From Hyphomicrobium methylovorum (lineage in GTDB: Bacteria; Pseudomonadota; Alphaproteobacteria; Rhizobiales; Hyphomicrobiaceae): DNA of 64,000 nucleotides. The stretch is from contig NZ_QHJE01000001.1 of the NCBI RefSeq assembly GCF_013626205.1, positions 2,770,501 through 2,834,500 on the forward strand, read 5' to 3'. Numbering within the stretch: the stretch's first letter is position 1; every line of letters starts with the position of its first letter. The translations under genes and the position numbers were made by a program. Shown piece after piece: positions 1-64,000 of this stretch. The notes under the pieces are model-generated. The model was given only the letters and a program-made list of their open reading frames with translations, searched no databases and had not been told where the DNA came from.

Positions 1-20
1 ATGTCAGGCAAATAGGCCCA

Positions 21-254
21 TCAGCCGCGGTGATATTCCGCGACTACGTCTGCGGCCACGTTTGGTGAGGGCAGGGGCATGGTCGCATTCCGAATGCTGT
101 CAGTGAATGCAGCAAGGAACATCGTGGAGATCACGCCGCTTTGGAACATTGCGTCCACGCGCGCGGCTTCAGCCATCATCTCGGCGATCTCCTCATCGGA
201 CTCAATGTGAGCTTCCGTTGCAGCAATCTGCCGGTCCAAGAGCATCGTGGGCAT
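21..254 (-). CDS. Small hypothetical protein
   Basis: An open frame of 77 residues if it starts at the ATG at 254, which has a purine-rich stretch (GGAAGAAAG) upstream; a longer version starting at 326 is possible. The N-terminal half is rich in Glu and Ala (IESDEEIAEMMAEAAR) and should be helical, followed by a more hydrophobic stretch. No signal peptide and no family recognised. It is the last feature before the left edge and is transcribed in the same direction as the AraC-type regulator. It could be a real small protein or a chance frame; the acidic helix and ribosome-binding-like site favour it only mildly. Confidence 0.4.
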   Translation of the reverse strand: MPTMLLDRQIAATEAHIESDEEIAEMMAEAARVDAMFQSGVISTMFLAAFTDSIRNATMPLPSPNVAADVVAEYHRG

Positions 255-438
255 GACGCGTAACTTTCTTCCGTAACCGTCGCAACTGCGACTTCCATTT
301 CGTTCGAGGAAGATACCTAGAAGCACCCTCTACTGCGTTAATGGCCGGTCACGGGTTGGAGGTGTGCTTAACAGTCCGTGAAGGGAGTAGTTACGATGCA
401 AACGATCCGGGATTTGTCGTGCTGTTTAAGGGCTTCGT

Positions 439-1446
439 TCAGTTTCTAGGCGATTGGGCATGGTAACGGATGAACGTGTCGGAGGGCCGTTCGCCAAACA
501 TCGATTTGTAGTCCTGGGCGAAGCGGCCGAAGTGCAAAAAGCCCCAGAGGCATGCGGCTTCGGTAACGGATGAAGCTGTCTTCAGCGTTCGGCGAGCTCC
601 GCTGAGGCGGACGGCGCGCAAGAAGACTGCCGGGGCAATGCCGAGAACCTCATGGAAGCAGTATTGCAGTGTCCGGCGGCTGACATCCAGGCCGCGGCAG
701 AGTTCGGCGACGGTTAGCGGTTTCTCGACGTTCTGCACCGTCAGATCCACGGCGTCGCGGACGATCTGCCAGCGCCGCGATGGGCGGATCTGCAATTCGT
801 CCACGCCGTTCTGGTCCATCAGCGCGTAGGAGAGATTTGATATCAGCGCGCTGCGGACGGCGTCGACGACATTGCTGCTGCTTGCGATTTCGGGTGATGC
901 GTGGAAAAGCTCGAACGCATTCGCGAGCACCAGACGCAAGGCGCCAAGACGTTCGAGCGGCGCGCGACGGAGGTGAGGGTAGTTAAGACATCGCAAAATG
1001 GCGTCCTGATCCTCGCCAGAAAAGGCGGCGGTGATCGTCGCCTTGGTCAGGACGAGACCCGACATCACGAGGCCTCCGGGCGTATGGAATTCGAAGCCGT
1101 CGCTTCCGGAAAAGACGTGCAGGCTCCGGCCGTCGCAATGTGTACCGCAGAAGGTGGCCAGGCCCGACAGCCTCAGCGGCAGGCCGACGGCATAAACGTC
1201 GGATGGTAATGCTCCGAGCTGGTAGAGCGAGCTGCCGGTTTCTTCCCTGAAGAGGTGAAATCCGCCGAAGACGATTTCCTGGATGGAGCCCGAGAAAACG
1301 CCTGCCGACGTTTGGGCGTAGGTTTGGTTCCAGCCTTTCAGGAAGGCTGCCTGTTCGTCGATGTCGTGGGTTTTGGCAAAGTTGATGACGGCGGGTGCGC
1401 TCGGGGGAGCGGGATCTGGCGCAACAGCTTTGCCGCCTTCGATCAT
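439..1446 (-). CDS. AraC-family transcriptional regulator, EutR-like
   Basis: Predicted regulator of the divergent ethanolamine genes. About 335 residues from the ATG at 1446; a GTG at 1533 would add 29 residues of unlikely sequence. The last ~110 residues are a typical AraC double helix-turn-helix: PLTVAELCRGLDVSRRTLQY for the first helix pair and a second one around EAACLWGFLHFGRFAQDYKS, then the family's F(G)ERPS ending. The first ~220 residues are the effector or dimerisation part and resemble no named domain I can place. Position head-to-head with permease, eutB and eutC is the basis for calling it EutR-like; the effector (ethanolamine with or without cobalamin) is inferred from that context only. 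Confidence 0.8.
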   Translation of the reverse strand: MIEGGKAVAPDPAPPSAPAVINFAKTHDIDEQAAFLKGWNQTYAQTSAGVFSGSIQEIVFGGFHLFREETGSSLYQLGALPSDVYAVGLPLRLSGLATFCGTHCDGRSLHVFSGSDGFEFHTPGGLVMSGLVLTKATITAAFSGEDQDAILRCLNYPHLRRAPLERLGALRLVLANAFELFHASPEIASSSNVVDAVRSALISNLSYALMDQNGVDELQIRPSRRWQIVRDAVDLTVQNVEKPLTVAELCRGLDVSRRTLQYCFHEVLGIAPAVFLRAVRLSGARRTLKTASSVTEAACLWGFLHFGRFAQDYKSMFGERPSDTFIRYHAQSPRN

Positions 1447-1525
1447 TTTATACCGGGCATTGGGGCATGGAAGGAGCTTTCCCCTGTGCTCCAATTGTAC
1501 CCCAGCGGACGGCCTCGCATAAGCC

Positions 1526-1657
1526 CCCGACACGCAAAAACCTTACCGACCGGCGCCCTTCGAAAGTCGAATTCTGCCGAAATCGGATAGTCATCGCGTC
1601 GCATCAGGCGTAGCTGTTGCTTAGGATCGGCTCCCGACACGCACTCATCGCGTCGCA
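1526..1657. repeat. Direct repeats in the AraC / ethanolamine permease intergenic region
   Basis: Two short words each occur twice on the + strand. CCCGACACGCA is at 1526-1536 and 1633-1643. TCATCGCGTCGCA is at 1591-1603 and 1645-1657. In the right-hand copy the two words lie side by side with one base between them; in the left-hand copy they are 54 bases apart. The 13-base words start 54 bases apart, close to five helical turns. AraC proteins usually bind direct repeats, so these are candidate operator half-sites for the divergent regulator. That role is inference. Confidence 0.45.
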
Positions 1658-1734
1658 ATAACGGCGCCAGGGCCGGTTTCCCGAACACGAGATTTCATTT
1701 GTTCGGGGGGATTGATGACGAGCGGAGAAAACAC

Positions 1735-3150
1735 ATGGACCCTACCTCCACTGGCGGTATCGAATACGAAAAGGTCGATAAAGACTATTTTGAGAATCGT
1801 CAGCTCAAGCGCGGTGCAGCCGGGTGGCTGCTGCTCGTAGGGCTTGGTGTCGCTTACGTTGTTTCGGGTGACTACGCCGGGTGGAACTTCGGTCTGAAGC
1901 AGGGTGGTTGGGGCGGACTGTTTATCGCCTCCATCCTCATGGCCACCATGTACACCTGCATGTGCTTTGCCCTTGCCGAACTCGCGACGATCGCGCCGAC
2001 GGCCGGTGGCGGATACGGCTTTGCGCGCCGGGCCTTCGGTCCTTGGGGCGGATTTCTGTGCGGCATTGCCATTCTCATCGAATATGCCATCGCACCTGCC
2101 GCCATCGCGGTGTTCATCGGAGCTTACTGCCAGTCGTTGTTCGGAATTGACGGTTGGATGGTCTACCTCGGCTTCTATGTGGTGTTCCTGGGCATTCACA
2201 TTTACGGCGCGGGCGAAGCATTGCGGTTGATCTTCGCGATTACTGCGCTCGCCGTGATTGCGCTGATCGCGTTTATCGTCTCGATGATCCCTTATTTCAG
2301 CGTCGACCGGCTGTTCGACATTGCGCCGACCGACGCTGTGGGTGCGAGTGCGTTTCTTCCGCATGGCTACATCGGCATCTGGGCCGCAATTCCCTATGGC
2401 ATCTGGTTCTTCCTTGCCATTGAAGGCGTGCCGCTTGCTGCGGAAGAAACGAAGGATCCAAAGCGCGACCTGCCGCGCGGCCTGATCGGCGGCATGATGG
2501 TTCTGCTCATGTCTTGCGCGTTGATCCTGGTCTTCGGTCCCGGTGGTGCTGGTTCTGCTGCACTGCAGGACTCGGGTAACCCGCTGGTTGCGGCGCTTGA
2601 ATCCCCGAACGTCTTCAACGGTCCGACGTTTGTCAGCCGGTTCGTGAACTTTGTCGGCCTTGCCGGTCTGATCGCGAGCTTCTTCTCGATCATCTACGGC
2701 TATTCGCGGCTTGTGTTCGCGATGTCTCGTGCGGGTTATCTGCCGCGCGTGCTGTCGCTCACCAACAAGCGGCAAACGCCTTACGTGGCGTTGATCGTAC
2801 CCGGCATCATCGGCTTCCTGCTGTCGCTCAGCGGCCAGGGAGATCTGTTGATCCTGGTGGCTGTATTTGGCGCGACCGTTTCCTATGTGATGATGATGGC
2901 GTCGCATATCGCACTGCGCATTCGTGAGCCCAATCTGCCCCGGCCGTACCGGACTCCCGGCGGTTTGGTTACGTCCGGTATCGCGCTGGTGCTGGCGTGC
3001 GTTGCTGTGGTGGCGGGCTTCCTTGTCGATCCGCGAGTCGTGATCGGTGCGGCAGTGGTTTACGCCATCTTTATCGCTTACTTTGCGTTCTACAGCCGAC
3101 ATCACTTGGTTGCCGCCGCACCGGGTGAAGAAGCTCCAGCTGTGCTCTAG
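1735..3150 (+). CDS. eat: Ethanolamine permease, APC superfamily
   Basis: Inner-membrane importer of ethanolamine. 471 residues from the ATG at 1735, which has GGAG seven bases upstream; an upstream ATG-like start at 1699 would add 12 residues and lacks such a site. The protein has about twelve hydrophobic segments beginning near residue 30 (GWLLLVGLGVAYVVSGDYAGWN), the amino acid permease helix-1 pattern, plus the conserved AELATIAPTAGGGYGFARRAFG stretch of helix 2-3 and EGVPLAAEETKDPKRDLPRG in the middle. It is eleven bases upstream of eutB and surely co-transcribed, which fixes the substrate better than sequence alone. APC permeases for other amines are the alternative. Confidence 0.88.
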   Translation: MDPTSTGGIEYEKVDKDYFENRQLKRGAAGWLLLVGLGVAYVVSGDYAGWNFGLKQGGWGGLFIASILMATMYTCMCFALAELATIAPTAGGGYGFARRAFGPWGGFLCGIAILIEYAIAPAAIAVFIGAYCQSLFGIDGWMVYLGFYVVFLGIHIYGAGEALRLIFAITALAVIALIAFIVSMIPYFSVDRLFDIAPTDAVGASAFLPHGYIGIWAAIPYGIWFFLAIEGVPLAAEETKDPKRDLPRGLIGGMMVLLMSCALILVFGPGGAGSAALQDSGNPLVAALESPNVFNGPTFVSRFVNFVGLAGLIASFFSIIYGYSRLVFAMSRAGYLPRVLSLTNKRQTPYVALIVPGIIGFLLSLSGQGDLLILVAVFGATVSYVMMMASHIALRIREPNLPRPYRTPGGLVTSGIALVLACVAVVAGFLVDPRVVIGAAVVYAIFIAYFAFYSRHHLVAAAPGEEAPAVL

Positions 3151-3161
3151 TTGGTGTTCCG

Positions 3162-4550
3162 ATGAGTTACATTCATACGGTTGGCGGTCATCGCTATCAC
3201 TTCGAGACTCTTAGAGAGTTGCTCGCGAAAGCCAGCCCAGCCCGTTCCGGCGACTATCTCGCCGGAACAGCGGCGGGGGACGACGAGGAGCGGGTTGCGG
3301 CTCAGATGGCGCTTGCCGATGTGCCACTGCCTGTGTTTCTCAGCGAGCATGTCGTTCCCTATGAGACCGACGAGGTGACCCGGCTCATCATCGACGAGCA
3401 TGACGCGAAGGCGTTCGCTCCCGTTTCCCATCAGACGATCGGCGAATTTCGTGACTGGTTGCTGTCGGATCAGGCGAATGCGGCGTCTCTCGCTGCACTC
3501 GCTCCGGGACTGACGCCGGAAATGGTCGCTGCTGTTTCGAAAATCAGCCGCAACCAGGATCTCGTTCTGATTGCGCAGAAGTGCCGGGTGGTGACGAAGT
3601 TCCGGAATACGATCGGTCTTAAAGGGCGGCTTTCAACGCGGTTGCAGCCCAATCATCCGACGGACGATGCCGCCGGAATTGCTGCCAGCATCGTCGATGG
3701 ATTGATGTACGGCAATGGCGACGCGGTGATCGGAATCAATCCGGCGACAGACAGTATTCCAGCGGTGACGACGCTGCTGGAGATGCTGAATGAAATCATT
3801 TTGCGCTACAACATTCCGACGCAATCGTGCGTGCTGACGCACGTGACGACCAGCATCGAAGCCATCAATCGCGGGGCGCCGCTCGATCTGGTGTTCCAGT
3901 CGATCGCGGGAACGGAAGCGGCGAACAAAAGCTTCGGGATTACGCTTGCCACCCTTCAGGAAGGGCGTGATGCCGGTCTCAGCCTCGGGCGCGGAACTGT
4001 CGGCAATAATGTGATGTACTTCGAGACGGGGCAGGGAAGTGCTCTTTCGGCGAATGCACATCATGACTGCGATCAGCAGACGCTCGAGACGCGCGCCTAT
4101 GCTGTCGCGCGGAAGTTCGAGCCGTTGCTCGTCAATACGGTGGTTGGGTTCATCGGTCCCGAATATCTCTACGACGGCAAGCAGATCATCCGCGCTGGGC
4201 TCGAAGACCATTTCTGCGGCAAGCTGCTTGGTGTGCCGATGGGATGCGATATTTGCTACACCAATCACGCGGAAGCCGATCAGAATGACATGGACATTCT
4301 GTTGACGATGCTCGGGGTGGCGGGTGTCAGTTTCATCATGGGCATTCCGGGCTCGGATGATGTCATGCTGAATTATCAGACAACGTCATTCCATGATGCG
4401 CTTTATGCGCGTCGTGTTCTTGGCCTGAAGCCGGCGCCTGAATTCGAAGATTGGCTGCAGCAGGCCGGAATTTTTGCCGCTGGCGACGAGGTAAGGCTTT
4501 CCGATGCTTTGCCGCCGGCATTCCAGCGCGCGCTCGCGCATCTTCATTGA
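3162..4550 (+). CDS. eutB: Ethanolamine ammonia-lyase heavy chain
   Basis: Large subunit of adenosylcobalamin-dependent ethanolamine ammonia-lyase, which splits ethanolamine to acetaldehyde and ammonia in the cytoplasm. 462 residues, close to the usual ~453. The N-terminal MSYIHTVGGHRYHFETLREL, the internal EAANKSFGITLATLQEGRD stretch and CDICYTNHAEADQND with FIMGIPGSDDVMLNYQTTSFHD are hallmark EutB sequence; the protein folds as a TIM barrel holding the substrate site. It lies between the permease and eutC with gaps of 11 and 9 bases. No EutA reactivase, aldehyde dehydrogenase or microcompartment shell gene is nearby, so acetaldehyde must be oxidised by enzymes encoded elsewhere. Confidence 0.97.
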   Translation: MSYIHTVGGHRYHFETLRELLAKASPARSGDYLAGTAAGDDEERVAAQMALADVPLPVFLSEHVVPYETDEVTRLIIDEHDAKAFAPVSHQTIGEFRDWLLSDQANAASLAALAPGLTPEMVAAVSKISRNQDLVLIAQKCRVVTKFRNTIGLKGRLSTRLQPNHPTDDAAGIAASIVDGLMYGNGDAVIGINPATDSIPAVTTLLEMLNEIILRYNIPTQSCVLTHVTTSIEAINRGAPLDLVFQSIAGTEAANKSFGITLATLQEGRDAGLSLGRGTVGNNVMYFETGQGSALSANAHHDCDQQTLETRAYAVARKFEPLLVNTVVGFIGPEYLYDGKQIIRAGLEDHFCGKLLGVPMGCDICYTNHAEADQNDMDILLTMLGVAGVSFIMGIPGSDDVMLNYQTTSFHDALYARRVLGLKPAPEFEDWLQQAGIFAAGDEVRLSDALPPAFQRALAHLH

Positions 4551-4559
4551 GGTCGTACA

Positions 4560-5372
4560 ATGGCCGCTTCGCGCATCCCGACGGTTGTTTCCAATCCCTG
4601 GACCAAGCTGCGGGATTATACGCCTGCGCGGATCGCACTTGGCCGATCGGGAACGAGCCTTCCAACCAAGCCGCATCTCGATTTTCAGCTTGCGCACGCT
4701 CGAGCGCGTAAAGCGGTGCACCACGATCTCGATATCGAGACACTTGGAAAAGACCTAGCGGCTCAGGGCCGAGACGTTATCGTTGCTCACAGCGCCGCCG
4801 CGGACCGGCCGACCTATCTGCAGCGTCCTGACAAGGGGCGAATGCTCGACGAAGCCTCACGAGAAGCGCTGATTGCGTTGCCGAAGCCGGCCGAGCCTTA
4901 TGATTTAGCATTCGTCATCGGCGACGGACTTTCTGCCCTCGCGATCGAAGAGAACGCCGCGCGCTTTCTTGCGACGCTGATGCCGCAAATCGAGCGTGCG
5001 GGTTCACGTGTTGCGCCGATCGTCGTCGTCAAGGAAGCGCGAGTGGCGGTCGGCGATGAGATTGGCGAGATTCTCGGCGCTGCCATGGTCGTCGTTTTGA
5101 TCGGTGAGCGACCTGGCCTTAGTTCGCCGGACAGCCTCGGCATCTACATGACGCTGAACCCGCGCCGCGGTTTGACGGACGAAGCGCGCAACTGCATCTC
5201 GAATGTGCGCAAAGAAGGGTTGAGCTACGCAGGCGCCGCTCACAAGCTCTGGTTCCTGATGTCGGAAGCACGCCGCCGCAATATTTCCGGCGTCAATTTG
5301 AAGGATGAGGCAGAGGACCTGCCGCAGGCCGTCGGACACTCGCAGAAGAACTTCCTCATCGATACCGATTGA
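4560..5372 (+). CDS. eutC: Ethanolamine ammonia-lyase light chain
   Basis: Small, cobalamin-contacting subunit of ethanolamine ammonia-lyase. 270 residues, a little shorter than enterobacterial EutC. Family signatures are ARIALGRSGTSLPT near residues 22-35, VIGDGLSALAIEENA near 120-134 and the C-terminal GLTDEARNCISNVRKEGLSY. It begins nine bases after the eutB stop, so the pair should be made together. The cofactor adenosylcobalamin implies that the organism makes or imports B12. The gene ends 37 bases before the stop of a convergent glycosyltransferase; no hairpin terminator was found in that gap. Confidence 0.96.
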   Translation: MAASRIPTVVSNPWTKLRDYTPARIALGRSGTSLPTKPHLDFQLAHARARKAVHHDLDIETLGKDLAAQGRDVIVAHSAAADRPTYLQRPDKGRMLDEASREALIALPKPAEPYDLAFVIGDGLSALAIEENAARFLATLMPQIERAGSRVAPIVVVKEARVAVGDEIGEILGAAMVVVLIGERPGLSSPDSLGIYMTLNPRRGLTDEARNCISNVRKEGLSYAGAAHKLWFLMSEARRRNISGVNLKDEAEDLPQAVGHSQKNFLIDTD

Positions 5373-5409
5373 GTTCCGCGCAACTTACGCTTCGTTCTGA
5401 GCCTGCGTA

Positions 5410-6393
5410 TCAGCGTGTCCGGACAAGTTTTCCGGGTAGCTTTTTGATGGCTGTTTGCAGGCGCGCCAAGCGGGAGTGGGATCGCATCTTCGCCTTAGAG
5501 AAGGTCATCTCGCCGCCGAGACTTGCGATGATGAGATTGTAAACGAGCTGGAGACGCTCATCGACAGTTCCATCTCCAGGTAAGGTCGCCTGCTTGAGAC
5601 CGCGCATGGCCCGCTTCGCCGCCTTGGGGGCATAGCGCTGCATGGCCTCTGAATCCGCCATGAAGTCAGAGACCGCCTGCCATGCGACGCGTTTGCAAAA
5701 CCATTCTTCAGAGAGACGCGCTGGGTCGATGATGTGATGAACGGCGGCGCGGGGATTGTAGATCACGCTCTGTCCGGCGCGGCGGATACGCTCGGTGAGT
5801 TCTGTTTCTTCGCTTGAAAGAAGCGTCGTGCTTCCACCTTTGCGGCCAAGGTTCTCAGCGAAGCCGCCGACGGCGCTCAGCGCGCTTCGCAGGAAGGCTA
5901 TGTTGCATCCCGCAAGGTATTCGCCCGGAGCGACTTCGCGCATTTCATCGCCAAGATCGACAAGCGAAAGGTAGTCGTACAGTTTTGGCGTCAGCCAAAC
6001 TGGCGGTTCACTGCTCCAACGGGGAAATATCCGGCCCCCCGCAACTCCGGCATTTGGAAACGATGTGAAGGCTGCCGCGATTTCGGAAACCCAATTGGGT
6101 TCGGCGATGGCATCGTCATCGATGAAGGCGATGATGCTACCCGATGAATTGGAAACGCCGATATTGCGGGCGCGTGATAGCCCAGCAACGGGTTCAAGCC
6201 GATACGTGATGCGATCAGAACCTGCGTATCGCTCTCCATAGTTGCGCGCCGCGTTTTGATCGGGCGAGTTATCGACGACAATGATTTCGTAATTGGCGTA
6301 GTCTTGGCGGAGGAGTGCCTGGAGAGCATCGTCCAGACAGTCGTAGCGATTGAACGTCGATACGACGACGGCAATGTGATCGGTCGCCGTCAT
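5410..6393 (-). CDS. Glycosyltransferase, family 2 (GT-A fold)
   Basis: Cytoplasmic or membrane-peripheral sugar transferase. 327 residues with a GT2 domain at the N-terminus: VVVSTFNRYDCLDDALQALL, then IIVVDNSPD, and the metal-binding FIDDDAIAEPNW near residue 115 as the DXD-equivalent. The middle contains an acceptor-side stretch ending in SSEETELTERIRRAGQSVIYNP, typical of enzymes adding sugars to surface polysaccharide. No membrane segment is obvious. It is convergent with eutC and divergent from the next glycosyltransferase, and shares the RNIGVSNS/FIDDD layout with the enzyme at 9.5-10.5 kb. The sugar and acceptor cannot be read from the sequence. Confidence 0.85.
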   Translation of the reverse strand: MTATDHIAVVVSTFNRYDCLDDALQALLRQDYANYEIIVVDNSPDQNAARNYGERYAGSDRITYRLEPVAGLSRARNIGVSNSSGSIIAFIDDDAIAEPNWVSEIAAAFTSFPNAGVAGGRIFPRWSSEPPVWLTPKLYDYLSLVDLGDEMREVAPGEYLAGCNIAFLRSALSAVGGFAENLGRKGGSTTLLSSEETELTERIRRAGQSVIYNPRAAVHHIIDPARLSEEWFCKRVAWQAVSDFMADSEAMQRYAPKAAKRAMRGLKQATLPGDGTVDERLQLVYNLIIASLGGEMTFSKAKMRSHSRLARLQTAIKKLPGKLVRTR

Positions 6394-6789
6394 TTGCCGG
6401 TCACCGGCAATCTGCTGAGATCAAATGGAAGCAATGACATGGCGTTTCCACTGATTGAAAGCTTACTCATCTAGCACGGATTGGTGGTGTTTGCCCTATT
6501 GATACGCCATTTATCGAGGGTGGGATGATAGTGCGTGTGGAAATCACTTTGCCGCTTCCATCTGCCTCTTGCGAAAAAATTTTTCGGGGCGGAATGCTTC
6601 CCGGATTAACGGCCCTCCGAGGGGCGATTCTTGTCGCACAGTTTCGCAGTTGGCATTCATGTCCTATTTCGTCGGAATTGACACTCTTTACCCACTCTTA
6701 CGCAAATATGCTCCCTCAGGAAGTAATCCCATAGACGCCACCTGCTTAGCGCCGTCATTTGCAGGTGCAGTCGTCTGTCGGGGGACGCG
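6394..6789. other. Intergenic gap between two divergent glycosyltransferases
   Basis: About 400 bases with no gene I can support. The short open frames here have no recognisable protein sequence. The region presumably carries promoters for both flanking glycosyltransferase genes, but I see no confident -35/-10 pair or operator. Confidence 0.5.
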
Positions 6790-7632
6790 ATGCTAAAACT
6801 ACCAGTTTCGTGTTTTATAATTGCCAAGAATGAAGCTGATAGAATTGGGCGTACGATCCGGTCCGTGCGGGAATGGGCGGACGAGGTTATCGTCGTCGAT
6901 AGCTTCAGTACTGACGATACGGTTCAGCTCGCGGAAGCCGAGGGCGCGAGGGTCGTGCAGAGGGCTTGGCTTGGTTTCGGGCAGCAGAAGCGATTTGCCG
7001 AAGAGCTTTGCCGGAATGAGTGGCTATTCAACATTGATGCCGACGAAGTCGTAACGGAAAAGCTTGCTCGCGAGATTGCGGACGTTTTTGCGAACGGCGA
7101 GCCAGAATTTTCGGGCTACGGGATGTCGGTCGCGCTTGTTTATCCTGGGCATACAAAGCCCAGGCTGTGGGCGCGTGATCACTTTTGCATTCGGCTCTAT
7201 GATCGCCGTGTTATGCGGTTTCGAGATTCATCGCTGCACGACTCCGTCGTTACGGACGGGCACAAGATGGGGAAGATGTCTTCGGCGCTTCATCACCACT
7301 CGATTCGGTCGTTCGAAGACATGCGGCGCAAGCTTGATGAGCGTATGTGGCTGACTGTGGCCAATGGAGAGCCGCAGCCGCGGTTCAAAGTGTTTCTGCG
7401 TCTGATTACTGAAATGCCGATGCACTTTCTGAAGTATTATGTTGTGCGCGGGCACTTTACGGGCGGCTGGGCAGGTTTGAAATACGCTAGTCTTCAGGCA
7501 TGGTATCGCTTCATGAGAATATATCGCTTGTGGCGACTGGGCAGCCCAAAGGACGAAGCGGTTGTGTTGCTGCTTATCTTCGCTTGCAATATTCTAAGCT
7601 ACCTCTCCACGTTAGACATACTCTATGTTTGA
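6790..7632 (+). CDS. Glycosyltransferase family 2, WaaE/KdtX-like
   Basis: Probable lipopolysaccharide core or surface-glycan glucosyltransferase. 280 residues starting SCFIIAKNEADRIGRTIRSV, with EVIVVDSFSTDDTVQLAE and the metal-binding FNIDADEVV near residue 80. This pattern, with the GFGQQKRFAEELC segment and the long basic C-terminal half ending in hydrophobic residues, matches the WaaE/LgtF branch of family 2, which adds a beta-glucose to the inner core. The ATG at 6790 follows a G-rich run (GGGGGACGCG). It is followed 50 bases later by an MsbA-like exporter, supporting a role in lipid-linked glycan assembly. Confidence 0.85.
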   Translation: MLKLPVSCFIIAKNEADRIGRTIRSVREWADEVIVVDSFSTDDTVQLAEAEGARVVQRAWLGFGQQKRFAEELCRNEWLFNIDADEVVTEKLAREIADVFANGEPEFSGYGMSVALVYPGHTKPRLWARDHFCIRLYDRRVMRFRDSSLHDSVVTDGHKMGKMSSALHHHSIRSFEDMRRKLDERMWLTVANGEPQPRFKVFLRLITEMPMHFLKYYVVRGHFTGGWAGLKYASLQAWYRFMRIYRLWRLGSPKDEAVVLLLIFACNILSYLSTLDILYV

Positions 7633-7682
7633 TGGGGCAATCTCTTGGAGAGCTCTGACGAAGAGCTGGTAATTGACGAAGG

Positions 7683-9476
7683 TTGCGGGTGGCCGATCTC
7701 GATAATACCAAGGGCAGCTCCGAGCTGATCAAGCGGCTCGTCAAGGAGCAGGGGCGGGAGTATGCGCCGCGCTATGCCGTGGCGCTCGTTTTCATGTTCA
7801 TCATGGCGGGCGCAACTTCGCTGACCGCCTACGTGATGAAGTACGTGATCGATACGATCTTCGTGCATCAGAACCGCGCGGCGTTGACGGGCATCACGCT
7901 TACAATCGTCGTGCTTTTTATGGTGAAGGGTATCGCCTCCTATTTGTCCGAGGTGTCGCTTGGGACGATAGGCAATCGGCTCGTTGCGCAGACGCAGCAG
8001 CGGATGTTCGACCACTTGCTTAAAGTGGATATGGCCTTTTTCGAGAAGTTCTCGTCCAGCGATCTTGTGACTCGCATTTCGAACAATGCGGCTTCGGTTC
8101 GCGACGTGCTGAATATGATCCTGATGAGTTTCGGGAGGGATTTCTGCACGGTGCTCGGATTGTTCATCACCATGCTGGTGCTGGATCCGATCATGACGGC
8201 AATTGCGCTCATTGGCGGGCCGATCGCTGCGTTGACCTCGCGCAAGATGGTGCAGCGCGTGCAGAAGGCCGCGCGAAGCGAGCTCATGTCTGCCAGCGGC
8301 ATCAATAAAGCAATGCGGGAACTCTCGCAGGGCGCAAAGGTCGTCAAATCGTTTCAGCTTGAGGACGCGATCCGCGCGCGCGCATCGGATGCGATCGGTG
8401 CGGTGGAGCGGCGAGCCAACAAGGTTCTCCGCATCGAGGCGAGTGTGAACCCGCTGATGGAAACGGTGGGCGGGTTTGCCGTTGCCGGTGTCGTCATGTA
8501 CGCGGGTTGGCGCAATCTTTATTATGGCGATACTCCCGGGCAGTTCTTTGCCTTCATCACGGCATTGCTGCTCTGTGCCGATCCGGCGCGCCGCCTCTCT
8601 CGGGTTCGCCTGAAGCTCGCGTCGGCGTCCGTCGGGCTAAAGATGATGTACGAAATTCTCGATCTTCCCGCCGTTGAGGACGAGCCTCCTGGCAAGCCGG
8701 ATCTCAAGGTGCGCGGCGGCGAAGTCGTATTCCGCGATGTTGATTTTGCCTATGACGTTGAGAAGCCGATTATCCGACGGCTTTCATTGCAGGCGCCTGC
8801 GGGAAAGATGACGGCACTGGTCGGCCTTTCGGGCGGTGGCAAGTCAACAATATTTGCGCTGTTGCAACGTCTGCGTCGGCCGTCGCATGGCACGATTGAG
8901 ATCGATGGACAGCAGATCGACGCGGTCTCGTTGGATTCTTTGCGGCGAAATATTTCGGTTGTCGGTCAGGACGTATTTCTTTTCGAAGGAAGTATTCTGG
9001 ACAACATTCGCTCCGGATTGCCTGACGCGACCGATGAGATGTGTTTCAGCGCGGCGCGGGCTGCAAATGCCCATGAGTTCATCGAAGGGCTGCCGCGCGG
9101 GTACGATACTCAAGTCGGTGAACTCGGCGCGCAGGTTTCTGGTGGCCAACGGCAGCGCGTTTCGCTTGCGCGCGCTTTTCTGAAGGACGCACCGATCATT
9201 CTGCTCGACGAACCGACATCGGCGCTCGATAGCGAAACCGAGGAAGTCATTCAACGGGAGCTTCGAGAACTCACGCGTGGGCGGACGACGCTGGTCATTG
9301 CGCATCGGCTTTCGACAATTCTGCACGCGGATCTGATCCACGTTATCGATGCGGGCCGCGTTATCGAAAGTGGAACCCACGATCAGCTTCTCGCTCTCAA
9401 CGGCGCCTATAGCCGCTTGTTCCGAATGCAGTTCGCACACGCGTATGCGCCGGAGCGAAAGATGGGGGTTCAGTAG
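7683..9476 (+). CDS. MsbA-like ABC exporter, fused permease and ATPase
   Basis: Half-transporter that works as a homodimer in the inner membrane, probably flipping lipid A-core or another lipid-linked glycan. 597 residues from a TTG at 7683 (a GTG at 7689 is equally possible). Residues ~30-320 carry six membrane segments (for example YAVALVFMFIMAGATSLTAY). The ATPase half has Walker A GLSGGGKST near 380, the signature VSGGQRQRV near 483 and Walker B IILLDEPTSALD near 504, then the IAHRLST switch histidine. It sits between two glycosyltransferases in the same direction. Multidrug or peptide export is possible for the fold; context favours a glycolipid. Confidence 0.88.
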   Translation: MRVADLDNTKGSSELIKRLVKEQGREYAPRYAVALVFMFIMAGATSLTAYVMKYVIDTIFVHQNRAALTGITLTIVVLFMVKGIASYLSEVSLGTIGNRLVAQTQQRMFDHLLKVDMAFFEKFSSSDLVTRISNNAASVRDVLNMILMSFGRDFCTVLGLFITMLVLDPIMTAIALIGGPIAALTSRKMVQRVQKAARSELMSASGINKAMRELSQGAKVVKSFQLEDAIRARASDAIGAVERRANKVLRIEASVNPLMETVGGFAVAGVVMYAGWRNLYYGDTPGQFFAFITALLLCADPARRLSRVRLKLASASVGLKMMYEILDLPAVEDEPPGKPDLKVRGGEVVFRDVDFAYDVEKPIIRRLSLQAPAGKMTALVGLSGGGKSTIFALLQRLRRPSHGTIEIDGQQIDAVSLDSLRRNISVVGQDVFLFEGSILDNIRSGLPDATDEMCFSAARAANAHEFIEGLPRGYDTQVGELGAQVSGGQRQRVSLARAFLKDAPIILLDEPTSALDSETEEVIQRELRELTRGRTTLVIAHRLSTILHADLIHVIDAGRVIESGTHDQLLALNGAYSRLFRMQFAHAYAPERKMGVQ

Positions 9477-9544
9477 ATTGGGGCTTGGGCCGCTGTTTGC
9501 CGAGCCTCTTCAAAACAGCAATGTCCTAATGGAAGCCGAGGGTG

Positions 9545-10501
9545 ATGCCGACGTCCATCTCCACAACAGCCGATCTCGCGATCTGCATTTGCACCTATAA
9601 GCGACCGCGGCTGCTCGCGACGTGTCTTGCTTCGCTTGAGACCCAGAAGCTTCCCAAAGATCTGTCGGTTGTCATTATCGTTATCGATAACGATCGCGAT
9701 CGGACGGCGGCGCAGGTTGTTGCCGAAGTTGCACATCGCGCGCCGATGCCTGTTGAATACGTCGTTGAGGAGCGGCGAGGCATAGCGGCGGCGCGCAATC
9801 GGGCGATTGCGGCTGCGCGCGCTCGAGGAGCGAAATGGCTTGCGTTCATCGATGACGATGAAACGGCCGATCCCAATTGGGTCGCGGGGCTCATGCATTC
9901 CGACTACGCCGATGTTCCGGTTCTGATGGGATGGCAGATATTGCAGCCGCCGGAGACGGTTCCGTTTTGGTATGTGGCTGATGCAGACTCGAAGAAGCCG
10001 AACGAGGGGCAGGCTTGCACGGCCGCCTACACGAACAACGTGCGGTTCAGCATGGCGCTACCGGCCGCTGGATTGAAGTTCGACGAGAATTTGGGGCTTG
10101 GCGGGGGCGAGGACTCCCAGTTCTTTTTTAACGCCCACAAACAGGGTTTCGCCATTCGACACACGGCGCGTGCGATCACCTATGAGACCATCCATCCGGA
10201 GCGGTTGACCTATGCGCGTCAGCTGCATCGATCTTACTGGATTGCGTCGGCCAATTTCCGAAAAGATGTTACGAAGTTCGGCTGGCCTTATGCCACGCTT
10301 CGGCGGCTGCATACGATCCCGCTGCATCTGCTGGTCGGTACGCTTCTTGTCGTTGTGAGCCCCGCCGGGATCATATTCGGCTTGAAGTCGTTCAAGCAGT
10401 TGGCCTTGCTTGGCGGGGATAAGCTTGGCAGGGGATTGGGCCGGTTGGTCGCCATGTTCGGGCATGTGCCGCAGCCGTACGCGGTGATCGACGGCGGATG
10501 A
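9545..10501 (+). CDS. Glycosyltransferase, family 2
   Basis: Third GT2 enzyme of the cluster. 318 residues from the ATG at 9545, with GGAAG nine bases upstream (a GTG at 9542 is an alternative). It opens with ADLAICICTYKRPRLLATCL, has a VIDNDRDRTAAQ nucleotide-sugar loop, RRGIAAARNRAI and the metal site FIDDDETADPNW near residue 105. Near the C-terminus a hydrophobic segment (LLVGTLLVVVSPAGIIFG) suggests membrane attachment. It follows the ABC exporter by about 70 bases in the same direction. The acceptor is unknown; domain layout is close to the enzyme at 5.4-6.4 kb, suggesting related substrates. Confidence 0.83.
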   Translation: MPTSISTTADLAICICTYKRPRLLATCLASLETQKLPKDLSVVIIVIDNDRDRTAAQVVAEVAHRAPMPVEYVVEERRGIAAARNRAIAAARARGAKWLAFIDDDETADPNWVAGLMHSDYADVPVLMGWQILQPPETVPFWYVADADSKKPNEGQACTAAYTNNVRFSMALPAAGLKFDENLGLGGGEDSQFFFNAHKQGFAIRHTARAITYETIHPERLTYARQLHRSYWIASANFRKDVTKFGWPYATLRRLHTIPLHLLVGTLLVVVSPAGIIFGLKSFKQLALLGGDKLGRGLGRLVAMFGHVPQPYAVIDGG

Positions 10502-10526
10502 GTGTCAGCATCCCGCGTAATTTTCG

Positions 10527-11402
10527 TCAGAGGCGGTTCGCGGTTTTCTCATGCGGTGATTTGGTGCCGCATTTTTCCATTGGTAGCGCGGTGGTCGTCC
10601 AGTGATCCTTGGTGATCGTCACGACGTAGCGTCGGCAATCGGGCGCTGCTCCGGCGACGAAGCTGACTTCGAAGCGAGCGAGTTTTGCGCTTTGTTTTTT
10701 CGGCCAAACGAATGTGTCGTTGTCTGCTGTTTTTTTCAGTGCTGTTTGAATAGCGACGTTGGCGTTGCGATAGTCGGCGGGTGAGAGCCGGGCCAGCAGC
10801 GATTTCGAGAGATCGGGATTGAGGCCAACGGCTTCGGCGCGCAACCGAGCGGGATCGTTACTCTTGTAAGCGTCGTTCGTATACGCGTCGCTTTTAATCG
10901 TGCTGGATTTTGGCTGAGCAGTTTGCTTCGACGTATTGTCGTTGGCAGCCTCGTCGATTGGAGTGCGGGCTGTGTCGTGATCGGCTGGCGCTGAGTCACC
11001 AATTGGCGGCGGCGTACCGGGAGCAGCGGCGATTTCCAATAATTTTAGTTCGGGCAACAGCGGAGCGGGTTCCGCGGGCGTGCTCGCGACGGTTGGAGGG
11101 GCGGCCGTTGCAACTTCATTGCGGGACGAGGACGCTATCGCAGCGGCGGTGCGGGCGGCGGACTCGAGTTTGTGAAAAATTGCTTCGCTGTGCAGCAACG
11201 CCCACCCGCCGATGAGCGCGATGACAAGCGAACTGCATACGCGGAGCAGAGTATTGCCGCGCGGATTGCCTAAGGGTTCGCATATGCGTTCACCCAAGAC
11301 GAATTCGTTCTGACCATAGCCTTGGTCATAGTTTTCGTAATGAATGTCGACGCCGTCATACGCGTATTCGTCGCTGGATGTGCGATAAGCGGAGGCGAGC
11401 AT
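10527..11402 (-). CDS. Hypothetical single-pass membrane protein
   Basis: 291 residues, no family recognised. The N-terminal ~50 residues are polar and Tyr-rich (YRTSSDEYAYDGVDIHYENY), followed by one membrane segment near 53-70 (LLRVCSSLVIALIGGWALL). A Pro/Ala/Thr-rich spacer follows to about residue 200, then a small C-terminal domain with two cysteines (AAPDCRRY...MEKCGTKSP) that could form a disulfide outside the membrane. This topology, with a cytoplasmic tail, one helix, a proline-rich linker and a periplasmic domain, recalls TonB-like or sensor proteins, but the specific sequence motifs of those are absent. It is convergent with the glycosyltransferase at 9.5 kb. Confidence 0.6.
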   Translation of the reverse strand: MLASAYRTSSDEYAYDGVDIHYENYDQGYGQNEFVLGERICEPLGNPRGNTLLRVCSSLVIALIGGWALLHSEAIFHKLESAARTAAAIASSSRNEVATAAPPTVASTPAEPAPLLPELKLLEIAAAPGTPPPIGDSAPADHDTARTPIDEAANDNTSKQTAQPKSSTIKSDAYTNDAYKSNDPARLRAEAVGLNPDLSKSLLARLSPADYRNANVAIQTALKKTADNDTFVWPKKQSAKLARFEVSFVAGAAPDCRRYVVTITKDHWTTTALPMEKCGTKSPHEKTANRL

Positions 11403-11568
11403 GGGCCGATCCTGTTTCTGCTTCCATTGTCGAACACTCCCGCTGCTGCATATGCATCAATTCCTCTGGGCGAAAACATGGCGTTGTGAGCGTGGCTTGC
11501 GCGCGCGTGTTAATCCGAATTCCGGAATAATCGCGAGCCGCCGATCGACGTGACGGCGCGCACGACAA

Positions 11569-14500
11569 TCAATGAAAATCGCGCGATTTCGGCAGGATGC
11601 GAACCTCACGCGGGTGGCTTGCGCGCATGGTCTGCTGGCGGATCGTATCGTCGACTTGATTTGGGTCGGTGAGCATATCCTGAGCTTCCGATAGACGGCG
11701 AAGCTCGTTCGTTCGATCGAATACCCGCTTGGCCATGAGATGGACGACGCCTTCCTGGCTGCGCTGCACCTTGCCTTCGACCACGATCAGGCGTGCGCCC
11801 ATCACCTCTTTGCGATAACGCTCGAACAGGCGCGCCCACAGGACGACGTTTGTGATGCCGGTTTCATCTTCCAGCGTGAGGAAGATCGCATTGCCGGCGC
11901 CGGGCCTCTGGCGTACGAGAACGACGCCGGCCGTGCGCGTCGGCGCGCCGTCGGGTTTGTTCGATGTCTCAAGGCATGTCGCAATCCGTTCGGCGGCGAA
12001 GACGGGGCGAAGAATTTCCATCGGATGGCCTTTCAGCGAAAGGCGCACGGTCTGGTAATCGGTCGTGATGTGTTCCGCGAGAGGCATCGTGGGAAGCTGC
12101 GCATCTGGCTCCGCCGCAAGCTCACGCGCATCGGCGGCGGCAAAAAGCGGCAACGGGTCATCATCCGGCAAACGGCGCACGGCCCACATGGCTTCGCGGC
12201 GGTCGAGGCCGATCGAGCGGAATGCATCCGCATCCGCAAGGAGACGCAACGGCCGACTGAACAAGCGCGCGCGGACGGCCAAGTCTTCGACGCTTGCATA
12301 CGGCTTCGTGCGTGCTTCGATGAGTTTCTTAGCGTCGCTTTCGGCGAAGCCGTCGATCTGGCGAAAGCCGAGGCGTAGGGCGAGCGCGCCTGTCTCTGTT
12401 CGTTCGAGGGTGTTGTCCCAGAGGCTGGCATTGATGTCGGCGGCGCGCGCCTCGACGCCATGTTCGCGCGCGTCGCGTACGATCTGTGCGGGGGCGTAGA
12501 AGCCCATTGGTTGCGCATTGAGAAGCGCGCAGGCGAAGACGGCCGGGTGGCGGCATTTAATGAAAGAGGAAATGTAGACGAGCTTGGCGAAAGATGCGGC
12601 GTGGCTTTCTGGAAATCCGTAGCTGCCGAAGCCCTTGATCTGTCCGAAGCAACGACGTGCGAAATCCGGTTCGTACCCGCGTTCCACCATCCGGCTGATC
12701 ATCAGATTTTCGAACGTGCCAATGGTTCCGACGTTGCGGAATGTCGCCATGGCGCGGCGCAGCCCGTTGGCTTCTTCATCGCTGAATTTGGCGGCGACCA
12801 TCGCGAGCTTCATCGCCTGTTCCTGAAACAGGGGCACGCCCATGGTCTTTTGCAATACGTCCCGGAGTTCGTTTGGGTCGCCGTGCAGGGGCGCGGGAAA
12901 GCTAACATCCTCCAATCCCGCGCGCCGCCGCAGATATGGATGCACCATGTCTCCCTGGATCGGACCCGGCCTTACGATCGCGACCTGAATGACGAGATCG
13001 TAGAACTCTCTCGGCTTGAGGCGCGGCAGCATGTTCATCTGTGCCCGGCTCTCGACCTGGAAGACGCCAAGCGAGTCTCCCTTGCAGAGCATGTCGTAGA
13101 CGTCTTTCTGTTCCTGCGGGATGCTGGCGAGGTCGTAGTCGATGTCCTCATGCTCGCGCAGCAGGTCGAAGGATTTGCGGATGCACGTCAACATGCCAAG
13201 CGCCAGCACGTCGACTTTCATCAGGCCGAGCGCGTCGATGTCGTCCTTGTCCCATTCGATGAATGTGCGGTCCGCCATGGCGGCGTTACAGACGGGCACG
13301 ATTTCATCGAGGCGTTTGCGCGCCAGGATAAAACCGCCGACGTGTTGGGAGAGATGGCGCGGAAATCCCAATATCCGGATCGCGAAATCGACCGCACGGC
13401 GCAACGTCGGATTTTCCGGATCCAATCCCGCTTGGCGGATCTGAGCGTTGCTGATGTCGCTTCCCCAGCTTCCCCATTGGGTATTGGCAAGCCGCGCCGT
13501 TATATCTTCGGAGAGGCCGAGTGCCTTGCCGACATCGCGAATGGCGCTTCTCGGCCGATAGCTGATGACGGTGGCGGCGATGCCTGCGCGATGGCGTCCG
13601 TATTTCTCGTAGATGTACTGGATCACCTCTTCGCGCCGCTCGTGCTCGAAATCGACGTCGATGTCGGGCGGTTCCTTGCGTTCCGTCGAGATGAAACGCG
13701 CGAACAGAACATCGTGTGCGCTGGGGTCCACGGCCGTGATGCCGAGTACGTAGCAAACGGCGGAGTTCGCGGCCGAGCCGCGCCCCTGACACAGGATGCT
13801 CTGGCTTTCCGCATAGCGGACGATGTCGTGAATGGTGAGAAAATAGCGGGCGTATTCCAGTTGTTTGATCAGCTTGAGTTCGGATTCCAGCAGGTCCGCG
13901 ACCTTCTTCGGCACGCCTTCAGGATAGCGTTGGATTGCGCAGCGTTGCGTCAACTCTTCGAGCCATGATTGCGGCTCCCATCCGGGTGGGACCGGTTCGT
14001 CCGGGTATTCGTATTTCAGTTGATCGAGCGAGAAGCCGATTTGTTTAAGAACATTCTGCGTTTCGTCGATGGCTTCGGGGCAATCGCGGAACAGGCGCGC
14101 CATTTCTTCAGGCGTCTTGAGGTGACGTTCGGCGTTGGCTTCAAGAACTCGCCCGGCTTCGAAAATGGTTGTGCCCGAGCGGATGCAGGTTAGGACGTCC
14201 TGCAGATCGCGCTGCTCCGGGGTGGCGTAGAGAACGTCGTTCGTCGCGAGCAAGGGGACGGATGCTTGTGCCGCGATCTGTTTCAGTTGCGCGAGGCGGC
14301 GGCGGTCGTCTCCGCGGCGAAGCATGCAGGCGGCGAGCCAGACGGAGCGGGGGGCGGCATCGCGCAAGCGAGGAAGCAGATGCTCTAGTCCCTCAAGCTT
14401 CCGGCCGGGCATGACGATCAAGACGAGGTCATGCGCGTGCGTGAGGAGATCCTCGATCGTCAGGATGCAATCGCCCTTCTTTGCGCGCCTGTTGCCGATG

Positions 14501-14847
14501 GTTAGAAGCCGCGTTAGCGCTCCCCAGCCGTCACGATTTTTCGGATATGCGAGAATGTCTGGCGCATCGTCTGTGAAGGCCAGGCGTGCGCCGGTTGCGA
14601 GTTTGAATTTTTTTGTCTGCTCTTTGAGCCAAACAGGGTCGATTTCGGGAGGAAGAGAAACGGTGCCTTCCTTGATGTCCCTCAGAGCGGTGTAGGCGCG
14701 CACGACGCCAGCAACCGTGTTGCGGTCGGCAATGCCGATGCCGCGATGACCGAGCAGCAGAGCCGTCAGCACGAGATCGCGCGCGGTTGAGGCTCCGCGC
14801 AGGAATGAGAAATTCGTTGCCGTGGAAAATTCCGTATATCCCGTCAT
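11569..14847 (-). CDS. dnaE2: Error-prone DNA polymerase DnaE2
   Basis: Alternative C-family DNA polymerase alpha subunit that carries out mutagenic translesion synthesis after DNA damage. 1092 residues from the ATG at 14847, whose first bases overlap the imuB stop (ATGA), so translation is coupled. The N-terminal PHP domain starts at EFSTATNFSFLRGAS; the palm catalytic acids lie in PPDIDVDFEHERREE with a second aspartate segment later (IEWDKDDIDALGLMKVDVLA); helix-hairpin-helix and OB regions follow (AIFLTLEDETGITNVVLW). Length and the lack of a long tau-binding tail separate it from replicative DnaE1. It is the third gene of the SOS-controlled imuA-imuB-dnaE2 cassette. Confidence 0.96.
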   Translation of the reverse strand: MTGYTEFSTATNFSFLRGASTARDLVLTALLLGHRGIGIADRNTVAGVVRAYTALRDIKEGTVSLPPEIDPVWLKEQTKKFKLATGARLAFTDDAPDILAYPKNRDGWGALTRLLTIGNRRAKKGDCILTIEDLLTHAHDLVLIVMPGRKLEGLEHLLPRLRDAAPRSVWLAACMLRRGDDRRRLAQLKQIAAQASVPLLATNDVLYATPEQRDLQDVLTCIRSGTTIFEAGRVLEANAERHLKTPEEMARLFRDCPEAIDETQNVLKQIGFSLDQLKYEYPDEPVPPGWEPQSWLEELTQRCAIQRYPEGVPKKVADLLESELKLIKQLEYARYFLTIHDIVRYAESQSILCQGRGSAANSAVCYVLGITAVDPSAHDVLFARFISTERKEPPDIDVDFEHERREEVIQYIYEKYGRHRAGIAATVISYRPRSAIRDVGKALGLSEDITARLANTQWGSWGSDISNAQIRQAGLDPENPTLRRAVDFAIRILGFPRHLSQHVGGFILARKRLDEIVPVCNAAMADRTFIEWDKDDIDALGLMKVDVLALGMLTCIRKSFDLLREHEDIDYDLASIPQEQKDVYDMLCKGDSLGVFQVESRAQMNMLPRLKPREFYDLVIQVAIVRPGPIQGDMVHPYLRRRAGLEDVSFPAPLHGDPNELRDVLQKTMGVPLFQEQAMKLAMVAAKFSDEEANGLRRAMATFRNVGTIGTFENLMISRMVERGYEPDFARRCFGQIKGFGSYGFPESHAASFAKLVYISSFIKCRHPAVFACALLNAQPMGFYAPAQIVRDAREHGVEARAADINASLWDNTLERTETGALALRLGFRQIDGFAESDAKKLIEARTKPYASVEDLAVRARLFSRPLRLLADADAFRSIGLDRREAMWAVRRLPDDDPLPLFAAADARELAAEPDAQLPTMPLAEHITTDYQTVRLSLKGHPMEILRPVFAAERIATCLETSNKPDGAPTRTAGVVLVRQRPGAGNAIFLTLEDETGITNVVLWARLFERYRKEVMGARLIVVEGKVQRSQEGVVHLMAKRVFDRTNELRRLSEAQDMLTDPNQVDDTIRQQTMRASHPREVRILPKSRDFH

Positions 14848-16472
14848 GCGAACAGGCCGTGTATGAACCACGGAGGATGAGCCTGACCCTCTCCGTATAA
14901 GCCTTGACGAAAGATCCAGAAGCGGCAGCCCATTGCGTCTTCGACGCGGTAATAATCGCGATCCGGCTCGCCGTGCGCCTTCCGCCACCATTCCGGTGCG
15001 ATGCGTTCCGGCCCTTCCGCGCGCACGACATCATGCAGCATACGCCGCCAGCGGAATCGGCGCGGTGGTCCATCCGGAACTTCCGCAAGCGCTTCGATGG
15101 GCTGGGGTGGATCGAACAGATGGTGAGGACGCAATGGAGGTTCGCCCGCTTCTGGTGAGGTCCAGGAGGTTTGTGCTTTCACTTTAGCGAACATCGTATC
15201 GGCAGGGACGAGGCGATCCGCGCGCGAAGGGTTGTGCGTGTTCTCCGTTTCGAAGCGCAGCACGCGGTCGCGACCGAAACGGACGATGAGCCGATCAATG
15301 AGAGCGCCAACCGCTTCCATTTCCCTCATGCGTGCGTCTTCCATCACGTTCATCAGCGGCGATTGTGCAGCGATGAGGTTTTCGGTGATGGCGATGGTCA
15401 GACGAATGACATCGAAGCCGAAGCCTGCTTCGATCGGCTCGGCCAGCGTGTCGAGTCGTTCGCGGTAGAGCTTCAGGATCGTTGCAGCTTCGCGTGAGGG
15501 ACGTCCGGTCTCGACGGTCAACCTGCGGACGTGTCCGTCGCTGCGGAAGAAGCTTGCTTCGAAGGTGCGGCCGCCTTCATCACGGGCTTCGAGTGCGCGC
15601 GCGGCTTCCGCGATGAGGTCTGCGAGGACAGCTTCAAGTGCTTCCGTTTGGCTCAAGGGCTCTGCAAACCGGCGCTCGACGGAGATGACAGGTTCCGGCC
15701 GAAGCGGCGCGAGGGGGGCGATTTCCTGGCTGAGCGTGCGGTGCAGTTGCGTTATGAAGGACTGCCCGAAGCGCGCGGCCAGAACTTGCGGCGGGCGCGC
15801 GGCGACATCGCCGATGGTTTTGAGTCCAGCGCGTGTGAGTGCAACAATCGTTTCCCGTTCCAAGCCTGCGAGCGCGGTAACCGGCAATTTTGAGACCGCG
15901 CGCTCGTCCTCTCCTTCGCGCACGATGGCGGTGCGGCTGAAGCGGGCGAGGGCGCGGGATGCGTCCGGCGTTCCAGCAATGGTGGCGCGCGCTTCGAAGC
16001 CTTGGCGTGCAAGCCAGTCTATGATTTCCGTTCGTAGACCCGCCTCACCGTTCCACAGATGCGCGCATCCCGTGACGTCAAGGATGAGGCCATTGGGATG
16101 ATCGAACGCAACGGTGGGCGTATAACGTTCGCAGAGAAGCTCGAGGCGTTCGATGAGCCAAGCGTCAGCCTTCGCGTCTCTGTCGGCGACGGTAAGCTGA
16201 GGAATACGGGCACGCGCGTCGGCCAATGCAAGGCCCGGTGCCAGGCCCAGCCGCGCTGCGTGCCGATCGACAGCGAAGATCCGCAACGCGCCCTTCTCTT
16301 TCTCGACGATGACGAGAGGGCGCTGTGCTTCATCCGGCCCGGCGCCATTCCTGCGTCGCTGCAGCCGGTCGGCTGAGAGGAAGGGAAACCACAGAGCTAG
16401 ATACCGGCGCGACGCTTTCTTGCGGGTCTTGGAAACATTTTCGGTCACGGTTCCACTCCACACGCCACTCAT
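14844..16472 (-). CDS. imuB: ImuB, inactive Y-family polymerase adaptor
   Basis: Scaffold of the ImuA-ImuB-DnaE2 mutasome; it recruits DnaE2 to the beta clamp. 542 residues. The N-terminus RRYLALWFPFLSADRLQRR replaces the metal-binding motif of active Y-family polymerases, so the expected catalytic aspartates are missing, as known for ImuB. The little-finger and C-terminal parts follow, with a basic tail. The start is taken at 16472, overlapping the 3' end of imuA by about 143 bases; the conserved part begins near residue 21, so a later non-ATG start giving a shorter overlap is possible. The stop overlaps the dnaE2 start. Confidence 0.93.
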   Translation of the reverse strand: MSGVWSGTVTENVSKTRKKASRRYLALWFPFLSADRLQRRRNGAGPDEAQRPLVIVEKEKGALRIFAVDRHAARLGLAPGLALADARARIPQLTVADRDAKADAWLIERLELLCERYTPTVAFDHPNGLILDVTGCAHLWNGEAGLRTEIIDWLARQGFEARATIAGTPDASRALARFSRTAIVREGEDERAVSKLPVTALAGLERETIVALTRAGLKTIGDVAARPPQVLAARFGQSFITQLHRTLSQEIAPLAPLRPEPVISVERRFAEPLSQTEALEAVLADLIAEAARALEARDEGGRTFEASFFRSDGHVRRLTVETGRPSREAATILKLYRERLDTLAEPIEAGFGFDVIRLTIAITENLIAAQSPLMNVMEDARMREMEAVGALIDRLIVRFGRDRVLRFETENTHNPSRADRLVPADTMFAKVKAQTSWTSPEAGEPPLRPHHLFDPPQPIEALAEVPDGPPRRFRWRRMLHDVVRAEGPERIAPEWWRKAHGEPDRDYYRVEDAMGCRFWIFRQGLYGEGQAHPPWFIHGLFA

Positions 16473-17118
16473 GCCCCGTCGTGCCGCCGCGGTGACGGAG
16501 CAAATTCAACTTGAAAGCAGGAAGCCCCGGCGCGTTCGCTTCGAGTGGACGAGAGGGTAGGGATTCAACACTCCAGCGTGTTATGGCGGCGCTTTGGCCG
16601 GGGGATGCCGCGGCGCGCAGCATGAAGATCGGGACGTTGGATTTCACGGATGCCAGTGACAAGCGTCGGCTCGCAGTGAAGTCGAGTGTTTTAGGTTCTC
16701 CCCAAAGCTCGATGATGACAGCGCCGAGCGCGGCGCAGCGCAGGGCTTGCTCACCCGCCCGCAGAACGCCTTCACCGTTGGGTGCGCGAACGAAAACGAG
16801 GCGGGCAGGGTCGAGGCCGAGTTCGGCAAATCCCGAGGCGCTGGGGCTGCCCGTTTCGCGGTCAAGAAACTGTTGGCGGGCCCATAGGATCGGCTTCGCA
16901 CCGGCTGCCTTCAAAGCGAGGAGAGCGGCAAAACCCGTCGCGGCACCGAAGTGGACGGCAGCGCTGGGATAGACTTCGTGGACGCCTTGCCGGGCAAGTC
17001 CGCCGCCTGTCACCTCGTCGATCCGGCTGATACCGAAGGGGATGCGATCTACTGGATTTCCCGAGGGGCGCTCGCGTTCCAGGAGCTCCCGCAGAGCTGG
17101 AATGGTATCTGGATGCAT
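16330..17118 (-). CDS. imuA: ImuA, RecA/SulA-like mutasome protein
   Basis: First gene of the damage-inducible mutagenesis cassette. 262 residues. It has a RecA-like core without a standard Walker A: RIPFGISRIDEVTGGGLARQ at the start and VHEVYPSAAVHFGAATGFA where the P-loop would lie. The Cys/Ala-rich ALRCAALGAVIIELWGEP is the Walker B region. Known ImuA proteins bind ImuB and possibly RecA. The ATG at 17118 is eight bases from an SOS box, and its likely Shine-Dalgarno, AGGAA on the minus strand at 17131-17127, lies inside that box. The gene overlaps imuB at its 3' end. Confidence 0.9.
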   Translation of the reverse strand: MHPDTIPALRELLERERPSGNPVDRIPFGISRIDEVTGGGLARQGVHEVYPSAAVHFGAATGFAALLALKAAGAKPILWARQQFLDRETGSPSASGFAELGLDPARLVFVRAPNGEGVLRAGEQALRCAALGAVIIELWGEPKTLDFTASRRLSLASVKSNVPIFMLRAAASPGQSAAITRWSVESLPSRPLEANAPGLPAFKLNLLRHRGGTTGHEWRVEWNRDRKCFQDPQESVAPVSSSVVSLPLSRPAAATQEWRRAG

Positions 17119-17125
17119 GCCAAAT

Positions 17126-17140
17126 GTTCCTATTTTGTTC
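17126..17140 (-). promoter_or_regulatory. LexA (SOS) box of imuA-imuB-dnaE2
   Basis: GTTCCTATTTTGTTC on the + strand, an exact match to the alphaproteobacterial LexA consensus GTTC-N7-GTTC. It ends eight bases before the imuA start codon, and the minus-strand sequence of the box supplies the AGGAA that probably acts as ribosome-binding site. Confidence 0.88.
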
Positions 17141-17260
17141 TATAGAAGCATTCGGGCTAAAAATGTCAAGGGCGTGCACCTCCTCGGCTATGGATGCCGC
17201 TAAGCTGAAGGGAAAAACGCGAGCATTATCAGGTGTATTGCGTTGTTCGAAACGCGTCTT

Positions 17261-18151
17261 CTAGTCAGCGCCGACGTGGAGTTCGCGGGCCGCTGAGTTC
17301 ACGCGCTCTTTCGCGGCGGGATCACCGGCGAATGCTTCCAGTGCTTTGGCCAATGCAGCTTTTGCTGCTGTCTTGTCGCCGAGCGTCATGCGCGATTGCA
17401 TCAGACGCACCCAGCCGTCCTCATCGTTCGGAGACGCTTCAAGCCGCTTGGCCAATCGGTCGACCATTCCGCGGATCATGTCGTCGCGCTGGGCATCCGT
17501 GTTTTCCTCGGCTGCCATGTTGCCGGGATTTGAAAGCGGCGTTTCACTCGCAGTCTGCGCTGCTTTTGCTGCCTCAAGTCCTTTCTGAGCTTCGACGTCG
17601 TTCGGATCGATCTTGCGCGCCGTCTCGTAGGCCTTCTCAGCATCCGCCGCTTGCTCAGTATTGAGGTATGACCAGCCGAGCATCTTCCAACCCTTCACGT
17701 CGCCGGGCTCTTTTTCGAGGCGTGCGACAAGCATTGCAATCATCGTATTGACGTCAGGCAGGCTGGCGGCGTTCGACGCGGTCGACATCGGCGCTGCGGA
17801 ATGGGCGTTTGGATCGATCTTCTTCGTGAATGCGCGCAGAGCATCCAACGCGGCTTGATCCGAATTTTCGTCCACGTCATTTGCGGTGCTTTCCGCAATC
17901 GGAGTCGACGCGCTGATGGTATCAGCGAGTTCACTCAATTCGGCCATCGGAATTCGCGCGAAGCTGTAAACGGCAATCGCAGATATCAGAACCAATACGA
18001 GACCAGACGTGCGGGCGCCGGTCGCAACCCACCGTCTCACAAGTGCCAAGACCGGCCGGTGTCCATCAATGTTGAGGCGCAACGACAGCAGCGTGATCGC
18101 CATCAACGTGGCAGCGGTTCCGGTTACGACCGATACGTAAAGCTGCGTCAT
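17261..18151 (-). CDS. CcmI-like TPR protein for cytochrome c maturation
   Basis: Probable chaperone that holds apocytochrome c for heme attachment. 296 residues from the ATG at 18151, preceded by AGGAGA. Two membrane segments at the N-terminus (VSVVTGTAATLMAITLLSL and SGLVLVLISAIAVYSFA) are followed by periplasmic tetratricopeptide-like repeats: LVARLEKEPGDVKGWKMLGW with AEKAYETARKIDPNDVEA, and a second set near the C-terminus (LAKRLEASPNDEDGWVRLM). These phrases are typical of CcmI/CycH and NrfG. It lies 35 bases downstream of a ten-heme cytochrome gene in the same direction, suggesting a maturation factor dedicated to this cluster rather than the general one. Confidence 0.75.
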   Translation of the reverse strand: MTQLYVSVVTGTAATLMAITLLSLRLNIDGHRPVLALVRRWVATGARTSGLVLVLISAIAVYSFARIPMAELSELADTISASTPIAESTANDVDENSDQAALDALRAFTKKIDPNAHSAAPMSTASNAASLPDVNTMIAMLVARLEKEPGDVKGWKMLGWSYLNTEQAADAEKAYETARKIDPNDVEAQKGLEAAKAAQTASETPLSNPGNMAAEENTDAQRDDMIRGMVDRLAKRLEASPNDEDGWVRLMQSRMTLGDKTAAKAALAKALEAFAGDPAAKERVNSAARELHVGAD

Positions 18152-18186
18152 GTCCAATCTCCTGCGAAATAGTTTGACGGACTTGC

Positions 18187-20625
18187 CTAAGGCGTCGGGA
18201 TCCTGGTGCTCATGATTGGTGAGGTCACACCGTTCACATGATACTTGTGGCAGGTGAGGCAATCTTGCCGAGTCATGTTGCTCTGGTGACAGGTCTGGCA
18301 GAGTTCCTTTTTCACTCCGCCGAAGTTCGATGCAAAAACGTGCGGGTTGCCCTGCTCGTAGCTCTTCAGATAGGAGCGGTCTTTCTCCAGGTCGTGGCAG
18401 GTCATGCAGCCGCGATTTTCAGTCATGCTGAAGTGCGGTTGGTGCGCGAACGTCGTGAACCTTCCGCGTTTTGTCTCGGCCGATGATTGAGCGAAATTGA
18501 CGAGGCGTCCCTTGGTTTGAATGTCGTCAACGCTATGGCATTTCGTGCAAGAGCCTTGCGCGTCTTTGCCGATGAGTGACTCAAAAACGGCTGCCGCCGG
18601 ACTCGCATTACCCTTCGGGGCTTGGGGGCCGGTTATGAAAAGCCACGAGTAGATGAACCTGTCTTTATGTCCGGTCGGCCGGTAGAAAATCGCATAGTCC
18701 TGCCGATACCAACCGCCATATTGGGCCCAGCTTTCAGGATCGACGCCACTGTCGATGCTGATAATCGGTGTAGCCTGCGTCTGGGTGTTGGCTGCCGTGT
18801 CTGCGAAAGACTTTGCTCCCGGTACAGATAGATCCGGCTCTGCTGGTTTCTTGATGCCTTTGTTGAGTGCCTTGATTTCGCGGCGCTCGCTTTCGTTCGG
18901 GTAGAGCAGATCGTCCGACTGGTCGGCTGATTTCGCCGGAGTCTGATTGTCGGCTATCTGCGTCGGCTTTGCCTTGCTGTTCGACATCACTGGATTTTCA
19001 GCGTCGCTTTCGGTGTCGACTGCTGGAGCCACGCTCTTGAGACCAGCTCTCATTGCCGGAGGTCGCTTTGCGGCAGAAGACGTATCTTTATCTGTGTCGT
19101 GCTTGCTGCTCGCGGTTTCCGTTTTGCCCGCTACCAGGCACTGGCCGAGGATGCGGATTGCACATGGCGGGGTATCCAGTTTGTTTGCTTTATTCGCAGC
19201 CTTTTGAGATCCAGCCTCATCACTAGTGTCCGCTGGCGATGTTTCATCATGAGCGCCGGGTTCGTTATTCGCCGTGTTGCTTTTCTCGGGTGCGTCCTCA
19301 GAAACTGCAACGGCCGGTGTGGCTTGCGGTGCCATTGCGATCCAACTGCTGTCTTTTTGATCGCCCGTGACACGCAGATTGGCCATCTCGGTTGGGAGAT
19401 TTGGCAGCCACTGTTGTTGTGCGCTGACGAGCACGTCGCGTGGGATGCTCGCGGTGAGTGCGGTTACGAGATCCGTGCTGAGTTTTGCGCCGCCAGAAAT
19501 ATTGAGATCGGCCAGAACGTCTGAACCTTTTCCGAGGATCAGAGAATTGAAAAGAGATTTGATTTCCCAAACGAGATTTGTCACCGCTGCGATCTGGCTG
19601 TCTTTCGCGCGCGAAAGATCCTGAAGGTTTAAGCTGCCGGTCGTTTTGAGAATTGCTCTGCCACGCGCGGTGCGGCCGATCATAATCTGCATGAAGGGCG
19701 TGAGCTCGGCTTCTGACGTGCTCGGCCACTCGCCGATCGAAGCTTTCTTGTCTTTCAGCGATTGCATGTCGATGCCGGGTAGCGAGAGAAATGCGATACC
19801 TTTCGGGCCGGTCGCTCGTTCTTTCCCGGTGATCTGGTCGAGATGGCACGCCGCACAGGTTTTTTCGAACGGTGCGACCGCCATGATGCGTCTGTCGTCG
19901 CGGCTGTTGTGGCATGTCGAGCATGTGGCGGGGATGAGGTTCGCGCGATCCTTCTTCGCGACTTCGGGATAGTGTTTATTGAAATGCTCCGCGTGGTCGT
20001 AGACGATGCGTGTGCGTCTTTTAAACGGATATCCATCGAACTTTGGATGCTGGCCATCGAAGCTGTCGAACTTCACGACGTGGCACGAGCGGCATTGCTC
20101 ATTCGAGATTTTATTCAGCTTGAAATTGGCGCCTTGGTGCTCCTGGTGACACGTCGCGCAGGAAAGCCCGTGTGACACCATTTCATTGGTTGGAAACGCG
20201 ATGCTTTGAGCGCGCGCGGATGCCGGCACGTTCGATACAACTTTCATCAGTCGCGCAGTGCTTTGCTTCAGCACATCGACAGAAGCTCCGTGGGGATTGA
20301 ATGCCGTCTCCGGCATGTTGTGACAGGTGAGGCAGGCCTTGCTATCGGCGTGTGGTTCCCCAGGAATGAGACCTTGAATCCAGCTCACCTTTCCGTTGCC
20401 GCTCTGCGCGTGGCAGCCGTAGCAATTTTTGATGCTGCTATGGGCGCTCGTCAGCGGACCGGGCATGAGAAGCTGCGTGCCGTTTGAGAGAATGAAGGCC
20501 AGGCTTGCGAAAGCGAGGGTTCCCAGTGCCGTATATTTTGCAATCCGATCGCGCAGCGATTGCGGCTTGGCTGGCGCATCCCGCTTCAGGAGACGGAAAG
20601 CTCTGCTCCACAACGGTCGCTGCAT
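18187..20625 (-). CDS. Membrane-anchored decaheme cytochrome c
   Basis: Electron-carrying cytochrome with ten CXXCH heme sites. About 812 residues from the ATG at 20625, which shares a base with the stop of the upstream gene (TGATG); two GTG codons just upstream could add two residues. A single hydrophobic anchor lies near residues 35-50. Six hemes fall between residues 70 and 263 (CYGCH, CLTCH, CATCH, CRSCH, CSTCH, CAACH) and four between 695 and 795 (CTKCH, CMTCH, CQTCH, CLTCH), counting from the first GTG. The intervening ~430 residues have no heme site: a structured part to ~425, then a Ser/Asp/Lys/Ala-rich linker to ~600. The ten hemes recall MtrA/PioA in number, but the layout differs. 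Predicted periplasmic, anchored to the inner membrane. Confidence 0.9.
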   Translation of the reverse strand: MQRPLWSRAFRLLKRDAPAKPQSLRDRIAKYTALGTLAFASLAFILSNGTQLLMPGPLTSAHSSIKNCYGCHAQSGNGKVSWIQGLIPGEPHADSKACLTCHNMPETAFNPHGASVDVLKQSTARLMKVVSNVPASARAQSIAFPTNEMVSHGLSCATCHQEHQGANFKLNKISNEQCRSCHVVKFDSFDGQHPKFDGYPFKRRTRIVYDHAEHFNKHYPEVAKKDRANLIPATCSTCHNSRDDRRIMAVAPFEKTCAACHLDQITGKERATGPKGIAFLSLPGIDMQSLKDKKASIGEWPSTSEAELTPFMQIMIGRTARGRAILKTTGSLNLQDLSRAKDSQIAAVTNLVWEIKSLFNSLILGKGSDVLADLNISGGAKLSTDLVTALTASIPRDVLVSAQQQWLPNLPTEMANLRVTGDQKDSSWIAMAPQATPAVAVSEDAPEKSNTANNEPGAHDETSPADTSDEAGSQKAANKANKLDTPPCAIRILGQCLVAGKTETASSKHDTDKDTSSAAKRPPAMRAGLKSVAPAVDTESDAENPVMSNSKAKPTQIADNQTPAKSADQSDDLLYPNESERREIKALNKGIKKPAEPDLSVPGAKSFADTAANTQTQATPIISIDSGVDPESWAQYGGWYRQDYAIFYRPTGHKDRFIYSWLFITGPQAPKGNASPAAAVFESLIGKDAQGSCTKCHSVDDIQTKGRLVNFAQSSAETKRGRFTTFAHQPHFSMTENRGCMTCHDLEKDRSYLKSYEQGNPHVFASNFGGVKKELCQTCHQSNMTRQDCLTCHKYHVNGVTSPIMSTRIPTP

Positions 20626-21560
20626 CACCACGCCCCCGACGAAAAGGCATAGACGACGAGGACATGCAGTATCGTCATAACGACGAGCGAATATGTGATC
20701 GGAACGTGTATGAACAGCCAGCCTTTGGTGAGGCCAAGATAGACACGCGCGAAATCCAACTTGTCCTTATCGATGACGAGACTCTTGATCGCGGCCAGCT
20801 TCTCTTGGCCTCGCGCATCGACGTACCGCGATAGGTTATCGATCTCGTGGGTCAGTTTTTTAAGGTGGTGCTGGGATCCGATGAGGTGCGCAGTGGCGTT
20901 GCGCGGACCTTCAAAGAAGTCTTGCAAGTGTGTGGTGTAGAGGTCCGCGATCCAGGCGTCGTGGGGTGGCGTGGGCAAAGGAAGCGCGGGTTCGTCCTGG
21001 TCGATTTGCGCTACGGTCATTTGGATGTCGCGTGCGAGATCGGCACGCAATTCTGGGATGCGATCAAAGGTGACGCGGTCCGGAATTTCGCCCTTCGCGT
21101 GAAGCCACCAAGCGAGATAGGTGCCGAAGATTCCACTCAGCGTCACCAACACGAGGGCGGCCCATAGCATCCATTCGAAGCCGCTGTCCGGGAGTGAAAA
21201 ATCAGTGTGCGAGAGAAATGCGGCGATGAGCAAATAGCCGAGGAAGATATGGAATTTTTGCCAGCGCCTTGCGGATTTGGGTGACAGACTTTCCGTTTTG
21301 ATAGCGATGTGAAAGCAGACTTGGAGGCTCATGCCGCCGGCCAGTACCCAGCCGTCGAAGTAGCGCGGGTCGCGAAGCCCGTTGCCGTAGATCCAGACGA
21401 GCCAGAACAGACCGACGGATATCGTCGCAATCGAAAGCGCGAGTAGACTTCGGCTTACGAAATAGCCCAAAGCGCGCTGAGATTTCGCGATTGGCCCGCG
21501 CGGCGAGTGGTTGCTTCTTGACGCCACCCATCGCGGCATTTGTTTCCCCGTCAGGCCCAT
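20625..21560 (-). CDS. Putative two-heme cytochrome b membrane protein
   Basis: Predicted to carry electrons across the inner membrane. 311 residues with five hydrophobic segments near residues 38-59, 68-88, 104-118, 129-154 and 280-307. Helix 3 has His104 and His118, and helix 5 has His285 and His299. Both pairs are spaced HX13H, the arrangement that binds two stacked hemes b in cytochrome b and in NOX/ferric-reductase membrane domains. Between helices 4 and 5 lies a ~125-residue charged, His-rich soluble insertion. No FAD or NAD domain is fused, but a separate reductase gene stands two genes upstream. Its stop overlaps the start of the decaheme gene. The family is not one I can name. Confidence 0.75.
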   Translation of the reverse strand: MGLTGKQMPRWVASRSNHSPRGPIAKSQRALGYFVSRSLLALSIATISVGLFWLVWIYGNGLRDPRYFDGWVLAGGMSLQVCFHIAIKTESLSPKSARRWQKFHIFLGYLLIAAFLSHTDFSLPDSGFEWMLWAALVLVTLSGIFGTYLAWWLHAKGEIPDRVTFDRIPELRADLARDIQMTVAQIDQDEPALPLPTPPHDAWIADLYTTHLQDFFEGPRNATAHLIGSQHHLKKLTHEIDNLSRYVDARGQEKLAAIKSLVIDKDKLDFARVYLGLTKGWLFIHVPITYSLVVMTILHVLVVYAFSSGAW

Positions 21561-21582
21561 GCTGCTTGCCCCTCGACTATGT

Positions 21583-22674
21583 TCAATGGGGTGCGCTTAC
21601 GTCGGCGGCGGTTCTTGCGGCGCCTTTGAATTTGTCCGGTCTGGGAATGAAGCTGTCCAAACCGGACATTGTGCTGCCGTCGTATGTCTCGGTGATGCGC
21701 TCGAGGAGTTTGGAGATGCCATCTGCTGCAGCCGTCAGGCGACTTTCATTGTTCAGCTTCAATCCAGCGGAATGAGAAAATTCGACGATCTTCGAAATTT
21801 CCGGGACATTCGGGGCGGCTTTCGCTGCCGCCGCGAGCAGCTTGCGCGCCCGGTCGACGCGTGACGCCATTTCGAATGCATAGGGCTTTCGTTCAGTCGC
21901 TTTGCTGAGCGCGCGCAATGCGGTTTCGAGTTCGACGCCGAGACCTACGAGATAAAGCATGCGCTTGCGCGCTGCGTTTGCCGGCACATTCTCTTTGCCC
22001 TTGGAGTGCCAAGTGTTGTGCCGAACTTCGCCTTGTGACCAGGACACGAGCTCAAACGCGCTGCCGGCATGATGGCCGCCTTTGTTCACAAGGTCCTCGC
22101 GCGGCACGACGTGGCAACCATAACAGTTCTTTGCAAGCTGATAGATTGCGCGAGGCCGGATCATTCCTTTGGAGTCGGCCTGCTTCCAACGCTCTTGTGC
22201 CTCCGTCTTACTTTCTGTCTTCGCTGTTTTGCCGCTGTAACTGCTGTGGACTTTGATCCAATCTTTCGCAGGGCTGTGACATGACTCGCATGAGATGCCT
22301 GCGATTGCTTCTTGTTCAGTCGTCTTCTGCTGCACAGTGAAATGGCAATCACGGCATAAGCTTTCTGACTTGATGCGCCGTACGCCCATTCGTTTCGCAA
22401 TCTGGCTCGCTTCGAGATCGCGCGGCATGTTGCGGAACGTGCTGAAGTGATGCGAGCCCTTCCAAGCCGCAACTTCCTGCTTGTGACATTCGGCACAGAC
22501 GTTCGGGCCGACCGTCTTGGTCGGATCAGATGCAGCGGCGCTGTAAGCGGCAAAGCCGAAAATCATCAGCACTCCTGAAAGTTTCGTCGCGAGCGACCGC
22601 AGTCGGGTGTTGCGAGAACCGAGATGTCGGATTGTTCTATTCGTGCCCACGGCGACCAGTCGCGCTCCGCTCAA
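21583..22674 (-). CDS. Tetraheme cytochrome c, c554-like
   Basis: Secreted periplasmic electron carrier. Up to 363 residues from a TTG at 22674 that overlaps the stop of the reductase gene (TTGA); GTG at 22650 is an alternative, since the signal peptide (RSLATKLSGVLMIFGFAAYSA, cleaved after about residue 48) needs an upstream start. Four CXXCH sites occur at residues 60 (CAECH), 107 (CRDCH), 129 (CESCH) and 184 (CYGCH). The spacing and phrases such as CHKQEVAAWKGSHHF resemble the cytochrome c554 family, known in nitrifiers as the electron acceptor of hydroxylamine oxidoreductase. The C-terminal ~130 residues are helical and heme-free. Only 22 bases separate it from the cytochrome b gene. Confidence 0.85.
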   Translation of the reverse strand: MSGARLVAVGTNRTIRHLGSRNTRLRSLATKLSGVLMIFGFAAYSAAASDPTKTVGPNVCAECHKQEVAAWKGSHHFSTFRNMPRDLEASQIAKRMGVRRIKSESLCRDCHFTVQQKTTEQEAIAGISCESCHSPAKDWIKVHSSYSGKTAKTESKTEAQERWKQADSKGMIRPRAIYQLAKNCYGCHVVPREDLVNKGGHHAGSAFELVSWSQGEVRHNTWHSKGKENVPANAARKRMLYLVGLGVELETALRALSKATERKPYAFEMASRVDRARKLLAAAAKAAPNVPEISKIVEFSHSAGLKLNNESRLTAAADGISKLLERITETYDGSTMSGLDSFIPRPDKFKGAARTAADVSAPH

Positions 22675-23774
22675 CGATCGTATCCTGCATCGGCAAGCGT
22701 ATGCGGCAGTATCAGGTCGTTGCTGTGCATGCGCGTGTAATCATCAATGCGTCGGCGTCTCGGCTGACTTGCAGGCTCCGTGAGCCGTCGCGCGGCGCGC
22801 GCGAGCGCACCTCGTTGTACTGGGTCGGCGGAGTTCGGCAGGAAGGGATCGGCGTAGCAAACCGCGCCGATGCGTTCGGCGATCTCCTTGATCGCATCGA
22901 CCATTCCGGGTGCGCCGCAGGCATAGAGGACGTCGGTTGGAAGCAATCGCGGCAGATATTCCGTCGGCCGACCCTGCATCACGACGTTGGTCAAGCTTTG
23001 AGGTGTGCTGCAGATCGGCGCGACCATGACATTCGGAAAGCGCGCGAGCTGTGCAAGTGCCGGAGCCATATAAAGCGACTCGATCGTGCGGCCGCCCGCG
23101 ATGATCATCATTCGGCGTTCGGGATTTTCGCGAAGTGCCGCGACGGCGATAGACCAGATCGGCGCGAACCCGGTATTGGTGGCGACGAGGATCATCCGGC
23201 CGTCGAGATTGGGCCGGAAGTGCGCCGAGCCATAAGGCCCGGCAACTTTCACTCGATGACCAACCTTGATGTCTTTGCCAAGAGATGACGTGACGCGTCC
23301 GCTCTCCATCCGCCGGACATGAAGCCAAATAGAACGACTTTTCGAATTGCCACGAAGGGGATGGGTAAAGCTGAACGGGCGGCTCGGAAAGCCGTGAAAA
23401 GTTATCTGGGCGTACTGTCCGGCGTGAAAGGGGAGTGTGCAGTCTGTCGTGATGCCGACTTCCATTACGTCCGGCGATAGCGGCAACAGTGAACTCAGTA
23501 CGCCTTCAATCGTACGCACGTCGGATTGCTGACGCGTCTCTATCACCACGTCGCTGAGGATTCGGCACTGGCAAGCGTGTACGATTCCGGACTCGACGCC
23601 TTTTCCGCCCTGCACTTTGCCAGATACGAGGCGTACGCAGCACGTGCCGCAGTGTCCGGCGCGGCAGCTGTAGGGCAGGTCTACGCCGTTGTTCAAAGCG
23701 ACGTCGAGCAGTAACTCGCCATGCCGGGTTTGAAAGCTGCTCGCATTTACAGTGACTTGGTGATGTCTCGACAT
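22671..23774 (-). CDS. 2Fe-2S / FAD / NAD(P)H oxidoreductase
   Basis: Soluble cytoplasmic electron-transfer flavoprotein of the ferredoxin-reductase type. 367 residues. Residues 1-80 are a plant-type ferredoxin with cluster ligands Cys37, Cys42, Cys45 and probably Cys68 (SCRAGHCGTC ... HACQ). An FAD domain follows with RPFSFTHP, then an NAD(P) domain with AGGRTIESLY and the CGAPGMVD motif. The same order occurs in the reductase parts of methane and phenol monooxygenases and in glucoseen reductases. A ~60-residue basic C-terminal tail is extra. No oxygenase gene is nearby; instead it heads an operon of heme proteins, so NAD(P)H oxidation feeding a membrane cytochrome b is the likeliest role. 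Confidence 0.88.
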   Translation of the reverse strand: MSRHHQVTVNASSFQTRHGELLLDVALNNGVDLPYSCRAGHCGTCCVRLVSGKVQGGKGVESGIVHACQCRILSDVVIETRQQSDVRTIEGVLSSLLPLSPDVMEVGITTDCTLPFHAGQYAQITFHGFPSRPFSFTHPLRGNSKSRSIWLHVRRMESGRVTSSLGKDIKVGHRVKVAGPYGSAHFRPNLDGRMILVATNTGFAPIWSIAVAALRENPERRMMIIAGGRTIESLYMAPALAQLARFPNVMVAPICSTPQSLTNVVMQGRPTEYLPRLLPTDVLYACGAPGMVDAIKEIAERIGAVCYADPFLPNSADPVQRGALARAARRLTEPASQPRRRRIDDYTRMHSNDLILPHTLADAGYDR

Positions 23775-24316
23775 TACGCAATCCTACAAAGATATCGAGT
23801 GACGCTCCTATGGAGCGACGGGAGTTTTCGCCGGAATTGGAACTCGGGCGAAAGGCATTTTTCTCGCTAATCCGGCATCATGGTCAGATAGTGGTTCTTT
23901 GAAGAGTTTTTTGAAAATGCAGAAATGCTAAATTGAATTTGTTGAGATCGACGGATGGCGTGACGAATTAAAAGGAAAATGGAATTAGGCTTATGAGCAA
24001 TAGATATATATTGTTCGAAACGCGCTTTTTGATTTCACGAATTGCCTCGATAATACAAGGTTTTGTGGCGCGCCCAAGCATGGCTCGGCGGATTTTTGTT
24101 GGATCTTCTGGCAGAGTCGTCATTTCGTTTTATTTCAAGATGTGAGCTCGGTATTTATTCCGGTTTTGCCGAAAGGTCGGCCATATCGCGGCCCATTTTC
24201 GAATATCTTTAAATGATCAGGCATCAATCGTTTGTATGGCCGTTTATCTTCGTTCTTGGCCTCGATACCTGGATTGATATGCCGCCCTGACATGTATTGA
24301 TTACAGGGATAAGGCA
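23775..24316. other. Long divergent intergenic region of the cytochrome locus
   Basis: About 540 bases, clearly richer in A+T than the flanking genes, between the reductase operon and the pentaheme cytochrome. It must hold the promoters for both directions. No open frame here looks like protein. ATGAT-N5-ATCAA at 24213-24227 resembles an FNR site but has five rather than four spacer bases. No confident promoter hexamers are called. Confidence 0.5.
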
Positions 24317-26158
24317 ATGAAGCGATTATTCAATTTTGCGATTGTCTCTTGCGCGGTCGTGGGCGTGGGCTCGATCTGTGCACCCTCGCTTCGTCAGGAT
24401 GCTATCGCCGGACCCGGGGCGGTCGATCAATCCGAAATACAGCGCCAGCTGATTATTACGCATACGGGACAACCCGATGCGTCAGCGGCTGCCGGTAAAG
24501 ACGAAGCTGGTATCTCTGTCAGCGATGAAGCGTTATCGCTCTATCCGACGGCTGCCCAATGCGGCGAGTGTCATAAGCAGATCTATGATGAGTGGTCGTC
24601 GTCGCAGCATGCCTATGCGTCGATCTCGCCGATGTTCCACAAATTTGAGCAGAAGTTCACCTCAATGACTCAGGGGACGGTCGGCACGTTCTGTGTTCGC
24701 TGTCACCAACAGGTTGGCACGCAGCTTGGCGAAAAGCGCGAAACGCCGCTATGGCAACGTAGCCAGATTTCGCGCGAAGGCGTGACGTGCATCACATGCC
24801 ACAGGGTCAAGGAGCAATATGGCAAGGTCAACGGCGAGCGTCGCGTCGAGCCGGGCAAGATCTACGAACCGGTTTACGGAAGTGGAGAGAAGAGCGCGAT
24901 CAAGAATGTGCGCGCCAATAAGGAGACCTATTCCGTTAAAACGAGCGCCAACGGTCGCGGCAATGACATTCACAAAGGGATGATCAAGAACGATCAGATC
25001 ACGAAGTCCGAGTTCTGCGTCAGTTGCCATCAGGTGGCGGTGAATCTTGGGATCAAGCTTGAGATCGTTTGGGATCAGTATCGCGATAGCCCGGCTCGCA
25101 AAGCAGGCGTTAGCTGCCAGGACTGCCACATGGGCAAGGCGCCGGGAAAGCCTGATGGGTATGCGAAAGCACCGTCAGCAATCGTCGGGGGTAAGGAGAT
25201 CAATCCTGGGCGACGGCACGCCAATCACCGCTTTATCGGTCCGGGTTATTCGATCGCGCACCCTGGAATCTTTCCGCATAATCCGAAGGCGCTCACCACC
25301 AGCGTCGAGGACTGGTTGAAGTTTGATTGGCGCGCGGGTTGGGGCACGGCGCAGTTCGAAGACAAAGTTGCGGGCGGTAAGATCAAAGTCAAATTTCCGA
25401 AGCGTTGGGCCGATCCGAATGACCGTGAGGACGCGCGGCAGATCATTGGCGAGAACATCGCGAAGCTCGATGAACGTGACAAACTTCGAAAGAAGGTCAT
25501 GGAGAATTCGAGCAAGGTTGATGGGCCATACATCGAGGGCACGCCAAGTGTCGGCACGGATCTGGCGTTCACTTACAAGATTAAGAACGTCAATCCGGGG
25601 CACAATCTGCCGTCTGGTTCGCTAGGTGCGCAGCCGCAGCTTTGGGTGAACGTCGCGCTCGTCGATCCGGATGGGCATAACATTTGGGAGTCGGGATATG
25701 TCGACAGCAATGGCGACATGGCCGATTTGCACAGTCTGGATGTTGCTGCCGGGCGCATCGATACAGATCAGCAGCTCATGCATTTCCAGACCAAGTTCTT
25801 GACGACGAACGTCAAGGGCACCGACCGCGAAATGTATTTGCCGGTGAATTTCGATATCGATCCGCTGCCGCAACTTCGTCCGCCGCAAATTCCGACGACG
25901 GTTCTCAATCATCCGCCGTTGGTGCGGATGGAGAACCACTCGCTGGCACCGCTGGCGGAGAAGAAAGCGGCGTATCGCGTGCCGGCCAGCTTGATCAAGA
26001 AGCCGGGCAAATATCAGCTCGCGTTTCGCATGCGAAGCCGAGCCGAGCCGATCTACTTCATGCGCTTCGTTGGAGCGACCAAGGCAATGGAGCAAGCCAT
26101 GAATGAGCGGATCATGAACTTCCATGACTTCGCCGTCGAGGTTGACGTCAAAGGCTAA
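24317..26158 (+). CDS. Secreted pentaheme cytochrome c with long beta-rich C-terminal domain
   Basis: 613 residues with a signal peptide (about 1-31). Five CXXCH sites lie at residues 82 (CGECH), 126 (CVRCH), 158 (CITCH), 234 (CVSCH) and 267 (CQDCH); the first is in the ECHKQIYDEWSSSQHAYAS pattern of the c554/c-prime multiheme family. Several free histidines (for example HANHRF near 301-305) could be distal ligands. From about residue 400 onward the heme-free half looks like beta-sandwich sequence (YKIKNVNPGHNLPSGS..., WVNVALVDPDGHNIWESGY). It is the first gene of the divergent arm and precedes a beta-barrel protein by about 125 bases. A catalytic role cannot be excluded. Confidence 0.85.
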   Translation: MKRLFNFAIVSCAVVGVGSICAPSLRQDAIAGPGAVDQSEIQRQLIITHTGQPDASAAAGKDEAGISVSDEALSLYPTAAQCGECHKQIYDEWSSSQHAYASISPMFHKFEQKFTSMTQGTVGTFCVRCHQQVGTQLGEKRETPLWQRSQISREGVTCITCHRVKEQYGKVNGERRVEPGKIYEPVYGSGEKSAIKNVRANKETYSVKTSANGRGNDIHKGMIKNDQITKSEFCVSCHQVAVNLGIKLEIVWDQYRDSPARKAGVSCQDCHMGKAPGKPDGYAKAPSAIVGGKEINPGRRHANHRFIGPGYSIAHPGIFPHNPKALTTSVEDWLKFDWRAGWGTAQFEDKVAGGKIKVKFPKRWADPNDREDARQIIGENIAKLDERDKLRKKVMENSSKVDGPYIEGTPSVGTDLAFTYKIKNVNPGHNLPSGSLGAQPQLWVNVALVDPDGHNIWESGYVDSNGDMADLHSLDVAAGRIDTDQQLMHFQTKFLTTNVKGTDREMYLPVNFDIDPLPQLRPPQIPTTVLNHPPLVRMENHSLAPLAEKKAAYRVPASLIKKPGKYQLAFRMRSRAEPIYFMRFVGATKAMEQAMNERIMNFHDFAVEVDVKG

Positions 26159-26284
26159 CACTGAACCACAAGCGCATTTCGGATTTGGACACTCAGTCCA
26201 AACGCGGGTCCGAAGCATCTCCGAAGACTCTTGCGAGCTGAGCAGAAAAAACTCTCGCCGGAGCCATGACGCTGGAGCTTCTAC

Positions 26285-27961
26285 GTGACTCGCTATTCGA
26301 ATGCTGATCTTCGGTTCCTTACGGGGGCTTCGACAGTTGCTCTGGCGCTGATGGCGGGCGGTTACCTGCTGACCTCCGTTTCAGCCGCGGAAACCGAAAC
26401 AGGCAAAAGCGGCAATGATCCCACCCGGAATGAGACTTGGATTGCGAAGACCTATGTCGTCGGTTCGAAGGCTGGCGCGAATGCAAACGACAAAGCGCTG
26501 GCTGATACAGACAAGGACGCCCGCGCTAAAGAGGTATCTGACAAGGGATCACAATCGACTTCAGCACCTAAGCGCAAAAAGAGAATCACGACATCGACCA
26601 AGTCGGCTTTCCGGCCTGGTCCGACGTATGAGCGGAAATACGATGCTAAGGAGCAACTCGATATTTATGGCGGCAAGGGCGCCGTTGAGCCGCCGCGTCC
26701 GCTGCTCGAAGTTGGTCGCGAGCAGTACACATCCGGCATATTCGACGAGAGCAGCACGGTTCTCGGCAAATTGAATCCGCTGCTGCCAGGCTTAGCGGTC
26801 TATGGCGATTGGCGCACGGCGATTGCCTACAATAGGAACAACGGGAAGGACATTGCGCAGGTTGCGACGCGGCTCAATCTCGACGTGGACTTCAAAATCA
26901 CCGCGACGGAGCGGATCCATGCTTTCTTCACGCCGTTTCAGGATGGAAATGCGAAGTTCACGCGCTTTGAATTTGGCGGCCGTGATGGCGATCAGCGATT
27001 CAATGCGGAATTTGATGCCGAGCCGCAAACCTTATTCTTCGAAGGTGATTTTGGCTCGCTTTATTCCGGCTTCTCGGGCAAGCAAGCGGGCTTCGACTTG
27101 CCGTTTACCGTCGGGCTCTTCCCTCTGTTCCTGCAGAACGGAATTTGGGCGAACGACGCGATACTCGGCGGCGCGGTCTCGCTTCCCGCGAAAAACTCTG
27201 CAGCGTTGGGGCTTTCAAACTTCGACATCACCTTTTTCGCCGCGTTCGATAACATTGATAATGCGAGCTTCACGCGGGCGAATGGGACGGTGGACAACGA
27301 CAACGCTCATCTCTTCGGCGTTACGGCATTCGTCGATGCCTTTAACGGATACGTCGAAGCGGGTTACGGCTTCCTGCAGGGCACAGGCATCCAAGAGGGT
27401 GTCGAGCAGCACTTTCTGACGGCCGCGTATTCTCGGCGCTATGCCAACACGATTTCCAACTCGACGCGCGTGTTTGCGAACTTCGGTGACGATGGGCGAG
27501 GGAACGGCGACGGTCTGGCCATCATCTCAGAAAACAGTCTGATCACGTCGCTGCCGAGTACACTTCTTCCTTACGCTAATTTCTTTGTCGGCTTCGGAAA
27601 GCCCGAGCCGCTGGTTGACGGAAACAATGCGGGTATTCTGAAGAACGTCGGCATCAACTTTGAGACTGACGCGCTAACCGGGTATCCGAAACTGGACGAT
27701 ACGGCGTCCAACACATTCGGTGGCGCGCTTGGTTTGCAGTATCTTTTCAATCTGGATCAGCAACTCGTATTCGAGGTTGCGACAGTCCAGCCGTTCGAGA
27801 ATGACGGCATCGGCGCAAGGCATGCGCAGTATGGATTTGGGGTTCGCTATCAGATTCCGATCACGCGGTCTTGGCTGTTCCGCGCCGACGCGACGTATCA
27901 AATCCAGGAACATGGAGACGATAACTTCGGCTTCCGCACGGAGCTTCGCAGCAAGTTCTGA
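26285..27961 (+). CDS. Outer-membrane beta-barrel protein, putative porin of the cytochrome locus
   Basis: 558 residues from a GTG at 26285 with GGAG seven bases upstream. A signal peptide occupies about residues 1-36. Residues ~37-140 are polar and Lys/Asp-rich, then ~400 residues of alternating hydrophobic and polar sequence with Gly and aromatic residues (VYGDWRTAIAYNRN, GYVEAGYGFLQG, FGVRYQIPITRSWLFRADATY) end in Phe, the usual outer-membrane barrel C-terminus. I cannot place it in MtrB/PioB by sequence, and it lacks an obvious CXXC. Location after a pentaheme cytochrome suggests a heme-conducting or substrate-admitting pore. The following yceI gene is convergent. Confidence 0.75.
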   Translation: MTRYSNADLRFLTGASTVALALMAGGYLLTSVSAAETETGKSGNDPTRNETWIAKTYVVGSKAGANANDKALADTDKDARAKEVSDKGSQSTSAPKRKKRITTSTKSAFRPGPTYERKYDAKEQLDIYGGKGAVEPPRPLLEVGREQYTSGIFDESSTVLGKLNPLLPGLAVYGDWRTAIAYNRNNGKDIAQVATRLNLDVDFKITATERIHAFFTPFQDGNAKFTRFEFGGRDGDQRFNAEFDAEPQTLFFEGDFGSLYSGFSGKQAGFDLPFTVGLFPLFLQNGIWANDAILGGAVSLPAKNSAALGLSNFDITFFAAFDNIDNASFTRANGTVDNDNAHLFGVTAFVDAFNGYVEAGYGFLQGTGIQEGVEQHFLTAAYSRRYANTISNSTRVFANFGDDGRGNGDGLAIISENSLITSLPSTLLPYANFFVGFGKPEPLVDGNNAGILKNVGINFETDALTGYPKLDDTASNTFGGALGLQYLFNLDQQLVFEVATVQPFENDGIGARHAQYGFGVRYQIPITRSWLFRADATYQIQEHGDDNFGFRTELRSKF

Positions 27962-28031
27962 GAGATCTTAACGAGGAAGATGGAGCCGAAGGCTTTAGAC
28001 AGAAGTATCAGAGGTGAGTGCCTCCGTGTGC

Positions 28032-28646
28032 TCACTTCTTTGGTCGGACGATTGCATCGATTTCGATATCGATGTCGTCATCGACCATTGCCTGATAGTC
28101 GGTCATCTTGAATGCGCTGCGCTGGATGCGCGTTGTTGCGAGGAATTTGCGAGCACCGGTGTCGTGTTTCAGCGCAGGGTCGTCATGAGGTTCCAGACTG
28201 ACTTTGAGTTCGACCGGCTTAGTGATGCCGTTGACAGTTATTTCACCCGATACATCGGCGGCTGTGGGCGAGTTGGCGCGCACGGCGAGGCTTTTGAAGG
28301 CGATGACGGGTGATGACTTTACGTTGAAAAAGGATTCACCCTTTAGCTTGTCGTCCACGATCGCTTCGCCGGTGGTCAGGCTGGCTGTGGCAATCGAGGC
28401 ATTGATCTTGCTCTTTTGGGGCGCGGCTTCATCGTAATCGAGCGTGCCGCTGACTTTGGTGAAGCGGCCGCGCTGTTTCGAAAGGGCCATCGTGTAGATA
28501 AAGCGGACTTCGGTGCGCCGCTTGTCGAACTCGAAACGCGTGGCGTGTGCTGTTGGCGCCCACGCTGCCAATAATTCTGCAGCGAGCATCAGGGAAATGG
28601 CGGTTCTCATCGCGGCGGATGGGATTGGCGAAAGCGTCGGTTTCAT
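28032..28646 (-). CDS. YceI-family periplasmic lipid-binding protein
   Basis: 204 residues with an N-terminal signal peptide (ISLMLAAELLAAWAPTAHA). The mature part matches YceI: FEFDKRRTEVRFIYTMALSK at the start, SGTLDYDEAAP, a central GESFFNVKSSPVIAFKS, EITVNGITKPVELKV and a late RSAFKMTDYQ. The family forms a lipocalin-like barrel that binds isoprenoids such as quinone-like molecules in the periplasm. Its start codon overlaps the stop of a small membrane-protein gene (ATGA). It stands tail-to-tail with the outer-membrane barrel of the cytochrome locus, 70 bases apart. A link to quinone supply for that locus is possible but unproven. Confidence 0.88.
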   Translation of the reverse strand: MKPTLSPIPSAAMRTAISLMLAAELLAAWAPTAHATRFEFDKRRTEVRFIYTMALSKQRGRFTKVSGTLDYDEAAPQKSKINASIATASLTTGEAIVDDKLKGESFFNVKSSPVIAFKSLAVRANSPTAADVSGEITVNGITKPVELKVSLEPHDDPALKHDTGARKFLATTRIQRSAFKMTDYQAMVDDDIDIEIDAIVRPKK

Positions 28647-28840
28647 CGCTTAGCCTTTACTTTCGATACATCTGAAGGATCTGTTTCAACGCTTCCAATC
28701 CTCTGAGTCAGCGTTTCGACGACCTTCGAGATTTGATCTTTTTCAGATAGGGCATATGCGGCGATCGCCCAGACGGCCGCGAACAATACTGCGGGCCAAA
28801 GCAGTGCGATGCTGAGCTCGAAAATCATTGCAGCCATCAT
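28643..28840 (-). CDS. Small single-pass membrane protein
   Basis: 65 residues: one hydrophobic helix (FELSIALLWPAVLFAAVWAIA) near residues 7-27, then a charged tail. No family recognised. The stop overlaps the yceI start (ATGA), so the two are co-translated and probably work together, as a membrane partner of the YceI protein. In many bacteria yceI accompanies a cytochrome b561; this protein is far too short for that. Confidence 0.6.
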   Translation of the reverse strand: MMAAMIFELSIALLWPAVLFAAVWAIAAYALSEKDQISKVVETLTQRIGSVETDPSDVSKVKAKR

Positions 28841-29221
28841 GCTTCTCGCCGCGTCGTTTCATGGGGTGGAAGAAGCTGTTTGGCACCGGCAACACTGTTG
28901 ATGCTTGGTCCGGCTGTGGCACGTCTTGCGTGACTCGACTTTCGCGCCCCCAATTGGAATGGGCATTACATGCGAAGGGTTCTCAGAGCACCTCACGCGA
29001 TGAGAATGGCGAGATTTGGTTCGAGAAATACTCGCTGCTTTATCACTGCTGCGGAATTAGACCGTGTTGCGCCGATTGCCAGCGCTTAATAGCGGGGTAT
29101 TCCGCAGGGGCGGTGAGCAGAGATCAGCGTGCGATACCGCGATCAAATTTCGTTTCACTATTGCCGGTGTTGCAGTCTGATTGAGATAGTCTCGGTCGCT
29201 TCCGAAGTATCGAAGCGTCGC
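28841..29221. other. Intergenic gap
   Basis: About 380 bases between the small membrane protein and the remains of a diguanylate cyclase gene. A + strand open frame crosses it but has no recognisable protein character and starts inside the preceding gene. I see no RNA gene or clear terminator here. Confidence 0.4.
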
Positions 29222-31038
29222 TTACTCCACCAACGCAGGTGCGGAAAAGAGAACGCGATTTCGACCCTCGGACTTTGCGCCGTATAGAGCCTGATCGGCA
29301 GACGATAGAAGTTGCTCAAGAGAGGTTCTGGAGGCGGAATCGGACGTTGCGCCGATGCTTATGGTGATAGAAATTCGGCGTCCATCGTCGAGCAATATGG
29401 GATTTTCTTCGATCGAAGATCGGATTCGCTCAGCGATCTCGATCGCTTGTCGCCGAGAGCATTGGGGCAAGAACACCGCAAACTCTTCACCTCCAAGCCG
29501 GCCAACAAAATCGCGTTCCCTAACCGCGGTCTTGATGCGTCGCGCGGCTGCGGCCAACACTTTGTCACCGGCTGGATGCCCGTAGTTGTCGTTGATCGAT
29601 TTGAAATGATCGATATCCAGCATCAGAAGGCTTGTCGTCTTTTTCGGACGGCGATCCTGGTCCAGTCGAGCAATTGCCCGTTCAATGAAGGCGCGCCGCG
29701 TGTATGCGCGGTCAATTGATCCTCTGTGGCAATGCGTTCTAGCTCCTGCGCGAGGCGTTCTCTTTCTTCGGTCACGATGTAGCTATCGTGCACGTCTGTG
29801 CTTGTGCCGAACCATCGAATGATCCGTCCTTCATCGTCATGGATAGGAAGCGCCATTACTCTCAGCCAACGAAACTCGCCGGAACGGTGACGGAAGCGAT
29901 AATCGATGTCGTAGGCCTCTCCGGTGCGCAAAGCCTTCGTCCAGACTGAAGCGACCATGGCCTGATGTTCCGGATAAACGAGGAATTTCCACGTGTCCTC
30001 GGTGATGTCCGCAGGCTCAATTCCAGTGAACTCGCTCCAACGTGCGGAGAAGTAGTCGTGCCGGCCTTCACGTCACAACTCCAGACGATTTGCGGCAGCG
30101 TTTCTGTGAGGGTTTGGAATTGAAACCGGCTCTCGGCGAGTGCAGAGACGGTATTCATTTGGTCAGTCACTTCGACGACTACGCCCAGCAGGGCGGGCGA
30201 TGCCGCCGTTGTCATTTTGAATGGGCTTTGCCGATACAATCACCCAGCGGACGTTTTTGTTTTTGTCTATGATCCTATATCGGCTGCGATAGGGTGTGCC
30301 TGAAGCGATTGCTTCGGCAAGCGACGTTCTTACCCGTTCGCGATCGTCAGGATGGATTGCCTTGAAAAAGAGGCTGTCATTTATGCCCTCTTCGCAGGTC
30401 TTTTCCGCCAAACCATATATGCGCGCGACATTTGCATCGGCGGTGCTGATGCCCGTTGCAACGTCGAGGGTCCATATGCCGACCATGCCGGAGCCATCGA
30501 GTGCGTGACGCAGGCGTTGCTCGGAATCGCTGAGGCTGTCGATGCGATTTACGAATGGGGTAATATCGTTTGCCATGCCCAGGACGCCGGCAATGTTTCC
30601 GTCTGTATCGGTGACTGGAATAAAATCGAGATTGAACCAACTGGCGCTTTTGAGGTCGCCGGATGTTGGGCACAGTGCCTGCTCTCGAAAGCTCAGGGAT
30701 TTACCTGTCTGAGCCTGCGTCAGGACGGATTTAAAGAAAGCAGCGTTTCGCGGGAGGACGTCGAACACCGAGCGTCCGTTGATGGCTTCGGTTGTTTCGG
30801 TGAACAGTCGGCGTTCGGCGGCTTCGTTGGCGAACAGAATGCCGTTTGACCCGATCATCAGCGCCATTGGAGCAGAGGAGCAGGCAACCAATCGCGCAAC
30901 TATGGCGATAGCCTGATCCCAATCATCGAGTTCGGGCAGCCCGGTAGACGGCCAGTCCAATGCCCTTTGCGCTTTAAGCCACCGGCGCCCTACGTTGATC
31001 GATGAGCGGGCCGACGGGTCGGTGTGGAACTCTCTCAT
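29222..31038 (-). pseudogene. Frameshifted PAS-PAS-PAS-GGDEF diguanylate cyclase
   Basis: Remains of a c-di-GMP synthase with sensory domains. Reading on the minus strand, the protein starts at 31038 and gives two PAS domains (for example SSAPMALMIGSNGILFANEA and QRLRHALDGSGMVGIWTLDV). The frame is lost near 30195, where ARP... should continue as LLGVVVEVTDQMN. It is lost again near 30065 in the third PAS domain (LPQIVWSCDVKA, then HDYFSARWSEFTG in another frame), and a third time near 29715 just before the GGDEF domain (RAYTRRAFIERAIARLDQD). The GGDEF part is itself intact, with DIDHFKSINDNYGH and the active-site GGEEF. Three one-base shifts within about 500 bases, none in a long homopolymer, argue for decay more than sequencing error. 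Confidence 0.8.
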
Positions 31039-31557
31039 ATCCTGCCCTGTCCCTTTTGACCGAGCTCAGATCAGCTTTTTCCGGAATTCCCCTGTATTCG
31101 CATTCAGCGGCGATCTGCTCGAAATACTTTGACGATTTCTCTTTTCGGCCGTCCGCCGAAGCCAACCACGTATCGCGATCACTTGACTAGTCCGAACAGT
31201 GTAATGTCGCATCTATTAATAACACGGCTCTGAAGTCGGTTTCTCAGACGTAAATGAACCTTCGCAGTATAAGACTTTAGTCGATTTATTCGGTGCGGAC
31301 GAAGAAGAAGAAATGATGTGTATTTGAACAAATTGCGCAGTACGCGGCGTGCGTTTGTCGTTGCGCTTGATTTCGATTTGCGGATCGGCGCGCGCAACTG
31401 ACTTCACTCATTGAAGTACTTCTGCGGCGTGAGTTGGCGCGCTATCATAGGCTGAGGAGTTGAGGGTATGTTGAGGAGCGTCGCTATCCAACGGGCCTTC
31501 GCGGTCCGAACCTGAAGTCCGACCGCCCCGTCATCAAAAACAGAGTAAGAGGAATAT
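31039..31557. other. Intergenic gap upstream of the decayed cyclase
   Basis: About 520 bases between the pseudogene start and tRNA-Glu, in part rather A+T-rich (31200-31330). Short frames here show no protein character. I see no RNA gene, repeat or clear operator. It may hold the former promoter of the cyclase and the downstream flank of the tRNA. Confidence 0.4.
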
Positions 31558-31633
31558 TGGCGCCCCGTAGGGGACTCGAACCCCTGTTGCCCACGTGAGA
31601 GGCGGGTGTCCTAGGCCACTAGACGAACGGGGC
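31558..31633 (-). tRNA. tRNA-Glu (CTC anticodon)
   Basis: The minus strand folds as a full cloverleaf. The acceptor stem GCCCCGT pairs with ACGGGGC. The D-arm is GTCTAGTGGCCTAGGAC, the anticodon stem CCCGC/GTGGG holds loop CTCTCAC with anticodon CTC, and the T-arm is AGGGG-TTCGAGT-CCCCT. The discriminator is G and the CCA end is encoded. Sequence is close to bacterial tRNA-Glu in the D-arm and T-arm. It reads GAG codons. Confidence 0.96.
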
Positions 31634-31762
31634 CGGCGCAAGATGCGACGTGTAAAGGGTTGCCCGTTGCGGATCAACCCCGAAGATAGATGAGGCTCTG
31701 CACCTGAGGCAAAAGTTGCGATCCGCGAGCGAGTTTCGGTCGAGGCGGAGGGATCGCCGGGC

Positions 31763-32149
31763 CTAGTTGTGGGGCAGCGCGCCGATTGGCTTTACGTCGA
31801 CGACCCGCTGGCCTGTTTCGATGTCAATCACAGCTATGCCTGGTTCGCCGCCGCCTTCGTAATAGACGGCGAGGCGGCTGCCCGAAATCGAGATCGATAC
31901 AACCTTGGCTCCCGGCGGGATTTCGAGGTTGAATGCGGCCGCGGACGACGCTGGGATGGTGGTAGTGACGCCGGGCCGTGCGGATTGGCCGAACCGTCCC
32001 GTGGCGAGGCCGGTGACTTTCGCGATGACGGCACCTAGACCCAGCAAGATCAGCATGCCCAATAAGATGACGACGATCTTCAGGTTGCGCTGTACGCGCT
32101 GTTCGCGCATCAAGTCGGGCGTGGATGGCTGGGGTTTGCCTTGGGTCAT
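31763..32149 (-). CDS. Conserved hypothetical membrane protein
   Basis: 128 residues: a short basic cytoplasmic N-terminus, one membrane helix near residues 24-45 (IVVILLGMLILLGLGAVIAKV) and a periplasmic beta-rich domain ending SRLAVYYEGGGEPGIAVIDIETGQRVVDVKP. It resembles small proteins encoded next to rluD in other alphaproteobacteria, but I know no function. The gene is head-to-head with the pseudouridine synthase, only about 30 bases between the likely starts, so the two promoters must be very compact or one of the two starts lies further in. Confidence 0.65.
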   Translation of the reverse strand: MTQGKPQPSTPDLMREQRVQRNLKIVVILLGMLILLGLGAVIAKVTGLATGRFGQSARPGVTTTIPASSAAAFNLEIPPGAKVVSISISGSRLAVYYEGGGEPGIAVIDIETGQRVVDVKPIGALPHN

Positions 32150-32176
32150 CGAAATCGAATTCTTTCTATTGATCGC

Positions 32177-33247
32177 GTGATCGTGACGACCGCAGCGAAA
32201 CTCTCAGGCTCGATCGAATTGACTGCTGGTCCGGATGACGCCGGCCAGCGGATCGATCGTTGGCTGGCCGAAAAGATAGGCAATGTGAGCCGTGCCCGGA
32301 TTCAGGCACTCATCCGGGAGGGCCGGGTGAGCGGCGGCGGGACGATAGGGGAGGCGCGCACCCCGGTCAAACCGGGCATAACGTATCGGCTGACCGTGCC
32401 CGACGCCGAGCCTACGGACGTTGCAGGAGAGGACATTCCGCTTGCGGTTGTCTACGAGGACGATGACCTGATCGTCATCGACAAGCCTGCCGGGCTGGTC
32501 GTGCATCCGGCCGCAGGGCATGCGTCCGGCACGCTGGTGAATGCGCTCGTTGCACATTGCGGCGACAGTCTATCCGGCATTGGCGGGGTGAAGCGTCCGG
32601 GGATCGTGCACCGACTCGACAAGGACACGTCCGGTCTGTTGGTCGTCGCCAAGACGGATGCCGCGCATCAAAGCCTTGCCGATCAGTTCAAGAGCCACGG
32701 CCTGGATGGACGGCTCGAGCGAAGCTATCTGGCTTTCGTTTGGGGGCGGATGGATTTGCGCAAAGGCTCGATCGAAGCGCGGCTGCAGCGTAGCGGCGCA
32801 AATCGCACCAAGATTGCTGTGGCGCGCGGTGCTGAGGCGGGCCGATTCGCGAAGACGCATTACGAGGTGGTCGACGTTTACACGGGCGAGCGCGAGACGG
32901 GAGACGTTTCGCTGCTTCGGCTACAACTGGAAACGGGGCGTACGCATCAAATCCGCGTGCATCTATCGCATATCGGCCATCCAGTTCTAGGCGATCAGGT
33001 CTACGGGGCCGGTTTCAAGACGCGGACGGCTTCCCTGACTGACAGGTCGCGTGACCTGGTGACGCGCCTTTCGCGACAGGCACTTCACGCCGAAGGCTTA
33101 GCGTTCGAGCATCCTGTGACTGGCGAAAAACTGAGTTTCATCAGTCCGTTGCCGAAGGACCTCGAGGAACTACGTGCGTCTCTGGAGCCCGAAAAACCGC
33201 GCGTTTCACCGGGCGGAAAAACGCGTCCATCGCGACGGAAGACCTAG
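32177..33247 (+). CDS. rluD: RluD-like 23S rRNA pseudouridine synthase
   Basis: Isomerises uridines to pseudouridine in 23S rRNA, probably at the helix 69 positions made by RluD. About 356 residues from the GTG at 32177 (GTG at 32183 possible; a TTG at 32141 would overlap the divergent gene). An S4-type RNA-binding domain opens the protein (DAGQRIDRWLAEKIGNVSRARIQALIREGRV). The catalytic domain follows with the RluA-family signature GIVHRLDKDTSGLLVVAKT, its Asp being the nucleophile, and ETGRTHQIRVHLSHIGHPVLGD. The C-terminal ~30 residues are basic. No clear Shine-Dalgarno precedes either GTG. RluC is the main alternative name. Confidence 0.88.
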   Translation: MIVTTAAKLSGSIELTAGPDDAGQRIDRWLAEKIGNVSRARIQALIREGRVSGGGTIGEARTPVKPGITYRLTVPDAEPTDVAGEDIPLAVVYEDDDLIVIDKPAGLVVHPAAGHASGTLVNALVAHCGDSLSGIGGVKRPGIVHRLDKDTSGLLVVAKTDAAHQSLADQFKSHGLDGRLERSYLAFVWGRMDLRKGSIEARLQRSGANRTKIAVARGAEAGRFAKTHYEVVDVYTGERETGDVSLLRLQLETGRTHQIRVHLSHIGHPVLGDQVYGAGFKTRTASLTDRSRDLVTRLSRQALHAEGLAFEHPVTGEKLSFISPLPKDLEELRASLEPEKPRVSPGGKTRPSRRKT

Positions 33248-33360
33248 GGCGAACGCGTTAATACCTAGCACACCTCTTCTCAATTCAACGTGAGGGAACG
33301 GAGCGTGCAATGCCGGATTTTACCACTATGTAACGTGTGGCGTACGGGGCGCGAATATAG

Positions 33361-33427
33361 ACTCCCGCCACAGCAAAGGGAGTGGCGAACCGAACCGTCC
33401 TAACGGGTCAAGGTTCGTCTCAGAGGG
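33361..33427 (+). promoter_or_regulatory. Structured 5' leader of rpoH
   Basis: The sequence just ahead of the rpoH start can fold in competing ways. ACTCCC (33361-33366) can pair with GGGAGT (33378-33383), while CGCCAC (33366-33371) can pair with GTGGCG (33382-33387); the two overlap and exclude each other. Next, CGAACC, present twice (33386-33391 and 33391-33396), can pair with GGTTCG (33412-33417), enclosing CCGT/ACGG. The ribosome-binding GAGGG is at 33423-33427, three bases from the ATG. Whether it is a thermosensor or other switch is unknown. Confidence 0.45.
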
Positions 33428-33430
33428 CTC

Positions 33431-34327
33431 ATGGCAGCAAAAGGTCTTCCTACTCTGGCCGGAGGTTCACTCGGCCTCACGCGGTATCTCGAGGAGATCC
33501 GCAAGTTTCCCATGCTCGCGCCCGACGAAGAGTACATGCTCGCAAAACGCTGGCAGCAGCATGAGGATTCAGACGCCGCCGAGAAGCTCATCACGTCACA
33601 CCTCCGCCTCGTGGCGCGTATCGCCATGGGTTATCGCGGTTACGGTTTGCCGATCGGTGAAGTTATCTCCGAGGGCAACGTCGGGCTGATGCAGGCGGTG
33701 AAACGCTTCGATCCCGAACGGGGATTCCGTCTCGCCACATATGCGATGTGGTGGATCCGTGCCTCCATTCAAGAGTACATTTTGCGCTCGTGGAGCCTTG
33801 TGAAGATGGGCACGACGGCGGCGCAGAAGAAACTGTTCTTCAACTTGCGGCGCGCGAAGAGCCAGCTGCAGGCGCTGGATGACGGCGATCTGCGGCCCGA
33901 TCAGATCAAGGCGATCGCGACCAAGCTCGGCGTGCCGGAAGATGATGTCGTCAACATGAACCGGCGGCTTGGCGGTGACGCGTCTCTCAACGCGCCGATC
34001 CGTGCAGAGTCGGAATCCGGTGAGTGGCAGGATTGGCTGGTCGACGATACGCCGACGCAGGAAGACCGTCTCGTAGAGGATGAGGAACTGACACGGCGGA
34101 GATCGTACCTCTCTTCGGCTATGTCCGTTCTGAACGATCGCGAGCGGCGTGTGTTCGAAGCACGGCGGCTGTCGGAAGATCCTTCGACGCTCGAGCAGCT
34201 TTCCGAAGAGTTCGGAGTGAGCCGGGAGCGTATCCGGCAGATCGAAGTTCGTGCGTTCGAGAAGGTGCAGAAGGCGGTAACGTCAACGGCTCGGCGCGCT
34301 GAGGCGCCGGCTGGCGCAGCCACCTAA
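33431..34327 (+). CDS. rpoH: RNA polymerase sigma factor RpoH (sigma-32)
   Basis: Heat-shock sigma factor. 298 residues. Region 1.2-2.1 begins LTRYLEEIRKFPMLAPDEEY; region 2 contains EGNVGLMQAVKRFDPERGFRLATYAMWWIRASI; directly after lies the RpoH box, QKKLFFNLRR, which distinguishes sigma-32 from other group members and is its site of contact for core or regulation. Region 4 ends LSEEFGVSRERIRQIEVRAFEKV, the -35 helix-turn-helix. Alphaproteobacteria often carry more than one rpoH, so this may be rpoH1 or rpoH2. GAGGG three bases upstream fixes the start. The leader is strongly structured. Confidence 0.96.
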   Translation: MAAKGLPTLAGGSLGLTRYLEEIRKFPMLAPDEEYMLAKRWQQHEDSDAAEKLITSHLRLVARIAMGYRGYGLPIGEVISEGNVGLMQAVKRFDPERGFRLATYAMWWIRASIQEYILRSWSLVKMGTTAAQKKLFFNLRRAKSQLQALDDGDLRPDQIKAIATKLGVPEDDVVNMNRRLGGDASLNAPIRAESESGEWQDWLVDDTPTQEDRLVEDEELTRRRSYLSSAMSVLNDRERRVFEARRLSEDPSTLEQLSEEFGVSRERIRQIEVRAFEKVQKAVTSTARRAEAPAGAAT

Positions 34328-34432
34328 TGCGGCTCCGTGGCTGACAGCGTTTTCGGCCGCGACTGCTAACAGCATTGCTCTATAAAGCGTGGCGGCATCA
34401 TCCGGTGCCGCCACAGCTTTTTGCAGAAATCG

Positions 34433-35365
34433 ATGCGCCGACGCTTTGCCCTGATTTTCAACGCCCGTGCAGGGCATGCGCTTCCCCGGCTGCTGGACGG
34501 CGTGTTGGCGCGTCTAAGGGCGGAGGGTTGCGAGGTCTTTCAGGTGCCTTCCCGGAGCGCTGAGGAGGCCAGTGAGCGGGTGGCAGAGCTGGCGAAGGCG
34601 GCAGACGCTCCCGACGCGGTGATCGCGGCAGGCGGCGACGGCACGTTCCGCGCGGTGGCAACGGGTGCAGCGGGAACTGATCTGCCGGTCGGGTTCGTAC
34701 CGCTTGGAACCGGCAACGTGCTGGCGCACGAACTGGGGCTTTCGCGGCGCGTTGGGGTTGTCACCCGAACGCTGCTCTCAGGCAAGGTTATCGACGTTGG
34801 TAGCGGGCTTGCGAACGGGAAGCCGTTTTTTCTGATGGCGGGCGCGGGCTTCGATGCGCGCATCGTCTCGCGCCTCAACTACCGTGCCAAGCGCGTCCTC
34901 GGCCGCGCCGCTTATGCGGTGCCGGTGCTCAAGACATTGGCCGAAGGGCCGGTTGTGTTTGACGTCGACATTGATGGGCGCCTGTTCGAAGCGAGTTGGG
35001 TCATCATCACGCTGGCTAGCCGCTATGGCGGATCTTTGGTGCTGACGCGCGAGACGGTTGTCGGGGAGGAGAGCATGGTGGCGGTGGTGTTTGAAGCGCA
35101 AAGCCGGTTTGCGCTTTCGCGACACGCCATTGCTTTGGCGCTGGGGCGGCTGGCATCCGGCGAGACCTGCCCCAAAGGCGTTTCCGTGTTGCCCGTACGT
35201 AAAGCCGCCGTCGGGCATCGCTGGCCTGTGCCGATCGAGATCGATGGAGACGTTGCGGATCTGTCTCCGCTGGTCATTACGGCAGACGGGCCACGCGTTC
35301 GCCTAATCGTGCCTGACAGCCATGTTGCTGATCTTACGAAACGTCACACGAATCGCTTACCTTGA
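34433..35365 (+). CDS. Diacylglycerol / lipid kinase family protein (YegS/BmrU-like)
   Basis: ATP-dependent kinase acting on a lipid or sphingoid-like hydroxyl group, cytoplasmic face. 310 residues from the ATG at 34433 (a TTG at 34421 would add four residues). Residues 1-130 form the DAGK catalytic domain: RRRFALIFNARAGH at the start, IAAGGDGTFRAVATG with the GGDGT nucleotide motif, and PLGTGNVLAHELGL. The rest is the beta-sandwich half with GAGFDARIVSRLNYRAK. The substrate is not predictable. It lies about 100 bases after rpoH in the same direction, possibly co-transcribed. A weak hairpin (35377-35400) follows the stop but lacks a T-run. Confidence 0.85.
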   Translation: MRRRFALIFNARAGHALPRLLDGVLARLRAEGCEVFQVPSRSAEEASERVAELAKAADAPDAVIAAGGDGTFRAVATGAAGTDLPVGFVPLGTGNVLAHELGLSRRVGVVTRTLLSGKVIDVGSGLANGKPFFLMAGAGFDARIVSRLNYRAKRVLGRAAYAVPVLKTLAEGPVVFDVDIDGRLFEASWVIITLASRYGGSLVLTRETVVGEESMVAVVFEAQSRFALSRHAIALALGRLASGETCPKGVSVLPVRKAAVGHRWPVPIEIDGDVADLSPLVITADGPRVRLIVPDSHVADLTKRHTNRLP

Positions 35366-35973
35366 AGAGGTGAAGGGTTGCGGAGCTTAACCTCTGCAAC
35401 GCAGTGCGAGCGTCAGAGCGAGAACCTTGGGTCTATGCCCTTCTCTTCTCTGAGCCGGATCCGACCGGACCGGCTGATGACTTCAAACGGCGCGTGGCAG
35501 CAATGGACTGGGCTGCCCGAGGGAGCGTCGTCTGAGTTTGTGCCCGACACCTTCACGAACCTGTCCAACCCTTCCCGCTACTTCACTGCCGAACTTCAGA
35601 CGTTAGCGCGCCACTCAGCGAGCCCGTGTGCTGAGCGTTCGCGTGCGTTGCACCGGCCGAGAAGGCCGCGCTCTCAGGGGCGCGGGTGCGGATATTTTGA
35701 AGATGGAGTGCCTCATGCAGAAGCGCTGTCACCGTTCAAACGGTTTGTCCCGCTGCGGCGAAGCGTTCGCTCGCCAAGATCCGCCGCACGGTCAGCGTTG
35801 GTTGTTTCTGCTCTGGCGTCAACACATCAAACATCCCCCAAGTAGAACTTAACTGAGGCATGCCGGGTCGAGTGCGACAACTCCCGGCCACGCAGAAATT
35901 CTAAGGCTGGCTTTCGAGCCGGCCTTTTTATTTTGGGATGTCATGCGTTTCGATGGGCCACGCGTGCGGTCTA
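35366..35973. other. Unassigned 600-base region ending in a terminator
   Basis: No convincing protein gene. The + strand frames through it lack known motifs; the most plausible is a 49-residue frame from an ATG at 35703 with a few Cys and His residues, ending at 35852. Near the right end two hairpins follow each other: GCCGGG (35862-35867) with CCCGGC (35883-35888), enclosing GTCG-AGTG-CGAC, then a UUCG-loop terminator. This arrangement looks like the 3' end of a + strand transcript, possibly a small RNA or a short mRNA, whose start I cannot place. Confidence 0.35.
35903..35934 (+). terminator. Rho-independent terminator with UUCG loop
   Basis: AAGGCTGGCT-TTCG-AGCCGGCCTT followed by TTTATTTT on the + strand: a ten-pair stem with one G-U pair and a stable UUCG tetraloop, then a T-rich tract. 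It lies 40 bases past the end of the convergent amidase gene and terminates + strand transcription arriving from the left. Confidence 0.85.
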
Positions 35974-37284
35974 TCACATCGGCAGGCGGGCGATGTCGTG
36001 CGAGAAATAGTTGTCGATTGCATCGGCGATCGACTGGGCAACCTTCTCGCGCCATTCGTCTGACTTGAGATTGGCTGCATCGGCTTTGTTCGTAACGTAA
36101 GCGAGTTCGATCAGTACGGACGGGAACTGCGCCGTCTTCAGGACCCGGAACGCTGCCTGTTGGTCGGGGTCGTTGCGCATCGGCGTGCTCTCGCCCATGT
36201 TCTCGATCACGGCTTTGGCGAACATTCCTGTGCGGTCGTGCGTGCGTGCAACGTCTCGGCCAGCGAGATCCGCGAGGATGCTTTTGACGGCACCGACGTC
36301 GGAACTGACTTCCTTGACCGTATTGATTTCATCCGGCGACAGCACGTTATCGGCGACGCTGCCTTGAGCCGAGCGCTCAAGGTTTTTGGCGACGCGGTCG
36401 CGCAGGGTATAAATCGTTGCGCCGCGCGCGCTCGAACGTCCGCCCGCATAGTCCGCGTGGATTGCGATAAAGAGGCTTGCCTTGTGGTGCTCAGCGTAGG
36501 CCGTGCGTTTGTCGAGCGGCACGAACGTGTCGTCGTCGCGAGTCATCATGACTTTGTAGCGGCCGGATTTTTCCAGCAGATCGCGCAGAACAAGACCGAA
36601 TTGGAGCACGACGTTCTTTTCGACGACGCCGAGTTTTTCAGCGCCGGAGTCGTGTCCGCCGTGGCCCGGATCGAGAACGATGATGGGGCGGAAAGCGCGC
36701 GCCGCGCGTTCGGCGCGTTCTGCTGGACTTACGGCTGGGCGGGGAAGGGGCGGCTGAATGTTTTTGGTGGCACCGGCCTTGGCCGCAGCGCTGGATTCAT
36801 CGGCTGAAAGATTGGCGGCTGGGCGAATGATGACAGCGAGCCGAGAGTCGCCATTCTCTCCTTTTTCAATATTTGCGCTTTCGACGATCACCGGTTCGGT
36901 TACGCCGATAACGATCCGGGTTTTTCCTGGTGCCGCGAGGCCTGCACGAAATGCCTTTACGAGGCCGACGGGCTTGTTCGCGTCATGGGAGGGAAGGCGC
37001 AGCTTTACGTCCGGAAGTTCGATGACGACACGGTTCGGATGAGAGATCGCGAAGACGCTATAGTCGACCTTGCGTTCGAGGCCGACGACGAAACGGGTGC
37101 GCAGCGAGTCCTGCCGAACTGCCGGCGCCCCTTCCGGGCTGGCAACGGCGAGCTGAACTTCGTCGGGATTTGCGATTGCTGCAGCCTTAGCGAGGACGTC
37201 AGCCGCCTGCGAAGGCATGACGAACGTCATCAGCAGAGAAAGAGCAAACGTTGAACGCAGCACACGATGTGCCAAACTTCGCAT
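35974..37284 (-). CDS. amiC: N-acetylmuramoyl-L-alanine amidase with AMIN domain
   Basis: Periplasmic zinc amidase that cuts peptide stems from peptidoglycan during cell separation. 436 residues from the ATG at 37284; an upstream start would add 21 residues before the signal peptide (MRSLAHRVLRSTFALSLLMT). An AMIN domain follows (RTRFVVGLERKVDYSVFAIS...), then a proline/alanine linker. The Amidase_3 catalytic domain starts at RPIIVLDPGHGGHDSGAEKLG, whose His and the later Glu and His (FIAIHADY) bind zinc; the fold ends with FPSVLIELAYVTNKADA carrying the catalytic Glu. The symbol amiC follows domain order; activators of EnvC/NlpD type are encoded elsewhere. Confidence 0.92.
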   Translation of the reverse strand: MRSLAHRVLRSTFALSLLMTFVMPSQAADVLAKAAAIANPDEVQLAVASPEGAPAVRQDSLRTRFVVGLERKVDYSVFAISHPNRVVIELPDVKLRLPSHDANKPVGLVKAFRAGLAAPGKTRIVIGVTEPVIVESANIEKGENGDSRLAVIIRPAANLSADESSAAAKAGATKNIQPPLPRPAVSPAERAERAARAFRPIIVLDPGHGGHDSGAEKLGVVEKNVVLQFGLVLRDLLEKSGRYKVMMTRDDDTFVPLDKRTAYAEHHKASLFIAIHADYAGGRSSARGATIYTLRDRVAKNLERSAQGSVADNVLSPDEINTVKEVSSDVGAVKSILADLAGRDVARTHDRTGMFAKAVIENMGESTPMRNDPDQQAAFRVLKTAQFPSVLIELAYVTNKADAANLKSDEWREKVAQSIADAIDNYFSHDIARLPM

Positions 37285-37462
37285 TCCAAATTCCCCCGTG
37301 GCGCGCCCCCAATTTCCCTCGGGCACCACAATCGTCTGTATGCCCATGGAAAATGGCGTTTTGGCGGTCAGAGTGGTACGCCCGTTAAGGATATCTGGAC
37401 GCGAGTTAAGCCCTCGTTAAATCGCGATTTCTTTGCGTTTGAAGATTGGCTGCCGCAGCAAC

Positions 37463-37930
37463 TCAATCGGCGCTGGGCGTTGTCCAGGCGGCGGCGGCTA
37501 GCGCATCGTTCTCGTGCGCTTCGACCCAGCGAGTCGATCCGTTGGCGAGCGATTCTTTTTTCCAGAACGGCGCGCGCGTCTTCAGGTAGTCCATCAGGAA
37601 TTCGGTTGCGTCGAACGCATCTTTGCGGTGGGGCGAGGTGGCGATGACCAGCACGATGTTGTCGCCGGGCGCGAGCGTGCCGACGCGATGCACGATCCGC
37701 GAGCCGGACAGCTTGAAACGGCTTTGGGCTTCGGTTTCGATGCGTTCAAGCTCTGCTTCGGTCATGCCCGGATAGTGTTCAAGCGTCATAGAAGTCAGCT
37801 TTTCGCCGCCTGCGTGGTCGCGAACCTTGCCGACAAATATCGCTACGCCGCCGACGCCGTGGTCTTTGCCGGCGACGGCTGCAAGTTCCGCCGAGACATC
37901 GAAATCCGCTTCTCCGACGCGGACGGACAT
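37463..37930 (-). CDS. moaE: Molybdopterin synthase catalytic subunit
   Basis: Large subunit of molybdopterin synthase, which adds two sulfurs to precursor Z to make molybdopterin in the cytoplasm. 155 residues. Family sequence includes GGVAIFVGKVRDH near residue 28, LEHYPGMTEAELERIE near 51, RIVHRVGTLAPGDNIVLV and the active-site lysines in KTRAPFWKKES near residue 117-127. It follows moaD by four bases in the same direction, so the two subunits are made together. The product serves molybdenum enzymes such as formate dehydrogenase or nitrate reductase, none of which is in this window. Confidence 0.96.
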   Translation of the reverse strand: MSVRVGEADFDVSAELAAVAGKDHGVGGVAIFVGKVRDHAGGEKLTSMTLEHYPGMTEAELERIETEAQSRFKLSGSRIVHRVGTLAPGDNIVLVIATSPHRKDAFDATEFLMDYLKTRAPFWKKESLANGSTRWVEAHENDALAAAAWTTPSAD

Positions 37931-37934
37931 CGCG

Positions 37935-38213
37935 TTAGCCTCCCGTTACGGGCGGAAAGAACGCGATCTCGCGTGCATTTGCGATGGATGCGCTTGTCTT
38001 CGCGTGCGTTCGGTCAAGGGCAACGCGGATCGGATCCGGTTTCGCGAACGCAACGTCAAACGGGTGGCCGCGCGTTGTCTGCCAGCGCAGAACGTCGGAG
38101 ACCGTCTCGATACCCTCGGGGAGGCGAATGCGCTCTTCGGAGAAGCCGGTGCGTTCGCGCAGCCAGGCGAAGTAGCGCAATACGACTTCGGGTTTCTGAG
38201 TTTCTGCAGTCAT
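37935..38213 (-). CDS. moaD: Molybdopterin synthase sulfur-carrier subunit
   Basis: Small ubiquitin-like subunit that brings sulfur to MoaE as a C-terminal thiocarboxylate. 92 residues, ending in the essential Gly-Gly (FFPPVTGG), after VLRYFAWLRERTGFSEERIRL at the start. It sits between pgsA (six bases upstream) and moaE (four bases downstream), a gene order conserved in many alphaproteobacteria. Confidence 0.95.
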   Translation of the reverse strand: MTAETQKPEVVLRYFAWLRERTGFSEERIRLPEGIETVSDVLRWQTTRGHPFDVAFAKPDPIRVALDRTHAKTSASIANAREIAFFPPVTGG

Positions 38214-38219
38214 AGCGCC

Positions 38220-38777
38220 TCAGCGATTGATGGCGTGGCGGATGCCCGCCTTCAGATAATCATAGCCGGTCAGCAACGTCAGCAGTGCGGCGACCCAAAG
38301 GAGCGCGATTCCGGCAATGGTCGTTCCGGGCAGGATTTCCTCTGCCGCGGGGCCAGCCAACAGCAGCGCCAGGGATACAAATTGCGCCGTCGTTTTCCAT
38401 TTGGCCAGCTGCGTTACGTGCACCTTCACGTTGAGTTCTGCCAGGAACTCTCGCAATCCTGAAACCAGGATTTCACGTGACAGAATGATGATCGCAGCCC
38501 AGATCGACCAGTCGCCGATGGTATCGACGTAGACGAGCATCAGCAACGTTGCGCCGACGAGGAGCTTGTCGGCGATCGGATCGAGCATGCGCCCAAGCGT
38601 TGATTGCTGCTCCCAGATGCGCGCCAGATAGCCGTCGAGCCAGTCCGTCAGGCAGGCCACCACAAAAATGGTAAACGCGAGCCAGCGGGCAGCTTCGCTC
38701 GTGCCGAAAAACAGCACACCGGCGAGAACCGGAACAGCAACGATCCGGCCGTAGGTCAGAATGTTTGGCAAGCTCAT
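38220..38777 (-). CDS. pgsA: CDP-diacylglycerol-glycerol-3-phosphate 3-phosphatidyltransferase
   Basis: Inner-membrane enzyme making phosphatidylglycerol phosphate, committed step to phosphatidylglycerol and cardiolipin. About 185 residues from the ATG at 38777, chosen because the family normally starts with (S)LPNILTYGRI; an ATG at 38807 would add ten residues. Several hydrophobic helices flank the CDP-alcohol phosphotransferase motif: DWLDGYLARIWEQQSTLGRMLDPIADK, with the expected DX2DGX2AR and the GX3DX3D aspartates. It leads the pgsA-moaD-moaE run and stands about 20 bases after the stop of the large MscS-type gene. Confidence 0.93.
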   Translation of the reverse strand: MSLPNILTYGRIVAVPVLAGVLFFGTSEAARWLAFTIFVVACLTDWLDGYLARIWEQQSTLGRMLDPIADKLLVGATLLMLVYVDTIGDWSIWAAIIILSREILVSGLREFLAELNVKVHVTQLAKWKTTAQFVSLALLLAGPAAEEILPGTTIAGIALLWVAALLTLLTGYDYLKAGIRHAINR

Positions 38778-38879
38778 CGGAAACGAGCGGCGTGCGACAC
38801 GGTCCATGGGCTTGGGGTAGCCGCAGCGGCGCGGCCCCGTCAATGGGGGTTGGAACAAACAGACGAAAACGCTTCGAAA

Positions 38880-41468
38880 TCAGCCCGCAGCGGTTCCCGT
38901 GGCGGGGTGGGCGACGAAGTCCTTGGCACCACCGATATCGGCGCGGCGAAGAGCCTCGAATATCGCGACTCTCAGGTCCGACTGCACCGTCAGTCCGTGC
39001 GAAATGTCGGGCAGCAGAATTCGCAGCGAGAAATCGGTCGTGTCCTCGTTGTAGCCCTCGAAAACGGCGACAGGGGCCGGTTCGCGCAGCACATTTGGAT
39101 GGCGACCCGCGCATTCGGCCAAAATCGCCAGGACCCGCCGGGGATCTGTGTCTGGTCCAGAGCTGAATTTCATGACGACGCGTCCAAGCGCGTTGCGGTG
39201 CGTCCAGTTCAGAACCCGGCCGGTGACGAGTTCGGAGTTCGGCACGATGAGGCTGGCGCGATCGAAGGTTTCGATCTCGGTCGAACGGACGGAGATGTTT
39301 TTTACCGTTCCCTGTTCGCCGCCGATCACGACCCAGTCGCCGACCTTGATGGGGCGCTCGATGAGCAGGATCAGACCGGAGACGAAATTGTTGACGATGG
39401 ACTGCAGGCCGAAACCGATACCGACTGAAAGCGCACCAGCGACGATCGCGAGGTTGGTGATGTCGAACCCGGCGTAGGAGATCGCGATGATCGCCGCGAG
39501 TGCGGTGCCTGCATACCCGACCGTCGTGTCGATCGAGTTTGCGATGCCGGCGTCCATACGCGGACGGATCAGAACGTTCTCGCGCAAGCGGCTTTGAACA
39601 ACGCGAGTCAGGAACAGCAGCGCCAGGAAAATGCCGACGCCGATCAGAATCCGGAAAAGGGAAATGCGGAACTGTCCGATCTCGAAACCGAACAGCAAGG
39701 ATTTCAGCCAGTCTCGGATATCCGGTCCTGAGAAGCCCCATTGCAGCAGCAAAACCGGGATGACGGCAAAGATGACGCAGAACGTCAGGACCGTCTCTGT
39801 CAGCCAACTGATCTGACGGCGGCGGACATCATCGAAGCCCATCCGATCTTGCAGCAACGCTCCGAAACTGCTGTTCGACGTCGTGCTGCCGCGCGTGAAC
39901 GCGCGAATGGCCAGATACAGCAACGTTGCGACGAGGCCGACAACGCCCGTCATCACCATTTGCTGCGCCAGGAAGCGGCCAAGCGCGACATAGCCGAACA
40001 GGCAGCAGGCGACGATCGCGAGCGCCGCGATCCAAAGCGGCAGCTTGAGCCACAGAGGTTCGCTGCGTCCCACGCGGACCATCGGAGAGGCTTCGCTCGA
40101 CTCGAACGGCGTCAGCAGCAGGCCTGCGAGCACGATGGCGAATGAGATGCTGGCAACGAGAGACTGCAGCACGCTCATAGACAGCGGGAAATACAGGATC
40201 TGTCCGAACGCCGAGAGAAAGAGGTCGGTCGAATAAATCAGCGCAAGCAGCTTAAGCAGGCGCGAAATTCGTCGCGAGCTTCGATCCGACAGGAGCACGA
40301 GGCGGCGCTCGGGCCGTTTCGGCGCAAACACGACGCTCACAAGCGCGGATACGCCAATGAAAATAAGCGCGGCTCGCAGCAATGCTGCGCTGGCGGGTGC
40401 TGCAGTCGGGTAATAGAGCAGGCCAAGGTAATCGAGCCCGCCGTAGAGAAGCAGCGCCGATGCGATTGCGGGCGTCGCGCGAACGGGGATTATCCAAGAC
40501 GCGGATGCAGCGCGTTCGAAGAACGTCGGCGGTGTGCCATCAGGTTTCGGTCGATAGCGGATTAGCGCCAGCGCGACGGCTTTCAAGAACAGGTAAAGGC
40601 CGACCGTTGCCGCGAGCAGCAGCGTGACGTTGATCTTCTGTTGATTGACGGACGACCACCAATCGGTCGCGTTATATTTCAGACGCCAGGAAACGCTCGG
40701 CGCAGCGCGCGAGATGTCGTTCCAGAATTCCGGGAAGATCGGGCTCGTGATGCGTTCGGTGAGGCTGCGCACGAAGAGCTGAAGGCGAAGGCCCGTTATT
40801 TTGTCGATCGCTTGGCGTGCGCGCCACCACGTCACTTCCAGCGTTTTGACGGCGCCGGAAAGCTCGGATGATTCCGCGAGCAAGCGTGCGCGTTCGGCTG
40901 TGACGGTCGCGGCTTCGGGTGGTGATCCTTCGGCAGGCGGATCACCGAGCTTGCTGATCTGATGCTGCAGGTCGGCAAGCCGTGGACGCAAACCATCGGC
41001 GGTCTGCGTCGATTTCGCGATAACGCTGTCCACTTGGTCGCGAAGCGTGCCGAGGTCGGTATTTGCATTGCTGATCGCGGTCAGCTTTTTCTCCGCGCCA
41101 TCCATCACGCCGACCATCGAGTTGATGGTGGTGTTCACCTCCGCTGGCAAAACCTGGACAGGTGGGGGTGGGGGAGGCGCGGCTGGTGCCGGATGAGCAG
41201 CGGGCTGCGCTGCGGGTGCCGGGTTCGCCGCCGGTGCTGCTGTGGGAGCGGCGGGAGTTGTTGCCGCGGCGGCTGGGGGCTCTGCTGTTGGAGCGGGTGC
41301 TGGCGTCGCGGCAGGCGCTGGCGCGGCTTGCGCTTTGGCGGGTGCCGGAGATGTTGCCGAGATCGGCTTTTCAGGATTGGCGACGTGCGGCTGCGGCTGA
41401 CTTTGCGCGCTGGCCGAAGTCACGGACAAGAAGACTGCAACTGTGAGTGCAGCGGCGTATCTCAGCAT
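38880..41468 (-). CDS. Large MscS-family mechanosensitive channel (DUF3772-type)
   Basis: Inner-membrane channel that opens under membrane tension or low osmolarity. 862 residues. A signal peptide (LTVAVFLSVTSASAQ) is followed by ~75 residues of Ala/Pro repeats, then a periplasmic helical domain near residues 110-210 (the DUF3772-type region: INSMVGVMDGAEKKLTAISNAN). About ten membrane segments lead to the pore and MscS core near residue 650-730 (ITNLAIVAGALSVGIGFGLQSIVNNF, VSGLILLIERPIKVGDWV), then the cytoplasmic beta/cage domain. It is between uvrC and pgsA on the same strand. Gating properties and any ion preference are not predictable. Confidence 0.9.
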   Translation of the reverse strand: MLRYAAALTVAVFLSVTSASAQSQPQPHVANPEKPISATSPAPAKAQAAPAPAATPAPAPTAEPPAAAATTPAAPTAAPAANPAPAAQPAAHPAPAAPPPPPPVQVLPAEVNTTINSMVGVMDGAEKKLTAISNANTDLGTLRDQVDSVIAKSTQTADGLRPRLADLQHQISKLGDPPAEGSPPEAATVTAERARLLAESSELSGAVKTLEVTWWRARQAIDKITGLRLQLFVRSLTERITSPIFPEFWNDISRAAPSVSWRLKYNATDWWSSVNQQKINVTLLLAATVGLYLFLKAVALALIRYRPKPDGTPPTFFERAASASWIIPVRATPAIASALLLYGGLDYLGLLYYPTAAPASAALLRAALIFIGVSALVSVVFAPKRPERRLVLLSDRSSRRISRLLKLLALIYSTDLFLSAFGQILYFPLSMSVLQSLVASISFAIVLAGLLLTPFESSEASPMVRVGRSEPLWLKLPLWIAALAIVACCLFGYVALGRFLAQQMVMTGVVGLVATLLYLAIRAFTRGSTTSNSSFGALLQDRMGFDDVRRRQISWLTETVLTFCVIFAVIPVLLLQWGFSGPDIRDWLKSLLFGFEIGQFRISLFRILIGVGIFLALLFLTRVVQSRLRENVLIRPRMDAGIANSIDTTVGYAGTALAAIIAISYAGFDITNLAIVAGALSVGIGFGLQSIVNNFVSGLILLIERPIKVGDWVVIGGEQGTVKNISVRSTEIETFDRASLIVPNSELVTGRVLNWTHRNALGRVVMKFSSGPDTDPRRVLAILAECAGRHPNVLREPAPVAVFEGYNEDTTDFSLRILLPDISHGLTVQSDLRVAIFEALRRADIGGAKDFVAHPATGTAAG

Positions 41469-41584
41469 CAGAGATCGAGAACCCTAAAGAGAAGAAGTAT
41501 GTCTGGGCGACGGCCCCCCAAGTGCCGCGAAATTAGGGCAAGAGAAGCGCGAAGCACCAGCGTCTTTTGCTCGCATCAGCCTCG

Positions 41585-43588
41585 TTATTGTGGCCGTTCG
41601 TGGAAGAAATCGTAGATCTTTCGGGACATATCCGCAGAAATCCCGTCGACGGCCTTCAAATCTTCCATTCCGGCGCGGGAAACGGCTTTGGCGGAGCCGA
41701 AATGCTTCAGCAACGCACGCTTGCGCGTTGGACCGATGCCTTCGATTTCGTCGAGCGGATTGACGCCGATCGCTTTCGAGCGTTTGGCGCGGTGGGTGCC
41801 GATTGCAAATCGATGCGCTTCGTCTCGAAGCCGCTGAACAAAATAGAGCACAGGGTCGCGTGCTTCGAGCATCATCGGGCGCTCGCGTCCCGGGATGTGG
41901 AAATGCTCCCGGCCAGCGTCGCGATCCGGACCCTTGGCGACGCCGATCAACTGAATGTCGTGCAAGCCAAGGCTGCTCAGAACTTCACGTGCGATGGAAA
42001 GCTGGCCCAAGCCGCCGTCGATCAAAACGAGGTCCGGGCGGTCAGGGAAGACTTGATCTTCGTCGGGAACATCTTCCTCGTCTTGCGGTAGCGGTACGTC
42101 GACAGGATTGCCTGTCGTGTCCGCGATGAGCTCGGCGACTTCCGTCTCGATTTCTTCGAGCACCTCGGTATCGGAGATGCGCCGGAAGCGGCGGGTCAGA
42201 ACTTCACGCATCATCGCGTAATCGTCGCCCGGTGTTGTGTCCGGCGACTTGATGTTGAACTTTCGGTATTGGCCTTTGACGAAGCCTTCCGGGCCCGCCA
42301 CGATCATGCCGCCGACGGCGTTCGTTCCAGAGATGTGGCTGTTGTCGAAGACTTCGATCCGGCGCGGCACTGAGGGCAGTCCGAACCGTTCGGCAACGCC
42401 TTCGAGGAGTCGCGCTTGCGATGAGCTTTCCGCGAGTTTGCGTCCCAGTGCTTCGCGCGCATTCGACAACGCGTGCTCGACGAGGCCGGACTTTGTGCCG
42501 CGCGATGGCACGCGAATGTCCACCTTGCGCTCGGCTTTGGTCGATAGCGCTTCGGCAAGCAAGCTGCGGTTTGCGACGTCGTGCGAGAGTAGGATCAAGC
42601 GCGGAACGGGTTTGTCGTCGTAAAATTGCGCGACGAAACTATCGAGAACGTCCGCGACATCGAGCGCGCGGTCGGCCTTCGGGTAGTAGGCGCGATTGCC
42701 CCAGTTCTGTCCGGTGCGGAAGAAGAAGACCTGAATGCACGTCTGTCCGCCGTCTTGATAGGCGGCGAAGACGTCAGCTTCCTCGACGCCTTCGGGATTG
42801 ATCGATTGATCGGCGGTGACGTGGGCGAGCGCCCACAGACGGTTGCGGTATTTGGCGGCCGTCTCGAACTCGAGCTTCTCCGCCGCATCCTGCATCAGGC
42901 GCTGGTACAGTTCGCGCACGGTCTGGCTTTCGCCGCTCAAGAAGCGAGAGGCTTCGCCGACGAGGCCGGAATAGTCTTCGAGCGTGATTTCTCCGGTGCA
43001 AGGGGCCGAGCAGCGTTTGATCTGAAACAGCAGACACGGCCGCGTGCGGCTTTCGTAAACGCTGTCGGAACACGAGCGCAGCAAGAACGCGCGCTGCAGC
43101 ATGTTGACGGTGCGGTTCACCGCGCCAGCGGATGCGAATGGGCCGAAGTATTCGCCTTTGCGATTGCGAGCGCCACGATGTTTCATGACGGCAGGAGCGC
43201 GATGATCGCGCGCAATCAGGATGTATGGGAACGACTTGTCGTCGCGCATCAGGACGTTGAAGCGCGGGCGGAAGCGTTTGATGAGATTGGCTTCGAGCAG
43301 CAGCGCCTCGGCCTCGGTGCGGACGGTGATGAACTCCATCGACACTGTTGCGAGGATCATGCGCGCAATGCGGTTCGTGTGGCCCTGGAGGCGCGCATAA
43401 TTGGAGACGCGCGCTTTCAGCGACCGCGCTTTGCCAACATAAATTACCTCTCCCTCCGCATCGAGCATGCGATAGACGCCCGGCGTGTGAGGCAGTGTTT
43501 TGAGATATCCCGCAATAACATCGGTGCCGGATTTTGGCGGCCGACTGGGGGTCGCCGCCAAATCCGCGGGCGGCTGATCTTCGGTCAT
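41585..43588 (-). CDS. uvrC: Excinuclease ABC subunit C
   Basis: Dual-incision endonuclease of nucleotide excision repair. 667 residues from the ATG at 43588 (an upstream start at 43615 would add nine residues). The N-terminal GIY-YIG nuclease ([20 protein letters not shown]) makes the 3' cut; a cysteine cluster ([15 protein letters not shown]) precedes a UVR motif ([20 protein letters not shown]). The central RNase H-like nuclease ([36 protein letters not shown]) makes the 5' cut, and a helix-hairpin-helix closes the protein. No LexA box is seen immediately upstream, so SOS control is not evident here. Confidence 0.97.
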
Positions 43589-43713
43589 GGCGCACCTAAA
43601 ATTGGGGCAGGCCAAACGTCAAGCAAGGCGTTGCCCCATGCGCCACAAAATCACCACCTGCGGGGCGTCGATTCAAGGTTCAGCCATGGGACTGTGTGCG
43701 TAAAGGGGGAACC

Positions 43714-44682
43714 ATGCGCCCAATTTTGACCTTTGCGGCGTTCGCATTGGCCTTCGTTTTCCCGTTTGCCGCCGTTGCGAAGCCAGCAAAAGAGAAGCCG
43801 CAGAAGCCGTTTACGAGTAGCGAAGAGCTTCTGAGGTGGATCAACGGGTATCGGCACCATCCCGAGCCCGGCCGGATTCCGCTGGCCGTCAAAGCGATAT
43901 CGGCGCTAGGCGTCACCAAGGATGCGGAGCAGTCGGCGCTCTATATCGGTTTTGTGGCGGGCGCCATTGGCGCCAACGGCGATCGTGCTTCAGACCTCGT
44001 CGAGCAGATGTTTCCGATGCCGCCTGAGAACCAGGTCATCATCATCAAGGGGATCGCGTATTCGGGCTTGCCGAAATGGCGTCCGCTCCTGTCATCGTTC
44101 GTCGAGCGTATGCCCGCGCGCAAGGAACTCATTCAGAAATATCTTTACGGCGACAAGCCGGTTCTGACGGCGCTGCAGATCAAAGACGATGCGACGGTCA
44201 TGGATTTGAACTGGGGCTATTATTTCGCGACCGGGTGGGAGGCGCCAGTTCGGCGCATTGTCGCCGCCGTACAATATGCGGGCGACAAGAACGAGGTCGA
44301 GACGCTCACGATCGGCGCGATGGCAAAATGGACGCTGGCGCAGAACGCCTCACGCGACAACGATCTGCTGATGATGATCAGGAAGATCTCGGCCGATTCC
44401 GACCCAAAAGTAAGAAAGCCGCTTGCTGAAGTCATCGACGCCGCGGAAAGCCTCGAGCTATCGCAGCTGCGCAAAGATGCGTTGGCTTCGATTGAAGAAT
44501 TGAAGGCAAAAGGCCCGGAAAACCTGCGCAATTACAATTGGTGGGGGCAAGCCGGGCAAACGGTGTTCGCGCTGGGATGCGTCGCCGCCGGTGTGATGGG
44601 GCAGGTCGAGTTTGGCATTCCGTGTGTCGTCGGCGGAGCCGTTTCGACGGCCGCGCTCAAATACTTTCAGCCGACGCCCTGA
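43714..44682 (+). CDS. Hypothetical secreted protein with helical repeats
   Basis: 322 residues from the ATG at 43714, which is preceded by AAAGGGGGA. A signal peptide (ILTFAAFALAFVFPFAAVAK) is followed by a largely helical mature protein rich in short amphipathic segments (SALYIGFVAGAIGAN, EVETLTIGAMAKWTLAQN), giving it a HEAT-like look. A hydrophobic stretch near the C-terminus (VFALGCVAAGVMGQVEFGIP) contains two cysteines and could be a membrane helix. No family recognised. It is divergent from uvrC and convergent with the glucosaminidase-like gene; a periplasmic or inner-membrane location is likely. Confidence 0.65.
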   Translation: MRPILTFAAFALAFVFPFAAVAKPAKEKPQKPFTSSEELLRWINGYRHHPEPGRIPLAVKAISALGVTKDAEQSALYIGFVAGAIGANGDRASDLVEQMFPMPPENQVIIIKGIAYSGLPKWRPLLSSFVERMPARKELIQKYLYGDKPVLTALQIKDDATVMDLNWGYYFATGWEAPVRRIVAAVQYAGDKNEVETLTIGAMAKWTLAQNASRDNDLLMMIRKISADSDPKVRKPLAEVIDAAESLELSQLRKDALASIEELKAKGPENLRNYNWWGQAGQTVFALGCVAAGVMGQVEFGIPCVVGGAVSTAALKYFQPTP

Positions 44683-44698
44683 CGCTTCGTCCGCTTGT

Positions 44699-46060
44699 TC
44701 AATCTGTTGGGCAATTGCTGCGTGCGTCGGCGAGGGCGGAGTCTTTGTCGGCGTATTCACCAACGATCTCTGCTGCCGGGCTGGTTACGCGGCGATAGGT
44801 TTCGAACATCGATTTCTCGAAGCCGTCGAGTACGGTGAGCGCCGTCAGTTGCGTTTCGCCGTTCGTCTCGGAGCGGAGAAGTAGCGTTTTCGTTCCGCCG
44901 TAACTCGCCATCAGAATGCGGCATGGTTTGCTGTTCGCGGGTGCGTTGCGAATGTCCGGCACGGGTCCGCCGAGACGCGAGGGTTCCGGACCGGTTGAAG
45001 GCGTGATCTTAAAAACGGGCAAGCCTGAAGGCGCTGCCGGTGCGGGCGAAGTCGTGCTCTCGGCGGTGTTTCTATCGAGAGCCGGATCGCCGGACGCATT
45101 CCGCGATGGGGCGTCTTGCGATCCACCGTCGGATTGTATGACGGCGTCGCGGGACCAGATCGTTTTCACCCGATCTTGCTGAGCAGGCTTCTGCTTTCCG
45201 GGTGCGGGCTTCGGTTTGGACGAGGCCGGCCGTGCGGGTGTATCGGTGTGCGCGGGCTTGGGTTTCGCAAGCCAGGGCAGTTCTTCCGCATCGGCAGCGA
45301 TCTCGATATCTGCGGATTGATCTTCGATTTCGCTCGGCTTCGGACCACCCAGTCCTGACGGAGGCGGGAACGGCAACGCGCGCCTGCGTTGAGCGGGCTG
45401 TGGCGCTGGCGGAACGGTATCGCGAGCGGTTTGCACCGGCGCTCCGTTGCAGTAGCTCTGGGCGAAACTGTTGGCGATGAAGTCGATCGATTTGGCGTAG
45501 TTGCGGTCTGTCGCCCAACGCCGCGCCAGATCTCCAAATGTCACCGGGCGGCCGAGCCGCAAAGATAGGTGGATGATGCCACTCTGCTGTTCGCGCGTTC
45601 GCTTTGCGACCGGAGCCGCGAGGTGTTCGCCAGAATAAGCGACGAGATGCTGGATCTGTGCATGGACGCCGGTCTGGACGTCGGCAAAGCGTTCACCTGG
45701 AACGCCGCCTCCGGTCGCGCCGATGCCAGCGAAATTGTTCTGCGTTTCGCGAACGTCGCCGCGCTTTCCGTCACCGCGCCTGAATTTCAGGAAGTTGGTT
45801 TCGATCGCCATTTGAAAGAAGGCGTAGTCCCAGCGGACTCGCCATCCTTCGCCGTAGTGCTTGTAGTAAAGCGCGATGCCGCGGAAGCGCGGATCGAGGC
45901 GATCGTTGCGCTCAGTGAGGAACGCCATCAGGCGCTCCGGCGTCACGCATGCCGGAACGCGATTGGTTGCGTCAGTCCGGATTGCGGGAGCGGCGAGTGC
46001 GCCCGTCGCGGCAAAAATAATCGGGAGAGCAGCCGCGGAGGTGAGAAGCGCCGAGCGCAT
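44699..46060 (-). CDS. Secreted glucosaminidase-like protein, downstream paralogue
   Basis: Probable peptidoglycan-active protein. 453 residues from the ATG at 46060; an upstream start would add 19 residues before the signal peptide (LLTSAAALPIIFAATGALAA). The domain at residues ~30-200 shares with its neighbour the pattern VPACVTPERLMAFL, RWDYAFFQMAIETNFL and QNNFAGIGATGGGVPGERF, as in glucosaminidase (GH73-like) domains; the Glu in QMAIETN is a candidate catalytic acid. A Pro/Lys-rich linker leads to a conserved C-terminal ~75 residues (CRILMASYGGTKTLLLR). It follows the paralogue by about 60 bases, so both are likely co-transcribed. Confidence 0.75.
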   Translation of the reverse strand: MRSALLTSAAALPIIFAATGALAAPAIRTDATNRVPACVTPERLMAFLTERNDRLDPRFRGIALYYKHYGEGWRVRWDYAFFQMAIETNFLKFRRGDGKRGDVRETQNNFAGIGATGGGVPGERFADVQTGVHAQIQHLVAYSGEHLAAPVAKRTREQQSGIIHLSLRLGRPVTFGDLARRWATDRNYAKSIDFIANSFAQSYCNGAPVQTARDTVPPAPQPAQRRRALPFPPPSGLGGPKPSEIEDQSADIEIAADAEELPWLAKPKPAHTDTPARPASSKPKPAPGKQKPAQQDRVKTIWSRDAVIQSDGGSQDAPSRNASGDPALDRNTAESTTSPAPAAPSGLPVFKITPSTGPEPSRLGGPVPDIRNAPANSKPCRILMASYGGTKTLLLRSETNGETQLTALTVLDGFEKSMFETYRRVTSPAAEIVGEYADKDSALADARSNCPTD

Positions 46061-46117
46061 AGCTGACACTTCCCTGTACTTGATACTCATGCGCGGGTTC
46101 ACGACAGCGGCCAACAC

Positions 46118-47494
46118 TCAACCATCCGGGCAGAGTTCGAAGGCCTTATCGAGCGCTTGCGATGGGTTTGAAAACTGGCCCACCGATACGCCGCCCTTCG
46201 CGTAAGCTGCGATGTAGGCGTCAGCTTCGCGTTTCTCTGCGCCTTCGTTGACGTCGAGAACCGTGTAGTTGTCCTGCTGATCGGCTTTCGCTTTGATGAT
46301 CACGGAATGGCCGCCGCCGTAGCTCGCAGTCCAGACTTTGCAAGACGGGCGCGGAGCGGGAGAGATCGTCGGCGCAGCCTTCACCGCATTGTCCGGCGTG
46401 ACGGCAGACTTGGTGCCTGCGCCGAGGGCCGCGGTCTTGATCTTCTTTGTCGTCAATTTTTTCGCTGTGCTGGCGGGTTTTTCCTGCTCAGCTTTGGCGA
46501 TAGGTGCGGCAGGCGTCTGGCCAGCCGGTGCGGATGCCGCGACTTCGGGCTCGGTCTCCGCGTTGATGATCTTCACGGTTTGCGGCTTTGCAGTCTGAGC
46601 GGGCTCGCCGACGGCGACGGCGGGCGTGTCGTCTTTCGGCAGTTCGGCACCTAGGCTCCAGCGTGCGAACGAACCGGATTTGCGTGCTTCTTCGTTCGCC
46701 TTGCGCGCGAGTTCGGCTCCGGAAATCTTCGGAGTTGTGTCCGTATCTGACGATGCATCTTCGGCCATCGCGATCTTTGGATCGGCGGCGGACGGCTGCA
46801 CGGGTGCGGATCCTGGCCGCGCGAGCGCGAGCAATTCCGGCTGCGGATCGGCCGCGCGGCATGGGCTGCCGTAGAAGGATTCGGTGATGCCGGAGATGTC
46901 ACGTGCGTAGCGGCGCGATGTCGGCGCCCACTTCTTCGCAAGCTGCTCGAAGTCTGTTGGGCCGGACTGAGCCTTCAGCCACGAGGTCAGCACGCCCCAT
47001 TCCTGAACCTTGCGCGTGCGCTCGGCGACCGGATTGTCGAGATGCTCACCAGCGTAAAGGAGAAGGTGCTGAAGATGGGCTTTTACGCCGGTCGGAACGT
47101 CGGGGAAGCTTTCTCCCGGAACGCGGCGACCTGTTGCGCCGAGACCTGCGAAGTTGTTCTGCGAGGCAGAGACGTCACCCTTGAAGGTGAGGTTGCCGGT
47201 CTCCAGCAACATCTGGAAGAACGCGATATCCCAACGGATCTTCAGTTCCTCGCCGACGCGCATGTAATCTGCGGCGATCGTTGAGAAACGGGGATCGAGA
47301 CTGGGGTTTCGATTGTTGAGGAAGGCCATCATGCGTCCGGGCGTAGCGCACGCCGGGACCGTGTTGGTCTTGCTCACTTTGATCTGTGGAAGGTCGGCGG
47401 CGAACGCCGGCAGAGAAACGGCAGCCATACCACTGGCTGCAGCGATGATGAACGCCAATGGCGCTCCCACGCGGCAAATCATGGATCCACCCAT
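46118..47494 (-). CDS. Secreted glucosaminidase-like protein, upstream paralogue
   Basis: Upstream member of a tandem pair of probable cell-wall hydrolases. 458 residues from the ATG at 47494 (ATG at 47482 also possible); signal peptide near residues 8-32. The N-terminal domain has VPACATPGRMMAFL, RWDIAFFQMLLETGNL and QNNFAGLGATGRRVPGESF, the same layout as its downstream partner. A long Ala/Pro/Lys linker and a C-terminal domain (CKVWTASYGGGHSVIIKAK) also correspond. Divergence between the copies is considerable, especially in the linker, so this is an old duplication. Substrate preference is unknown; a lytic transglycosylase role is an alternative. Confidence 0.75.
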   Translation of the reverse strand: MGGSMICRVGAPLAFIIAAASGMAAVSLPAFAADLPQIKVSKTNTVPACATPGRMMAFLNNRNPSLDPRFSTIAADYMRVGEELKIRWDIAFFQMLLETGNLTFKGDVSASQNNFAGLGATGRRVPGESFPDVPTGVKAHLQHLLLYAGEHLDNPVAERTRKVQEWGVLTSWLKAQSGPTDFEQLAKKWAPTSRRYARDISGITESFYGSPCRAADPQPELLALARPGSAPVQPSAADPKIAMAEDASSDTDTTPKISGAELARKANEEARKSGSFARWSLGAELPKDDTPAVAVGEPAQTAKPQTVKIINAETEPEVAASAPAGQTPAAPIAKAEQEKPASTAKKLTTKKIKTAALGAGTKSAVTPDNAVKAAPTISPAPRPSCKVWTASYGGGHSVIIKAKADQQDNYTVLDVNEGAEKREADAYIAAYAKGGVSVGQFSNPSQALDKAFELCPDG

Positions 47495-47701
47495 AACGAC
47501 GCGGCACCCCTCAGAGAGCGCCCAACAATACCAATTAAGGTTCATAGGCGCTTAACGTTAAGAAAGTATTGACGACCCCCCTGGGCCGAATCGAGCATCG
47601 CCAACCAATAGGGCGGCATTGCGAACGGGCCGGGGTCAGATTGGGGCGCGAGCGGGCCCGCTGAGCATTTGATAATTACTCGATTTGCGCTCGGCGCGTC
47701 C

Positions 47702-48442
47702 TCAGGTGAGGTGCTGGCCGCCGTCGAGCACGATCATTTGTCCCGTTATGGACGACGTTGCGAGGATGAAGCGAACGGCCCCAGCGATCTCTTCCGGGGT
47801 TGGGCCGTGACCGAGCAGCGTTGATTGTGCTTCGTGCGCGAAATCCTGCGCCGTCTGATGGACGCTCTGCAACACGGGGCCCGGGGCGATCGCGTTGACG
47901 CGGATGCGCGGCGCGAGGGCCTGGGCGAGCATCCGGGTCGTTGCCCAGAGACCGGCTTTTGAGACCGTGTAGGAGAAAAAGTCCGGCGTCAGATTCCACA
48001 CGCGCTGGTCGATGATGTTGACGATGTTGCCTTCCGCGTCCGGGGGCAGTTGCGCCGCCATGGCTTTGGAGAGGAAGGCTGGCGCCTTGAGATTGACGTC
48101 CAGGTGCAGGTCCCAGGTTGCTTCGTCCAGCGTCTCGATGCTGTCGGGCTGAAATTCCGAGGCGTTGTTGATGAGTGCGGTCAGCGGACCCATCGAGCGG
48201 CCGATGTCCGCCACCAGGCGATCGATCGCGGCGAGGTCTTTGAGGTCGGCGGAGAATATCTCGGCGCGGCCGCCTTCAGAGCGGATGTGTTCCGCCAGCT
48301 TTTCGGCGTCTACTGATGAATTTCGGTAATGGATGGCGACGGCCCACCCTCCGCGCGCCAGTTCGAGGGCCACGGCACGGCCAATTCGCCGGGCGGCGCC
48401 AGTGATAAGTGCAGACTTCTGTCGTTCGGATTTCTGGGTCAT
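47702..48442 (-). CDS. Short-chain dehydrogenase/reductase, pteridine reductase-like
   Basis: NAD(P)H-dependent oxidoreductase of the classical SDR family. 246 residues: Rossmann TGAARRIGRAVALEL (TGXXXXXG), NNAS near residue 93, catalytic Tyr-Lys in FSYTVSKAGLW and an NAIAPGPVL segment after. The TGAARRIG form, the arginine in the glycine loop and the DQRVWNLTPDFFSYTVSK region are those of FolM/PTR1-type pteridine reductases, so dihydrobiopterin or dihydrofolate reduction is plausible. No folate gene is adjacent. General SDR enzymes remain the alternative. Confidence 0.8.
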   Translation of the reverse strand: MTQKSERQKSALITGAARRIGRAVALELARGGWAVAIHYRNSSVDAEKLAEHIRSEGGRAEIFSADLKDLAAIDRLVADIGRSMGPLTALINNASEFQPDSIETLDEATWDLHLDVNLKAPAFLSKAMAAQLPPDAEGNIVNIIDQRVWNLTPDFFSYTVSKAGLWATTRMLAQALAPRIRVNAIAPGPVLQSVHQTAQDFAHEAQSTLLGHGPTPEEIAGAVRFILATSSITGQMIVLDGGQHLT

Positions 48443-48764
48443 CGGGCCGGGGTAGCAGACTTCCGATCTCGAATCATGTGCGCTGAACGACTCGCATATC
48501 GTCGGATGCGGTTGTTTCGAGGGAGATTGGTCGGGATTGGCGATATTGCAACAGCGGCAATTGCCTATTTTGGATGCAAATTGTCGGGTTTGAGCGCTCT
48601 TCTAGTTATCATTGTTGCGGCTCGGCACCAGCGCATGGCGCAAGTGGGCCAATTGCACTCAGAACGCTTGTGGAATGGGCTCCGAAACGTTGATCTGACT
48701 TCAAGCAGCGAGAATCAAATTTGACCGGGGATCGCGCTCGGGACGTGATTTTGGGGGTTATTAA
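48443..48764. other. Intergenic gap upstream of the TorF-like porin
   Basis: About 320 bases. A + strand frame overlapping the SDR gene extends into it but reads as non-protein sequence. The far end carries GGGGGTTATTAA just before the ATG of the porin gene, a likely ribosome-binding site. The gap presumably holds promoters for both divergent genes; I cannot place them. Confidence 0.45.
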
Positions 48765-49532
48765 ATGGCTAAGTTTGGACGCTTTGCGGTTGCTGTAGGG
48801 GCTCTCGCCTTTGCCGCCGCTGGAATGTCGGCAACAGCGTCGGCAGACGAAGAAAGAAAATTTGACTACACGATCTCGATGACCGCTACGAGCGACTATA
48901 TCTTCCGCGGCATTTCGTTGACGAACGGCGATCCGGCATTCCAGCCGTCGATCGAACTCCGGTACGGCATTGCCTACGTCGGCCTGTGGGGGTCTAACAT
49001 CGATGGCGCAGCTCGGCCGTTCGAAATGGACGTCACCGCTGGTATCCGTCCTGTAACCGGGCCGGTTAGCTGGGATATCGGTGTCCTCTGGTACACCTAC
49101 CCCGACTCAAAGATTGCTGGCGATCTCGACTACGTCGAGTTCAAGGTTGCCGCCTCGATCACGCCGGTCACCAACCTGACGATGGGTGTCACGGGCTACT
49201 TCACGCCGAACCAGGGCTTTGCTTATCCGGAAACGGAAACGATCGAAGGCAACGTCAGCTATCAGCTGCCGCAGTTCGCGATGTTCACGCCGACCATCGG
49301 CGGTATCGTTGGCTATTCGACCAGCTCGCGGAACAGCGATTGGGCTGACGGCGCATTCCTCGGCCAGAAGGATTACACCTACTGGAACGCGGGTCTGAAG
49401 CTTGCAGTCGACAAGTTCTTCATGGACTTCCGCTACTGGGATACGAACATCGGCCAGACGGCTTCGAATGGCTTCGATAATGGTAATGCAGATTCGCGTT
49501 TCGTCTTCTCTGCCGGCGTCTCGCTGCCCTAA
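48765..49532 (+). CDS. TorF-family putative outer-membrane porin
   Basis: 255 residues with a clear signal peptide (FAVAVGALAFAAAGMSATASA). The mature part matches the TorF (TIGR02001-type) family: FDYTISMTATSDYIFRGISL at the start, YVGLWGSNIDG, DIGVLWYTYPD and a C-terminal FVFSAGVSLP, all amphipathic strands with aromatic girdle residues. It should form a small outer-membrane barrel; family members are found in many proteobacteria without an assigned substrate. Strong-looking Shine-Dalgarno and a strong terminator suggest a well-expressed single-gene transcript. Confidence 0.85.
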   Translation: MAKFGRFAVAVGALAFAAAGMSATASADEERKFDYTISMTATSDYIFRGISLTNGDPAFQPSIELRYGIAYVGLWGSNIDGAARPFEMDVTAGIRPVTGPVSWDIGVLWYTYPDSKIAGDLDYVEFKVAASITPVTNLTMGVTGYFTPNQGFAYPETETIEGNVSYQLPQFAMFTPTIGGIVGYSTSSRNSDWADGAFLGQKDYTYWNAGLKLAVDKFFMDFRYWDTNIGQTASNGFDNGNADSRFVFSAGVSLP

Positions 49533-49557
49533 TCTGAAATACAACTCTCGTCTTCGC

Positions 49558-49587
49558 TTGGGGCCCTTCGGGGCCCCAATTTTTTTG
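49558..49587 (+). terminator. Rho-independent terminator after the TorF-like porin
   Basis: TTGGGGCC (49558-49565) pairs with GGCCCCAA (49572-49579) around a CTTCGG loop and is followed by seven T. Positioned 25 bases after the stop codon; a textbook intrinsic terminator. Confidence 0.93.
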
Positions 49588-49712
49588 TCTGAAGCAGTGC
49601 GAGTCACATAGAACACTGCGAGAGAATTTCACGTGAGTCGCTGAGAAGTCTTGCAGGAAGCGGCAACTCACGACACTACTTGGCGTGAGGCTTGGTTGCG
49701 GGCATCTGATCC

Positions 49713-50468
49713 TTGATTCCAGCGGTTGTCATTTCTGTGCTTCTGACGATGGCTGTGGCGGCAGTTCTGCTGGCGCCTCGTCTTCTGCCGCGTCGCGTTA
49801 CGCTGGACGTCGCGCCGGACCGGCCGCAGCCGTTTGGCAGCGAGATGGCGTGGCTGGCCGTTAAAACAACGGACGCTTCCCGCCTGCTTGACGTTCTCGG
49901 CCTCGAAGAGGCACGCGCCGCCAACTGGAATTCCGGTATAGGCGCGATCTACGACGTCGATCTTTCCGATTCATTCGTATTCGTTGCGCCTCCGATCAAA
50001 GGCTGGACGCTGGTTGCGGGCGTGGCGTTGCCGCTGCCCACGGGTGGCGCCTTCATCGACAAAGCCGCGCCATTAATTGAGCGGTTGTCACGCGAGTTCG
50101 GCTGCTGCGATTATTTCGCCTCCTTCCCGATCATCGACTTTTACGCATGGGCGCGTTTCGAACGCGGCATCGCTGTTCGAGCGGTGGCGATCGGTGAGGA
50201 TGGCCTCGTCTGGGATGCGGGACGGCTTTCGAAGCCGGAGCGTCGTATCGGGCTTTCGATGGTCGAGCTGCGCGGAATCCGCGATCGTCACGGCGATCTC
50301 GGCGGCGCGCTTCATCTCCATCCGACCGAGCTGCATGTGCTCAGCATCGCTGGAACGTGGAGCATCAATCCGATGACGATCGAGCGTCTGGCAAAGGATG
50401 CAGGCGTCGGTTTCATCGCGCGGGCACCGCAGGCCTGGCGTGCCGAGCGGATGCACAAAGTCGCTTAG
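49713..50468 (+). CDS. Hypothetical membrane-anchored protein
   Basis: 251 residues from a TTG at 49713; an in-frame stop lies just before, and the next ATG (49749) would cut away half of the membrane segment, so the TTG is preferred. One helix (IPAVVISVLLTMAVAAVLLAP) is followed by a mixed alpha/beta domain with a paired cysteine (FGCCDYFASFPIIDFYAWARF). The domain reads like a small Asp/Trp-rich enzyme-like or sensor fold, but no family is recognised. It is convergent with the RNase T2 gene, 45 bases apart. Confidence 0.6.
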   Translation: MIPAVVISVLLTMAVAAVLLAPRLLPRRVTLDVAPDRPQPFGSEMAWLAVKTTDASRLLDVLGLEEARAANWNSGIGAIYDVDLSDSFVFVAPPIKGWTLVAGVALPLPTGGAFIDKAAPLIERLSREFGCCDYFASFPIIDFYAWARFERGIAVRAVAIGEDGLVWDAGRLSKPERRIGLSMVELRGIRDRHGDLGGALHLHPTELHVLSIAGTWSINPMTIERLAKDAGVGFIARAPQAWRAERMHKVA

Positions 50469-50513
50469 CTAAGAACCCAGCTTTATCTCAACGGATGCGT
50501 CGTAGCCGCTCGC

Positions 50514-51359
50514 TTAGAGGCGGTTGCGGCCGTAGTCATAGTCCATGCGCGGGCCCGGCAGGGGCGAACTGTTGGTGTTCGGCGCGGGCTGGCTCGGCTG
50601 CAGGCGCGGGGTTGGTGGGTTACCTCGCGCGGTCGAACGGACGGGTGGAATGAAGACGCGATCCGTGGAGCACTGGCGCCGCTGATTTTCGTTCTGACCG
50701 CAGTTGCGCGGTTGTCCGTCTTTCGAGAAGCAGAAGCGCACTTCCTTGAGCGCTTTGCCGCTGCCACCGCAGACGACTGACATCATGTCGGGTCCGAAGC
50801 GCGGATTGGCGCGGAGAAATTCGTTGCGAACGTCCGATAGCGAGACGATCTGGGAATCGAACGGATTGGCAAACCGCTGCGGAATGGAAATGCTTTCGAA
50901 CAGCTTGCGCGTGGTTGCGAAGTAGCGCGCGGGATCGAGCCCCGAGCAGGTTCCGTGCGTCCGGTACTCGTGAATAATCAGGCCGCGGCTCGGCATCACG
51001 TCGAGCATTCCGTCAATGATGGAATCGGGCACGAACGGGCGGCGCGACAACCGGCACGAAGACGGCCAGCCTTGTTCGTACTGTGGCCACAGGCCGTGCA
51101 CGACAAACGAATATCGGCGGCCATCGCGACGGTTGCACTGGGCGTCGTCGCGGTCGTCACCCTTTTCGGCGCAGTAGCTCGGACTCCAGGAGAGAACGAG
51201 CGCGTAATAGTCGAACTCACCGGCGACGTTCTGAGACCGGTTCCGATCCTTATCGTTCGACCACGGCCAGCGTTGCTGTGCGGAAAGATCGGCAGAGCTT
51301 GCGGCGATGGCCAGTCCGGCCACGAAGAGTGCAGCTAGTCGGACAATCGAAGTGCGCAT
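50514..51359 (-). CDS. Ribonuclease T2 family secreted nuclease
   Basis: Secreted acid RNase cleaving RNA through 2',3'-cyclic phosphates. 281 residues from the ATG at 51359, with signal peptide LAALFVAGLAIAASSADLSA. Both catalytic motifs are present: CAS I as FVVHGLWPQYEQGWP and CAS II as EYRTHGTCSGLD; the His in each and the Glu/His/Lys context are intact. Multiple cysteines should form disulfides, fitting a periplasmic or extracellular protein. A Pro/Asn/Arg-rich tail of ~50 residues ends the protein. RNase I-type nutrient scavenging is likely. Confidence 0.93.
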   Translation of the reverse strand: MRTSIVRLAALFVAGLAIAASSADLSAQQRWPWSNDKDRNRSQNVAGEFDYYALVLSWSPSYCAEKGDDRDDAQCNRRDGRRYSFVVHGLWPQYEQGWPSSCRLSRRPFVPDSIIDGMLDVMPSRGLIIHEYRTHGTCSGLDPARYFATTRKLFESISIPQRFANPFDSQIVSLSDVRNEFLRANPRFGPDMMSVVCGGSGKALKEVRFCFSKDGQPRNCGQNENQRRQCSTDRVFIPPVRSTARGNPPTPRLQPSQPAPNTNSSPLPGPRMDYDYGRNRL

Positions 51360-51423
51360 TCGGCGTCGATCCTTGGAAACGTCAAACTCGTCGGTTGAAC
51401 CGAGTGGTTCCGATCTGCAGTGA

Positions 51424-52827
51424 TTACGCGTTTCGTTCCGCCAACGCTGCAAGAATGCGCACCCAGCTTCGGGCGCCTTTTTCGAAGCTGCGGACGTTGT
51501 ACTTTTCGTTCGGCGAATGGATGCGATCATCTTCAAGCCCGAAGCCGATCAGCAAGCTGTCCATGCCGAGCGCATCGCGGAACGATGATACGATCGGGAT
51601 CGATGCACCACAGCCCATGAGGACCGTCGGCTTCTGCCATTCCTCTTCCAGTGCTTTGGCGGCAGCCTGCATTGCAGGTTCGGTGGTATCGAACATGATT
51701 GCGCCGGAGCCGTGGTGGCCGAGCCATGTCGCCTTGCAATCGGCTGGCAGAACCTCTTCGACGTAGGCGCGGATCGCGGCCATGACGCGTTCGGGATCCT
51801 GTCCCGGCACCAACCGGCACGTGATTTTCGTCGATGCCTTGGCTGGAATGACGGTCTTGGAGCCGATGCCTTGGTAGCCGCCTGTTACACCGTTGAACTC
51901 GAGCGTCGGGCGCGACCAAAGTTGCTCGATCACGGAGCGGCCTTGTTCCCCGGCGGGGGTTTTTAAGCCGACTGCGCCAAGGAAGGCTTCGCCGCGTAGT
52001 CCGAGCGATTTCCATTGGTTCAGTTGTTCGGGCGAGGGGTCTTTGACGCCATCGTAGAAGCCCGGTACGGCGACGCGGCCCGTCTCATCATGCAAAGCGG
52101 CCATGACTTTCGCGAGTGCGCGGATCGGGTTTGCGACCGGGCCACCGTAGATGCCGGAGTGCAAATCACGCGACGGCCCGGTGATGACGAGTTCGTCACC
52201 GACGAGGCCGCGCAACATCGTCGTGATTGCCGGCGTGTCCTTGTCCCATTGGCCAGTGTCGCAGACGAGAACGAGATCGGCTTTCAGTTCTTCGCCGTGC
52301 TCGGCGAGAAAAGCTGGAAGAGAGGGTGAGCCGCATTCTTCTTCGCCCTCGATCAGGACCGAGACGGCGACCGGCAAGTCTCCGGCGACTGTTTTCCACG
52401 CGCGGGCGGCTTCGAAGAAGGTCATCAGCTGACCTTTGTTATCTTCGGCGCCACGTGCGACGATGATTTTGCCGTTGTCGGGATCGTCTGCGGTGCGCGG
52501 CTCGAACGGCGGCGTTTGCCAAAGATCGAGCGGATCCGGCGGCTGGACGTCGTAGTGGCCATAGAAGAGGACATGCGGCATGCCAGGCGCGCGGGTTTTG
52601 CGATCATGCGCGACGACCATCGGATGGCCACTTGTTGGCACAACCTTGGCTTCGGCAAAGCCGATGTCGCGCAGCGTCTTGGCGCACCAGTCGGCCGCGT
52701 TGCGGCAACTCGCCTTGTAGGCGGGGTCCGTTGAGATGCTGTCTATCCCAAGCAGCTCAAATAACCGGGCGAGGCCGTCCGGTTGAGATTGTGCGAGAGT
52801 ATCAAGTACGGTTTCGAGCCGGGACAT
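51424..52827 (-). CDS. M20-family dipeptidase / metallopeptidase
   Basis: Cytoplasmic zinc peptidase acting on dipeptides. 467 residues from the ATG at 52827; upstream frames are not protein-like. Zinc ligands lie in [15 protein letters not shown], then GAEDNKGQ with a bridging Asp, and [12 protein letters not shown] with the catalytic glutamates; a dimerisation (lid) domain follows. The overall pattern is the PepV/CNDP-like dipeptidase group rather than ArgE or DapE. It is divergent from ppdK, with about 125 bases between the start codons. Substrate range is not predictable; peptide catabolism is the safe reading. Confidence 0.88.
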
Positions 52828-52954
52828 TGTATTGCTTTCCACACTGTTAAGCGCGTTTGGGCAAACCGCCCGCGCTATCAATGGCGTGCTCCATTTGCTA
52901 TGGCACGTCTCCTGACGCGGATCATGGCAGCATGACGACCGCACCGGAGGTCTG

Positions 52955-55663
52955 ATGGCACAGCCGGACACTGACGGCAAAAGGAAATGGGTCTACGCTT
53001 TTTCGCCAGGCGCCGCTGAGGGTGGTGCCGATATGGCGGAATTGCTTGGCGGGAAAGGTGCGAATCTCGCGGAGATGGCGCGGCTTGCGCTTCCCGTGCC
53101 GCCTGGATTCACGATCACGACCGACGTTTGTGACGCTTTTTTTGCGGCGGGCAACACTTTGCCTGAGGCGATGAAGGCGGAGGTGATGCGCGCGCTCGAC
53201 GGGATCGGCGAGATGGTTGACGCGCGCTTCGGCGATGAGAAGTGTCCGCTGCTCGTTTCCGTGCGTTCTGGCTCGCGCGCGTCGATGCCCGGCATGATGG
53301 ATACGATCCTCAACCTCGGGCTCAACGATCAGACGGTCGAAGGCCTCGCGAGGCTGACTGGCGATTCCCGGTTTGCTTTCGATAGCTACCGCCGCTTTAT
53401 CCAGATGTACGGGGATGTCGTTCTTGGCGTCGATCATGGCGCGTTCGAAGACATTCTTGAGAATTTCAAGAACCTTAACGGGTTTGCCGCCGATACCGAT
53501 CTCGATGAAGAGTCGTGGCGGGAGATTATTGCGGACTACAAGGCTGCGATCGAGCGCGAGTATGGCGCGCCCTTTCCGCAGGATACCAACGAGCAGCTCT
53601 GGGGCGCGATCGCTGCGGTGTTCGGCTCGTGGCACAATCCGCGTGCGAAGACGTATCGCCGACTGCACGATATTCCGGATGACTGGGGAACGGCTGTCAC
53701 TGTGCAGGCGATGGTGTTCGGCAACCTCGGAGACAATTCCGCGACCGGCGTTGCGTTTACGCGCAATCCTTCGAACGGCGAGAAAGACATCTTCGGCGAG
53801 TATCTGCCGAACGCCCAGGGCGAAGATGTTGTCGCGGGCATCCGCACGCCGCAGCCGTTGACGCGGAAGGGCGCGGGTGAAGCGTCCGAAAGCTCGCTCG
53901 AAGTTGCGATGCCACATGCGTTCGGCGAATTGGTGCAGATCTTCGAGCAGCTCGAGCATCATTATCGCGATATGCAGGATATCGAGTTCACCGTGCAGCT
54001 GGGTAAGCTCTGGATTCTGCAGACGCGTGCTGGAAAGCGCACGACGGAAGCGGCGCTCAAGATCGCTGTCGATTTTGCTGCGGACGGACTTATCAGCCGC
54101 GATGAAGCAATTCTCAGGATTGAGCCTGCGCAACTTGACCAGTTGCTGCATCCGGCGATCGATCCTGGAGCGGAACACGATCTGATTGCGCGCGGTTTGC
54201 CAGCCTCGCCCGGCGCGGCATCCGGCGAACTCGTCTTTCATTCCGAGATGGCAGAGGCGCTGAAGGCAAAAGGCAGAGACGTCATTCTGGTTCGCTCGGA
54301 GACGAGCCCGGAAGACGTGCACGGCATGCACGCCGCTGTCGGCATCTTGACTGCGCGAGGCGGCATGACGAGCCACGCAGCAGTTGTTGCGCGCGGGATG
54401 GGGCGGCCCTGCGTTTCCGGTGCGGGCACGCTCCGCATCGATGCGAACGCGGGCACGATGCGCGCTGGCGCGAGGATGTTCAAATCCGGGGACATCATCT
54501 CGATCGATGGCAGCACCGGCCGTGTCTATGCGGGCAAAGCAAAGATGCTGCCGCCGTCGCTGTCGGGTACGTTTGGCACGATGATGGAATGGGCCGACGA
54601 GGCGCGGCGCATGAAGGTGCGCACGAACGCAGACACGCCGCGCGACGCCAAGCAGGCGCGGATTTTTGGTGCTGAGGGCATCGGCCTGTGCCGGACCGAG
54701 CATATGTTTTTCGAAGAGAGCCGCATTCTCGCCGTGCGCGAGATGATTTGCGCGGAAGATCAGGAAGGCCGTCAGCAGGCGCTTGATAAACTTCTGCCGG
54801 TGCAGCGCGCAGACTTCGAAGAGCTGTTCGAGATCATGGCCGGATTGCCGATCACCATTCGGCTGCTCGATCCTCCGCTGCACGAATTCCTGCCGCACGA
54901 AGATCGAGAGGCTGCGCAGGTGGCAGCCGCTCTCGGAATGGACTTGGTGCGGCTGAAAACACGCGTTGCGGAACTCGAAGAATTCAATCCGATGCTTGGG
55001 TTCCGCGGGTGCCGCCTCGGCATCAAGTATCCCGAGATTACGCGCATGCAGGTGCGTGCCATCTTCGAGGCCGCGGTCAACGCGCAGAAGAAGACCGGCA
55101 ATGCTGTTCGTCCGGAAGTGATGGTTCCGTTCATCGGATATCGGCGCGAATTCGATATTCTTCGTGCTGTCATCGTCGAGACGGCGGAGGCGGTCAAAAA
55201 AGAAACCGGCATCACGATTCCTTACGACGTCGGCACGATGATCGAGCTGCCGCGTGCTGCACTGCTTGCGGCTGAGATCGCTGACGGTGAGTTGGGTGCC
55301 GATTTCTTCTCGTTTGGCACAAACGATCTGACGCAAACGGCGCTCGGGCTTTCACGCGACGACGCGGCGCCGATCCTGTCGAACTATCTCGAGCACGAAG
55401 TGATCACGACCGATCCGTTCGTTTCGCTCGATCTACCGGGCGTTGGCGAACTCGTGAAAATCGGCGTCGATCGCGGCCGTTCGGTAAAGCCCGACATCAA
55501 GACCGGAATATGCGGAGAGCACGGGGGCGACTCGAAGTCGATCGCGTTCTTCGAGGACATTGGGCTCGATTATGTGTCCTGTTCGCCGTTCCGCGTTCCC
55601 ATCGCCCGCCTCTCGGCGGCGCAGGCGACGATCCGCCGTCGGCTCTCCGGGAAGGCGAGCTAA
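52955..55663 (+). CDS. ppdK: Pyruvate, phosphate dikinase
   Basis: Reversibly converts pyruvate, ATP and phosphate to PEP, AMP and pyrophosphate in the cytoplasm, an anaplerotic or gluconeogenic step and a PEP source in C1 metabolism. 902 residues, the usual bacterial length. The N-terminal ATP-grasp domain opens with [24 protein letters not shown]; the phosphohistidine domain contains the swivelling His in [23 protein letters not shown] near residue 470; the PEP-binding TIM barrel contains [12 protein letters not shown] and ends with [18 protein letters not shown] five bases upstream fixes the start. A large antisense frame here is only a codon-bias shadow. Confidence 0.97.
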
Positions 55664-55727
55664 CGGTCGCCGTTCGGCTGTGTTCGGCGTGCTCTTCCGT
55701 TGGGAAAGCATTTTTCACGTTGGGTGC

Positions 55728-55762
55728 AAAAAAGAAGCGGCCGGAGTCTGCTCTGGCCGCTT
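55728..55762 (-). terminator. Terminator for minus-strand transcription
   Basis: On the minus strand AAGCGGCC (55762-55755) pairs with GGCCGCTT (55742-55735) around a 12-base loop and is followed by CTTTTTTG. It stops transcripts from the small membrane-protein gene at 55.8-56.0 kb before they run into ppdK. Confidence 0.85.
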
Positions 55763-55793
55763 GCGCGTTAGACCCAATCCGTGTGCGGCTTTA

Positions 55794-56015
55794 TCAAAGC
55801 GGGCCGTTCTCGCGGCGGTCGATATCGTCAAGACGCGGCTGGCGCGGGCGAGGGCCTTGGTTCTTCGGCATCAGCAACAGCCACAGGACGACGGGCGGAA
55901 CGAGGAAGCTCCACGCGGCCCAATAGGAGTAGTCACGATTCTTCCAGCCAGCGAGGATCAACGCCAGAACAGAGGCTGTGACCGCGCTAAGGCCCCAGAT
56001 CACAATCCACTGCAT
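55794..56015 (-). CDS. Small two-pass membrane protein
   Basis: 73 residues from the ATG at 56015 (an upstream codon at 56039 would add eight). Two hydrophobic helices (WIVIWGLSAVTASVLALILAGW and YWAAWSFLVPPVVLWLLLMP) are joined by a short polar loop, then a basic Pro/Arg-rich tail (GPRPRQPRLDDIDRREN). No family recognised. It lies downstream of nadC in the same direction and ends at a clear terminator, so it may be the last gene of that transcript or have its own promoter. Confidence 0.6.
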   Translation of the reverse strand: MQWIVIWGLSAVTASVLALILAGWKNRDYSYWAAWSFLVPPVVLWLLLMPKNQGPRPRQPRLDDIDRRENGPL

Positions 56016-56097
56016 TCCGCTTTCCTTTCGTAGGCACACCCGACGCTTCGTCCGGATTCCAGATTAGCGCGGAAAATGCGTAGCGAATGGGGCGAAG

Positions 56098-56994
56098 TCA
56101 ACACTCGGTCGAGGAGCCAGCGGTTGCGGCCAGGAAATCAAGGCCGAAATCGAATACTGGTGCGGAATGTGTGAGCGCTCCGACGGAAATCAGGTCGACG
56201 CCCGACTTCGCAATCGCGTTTACCGTCTCGAGAGTTACGCCGCCGGAGGCTTCTGTGAGGCAGCGGCCGGAAACGAGCTGAACAGCCTTCGCGAGAGTGG
56301 CGGGGTTCATGTTGTCGAGCAGCACGCAATCGACGGGTTCGCGCAGTACGAGTTCGAGTTGATCGAGCGTATCGACTTCGATTTCGATTTTCGTCATGTG
56401 GCCGACAGCAGCCTTGGCAGCGCGGATTGCTGGCGCGATGCCGCCCGCGGCGACGATGTGATTGTCTTTGATGAGGACAGCGTCGAAGAGGCCGACGCGA
56501 TGATTGAATCCACCGCCGCAGCGTACGGCGTATTTTTCAAATGCGCGGAGTCCGGGCGTCGTCTTGCGCGTGTCGACGATGCGTGCGCCGGTTCCGGCAA
56601 CGGCATCCACGTAGCGGCGCGTCAGCGTTGCGATGCCCGACATGCGTCCGAGAAAATTCAGCGCGACGCGTTCCGCCGATAGAACCGCGCGTGCGGGGCC
56701 TTCGATGCGTGCAACGACAGTGCCCGCGGTCACGCTATCGCCGTCGTTGATCGCTCTTGCGAAACGAATGCTGGAATCGAATTCGCTGAATGCGATCTCG
56801 GCGACGTCGAGACCCGAAACGACGCCAGGCTTTCGCGCCGCTATAACCGCTTTGGCGTGTGCATCGGCGGGGATCGTGGCATTGGTCGTGATGTCGCCAG
56901 CGAGACCCAAGTCTTCGTCCAACGCGGCGCGGACGGCGGCAACGACGAGCCCGTGCGGAAGCACGGGGAGATTTCGAGAGATCTTATTTGTCAT
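56098..56994 (-). CDS. nadC: Nicotinate-nucleotide pyrophosphorylase (quinolinate phosphoribosyltransferase)
   Basis: Converts quinolinate and PRPP to nicotinate mononucleotide, CO2 and pyrophosphate, third step of de novo NAD synthesis. 298 residues. Signatures include [18 protein letters not shown] near the N-terminus, [53 protein letters not shown] and [13 protein letters not shown]. The start overlaps the nadB stop (ATGA), so all three nad genes are translationally coupled or nearly so. It is last in nadA-nadB-nadC. Confidence 0.97.
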
Positions 56995-58649
56995 GGATGG
57001 CAGGCCGCCGGAGCGATCTCAAGCGGGGGAGGCGTTGCGATGGGCTCGACCATTTCGAGATCGTCGATTGTCATGAAGGTGCGCTGCGCGAGCGCCGGAT
57101 TGGTCTCGGGGTAATCGACACGATAATGACCGCCGCGGCTTTCCCGGCGGAATAGCGCCGCCATTGCGATCAATCGCGCCGTCAAAATCATGTTCGCCAA
57201 AACGGTATCGTCTTCCGATACGGCTTCGAGTTCCTTGAGGCGCAACAGAGCCGTTCTCAGTCCCTTGGCTGAACGCTCGACGCCGACATAGGTCGTCATT
57301 ACGTTGCGCAACTCCGACATCAACTTGTCCCGGATGGCCATGTCGACGGGGAGGGGCGGCGACACCCGGCGCGGTTCGACGATATGTCCGATGCGGATGC
57401 CCTGCAGGCCCGATCGTATGTCGGCGGCAACGCGTGCGCCGAACACGACGGCTTCGAGCAGCGAATTCGATGCGAGGCGGTTGGCGCCGTGCAGGCCGGT
57501 GGATGCAACTTCGCCGACAGCCCAAAGTCCCACGAGGCTGGTGCGTCCGCGAACGTCGGTTGCAATGCCGCCCATGTGGTAGTGCTCGGCTGGCGCGACC
57601 GGAATGAGCTCTTTCGTTGGGTCGATGCCCGCGCGCTGGCAATGGCTCCAGACCGTTGGAAACTCAGCTTCGAAATGTGCGCCGATGCTCTCGCGGCAAT
57701 CGAGATAGACGCTGCGGCCCGCGAGCAGTTCGTTGTGGACGGTGCGGGCTACGATATCGCGCGGCGCGAGTTCGCCTCGAGGATCGATATCCAGCATGAA
57801 GCGGTGGCCGTCGCTGTTGACGAGAATTGCGCCTTCGCCGCGCAATGCTTCAGTGGCGAGTGGGGCGGGATCAATTCCAGCGTCGATCGCGGTCGGGTGG
57901 AATTGCACGAACTCGGGGTCTGCAATGACCGCACCGGCGCGGGCTGCCATCGCGATCGCTTCGCCTTTGGCGTAGGACGGATTGGTCGTTAGCGCGAACA
58001 GCGCGCCGACGCCGCCTGTCGCAAGCACGACGGCAGAGGCTGGTACGAAAACAAAGCTGCCGCCACCGAGCGGTTCGGCACGGATGAGACGCACGCCTTC
58101 AACGCGGCCGTTGCTGGAAATCAGATCGTCGGCTTCGTAACCTTCCAGAACGCGGATCGAGGGCGTGGCGCGCACGGCTGCAATCAACGCCTGCATGATG
58201 GCGGCGCCTGCGCGGTCACCCGAAACGCGCACGACGCGTTTTTCCGAATGCGCAGCTTCTTTGGACAGAATGTAGTGGCCTTCGAGGTCGCGATCGAACG
58301 GGACGCCGTAGGTCAGGAGATCGCGGATGCGGTCTGGGCCTTCGTGTGCGACGATCTTTGCAACGGCTGTATCGACGATGCCGCCGCCAGCCTCGATGGT
58401 GTCGGCAGCGTGTTTGTCTGTGCTGTCGCCTTCGCCGACGGCGGCCGCGATGCCACCCTGTGCCCACATGCTCGATGCGCCTTCCCCGAGCGGGGCAGCG
58501 GCGATCACCGTGACGGGCAAGGGCGCCAGTTTCAGCGCCGTGAAAAGGCCGGCAAGCCCGGCCCCGATGATGACAATGTCACCGGAACCGGGTTGCGCTT
58601 CGAAGGCGGCGAAGGACGTGGCGCCCTTTTTTTCAGTGCCTAGAACCAT
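56991..58649 (-). CDS. nadB: L-aspartate oxidase
   Basis: FAD enzyme oxidising L-aspartate to iminoaspartate for NAD synthesis, cytoplasmic. 552 residues. It has the FAD-binding [13 protein letters not shown] at the start, [33 protein letters not shown] with substrate-binding residues, and [34 protein letters not shown] near residue 360-390. A helical C-terminal domain follows. It is 30 bases after nadA and overlaps nadC by four bases. Confidence 0.97.
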
Positions 58650-58679
58650 TGCCTCGTCTCCTCGCGTGTCTTGCCGACA

Positions 58680-59741
58680 CTAGTTGGTCAGATTGACCAT
58701 GCGCTCGACGGCGCGACGGGCACGCACGGCGACATCCGGATCGACGGTAACCTCGTGGCGCATTTCCAGCAGGCACTCGTAGATGTTCTCGAGGCTGATG
58801 CGTTTCATGTGCGGGCAGAGGTTGCACGGCCGGATGAACTCGACGTTCGGCGCTTCGACGGCGACGTTAGATGCCATCGAGCACTCAGTGACGAGCATCA
58901 CCTTGCGAGGCTGCTTGTCCTTTACCCACTGGATCATGTGCGACGTCGAACCGGTGAAGTCGGCCGCGGCGATAACGTCCGGCGGGCATTCGGGATGGGC
59001 GATGATTTTCAGGCCGGGCTCATCCGCACGCATCCGTTCCAGCTCTTCGCCGGTGAAGCGTTCGTGGACTTCGCAGGCGCCTTTCCAGGCGATGATCTCT
59101 ACCTTGGTTTGCGACTGGACCCACTTCGCCAGGTACTGATCGGGGATGCACAGCACGCGCGGTGCGCCGAGGCTTTCAACAACCTGGACCGCATTCGACG
59201 ACGTACACGTGATATCGCATTCGGCTTTCACGGCCGCAGACGTGTTGACGTAGGTGACGATCGGAACGCCCGGATAGGCTTCGCGGAGCATGCGCACGTC
59301 TTCAGGTGTGATCGACGAGGCGAGAGAACACCCTGCGCGCATGTCGGGAATCAGCACCGTCTTGTCCGGTGACAGCAACTTCGACGTTTCCGCCATGAAG
59401 TGTACGCCGGCCTGGACGATGACCTTGGCGTCCGTGCGTGCGGCCTCCTTCGCGAGCTGAAGCGAGTCGCCGCGGAAATCCGCTACGCCGTGAAAGATCT
59501 CAGGCGTCATGTAGTTGTGCGCGAGGATGACGGCCTGGCGCTGCTCTTTCAGGCTGTTGATGGATTTGATGAGCGGCGCATAGTGCGGCCATTCCATCGG
59601 GGTGATGACGTTCTTCACCCGCGCGTAGATCGGAGCCATTTCGGCTTCGAGCGCCTTGGACCAAGTGTACGCCAGCGGGGCTTTTGGAGCCGCTGCCGCA
59701 GGGGTTGGGCGACTCGTCCCGCGTGCCACAGTTAAGACCAT
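58680..59741 (-). CDS. nadA: Quinolinate synthase A
   Basis: 4Fe-4S enzyme condensing iminoaspartate with dihydroxyacetone phosphate to quinolinate. 353 residues. Cluster cysteines are seen in [18 protein letters not shown] and [29 protein letters not shown] and the GSTSHMIQW segment are family hallmarks. The ATG at 59741 follows GAGGAGGG about seven bases upstream. First gene of nadA-nadB-nadC; two palindromic operators lie just upstream, ahead of which is the regulator gene nadQ. Confidence 0.97.
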
Positions 59742-59760
59742 TCAACTGCCCTCCTCTGAT

Positions 59761-59785
59761 AAATATACTCGTTTCGAGTATATTT
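59761..59785. promoter_or_regulatory. Palindromic operator 1 of nadABC (NadQ site)
   Basis: AAATATACTCG-TTT-CGAGTATATTT, a perfect 11-base inverted repeat with three central bases, ending 20 bases before the nadA start codon. It shares ATACTC-N5-GAGTAT with a second copy at 59833-59851. Location between the putative regulator and its target operon points to NadQ as the binder. Confidence 0.85.
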
Positions 59786-59832
59786 AGGACGTAAATTGCG
59801 TCGGCACGTCCTGCCGTCTTTCCGCACACTGA

Positions 59833-59851
59833 AATACTCAAATTGAGTATT
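59833..59851. promoter_or_regulatory. Palindromic operator 2 of nadABC (NadQ site)
   Basis: AATACTCAA-A-TTGAGTATT, a perfect nine-base inverted repeat with one central base. Same ATACTC-N5-GAGTAT core as operator 1, centres 69 bases apart. It lies between the nadQ terminator and operator 1. Two sites could bind two dimers or support looping. Confidence 0.83.
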
Positions 59852-59880
59852 CTTCCGTGGTGTTAAGATAATGCAGGATC

Positions 59881-59922
59881 AAACAAAATTCCAGGGCCGC
59901 GGTTCCGCTGCGACCCTGGAAT
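59881..59922 (-). terminator. Terminator after nadQ
   Basis: On the minus strand ATTCCAGGG pairs with CCCTGGAAT, with additional pairing inside the stem, and is followed by TTTTGTTT. It separates the nadQ transcript from the nadABC promoter region. Confidence 0.8.
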
Positions 59923-59943
59923 CGTATCTTGTGATCTCGTCAA

Positions 59944-60996
59944 TTAGTTGCGCGCTGGTGGCGCTGAGACGCGCACGCCCGGTGCGGGGCGCTCCAGCAG
60001 TACATCCCGGCGGAAGCGGAACAATTTCGCGGGACGGCCGCCGGTGCGGGTTTTGACTTCACCCGTCGGTTCTACAAGGCCTGCGCCTTCCACCAAGCGG
60101 CGGAAGTTCTGCTTATGCAGATGCGGTCCGAGAATGGCTTCCACAGCCTTCTGCAGTTCGTAGAGCGTAAATTCGTCCGGCATCAATTCGAACACTACCG
60201 GGCGATATTTGATCTTGGCGCGCGTCCGGCTGATTGCCGTTGCCAGGATGCGGCGGTGATCGGATTGCATCGGAAGTCCAAGCTTAGGTCGCTCACTCCA
60301 TTCGCGAGCAGCGTTTCGCCCATCACGCAGAGCTTCTTCGGCCAAGCCCGACTCGTAGAGCAACTCGAAGCGCTCGAGCACTTTTTCTTCGTCCCACGCC
60401 ATGCCGTCGAGGCCGAAGCAGATACGCGCACGGTCAAGGCGCGCAACCGACTGACCCGGCTTTGCTGCCGTGGTTTTCTCGGCCCAGGCCTTCAGGCGAG
60501 GTTCGATTTCGTTGGAAATGATATCGGGCCTACCGCGGCGCCAGTCTTCCCAAGGGAAGTACTTATACCAGCTGCGCCACATCCCATTGGTCAGGCCATG
60601 GTGTCCAACAGCCTGTGTCAACGCCAGGTAGCCAATGGAGACTATATGCGGTGCGTCGTCGGCCGAGTCGGTGTGGCGGCCACGGTCGGCGAATGTATAG
60701 AGCTGCTCGGCGTAACCGAGTTCCAAACCGGTCTGATCGTGCACCCAAGCGCGTAATCCGCTCTCAAGTGTGCGATGCTCATGCGGATTAAAAGGTCCAA
60801 ATGGCAGAACGTCTGTTGCGCCAATGCTGTCTGGCTCACCGCGCACAACAAGCGCGACGGGCTCATTATCTGCCACCGCTACAATTGCGGCATTGAGACC
60901 GATACCGACGGCCAGAGCCTGATCGGCGTCAGCTTCGGAAGCCCGATGTGGTTTGTCGGGCGTCGGTTTTCTCCTGCCAGATAATTCCATGTTCAT
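59944..60996 (-). CDS. nadQ: NadQ-type Nudix/HTH transcriptional regulator of NAD synthesis
   Basis: Predicted repressor of nadABC sensing an NAD-related ligand. 350 residues from the ATG at 60996, preceded by GGGGAAG; an ATG at 61020 lacks such a site. The N-terminal ~200 residues are Nudix-like (LPFGPFNPHEHRTLESGLRAW) but the catalytic Nudix box is degraded, as expected for a ligand-sensing domain. The C-terminal ~80 residues form a winged helix (FELMPDEFTLYELQKAVEAIL, GAGLVEPTGEVKTRTGGRPA). It lies directly upstream of nadABC on the same strand, with two palindromes between. The NadQ name follows known alphaproteobacterial regulons; assignment is strong but the ligand is inferred. Confidence 0.88.
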   Translation of the reverse strand: MNMELSGRRKPTPDKPHRASEADADQALAVGIGLNAAIVAVADNEPVALVVRGEPDSIGATDVLPFGPFNPHEHRTLESGLRAWVHDQTGLELGYAEQLYTFADRGRHTDSADDAPHIVSIGYLALTQAVGHHGLTNGMWRSWYKYFPWEDWRRGRPDIISNEIEPRLKAWAEKTTAAKPGQSVARLDRARICFGLDGMAWDEEKVLERFELLYESGLAEEALRDGRNAAREWSERPKLGLPMQSDHRRILATAISRTRAKIKYRPVVFELMPDEFTLYELQKAVEAILGPHLHKQNFRRLVEGAGLVEPTGEVKTRTGGRPAKLFRFRRDVLLERPAPGVRVSAPPARN

Positions 60997-61105
60997 ACGT
61001 GTCTTCCCCGTGCTCCCCATTGGCGAGCTACTGGGGGATCGTGGCTATTTTCAGATTGAGGGGTATAACTAAATAGCCCCAAATTGCCCAAAAAACGCCG
61101 AATTT

Positions 61106-61714
61106 TCAGAGACTCACGAACTTCGTAAATGCGTCGAGAAAGCGTGTTTGCGCCGTGCTTGTCGGCCAGGGCGCAATCGATCTTAGATCGTCGTCGGCCG
61201 CCTTGGGAAGGGTGGGGCGACCAAAGTACAAATCTGCTTCCGCCTGTTCGAACCCCGCCAGCACCGTCGCTTCGTAGTAGGCCGCAATCGTGTCTGCCCG
61301 CTTGATGGCCGCAGTCACGGTTGGTTCAATTTTGTCGATGCCGAAGCGCTGGTGAATGGCGTCTAGAAGTCTTTGTTCGAAAGATTTGTAATCAAAACCG
61401 ATCGCGGCTTTGAACGGGCTGATGAGATCACCGACGACGTATTCCGGTGCATCATGCAGAAGCGCTGCACACTGTTCTTTTTTGCCGAAGCCCGGTTCGA
61501 TGATCGCGAGAATATCCGTCACGAGGAGACTGTGCTGCGCGACGGAGAACGCGTGTTCACCAACGGTCTGCCCGTTCCAACGCGCGACGCGTGCGAGGCC
61601 ATGTGCGATGTCTTCGATTTCGATGTCTTCCGGTCGCGGCGCGAGAAGATCGAGACGTCGGCCCGACAGCATCCGCTGCCATGCGCGAGGCGGCGCATTG
61701 GATGTGGCTGTCAT
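61106..61714 (-). CDS. HD-domain nucleotide phosphohydrolase, YfbR-like
   Basis: Metal-dependent phosphohydrolase, probably a 5'-deoxynucleotidase. 202 residues. Metal ligands are seen in GEHAFSVAQHS and the central HD of CAALLHDAPEYVVGDL, with a later Asp in KRADTIAAYYEA. The domain order matches YfbR/HD_3-type enzymes. Its start overlaps the stop of tag (ATGA), so ygfZ, tag and this gene form one operon. A role in nucleotide pool sanitation would fit the base-excision neighbour. Confidence 0.88.
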   Translation of the reverse strand: MTATSNAPPRAWQRMLSGRRLDLLAPRPEDIEIEDIAHGLARVARWNGQTVGEHAFSVAQHSLLVTDILAIIEPGFGKKEQCAALLHDAPEYVVGDLISPFKAAIGFDYKSFEQRLLDAIHQRFGIDKIEPTVTAAIKRADTIAAYYEATVLAGFEQAEADLYFGRPTLPKAADDDLRSIAPWPTSTAQTRFLDAFTKFVSL

Positions 61715-62322
61715 AGGTTTTCAATTCTGAATTTCTTCTGGAGCGCGGCGCAAGGCTTGTGGCGAAAGCACGTGACAAGGTGATCGTTCACCATGCCGGT
61801 CGACTGCATGAACGCGTAGAGCGTCGTCGCGCCGACGAAGCGAAAGCCAGCGGCCTTGAGCGCCTTGCTCATGCGTTTCGATGCTTCGGTTTCCGTCTCG
61901 ACCCCTTGCAATGTTGTGCGTTCATTGATTACGGGACGGCCGTCGACAAAGCTCCAAAGGAATTTGGCGAATGGAGTCTTCTCGCTTAACGCGAGGTAGG
62001 CTTTTGCGTTGGAGATCGATGCTTCGATCTTGGCACGATTGCGGATGATGCCTTCGTTCGCCATCAGCCGTTCGACGTCGTTGGCGTTCATCCGCGCCAC
62101 GCGCTCGGGATCGAAGTTGTGAAATGCTTTGCGGAAATTTTCGCGTTTGCGCAGGATCGTCAGCCAGGAGAGGCCCGCTTGAAATCCTTCGAGTGATAAT
62201 TTCTCGAAGAGCGCTCGCGGGTCCGTCATCGGGACGCCCCACTCTTCGTCGTGATAGCGCGCATATTCGGTCGCGTCTTCGCCAGCCCAAGAACAGCGCA
62301 CGAGTTTCGTTGTTTTGCTCAT
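61711..62322 (-). CDS. tag: DNA-3-methyladenine glycosylase I
   Basis: Removes 3-methyladenine from alkylated DNA, base excision repair. 203 residues from the ATG at 62322, which overlaps the ygfZ stop (ATGA); upstream frame is not protein-like. Family sequence: RCSWAGEDATEYARYHDEEW with a zinc-binding Cys and His at the N-terminus, EGFQAGLSWLTILRKRENFR with the helix carrying the catalytic Glu, and C-terminal zinc ligands in GMVNDHLVTCFRH. Length is normal for Tag. Translationally coupled to ygfZ upstream and to the HD phosphohydrolase downstream. Confidence 0.95.
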   Translation of the reverse strand: MSKTTKLVRCSWAGEDATEYARYHDEEWGVPMTDPRALFEKLSLEGFQAGLSWLTILRKRENFRKAFHNFDPERVARMNANDVERLMANEGIIRNRAKIEASISNAKAYLALSEKTPFAKFLWSFVDGRPVINERTTLQGVETETEASKRMSKALKAAGFRFVGATTLYAFMQSTGMVNDHLVTCFRHKPCAALQKKFRIENL

Positions 62323-63206
62323 GATTGCAGTGTCGCCGACGAACGCGCGCTTCGGCGATAGCGGTCTAGTGCATCGCTCTCGATCGTTATCGTCGTTCCG
62401 TGCGAGGTGAGAGAGAGGTTTTTTTCTTCCGCGTCGAGCACGCGATCGAGCCGGATAAGCGCGAGTGCGCGCGTGCCATCGACCGTGCCGACGCGCCCGA
62501 TCACCACGTCGCTCACCAAAACGTCGGCGCCCGATACGAGGGGCGAGGCGGCGCTGATCCTTACGACTCGTTTTCGTACGACGGTCTTGTTCTGCATGCG
62601 CGCAACGACTTCCTGGCCGACGTAGCATCCCTTGGTGAATGAGACGCCGTTAAAGAGATCGTAGTCGGCTTCATGCGGATAGGCGTCGCCGAATGCGTAA
62701 TCCTTTCCGCCCTCGGGCACACCGAGACGAACGCGCAGCGCGTCGTAATCGAGGTGGGCCAGTTGCGAAATCGATAGAGCGGGAACGGCGTCCTGCGTCA
62801 GCAGCCGAAAGCCTAGATCGCTGGCGCGAGGATCGGCAAAGAGGATGCCGCCGGCGCACGCCGCGAGTTGGTCAGCACTATTTCCCCAAAGCGCATGCAC
62901 CGAGTACTCCAGCGTAACGTCTGTAATGGTTACGTCGGCGCGTAGTTTGTACATCGCGAGGCGCTTGACGAGATCGGGCGCCTTTTCGGCCGCGACGTCG
63001 AGCAGATAGCCATCGGGGACGCGCACGACGAAAAAATCGAACAGAATTTTACCCTGCGGCGAGAGCAGTCCGGCGAAGCGAGCGGAACCTTCCGCCAAGC
63101 CTTCGATTTCGTTCGTAAATAGCCCTTGCAGCAGTTTTTCACTGTCGGGGCCTGCGACGTTGACGACGCCGCGGTCGGTCAGCCGCACGATGCTGGCGTT
63201 GGGCAT
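62319..63206 (-). CDS. ygfZ: YgfZ/CAF17-type folate-binding Fe-S cluster protein
   Basis: Tetrahydrofolate-dependent factor helping maintain Fe-S enzymes. 295 residues, GcvT-like fold. It begins IVRLTDRGVVNVAGPDSEKLLQGLFTN and contains the signature KGCYVGQEVVARM near residue 195-207, whose cysteine is essential in the family. The first of three genes with overlapping ends (ygfZ-tag-HD), and divergent from the dihydroorotase gene, with about 80 bases between start codons. Confidence 0.93.
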   Translation of the reverse strand: MPNASIVRLTDRGVVNVAGPDSEKLLQGLFTNEIEGLAEGSARFAGLLSPQGKILFDFFVVRVPDGYLLDVAAEKAPDLVKRLAMYKLRADVTITDVTLEYSVHALWGNSADQLAACAGGILFADPRASDLGFRLLTQDAVPALSISQLAHLDYDALRVRLGVPEGGKDYAFGDAYPHEADYDLFNGVSFTKGCYVGQEVVARMQNKTVVRKRVVRISAASPLVSGADVLVSDVVIGRVGTVDGTRALALIRLDRVLDAEEKNLSLTSHGTTITIESDALDRYRRSARSSATLQS

Positions 63207-63286
63207 AGACTCGCCTCGATTGCAAACGGAGCGAGAGTTACGTATGCGGGGTTATCGTTGATGGCAAGGGTAGGAGCGCCGCGCAG

Positions 63287-64000
63287 ATGTCGGAACCGTT
63301 CGATCTCGTGATACGCGGCGGCACAATCGTCAATCATGATGGCGAGGGGATCGGCGATATCGCGATTTCGCAGGGCCGTATCGCCGCCATTGGAGACTTC
63401 GGGTTCGCCAGGACGGCGGATGTGATTTCCGCAGCCGGGCTGCACATTCTGCCGGGCGTGATCGATACGCAGGTGCATTTCCGCGAGCCCGGCCTTGATC
63501 ACAAGGAAGATTTGGAAACCGGCAGCCGGTCAGCGGTGGCGGGCGGGGTTACGGGCGTGTTCGAGATGCCGAACACCAAACCGCTGACGACCAATGCCGA
63601 AGCGCTTGCCGACAAAGTTCGCCGCGCACGGCATCGGATGTTCTGCGACTTCGCATTCTTCGTTGGCGGAACGCGCGAAAATATCGGCGATATTCCGGAG
63701 CTCGAGAAGCTCGAAGCCTCAGCAGGCATCAAGGTTTTCATGGGCTCGTCGACCGGCAATCTTCTGGTTGATGAAGAAGAGGCGCTCGACCGCATCATCG
63801 CCAATCTTTCGCGGCGCGCATCGTTTCACGCAGAGGACGAAGCGCGGCTCAAGGAGCGGATGGGGCTTCGGCGCAAGGGTGATCCATCATCGCATCCGGA
63901 GTGGCGCGATCCGGAAGCGGCGCTGATCGCGACGAAGCGGCTGGTCCGTCTTGCGGAGAAGCATGGGAAACGTGTGCACGTGCTGCACATTTCCACGGCG
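63287..64000 (+). CDS. pyrC: Dihydroorotase, partial (runs off the right edge)
   Basis: Amidohydrolase of pyrimidine biosynthesis closing carbamoyl-aspartate to dihydroorotate. The first 238 residues are present. It begins FDLVIRGGTIVNHDGEGIGD, reaches ILPGVIDTQVHFREPGLDHKED, then FEMPNTKPLTTN, GIKVFMGSSTGNLL with the lysine that is normally carboxylated, SFHAEDEARLKERM and VLHISTA at the edge. The usual first metal histidine in HXH is Gln here (DTQVHFREPG). I recall this form from other alphaproteobacterial dihydroorotases, but it may alter metal binding or mark a non-catalytic PyrC-like partner. The end of the gene is outside the window. Confidence 0.9.
   Translation, partial: MSEPFDLVIRGGTIVNHDGEGIGDIAISQGRIAAIGDFGFARTADVISAAGLHILPGVIDTQVHFREPGLDHKEDLETGSRSAVAGGVTGVFEMPNTKPLTTNAEALADKVRRARHRMFCDFAFFVGGTRENIGDIPELEKLEASAGIKVFMGSSTGNLLVDEEEALDRIIANLSRRASFHAEDEARLKERMGLRRKGDPSSHPEWRDPEAALIATKRLVRLAEKHGKRVHVLHISTA

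Follow-up and report, generated by a model that had tools for sequence, protein, structure and literature searches.

What does the multiheme cytochrome cluster of Hyphomicrobium methylovorum draw its electrons from? The envelope electron conduits that have been studied well take theirs from quinols. For the window, the whole 64-kb stretch of DNA that was analysed, a first-pass annotation had proposed a possible NAD(P)H-to-outer-membrane conduit at 18187–27961, and the window's ORF list contained six ORFs at these positions with the gene content described. Four of them lie on the reverse strand: RED (22671–23774; 367 aa), a soluble reductase with an N-terminal 2Fe-2S domain followed by FAD and NAD domains; TETRA (21583–22674; 363 aa), a tetraheme cytochrome of the C554 family, taken as periplasmic; CYTB (20625–21560; 311 aa), an inner-membrane two-heme b protein; and DECA (18187–20631; 814 aa), a decaheme cytochrome anchored in the membrane by its N terminus. 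RED and TETRA overlap by 4 nt, and a 22-nt gap separates TETRA from CYTB. Divergent from this set, on the forward strand, are PENTA (24317–26158; 613 aa), a pentaheme cytochrome whose long C-terminal domain is heme-free, and PORIN (26285–27961; 558 aa), a probable outer-membrane β-barrel. We counted ten CXXCH motifs in DECA, four in TETRA and five in PENTA, which gives the nineteen reported earlier, in a span of ∼6.9 kb rather than the ∼8 kb claimed. A six-frame scan of the whole window yielded 24 such motifs; only five therefore fall outside these three genes.

The annotation considered the cluster a new combination of parts, but its comparison with Mtr and Pio missed PCC4, a cell-envelope electron-wiring cluster predicted from Hyphomicrobium by He et al. 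2017 (PMC5566968). According to the main text of that paper, PCC4 comprises a porin, a set of multiheme cytochromes carrying 4, 5 and 10 hemes, and an inner-membrane protein with two WX3HX13H motifs, an SGXXG motif and five transmembrane helices; in Subgroup I, a redox gene lies beside the tetraheme gene and the pfam13247 Fe-S gene is absent upstream of the inner-membrane protein. The window cluster has the same 4/5/10 heme set, both kinds of inner-membrane motif are present in CYTB, RED lies beside TETRA, and a pfam13247-type gene is absent from the cluster map. Relatives occur in named Hyphomicrobium genomes, with five named loci carrying this label. Judged by heme counts, CYTB motifs and gene layout, the window cluster thus matches PCC4 Subgroup I, and no difference in gene content was found. 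The two accounts differ in electron entry: the published main text models electrons entering the quinone pool, whereas here the reductase would be the entry point. 'NADH' appears once in that text, concerning Cyc2, and a literature search that took in the main text of PMC5566968 found no published statement linking PCC4 to NAD(P)H. Subgroup II, from Zeta-, Gamma- and other Alphaproteobacteria and from Planctomycetes, shares the TETRA, CYTB, DECA, PENTA and PORIN families; it differs by an additional cNMP-binding/4Fe-4S protein, a C-terminal Fer2 domain in the reductase and a different gene order, and the window CYTB is 33–46% identical to the CYTB of loci L042–L052.

RED contains Fer2 (1.1e-13), FAD_binding_6 and NAD_binding_1 domains, each above its Pfam cut-off, and a hydropathy scan found no TM-like stretch. 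Its best NCBIfam match was a BenC-like model (104.6 bits; cut-off 430). Five RED-like matches occur in its own 3.45 Mb genome, which corresponds to a rough chance background of ∼3% per 20 kb.

The heme motifs of CYTB are W100-X3-H104-X13-H118 and W281-X3-H285-X13-H299, and its SGXXG motif consists of S142, G143 and G146. The four heme-ligand histidines, the serine and two glycines of SGXXG, and P287 do not vary across 18 diverse aligned sequences, the window protein among them. The AlphaFold model comprises five long helices and a helical insert (pLDDT 65.6), and hydropathy at a threshold of 1.6 marked three regions. In Pfam, CYTB gave only DUF4079 (0.052), Gemini_mov (0.076) and SdpI (0.45) at E≤1, all below cut-off, and the FRD transmembrane domain (PF01794) was not matched. 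The working of the inner half would resemble that of NADPH oxidases and ferric reductases, with NAD(P)H, FAD and two b hemes held by HX13H pairs across the membrane. The window system differs in that the reductase is a separate chain with a 2Fe-2S domain, there is no FRD match, and electrons would pass to multiheme cytochromes. A NOX-like fold of CYTB gained no support from a Foldseek search of the model against the PDB, in which the best E was 0.18 and the matches were helical-bundle noise.

TETRA matched PF13435 in Pfam (1.4e-15) and, distantly, cytochrome c554 in the PDB (1bvb; phmmer, 7.4e-06); four CXXCH motifs are present in its counterparts in 36/36 complete type-I clusters. DECA has a single TM-like stretch (residues 30–48) and scored above the Pfam cut-offs for PF14522, PF09699 and PF14537, with a single phmmer match in the PDB at E 0.94. 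On the outer side, the five CXXCH motifs of PENTA are confined to residues 82–271, its TM-like stretch at residues 4–22 is taken as a signal peptide, and it matched PF13435 at 1.3e-09 in Pfam and only distant cytochromes in the PDB by phmmer. PORIN found nothing in Pfam at E≤1 and no PDB match by phmmer. An AlphaFold prediction from ten type-I sequences contained β strands at a pLDDT of 29.8, too low for a reliable fold, and the C-terminal KF is invariant in a 10-row alignment. The strand pattern, gene position and terminal Phe indicate that PORIN is probably an outer-membrane β-barrel.

In its working, the cluster would resemble MtrAB, MtoAB and PioAB, which likewise combine an outer-membrane porin with periplasmic multiheme cytochromes; it differs from them in having a cytochrome b and, as a protein of its own, an NAD(P)H reductase. 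The MtrB/PioB porin family presumably has a Pfam model, and TIGR03508, the DmsE-type decaheme model, is taken by us to cover MtrA. DECA was not listed for TIGR03508 at E≤1, and PENTA and TETRA reached 35.4 and 13.3 bits, below the cut-off of 192.2. Given the lack of a Pfam match for PORIN at E≤1 and of a TIGR03508 match for DECA, we rejected direct membership of Mtr/Pio. The Methylobacter conduit (PMC13322032) was also rejected as an equivalent, being MtrA/MtrB-like with monoheme partners.

We mapped 154 related loci, leaving out seven places with weak cytochrome b matches (G792, G1022 contig C257, G1039, G1048 contig C32, G593, G613 and G519); 134 of the mapped loci hold a CYTB–DECA pair. The six genes occur in identical order in 36 of the 41 type-I loci, which bears out the expectation that the set is conserved as a unit, and PORIN adjoins PENTA in the same number, that is, wherever a porin was found. 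Two further genes flank the cluster. A CcmH/CycH-like TPR protein (17261–18262, reverse strand; PF23914, 5.2e-13), whose true start probably lies within the ORF and which may assist cytochrome c maturation, has a relative (E≤1e-8) in 32/41 type-I versus 1/41 type-II loci; for the YceI-family protein (28032–28646, reverse strand; PF04264, 1.5e-33), a frequent neighbour of uncertain role, the figures are 17/41 and 1/41.

The proposed NAD(P)H link gained support from the survey: a nicotinamide-flavin reductase is encoded at the same locus in 120 of the 134 CYTB–DECA loci. As assigned by profiles and Fer2 position, with Pfam checks for the window, L046, L050, L067, L079, L081 and L056, these reductases show four architectures, drawn from the FNR-type and the pyridine nucleotide-disulphide oxidoreductase-type superfamilies of flavoproteins: Fer2-FAD-NAD (41 loci); FAD-NAD-Fer2, with (41) or without (3) a cNMP/4Fe-4S protein; Pyr_redox_3 fused to the cNMP/4Fe-4S protein (31); and Pyr_redox_2-BFD fused to the cytochrome b itself (4). 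The fusion at L056, in the window's own family, joins flavoprotein, 2Fe-2S and two-heme cytochrome b on one chain; it lacks the TM4–TM5 domain, and a 10-CXXCH protein comes next. The 14 uncounted loci comprise nine at a contig end, one with a truncated frame and four (L042, L167, L190 and L191) that have no reductase in the locus although no contig end intervenes; at L191, a Pyr_redox_3-like frame ∼9 kb away was excluded from the count. Comparison with these relatives suggests NAD(P)H as the electron source of the inner half, a link absent from the original main text.

Pairwise distances co-varied strongly within the inner module in the 36 complete clusters (rho 0.84 for RED–CYTB, 0.81 for CYTB–DECA and 0.76 for RED–DECA), and the value for PENTA–PORIN was 0.65. 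Between the inner and outer modules rho was 0.17–0.35 (RED–PORIN, 0.22) in a comparison that had no neutral marker and in which mean identity is higher for PENTA (84%) and PORIN (77%) than for the other proteins, so that their correlations may be lowered.

We therefore favour, with somewhat better than even confidence, a modular Subgroup I PCC4 in which an inner NAD(P)H-to-multiheme wire is joined to an exchangeable outer pentaheme/porin module and electrons flow outward. RED would oxidise NAD(P)H in the cytoplasm, passing electrons through FAD and then 2Fe-2S, and would dock onto the large TM4–TM5 domain of CYTB, which is placed in the cytoplasm in this scheme. The two b hemes would carry electrons over the inner membrane to periplasmic DECA and TETRA, and PENTA and PORIN would take them as far as, or across, the outer membrane. 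Outward flow is the most likely direction, because the donor strength of NAD(P)H and the membrane potential both drive electrons that way; NADPH oxidases and ferric reductases work likewise. For the same reasons, the system would dump reductant outside, with Fe(III), Mn(IV) or humics among the conceivable extracellular acceptors, or hold its outer cytochromes in the reduced state.

In the published model of He et al., an extracellular donor such as Fe(II) or Mn(II) would instead feed the PCC4 cytochrome b and thereby the quinone pool, with the reductase as an accessory. The main text of PMC5566968 places hosts in a pyrite-oxidising enrichment, a drinking-water filter and among marine iron oxidisers, and states that such cytochrome b subunits can exchange electrons with quinones. 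The recurrence of a reductase beside the CYTB–DECA pair in four architectures, one of them fused to cytochrome b, and the co-variation of RED with CYTB and DECA argue against this model, which we consider unlikely. The distribution of RuBisCO also counts against it, though quinone-linked uptake needs no autotrophy: in the window's family, RuBisCO is encoded in 5/45 genomes with a strong cytochrome b match and 14/58 of the rest (10/58 once four weak matches are dropped). As RuBisCO is no commoner in the former group, the idea that PCC4 serves autotrophy gained no support from these counts and was set aside.

Still less probable is a reading in which electrons from NAD(P)H pass through the inner module to enzymes or other acceptors in the periplasm, and PENTA–PORIN is an independent system that is merely linked. 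The weak between-module correlation is consistent with such independence, as is the finding that 28/33 type-III loci consist of reductase, cytochrome b and decaheme alone. The PENTA label is missing from 82/154 mapped loci. Among 52 genomes selected because their mapped locus lacked PENTA (those omitted were mostly loci cut by a contig end or without a separate decaheme), 42 had no PENTA genome-wide at E≤1e-20; only ten kept it elsewhere, and the explanation that porin-less inner modules generally do so was rejected. The inner module thus often works without this outer module, which speaks against a fixed conduit. Against mere linkage, the pair adjoins inner modules of three types (type I, type II and, in three loci, type III), and the same RED–TETRA–CYTB–DECA set adjoins it in all but five type-I loci. 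Inward flow, in which extracellular electrons would reduce NAD(P)+ directly through the wire for carbon fixation, is very improbable. In its favour, flavoprotein reductases can be reversible, and the window's genome encodes RuBisCO, as one of 2/22 genomes in its genus, but the enzyme is not associated with the cluster in the family. The reverse flow for reductive power raised by the first-pass annotation also appears unlikely on thermodynamic grounds if the wire connects directly to NAD(P) across the membrane: electrons would have to be raised to a potential near −320 mV while also moving against the membrane potential, and on established bioenergetics Fe(II) is insufficient for this without bifurcation.

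Beyond the modular, outward-flowing Subgroup I PCC4 favoured here, we tentatively propose, as a possibility held with less than even confidence, that bacteria possess a widespread and so far unrecognised family of transmembrane wires driven by NAD(P)H, of which PCC4 is the member wired to the outer surface. These would combine one cytochrome b and a multiheme cytochrome with at least four flavoprotein architectures from two superfamilies, bypass the quinone pool and, in the manner of an NADPH oxidase, dissipate reductant outward, the pentaheme–porin exit being optional; the cyclic-nucleotide-binding 4Fe-4S protein of some types might gate electron flow. Because reductases are swapped between loci and one is naturally fused to the cytochrome b, the NAD(P)H question can be tested directly in harmless Hyphomicrobium strains that are in culture. 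If fed straight from NAD(P)H, PCC4 would represent a further energetic class of porin–cytochrome system, in which the wire itself conserves no energy, and its likely role would be redox balancing or metal reduction by methylotrophs, as opposed to the Fe(II) oxidation suggested originally.

We found all six genes that the first-pass annotation had proposed for the cluster by an ORF check, each in its place. The reductase (RED, 22671-23774), tetraheme (TETRA, 21583-22674), cytochrome b (CYTB, 20625-21560) and decaheme (DECA, 18187-20631) genes lie on the reverse strand and look like a single operon, because RED and TETRA overlap by 4 nt, TETRA and CYTB are separated by 22 nt, and CYTB and DECA overlap by 7 nt. 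The pentaheme (PENTA, 24317-26158) and porin (PORIN, 26285-27961) genes are in the opposite orientation, across a divergent gap of 542 nt. The reported 19 CXXCH sites (10, 4 and 5) were recovered, within ~6.9 kb rather than ~8 kb; six-frame reading of the whole 64 kb window yielded 5 further CXXCH beyond the three cytochrome genes. RED comprises Fer2, FAD_binding_6 and NAD_binding_1 domains (Pfam), with no TM-like stretch found by hydropathy; DECA has a single, N-terminal TM-like stretch, and CYTB two WX3HX13H motifs plus SGXXG. The predicted CYTB structure was modest (pLDDT 65.6), and a structure search with it revealed no PDB relative below E 0.18; that of PORIN (pLDDT 29.8) gave no usable fold. 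Also in the window, at 11569-17118, are three ORFs that from reading resemble a putative DnaE2/ImuB/ImuA mutagenesis cassette.

He et al. (2017; PMC5566968) described the predicted porin-cytochrome cluster PCC4, which contains a porin, multiheme cytochromes of 4, 5 and 10 hemes, other redox proteins, and a conserved five-helix protein of the inner membrane that bears SGXXG and two copies of WX3HX13H; Subgroup I, of Hyphomicrobium origin, has no pfam13247 Fe-S gene. In heme counts, motifs and gene content the window agrees with this description, as given in that paper's main text; hydropathy marks three regions of CYTB, its modest model shows five long helices, and PORIN is a probable outer-membrane barrel. 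The proposal of a new combination of parts is not borne out, since these features fit a kind of cluster known since 2017. A protein search of named records returned 13 related loci, five labelled Hyphomicrobium, including H. zavarzinii. In Hyphomicrobium sp. WM.3.5 (L038:10026-12535) the decaheme consists of two overlapping ORFs with 6 + 4 CXXCH, representing either a true split or a sequencing frameshift.

The cytochrome b was found in 60 of the 103 genomes of the window's family (45 strong matches, E below 1e-70), in 16/249 of the order, in 64/385 of a class sample (wider profile, E<=1e-10) and in 21/398 of a phylum sample, seven of these 21 being short, low-scoring matches. The mapped set comprised 154 loci, the window and 153 others, with seven weak cytochrome b places left out; many come from related genera and the loci are not independent. 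Reductases were assigned by Pfam in the window, L046, L050, L067, L079, L081 and L056, and by profile elsewhere. Type I (41 loci) has a Fer2-FAD-NAD reductase, type II (41) a cNMP/4Fe-4S protein plus a FAD-NAD-Fer2 reductase, type III (33) a Pyr_redox_3 domain fused to a cNMP/4Fe-4S protein, and type IV (6) a Pyr_redox_2-BFD protein fused to cytochrome b; in a further form (14) the partner is Pyr_redox_3-like and a separate decaheme is missing, and 19 loci are incomplete or odd. The same gene set does recur in other genomes, and 36/41 type-I loci keep the arrangement porin< pentaheme< reductase> tetraheme> cytochrome b> decaheme>. Two of three examples read of the further form (L127:7797-11146 and L126:6332-8383, not L139) carry a three-CXXCH domain at the C-terminus of cytochrome b; the L127 fusion is partnered by a divergent 4Fe-4S/Pyr_redox_3 protein. 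Close to cytochrome b-decaheme genes, at L081:14262-18494 and L191:567-4556, are frames of ~1300-1400 aa, measured between stop codons, that carry LVIVD repeats and 10 CXXCH. The type-III decaheme at L079:9132-11207, the only one scanned for this, has an FHA-like domain near its N-terminus, which, together with the partner's cNMP-binding domains, hints that electron flow may be regulated.

A cytochrome b-decaheme pair occurs in 134 mapped loci, 120 of which contain a nicotinamide-flavin reductase, counted anywhere in a locus of up to 20 kb and mostly within the same gene string; the rough background for RED-like genes is ~3% per 20 kb (five matches in the window's own 3.45 Mb genome). Counted loci include L072 (reductase 6.6 kb away) and L120 (reductase cut by the contig end). 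Among the 14 uncounted, nine meet a contig end or are short contigs (L053, L074, L098, L102, L108, L121, L143, L154, L187), L111 has a truncated reductase frame, and no reductase was counted in the sequence of L042, L167, L190 and L191; L187 and L191 each have a distant Pyr_redox_3-like frame, at the locus's far end, that was left out of the count. The reductases of the pair loci have four architectures, from two flavoprotein superfamilies. In one locus of the window's family (L056:8134-11587, genome G200), Pyr_redox_2, Rubredoxin_C, a BFD 2Fe-2S domain and the two-heme cytochrome b form a single chain, followed by a 10-CXXCH protein; similar fusions were seen by profile in L129, L130, L131, L133 and L135. 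The L056 chain lacks SGXXG and the helix 4-helix 5 domain, and the lack of the latter suggests that this domain may be the dock for a separate reductase. We read the electron source of PCC4-type clusters as NAD(P)H, for which we found no printed precedent in the literature searched, including the main text of PMC5566968, where electrons are modelled as reaching the quinone pool and 'NADH' appears once, concerning Cyc2.

Across 36 complete type-I clusters, pairwise distance correlations were 0.76-0.84 among RED, CYTB and DECA, 0.61-0.62 between TETRA and this inner set, 0.65 for PENTA-PORIN, and just 0.17-0.35 between the inner and outer sets. This contrast is suggestive and not proof, because the analysis included no neutral marker and PENTA-PORIN is the more conserved pair. 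PENTA-PORIN also adjoins three type-III loci (L188, L189, L194). Whole-genome searches of 52 genomes, selected because a mapped locus lacked a pentaheme, found none at E<=1e-20 in 42; ten had one elsewhere, in G037 and G038 within a second mapped cluster. Given these absences and the weak correlation between sets, the system is, as judged from sequence, modular, and the inner module by itself is no evidence of an outer-membrane conduit.

The NAD+/NADH couple lies near -320 mV and the cell interior is negative. Outward flow along the wire goes down the redox gradient as well as the membrane potential, and inward flow has to climb the two, so that a wire tied directly to NAD(P) would most likely run outward, unless coupled to bifurcation; the first-pass annotation had allowed either direction, and these bioenergetic considerations favor outward flow. 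Outward electron flow in NADPH oxidases and ferric reductases resembles that of the predicted wire. RuBisCO counts in the 103 family genomes gave no sign of a tie between the cluster and carbon fixation: 5/45 with a strong cytochrome b match versus 14/58 others, or 10/58 once four weak matches are dropped. In the window's genus RuBisCO occurs in 2/22 genomes, the window's own included (large subunit, G000:C1:3018533-3019456). A family of NAD(P)H-linked modules would matter, if shown, and is simple to test.
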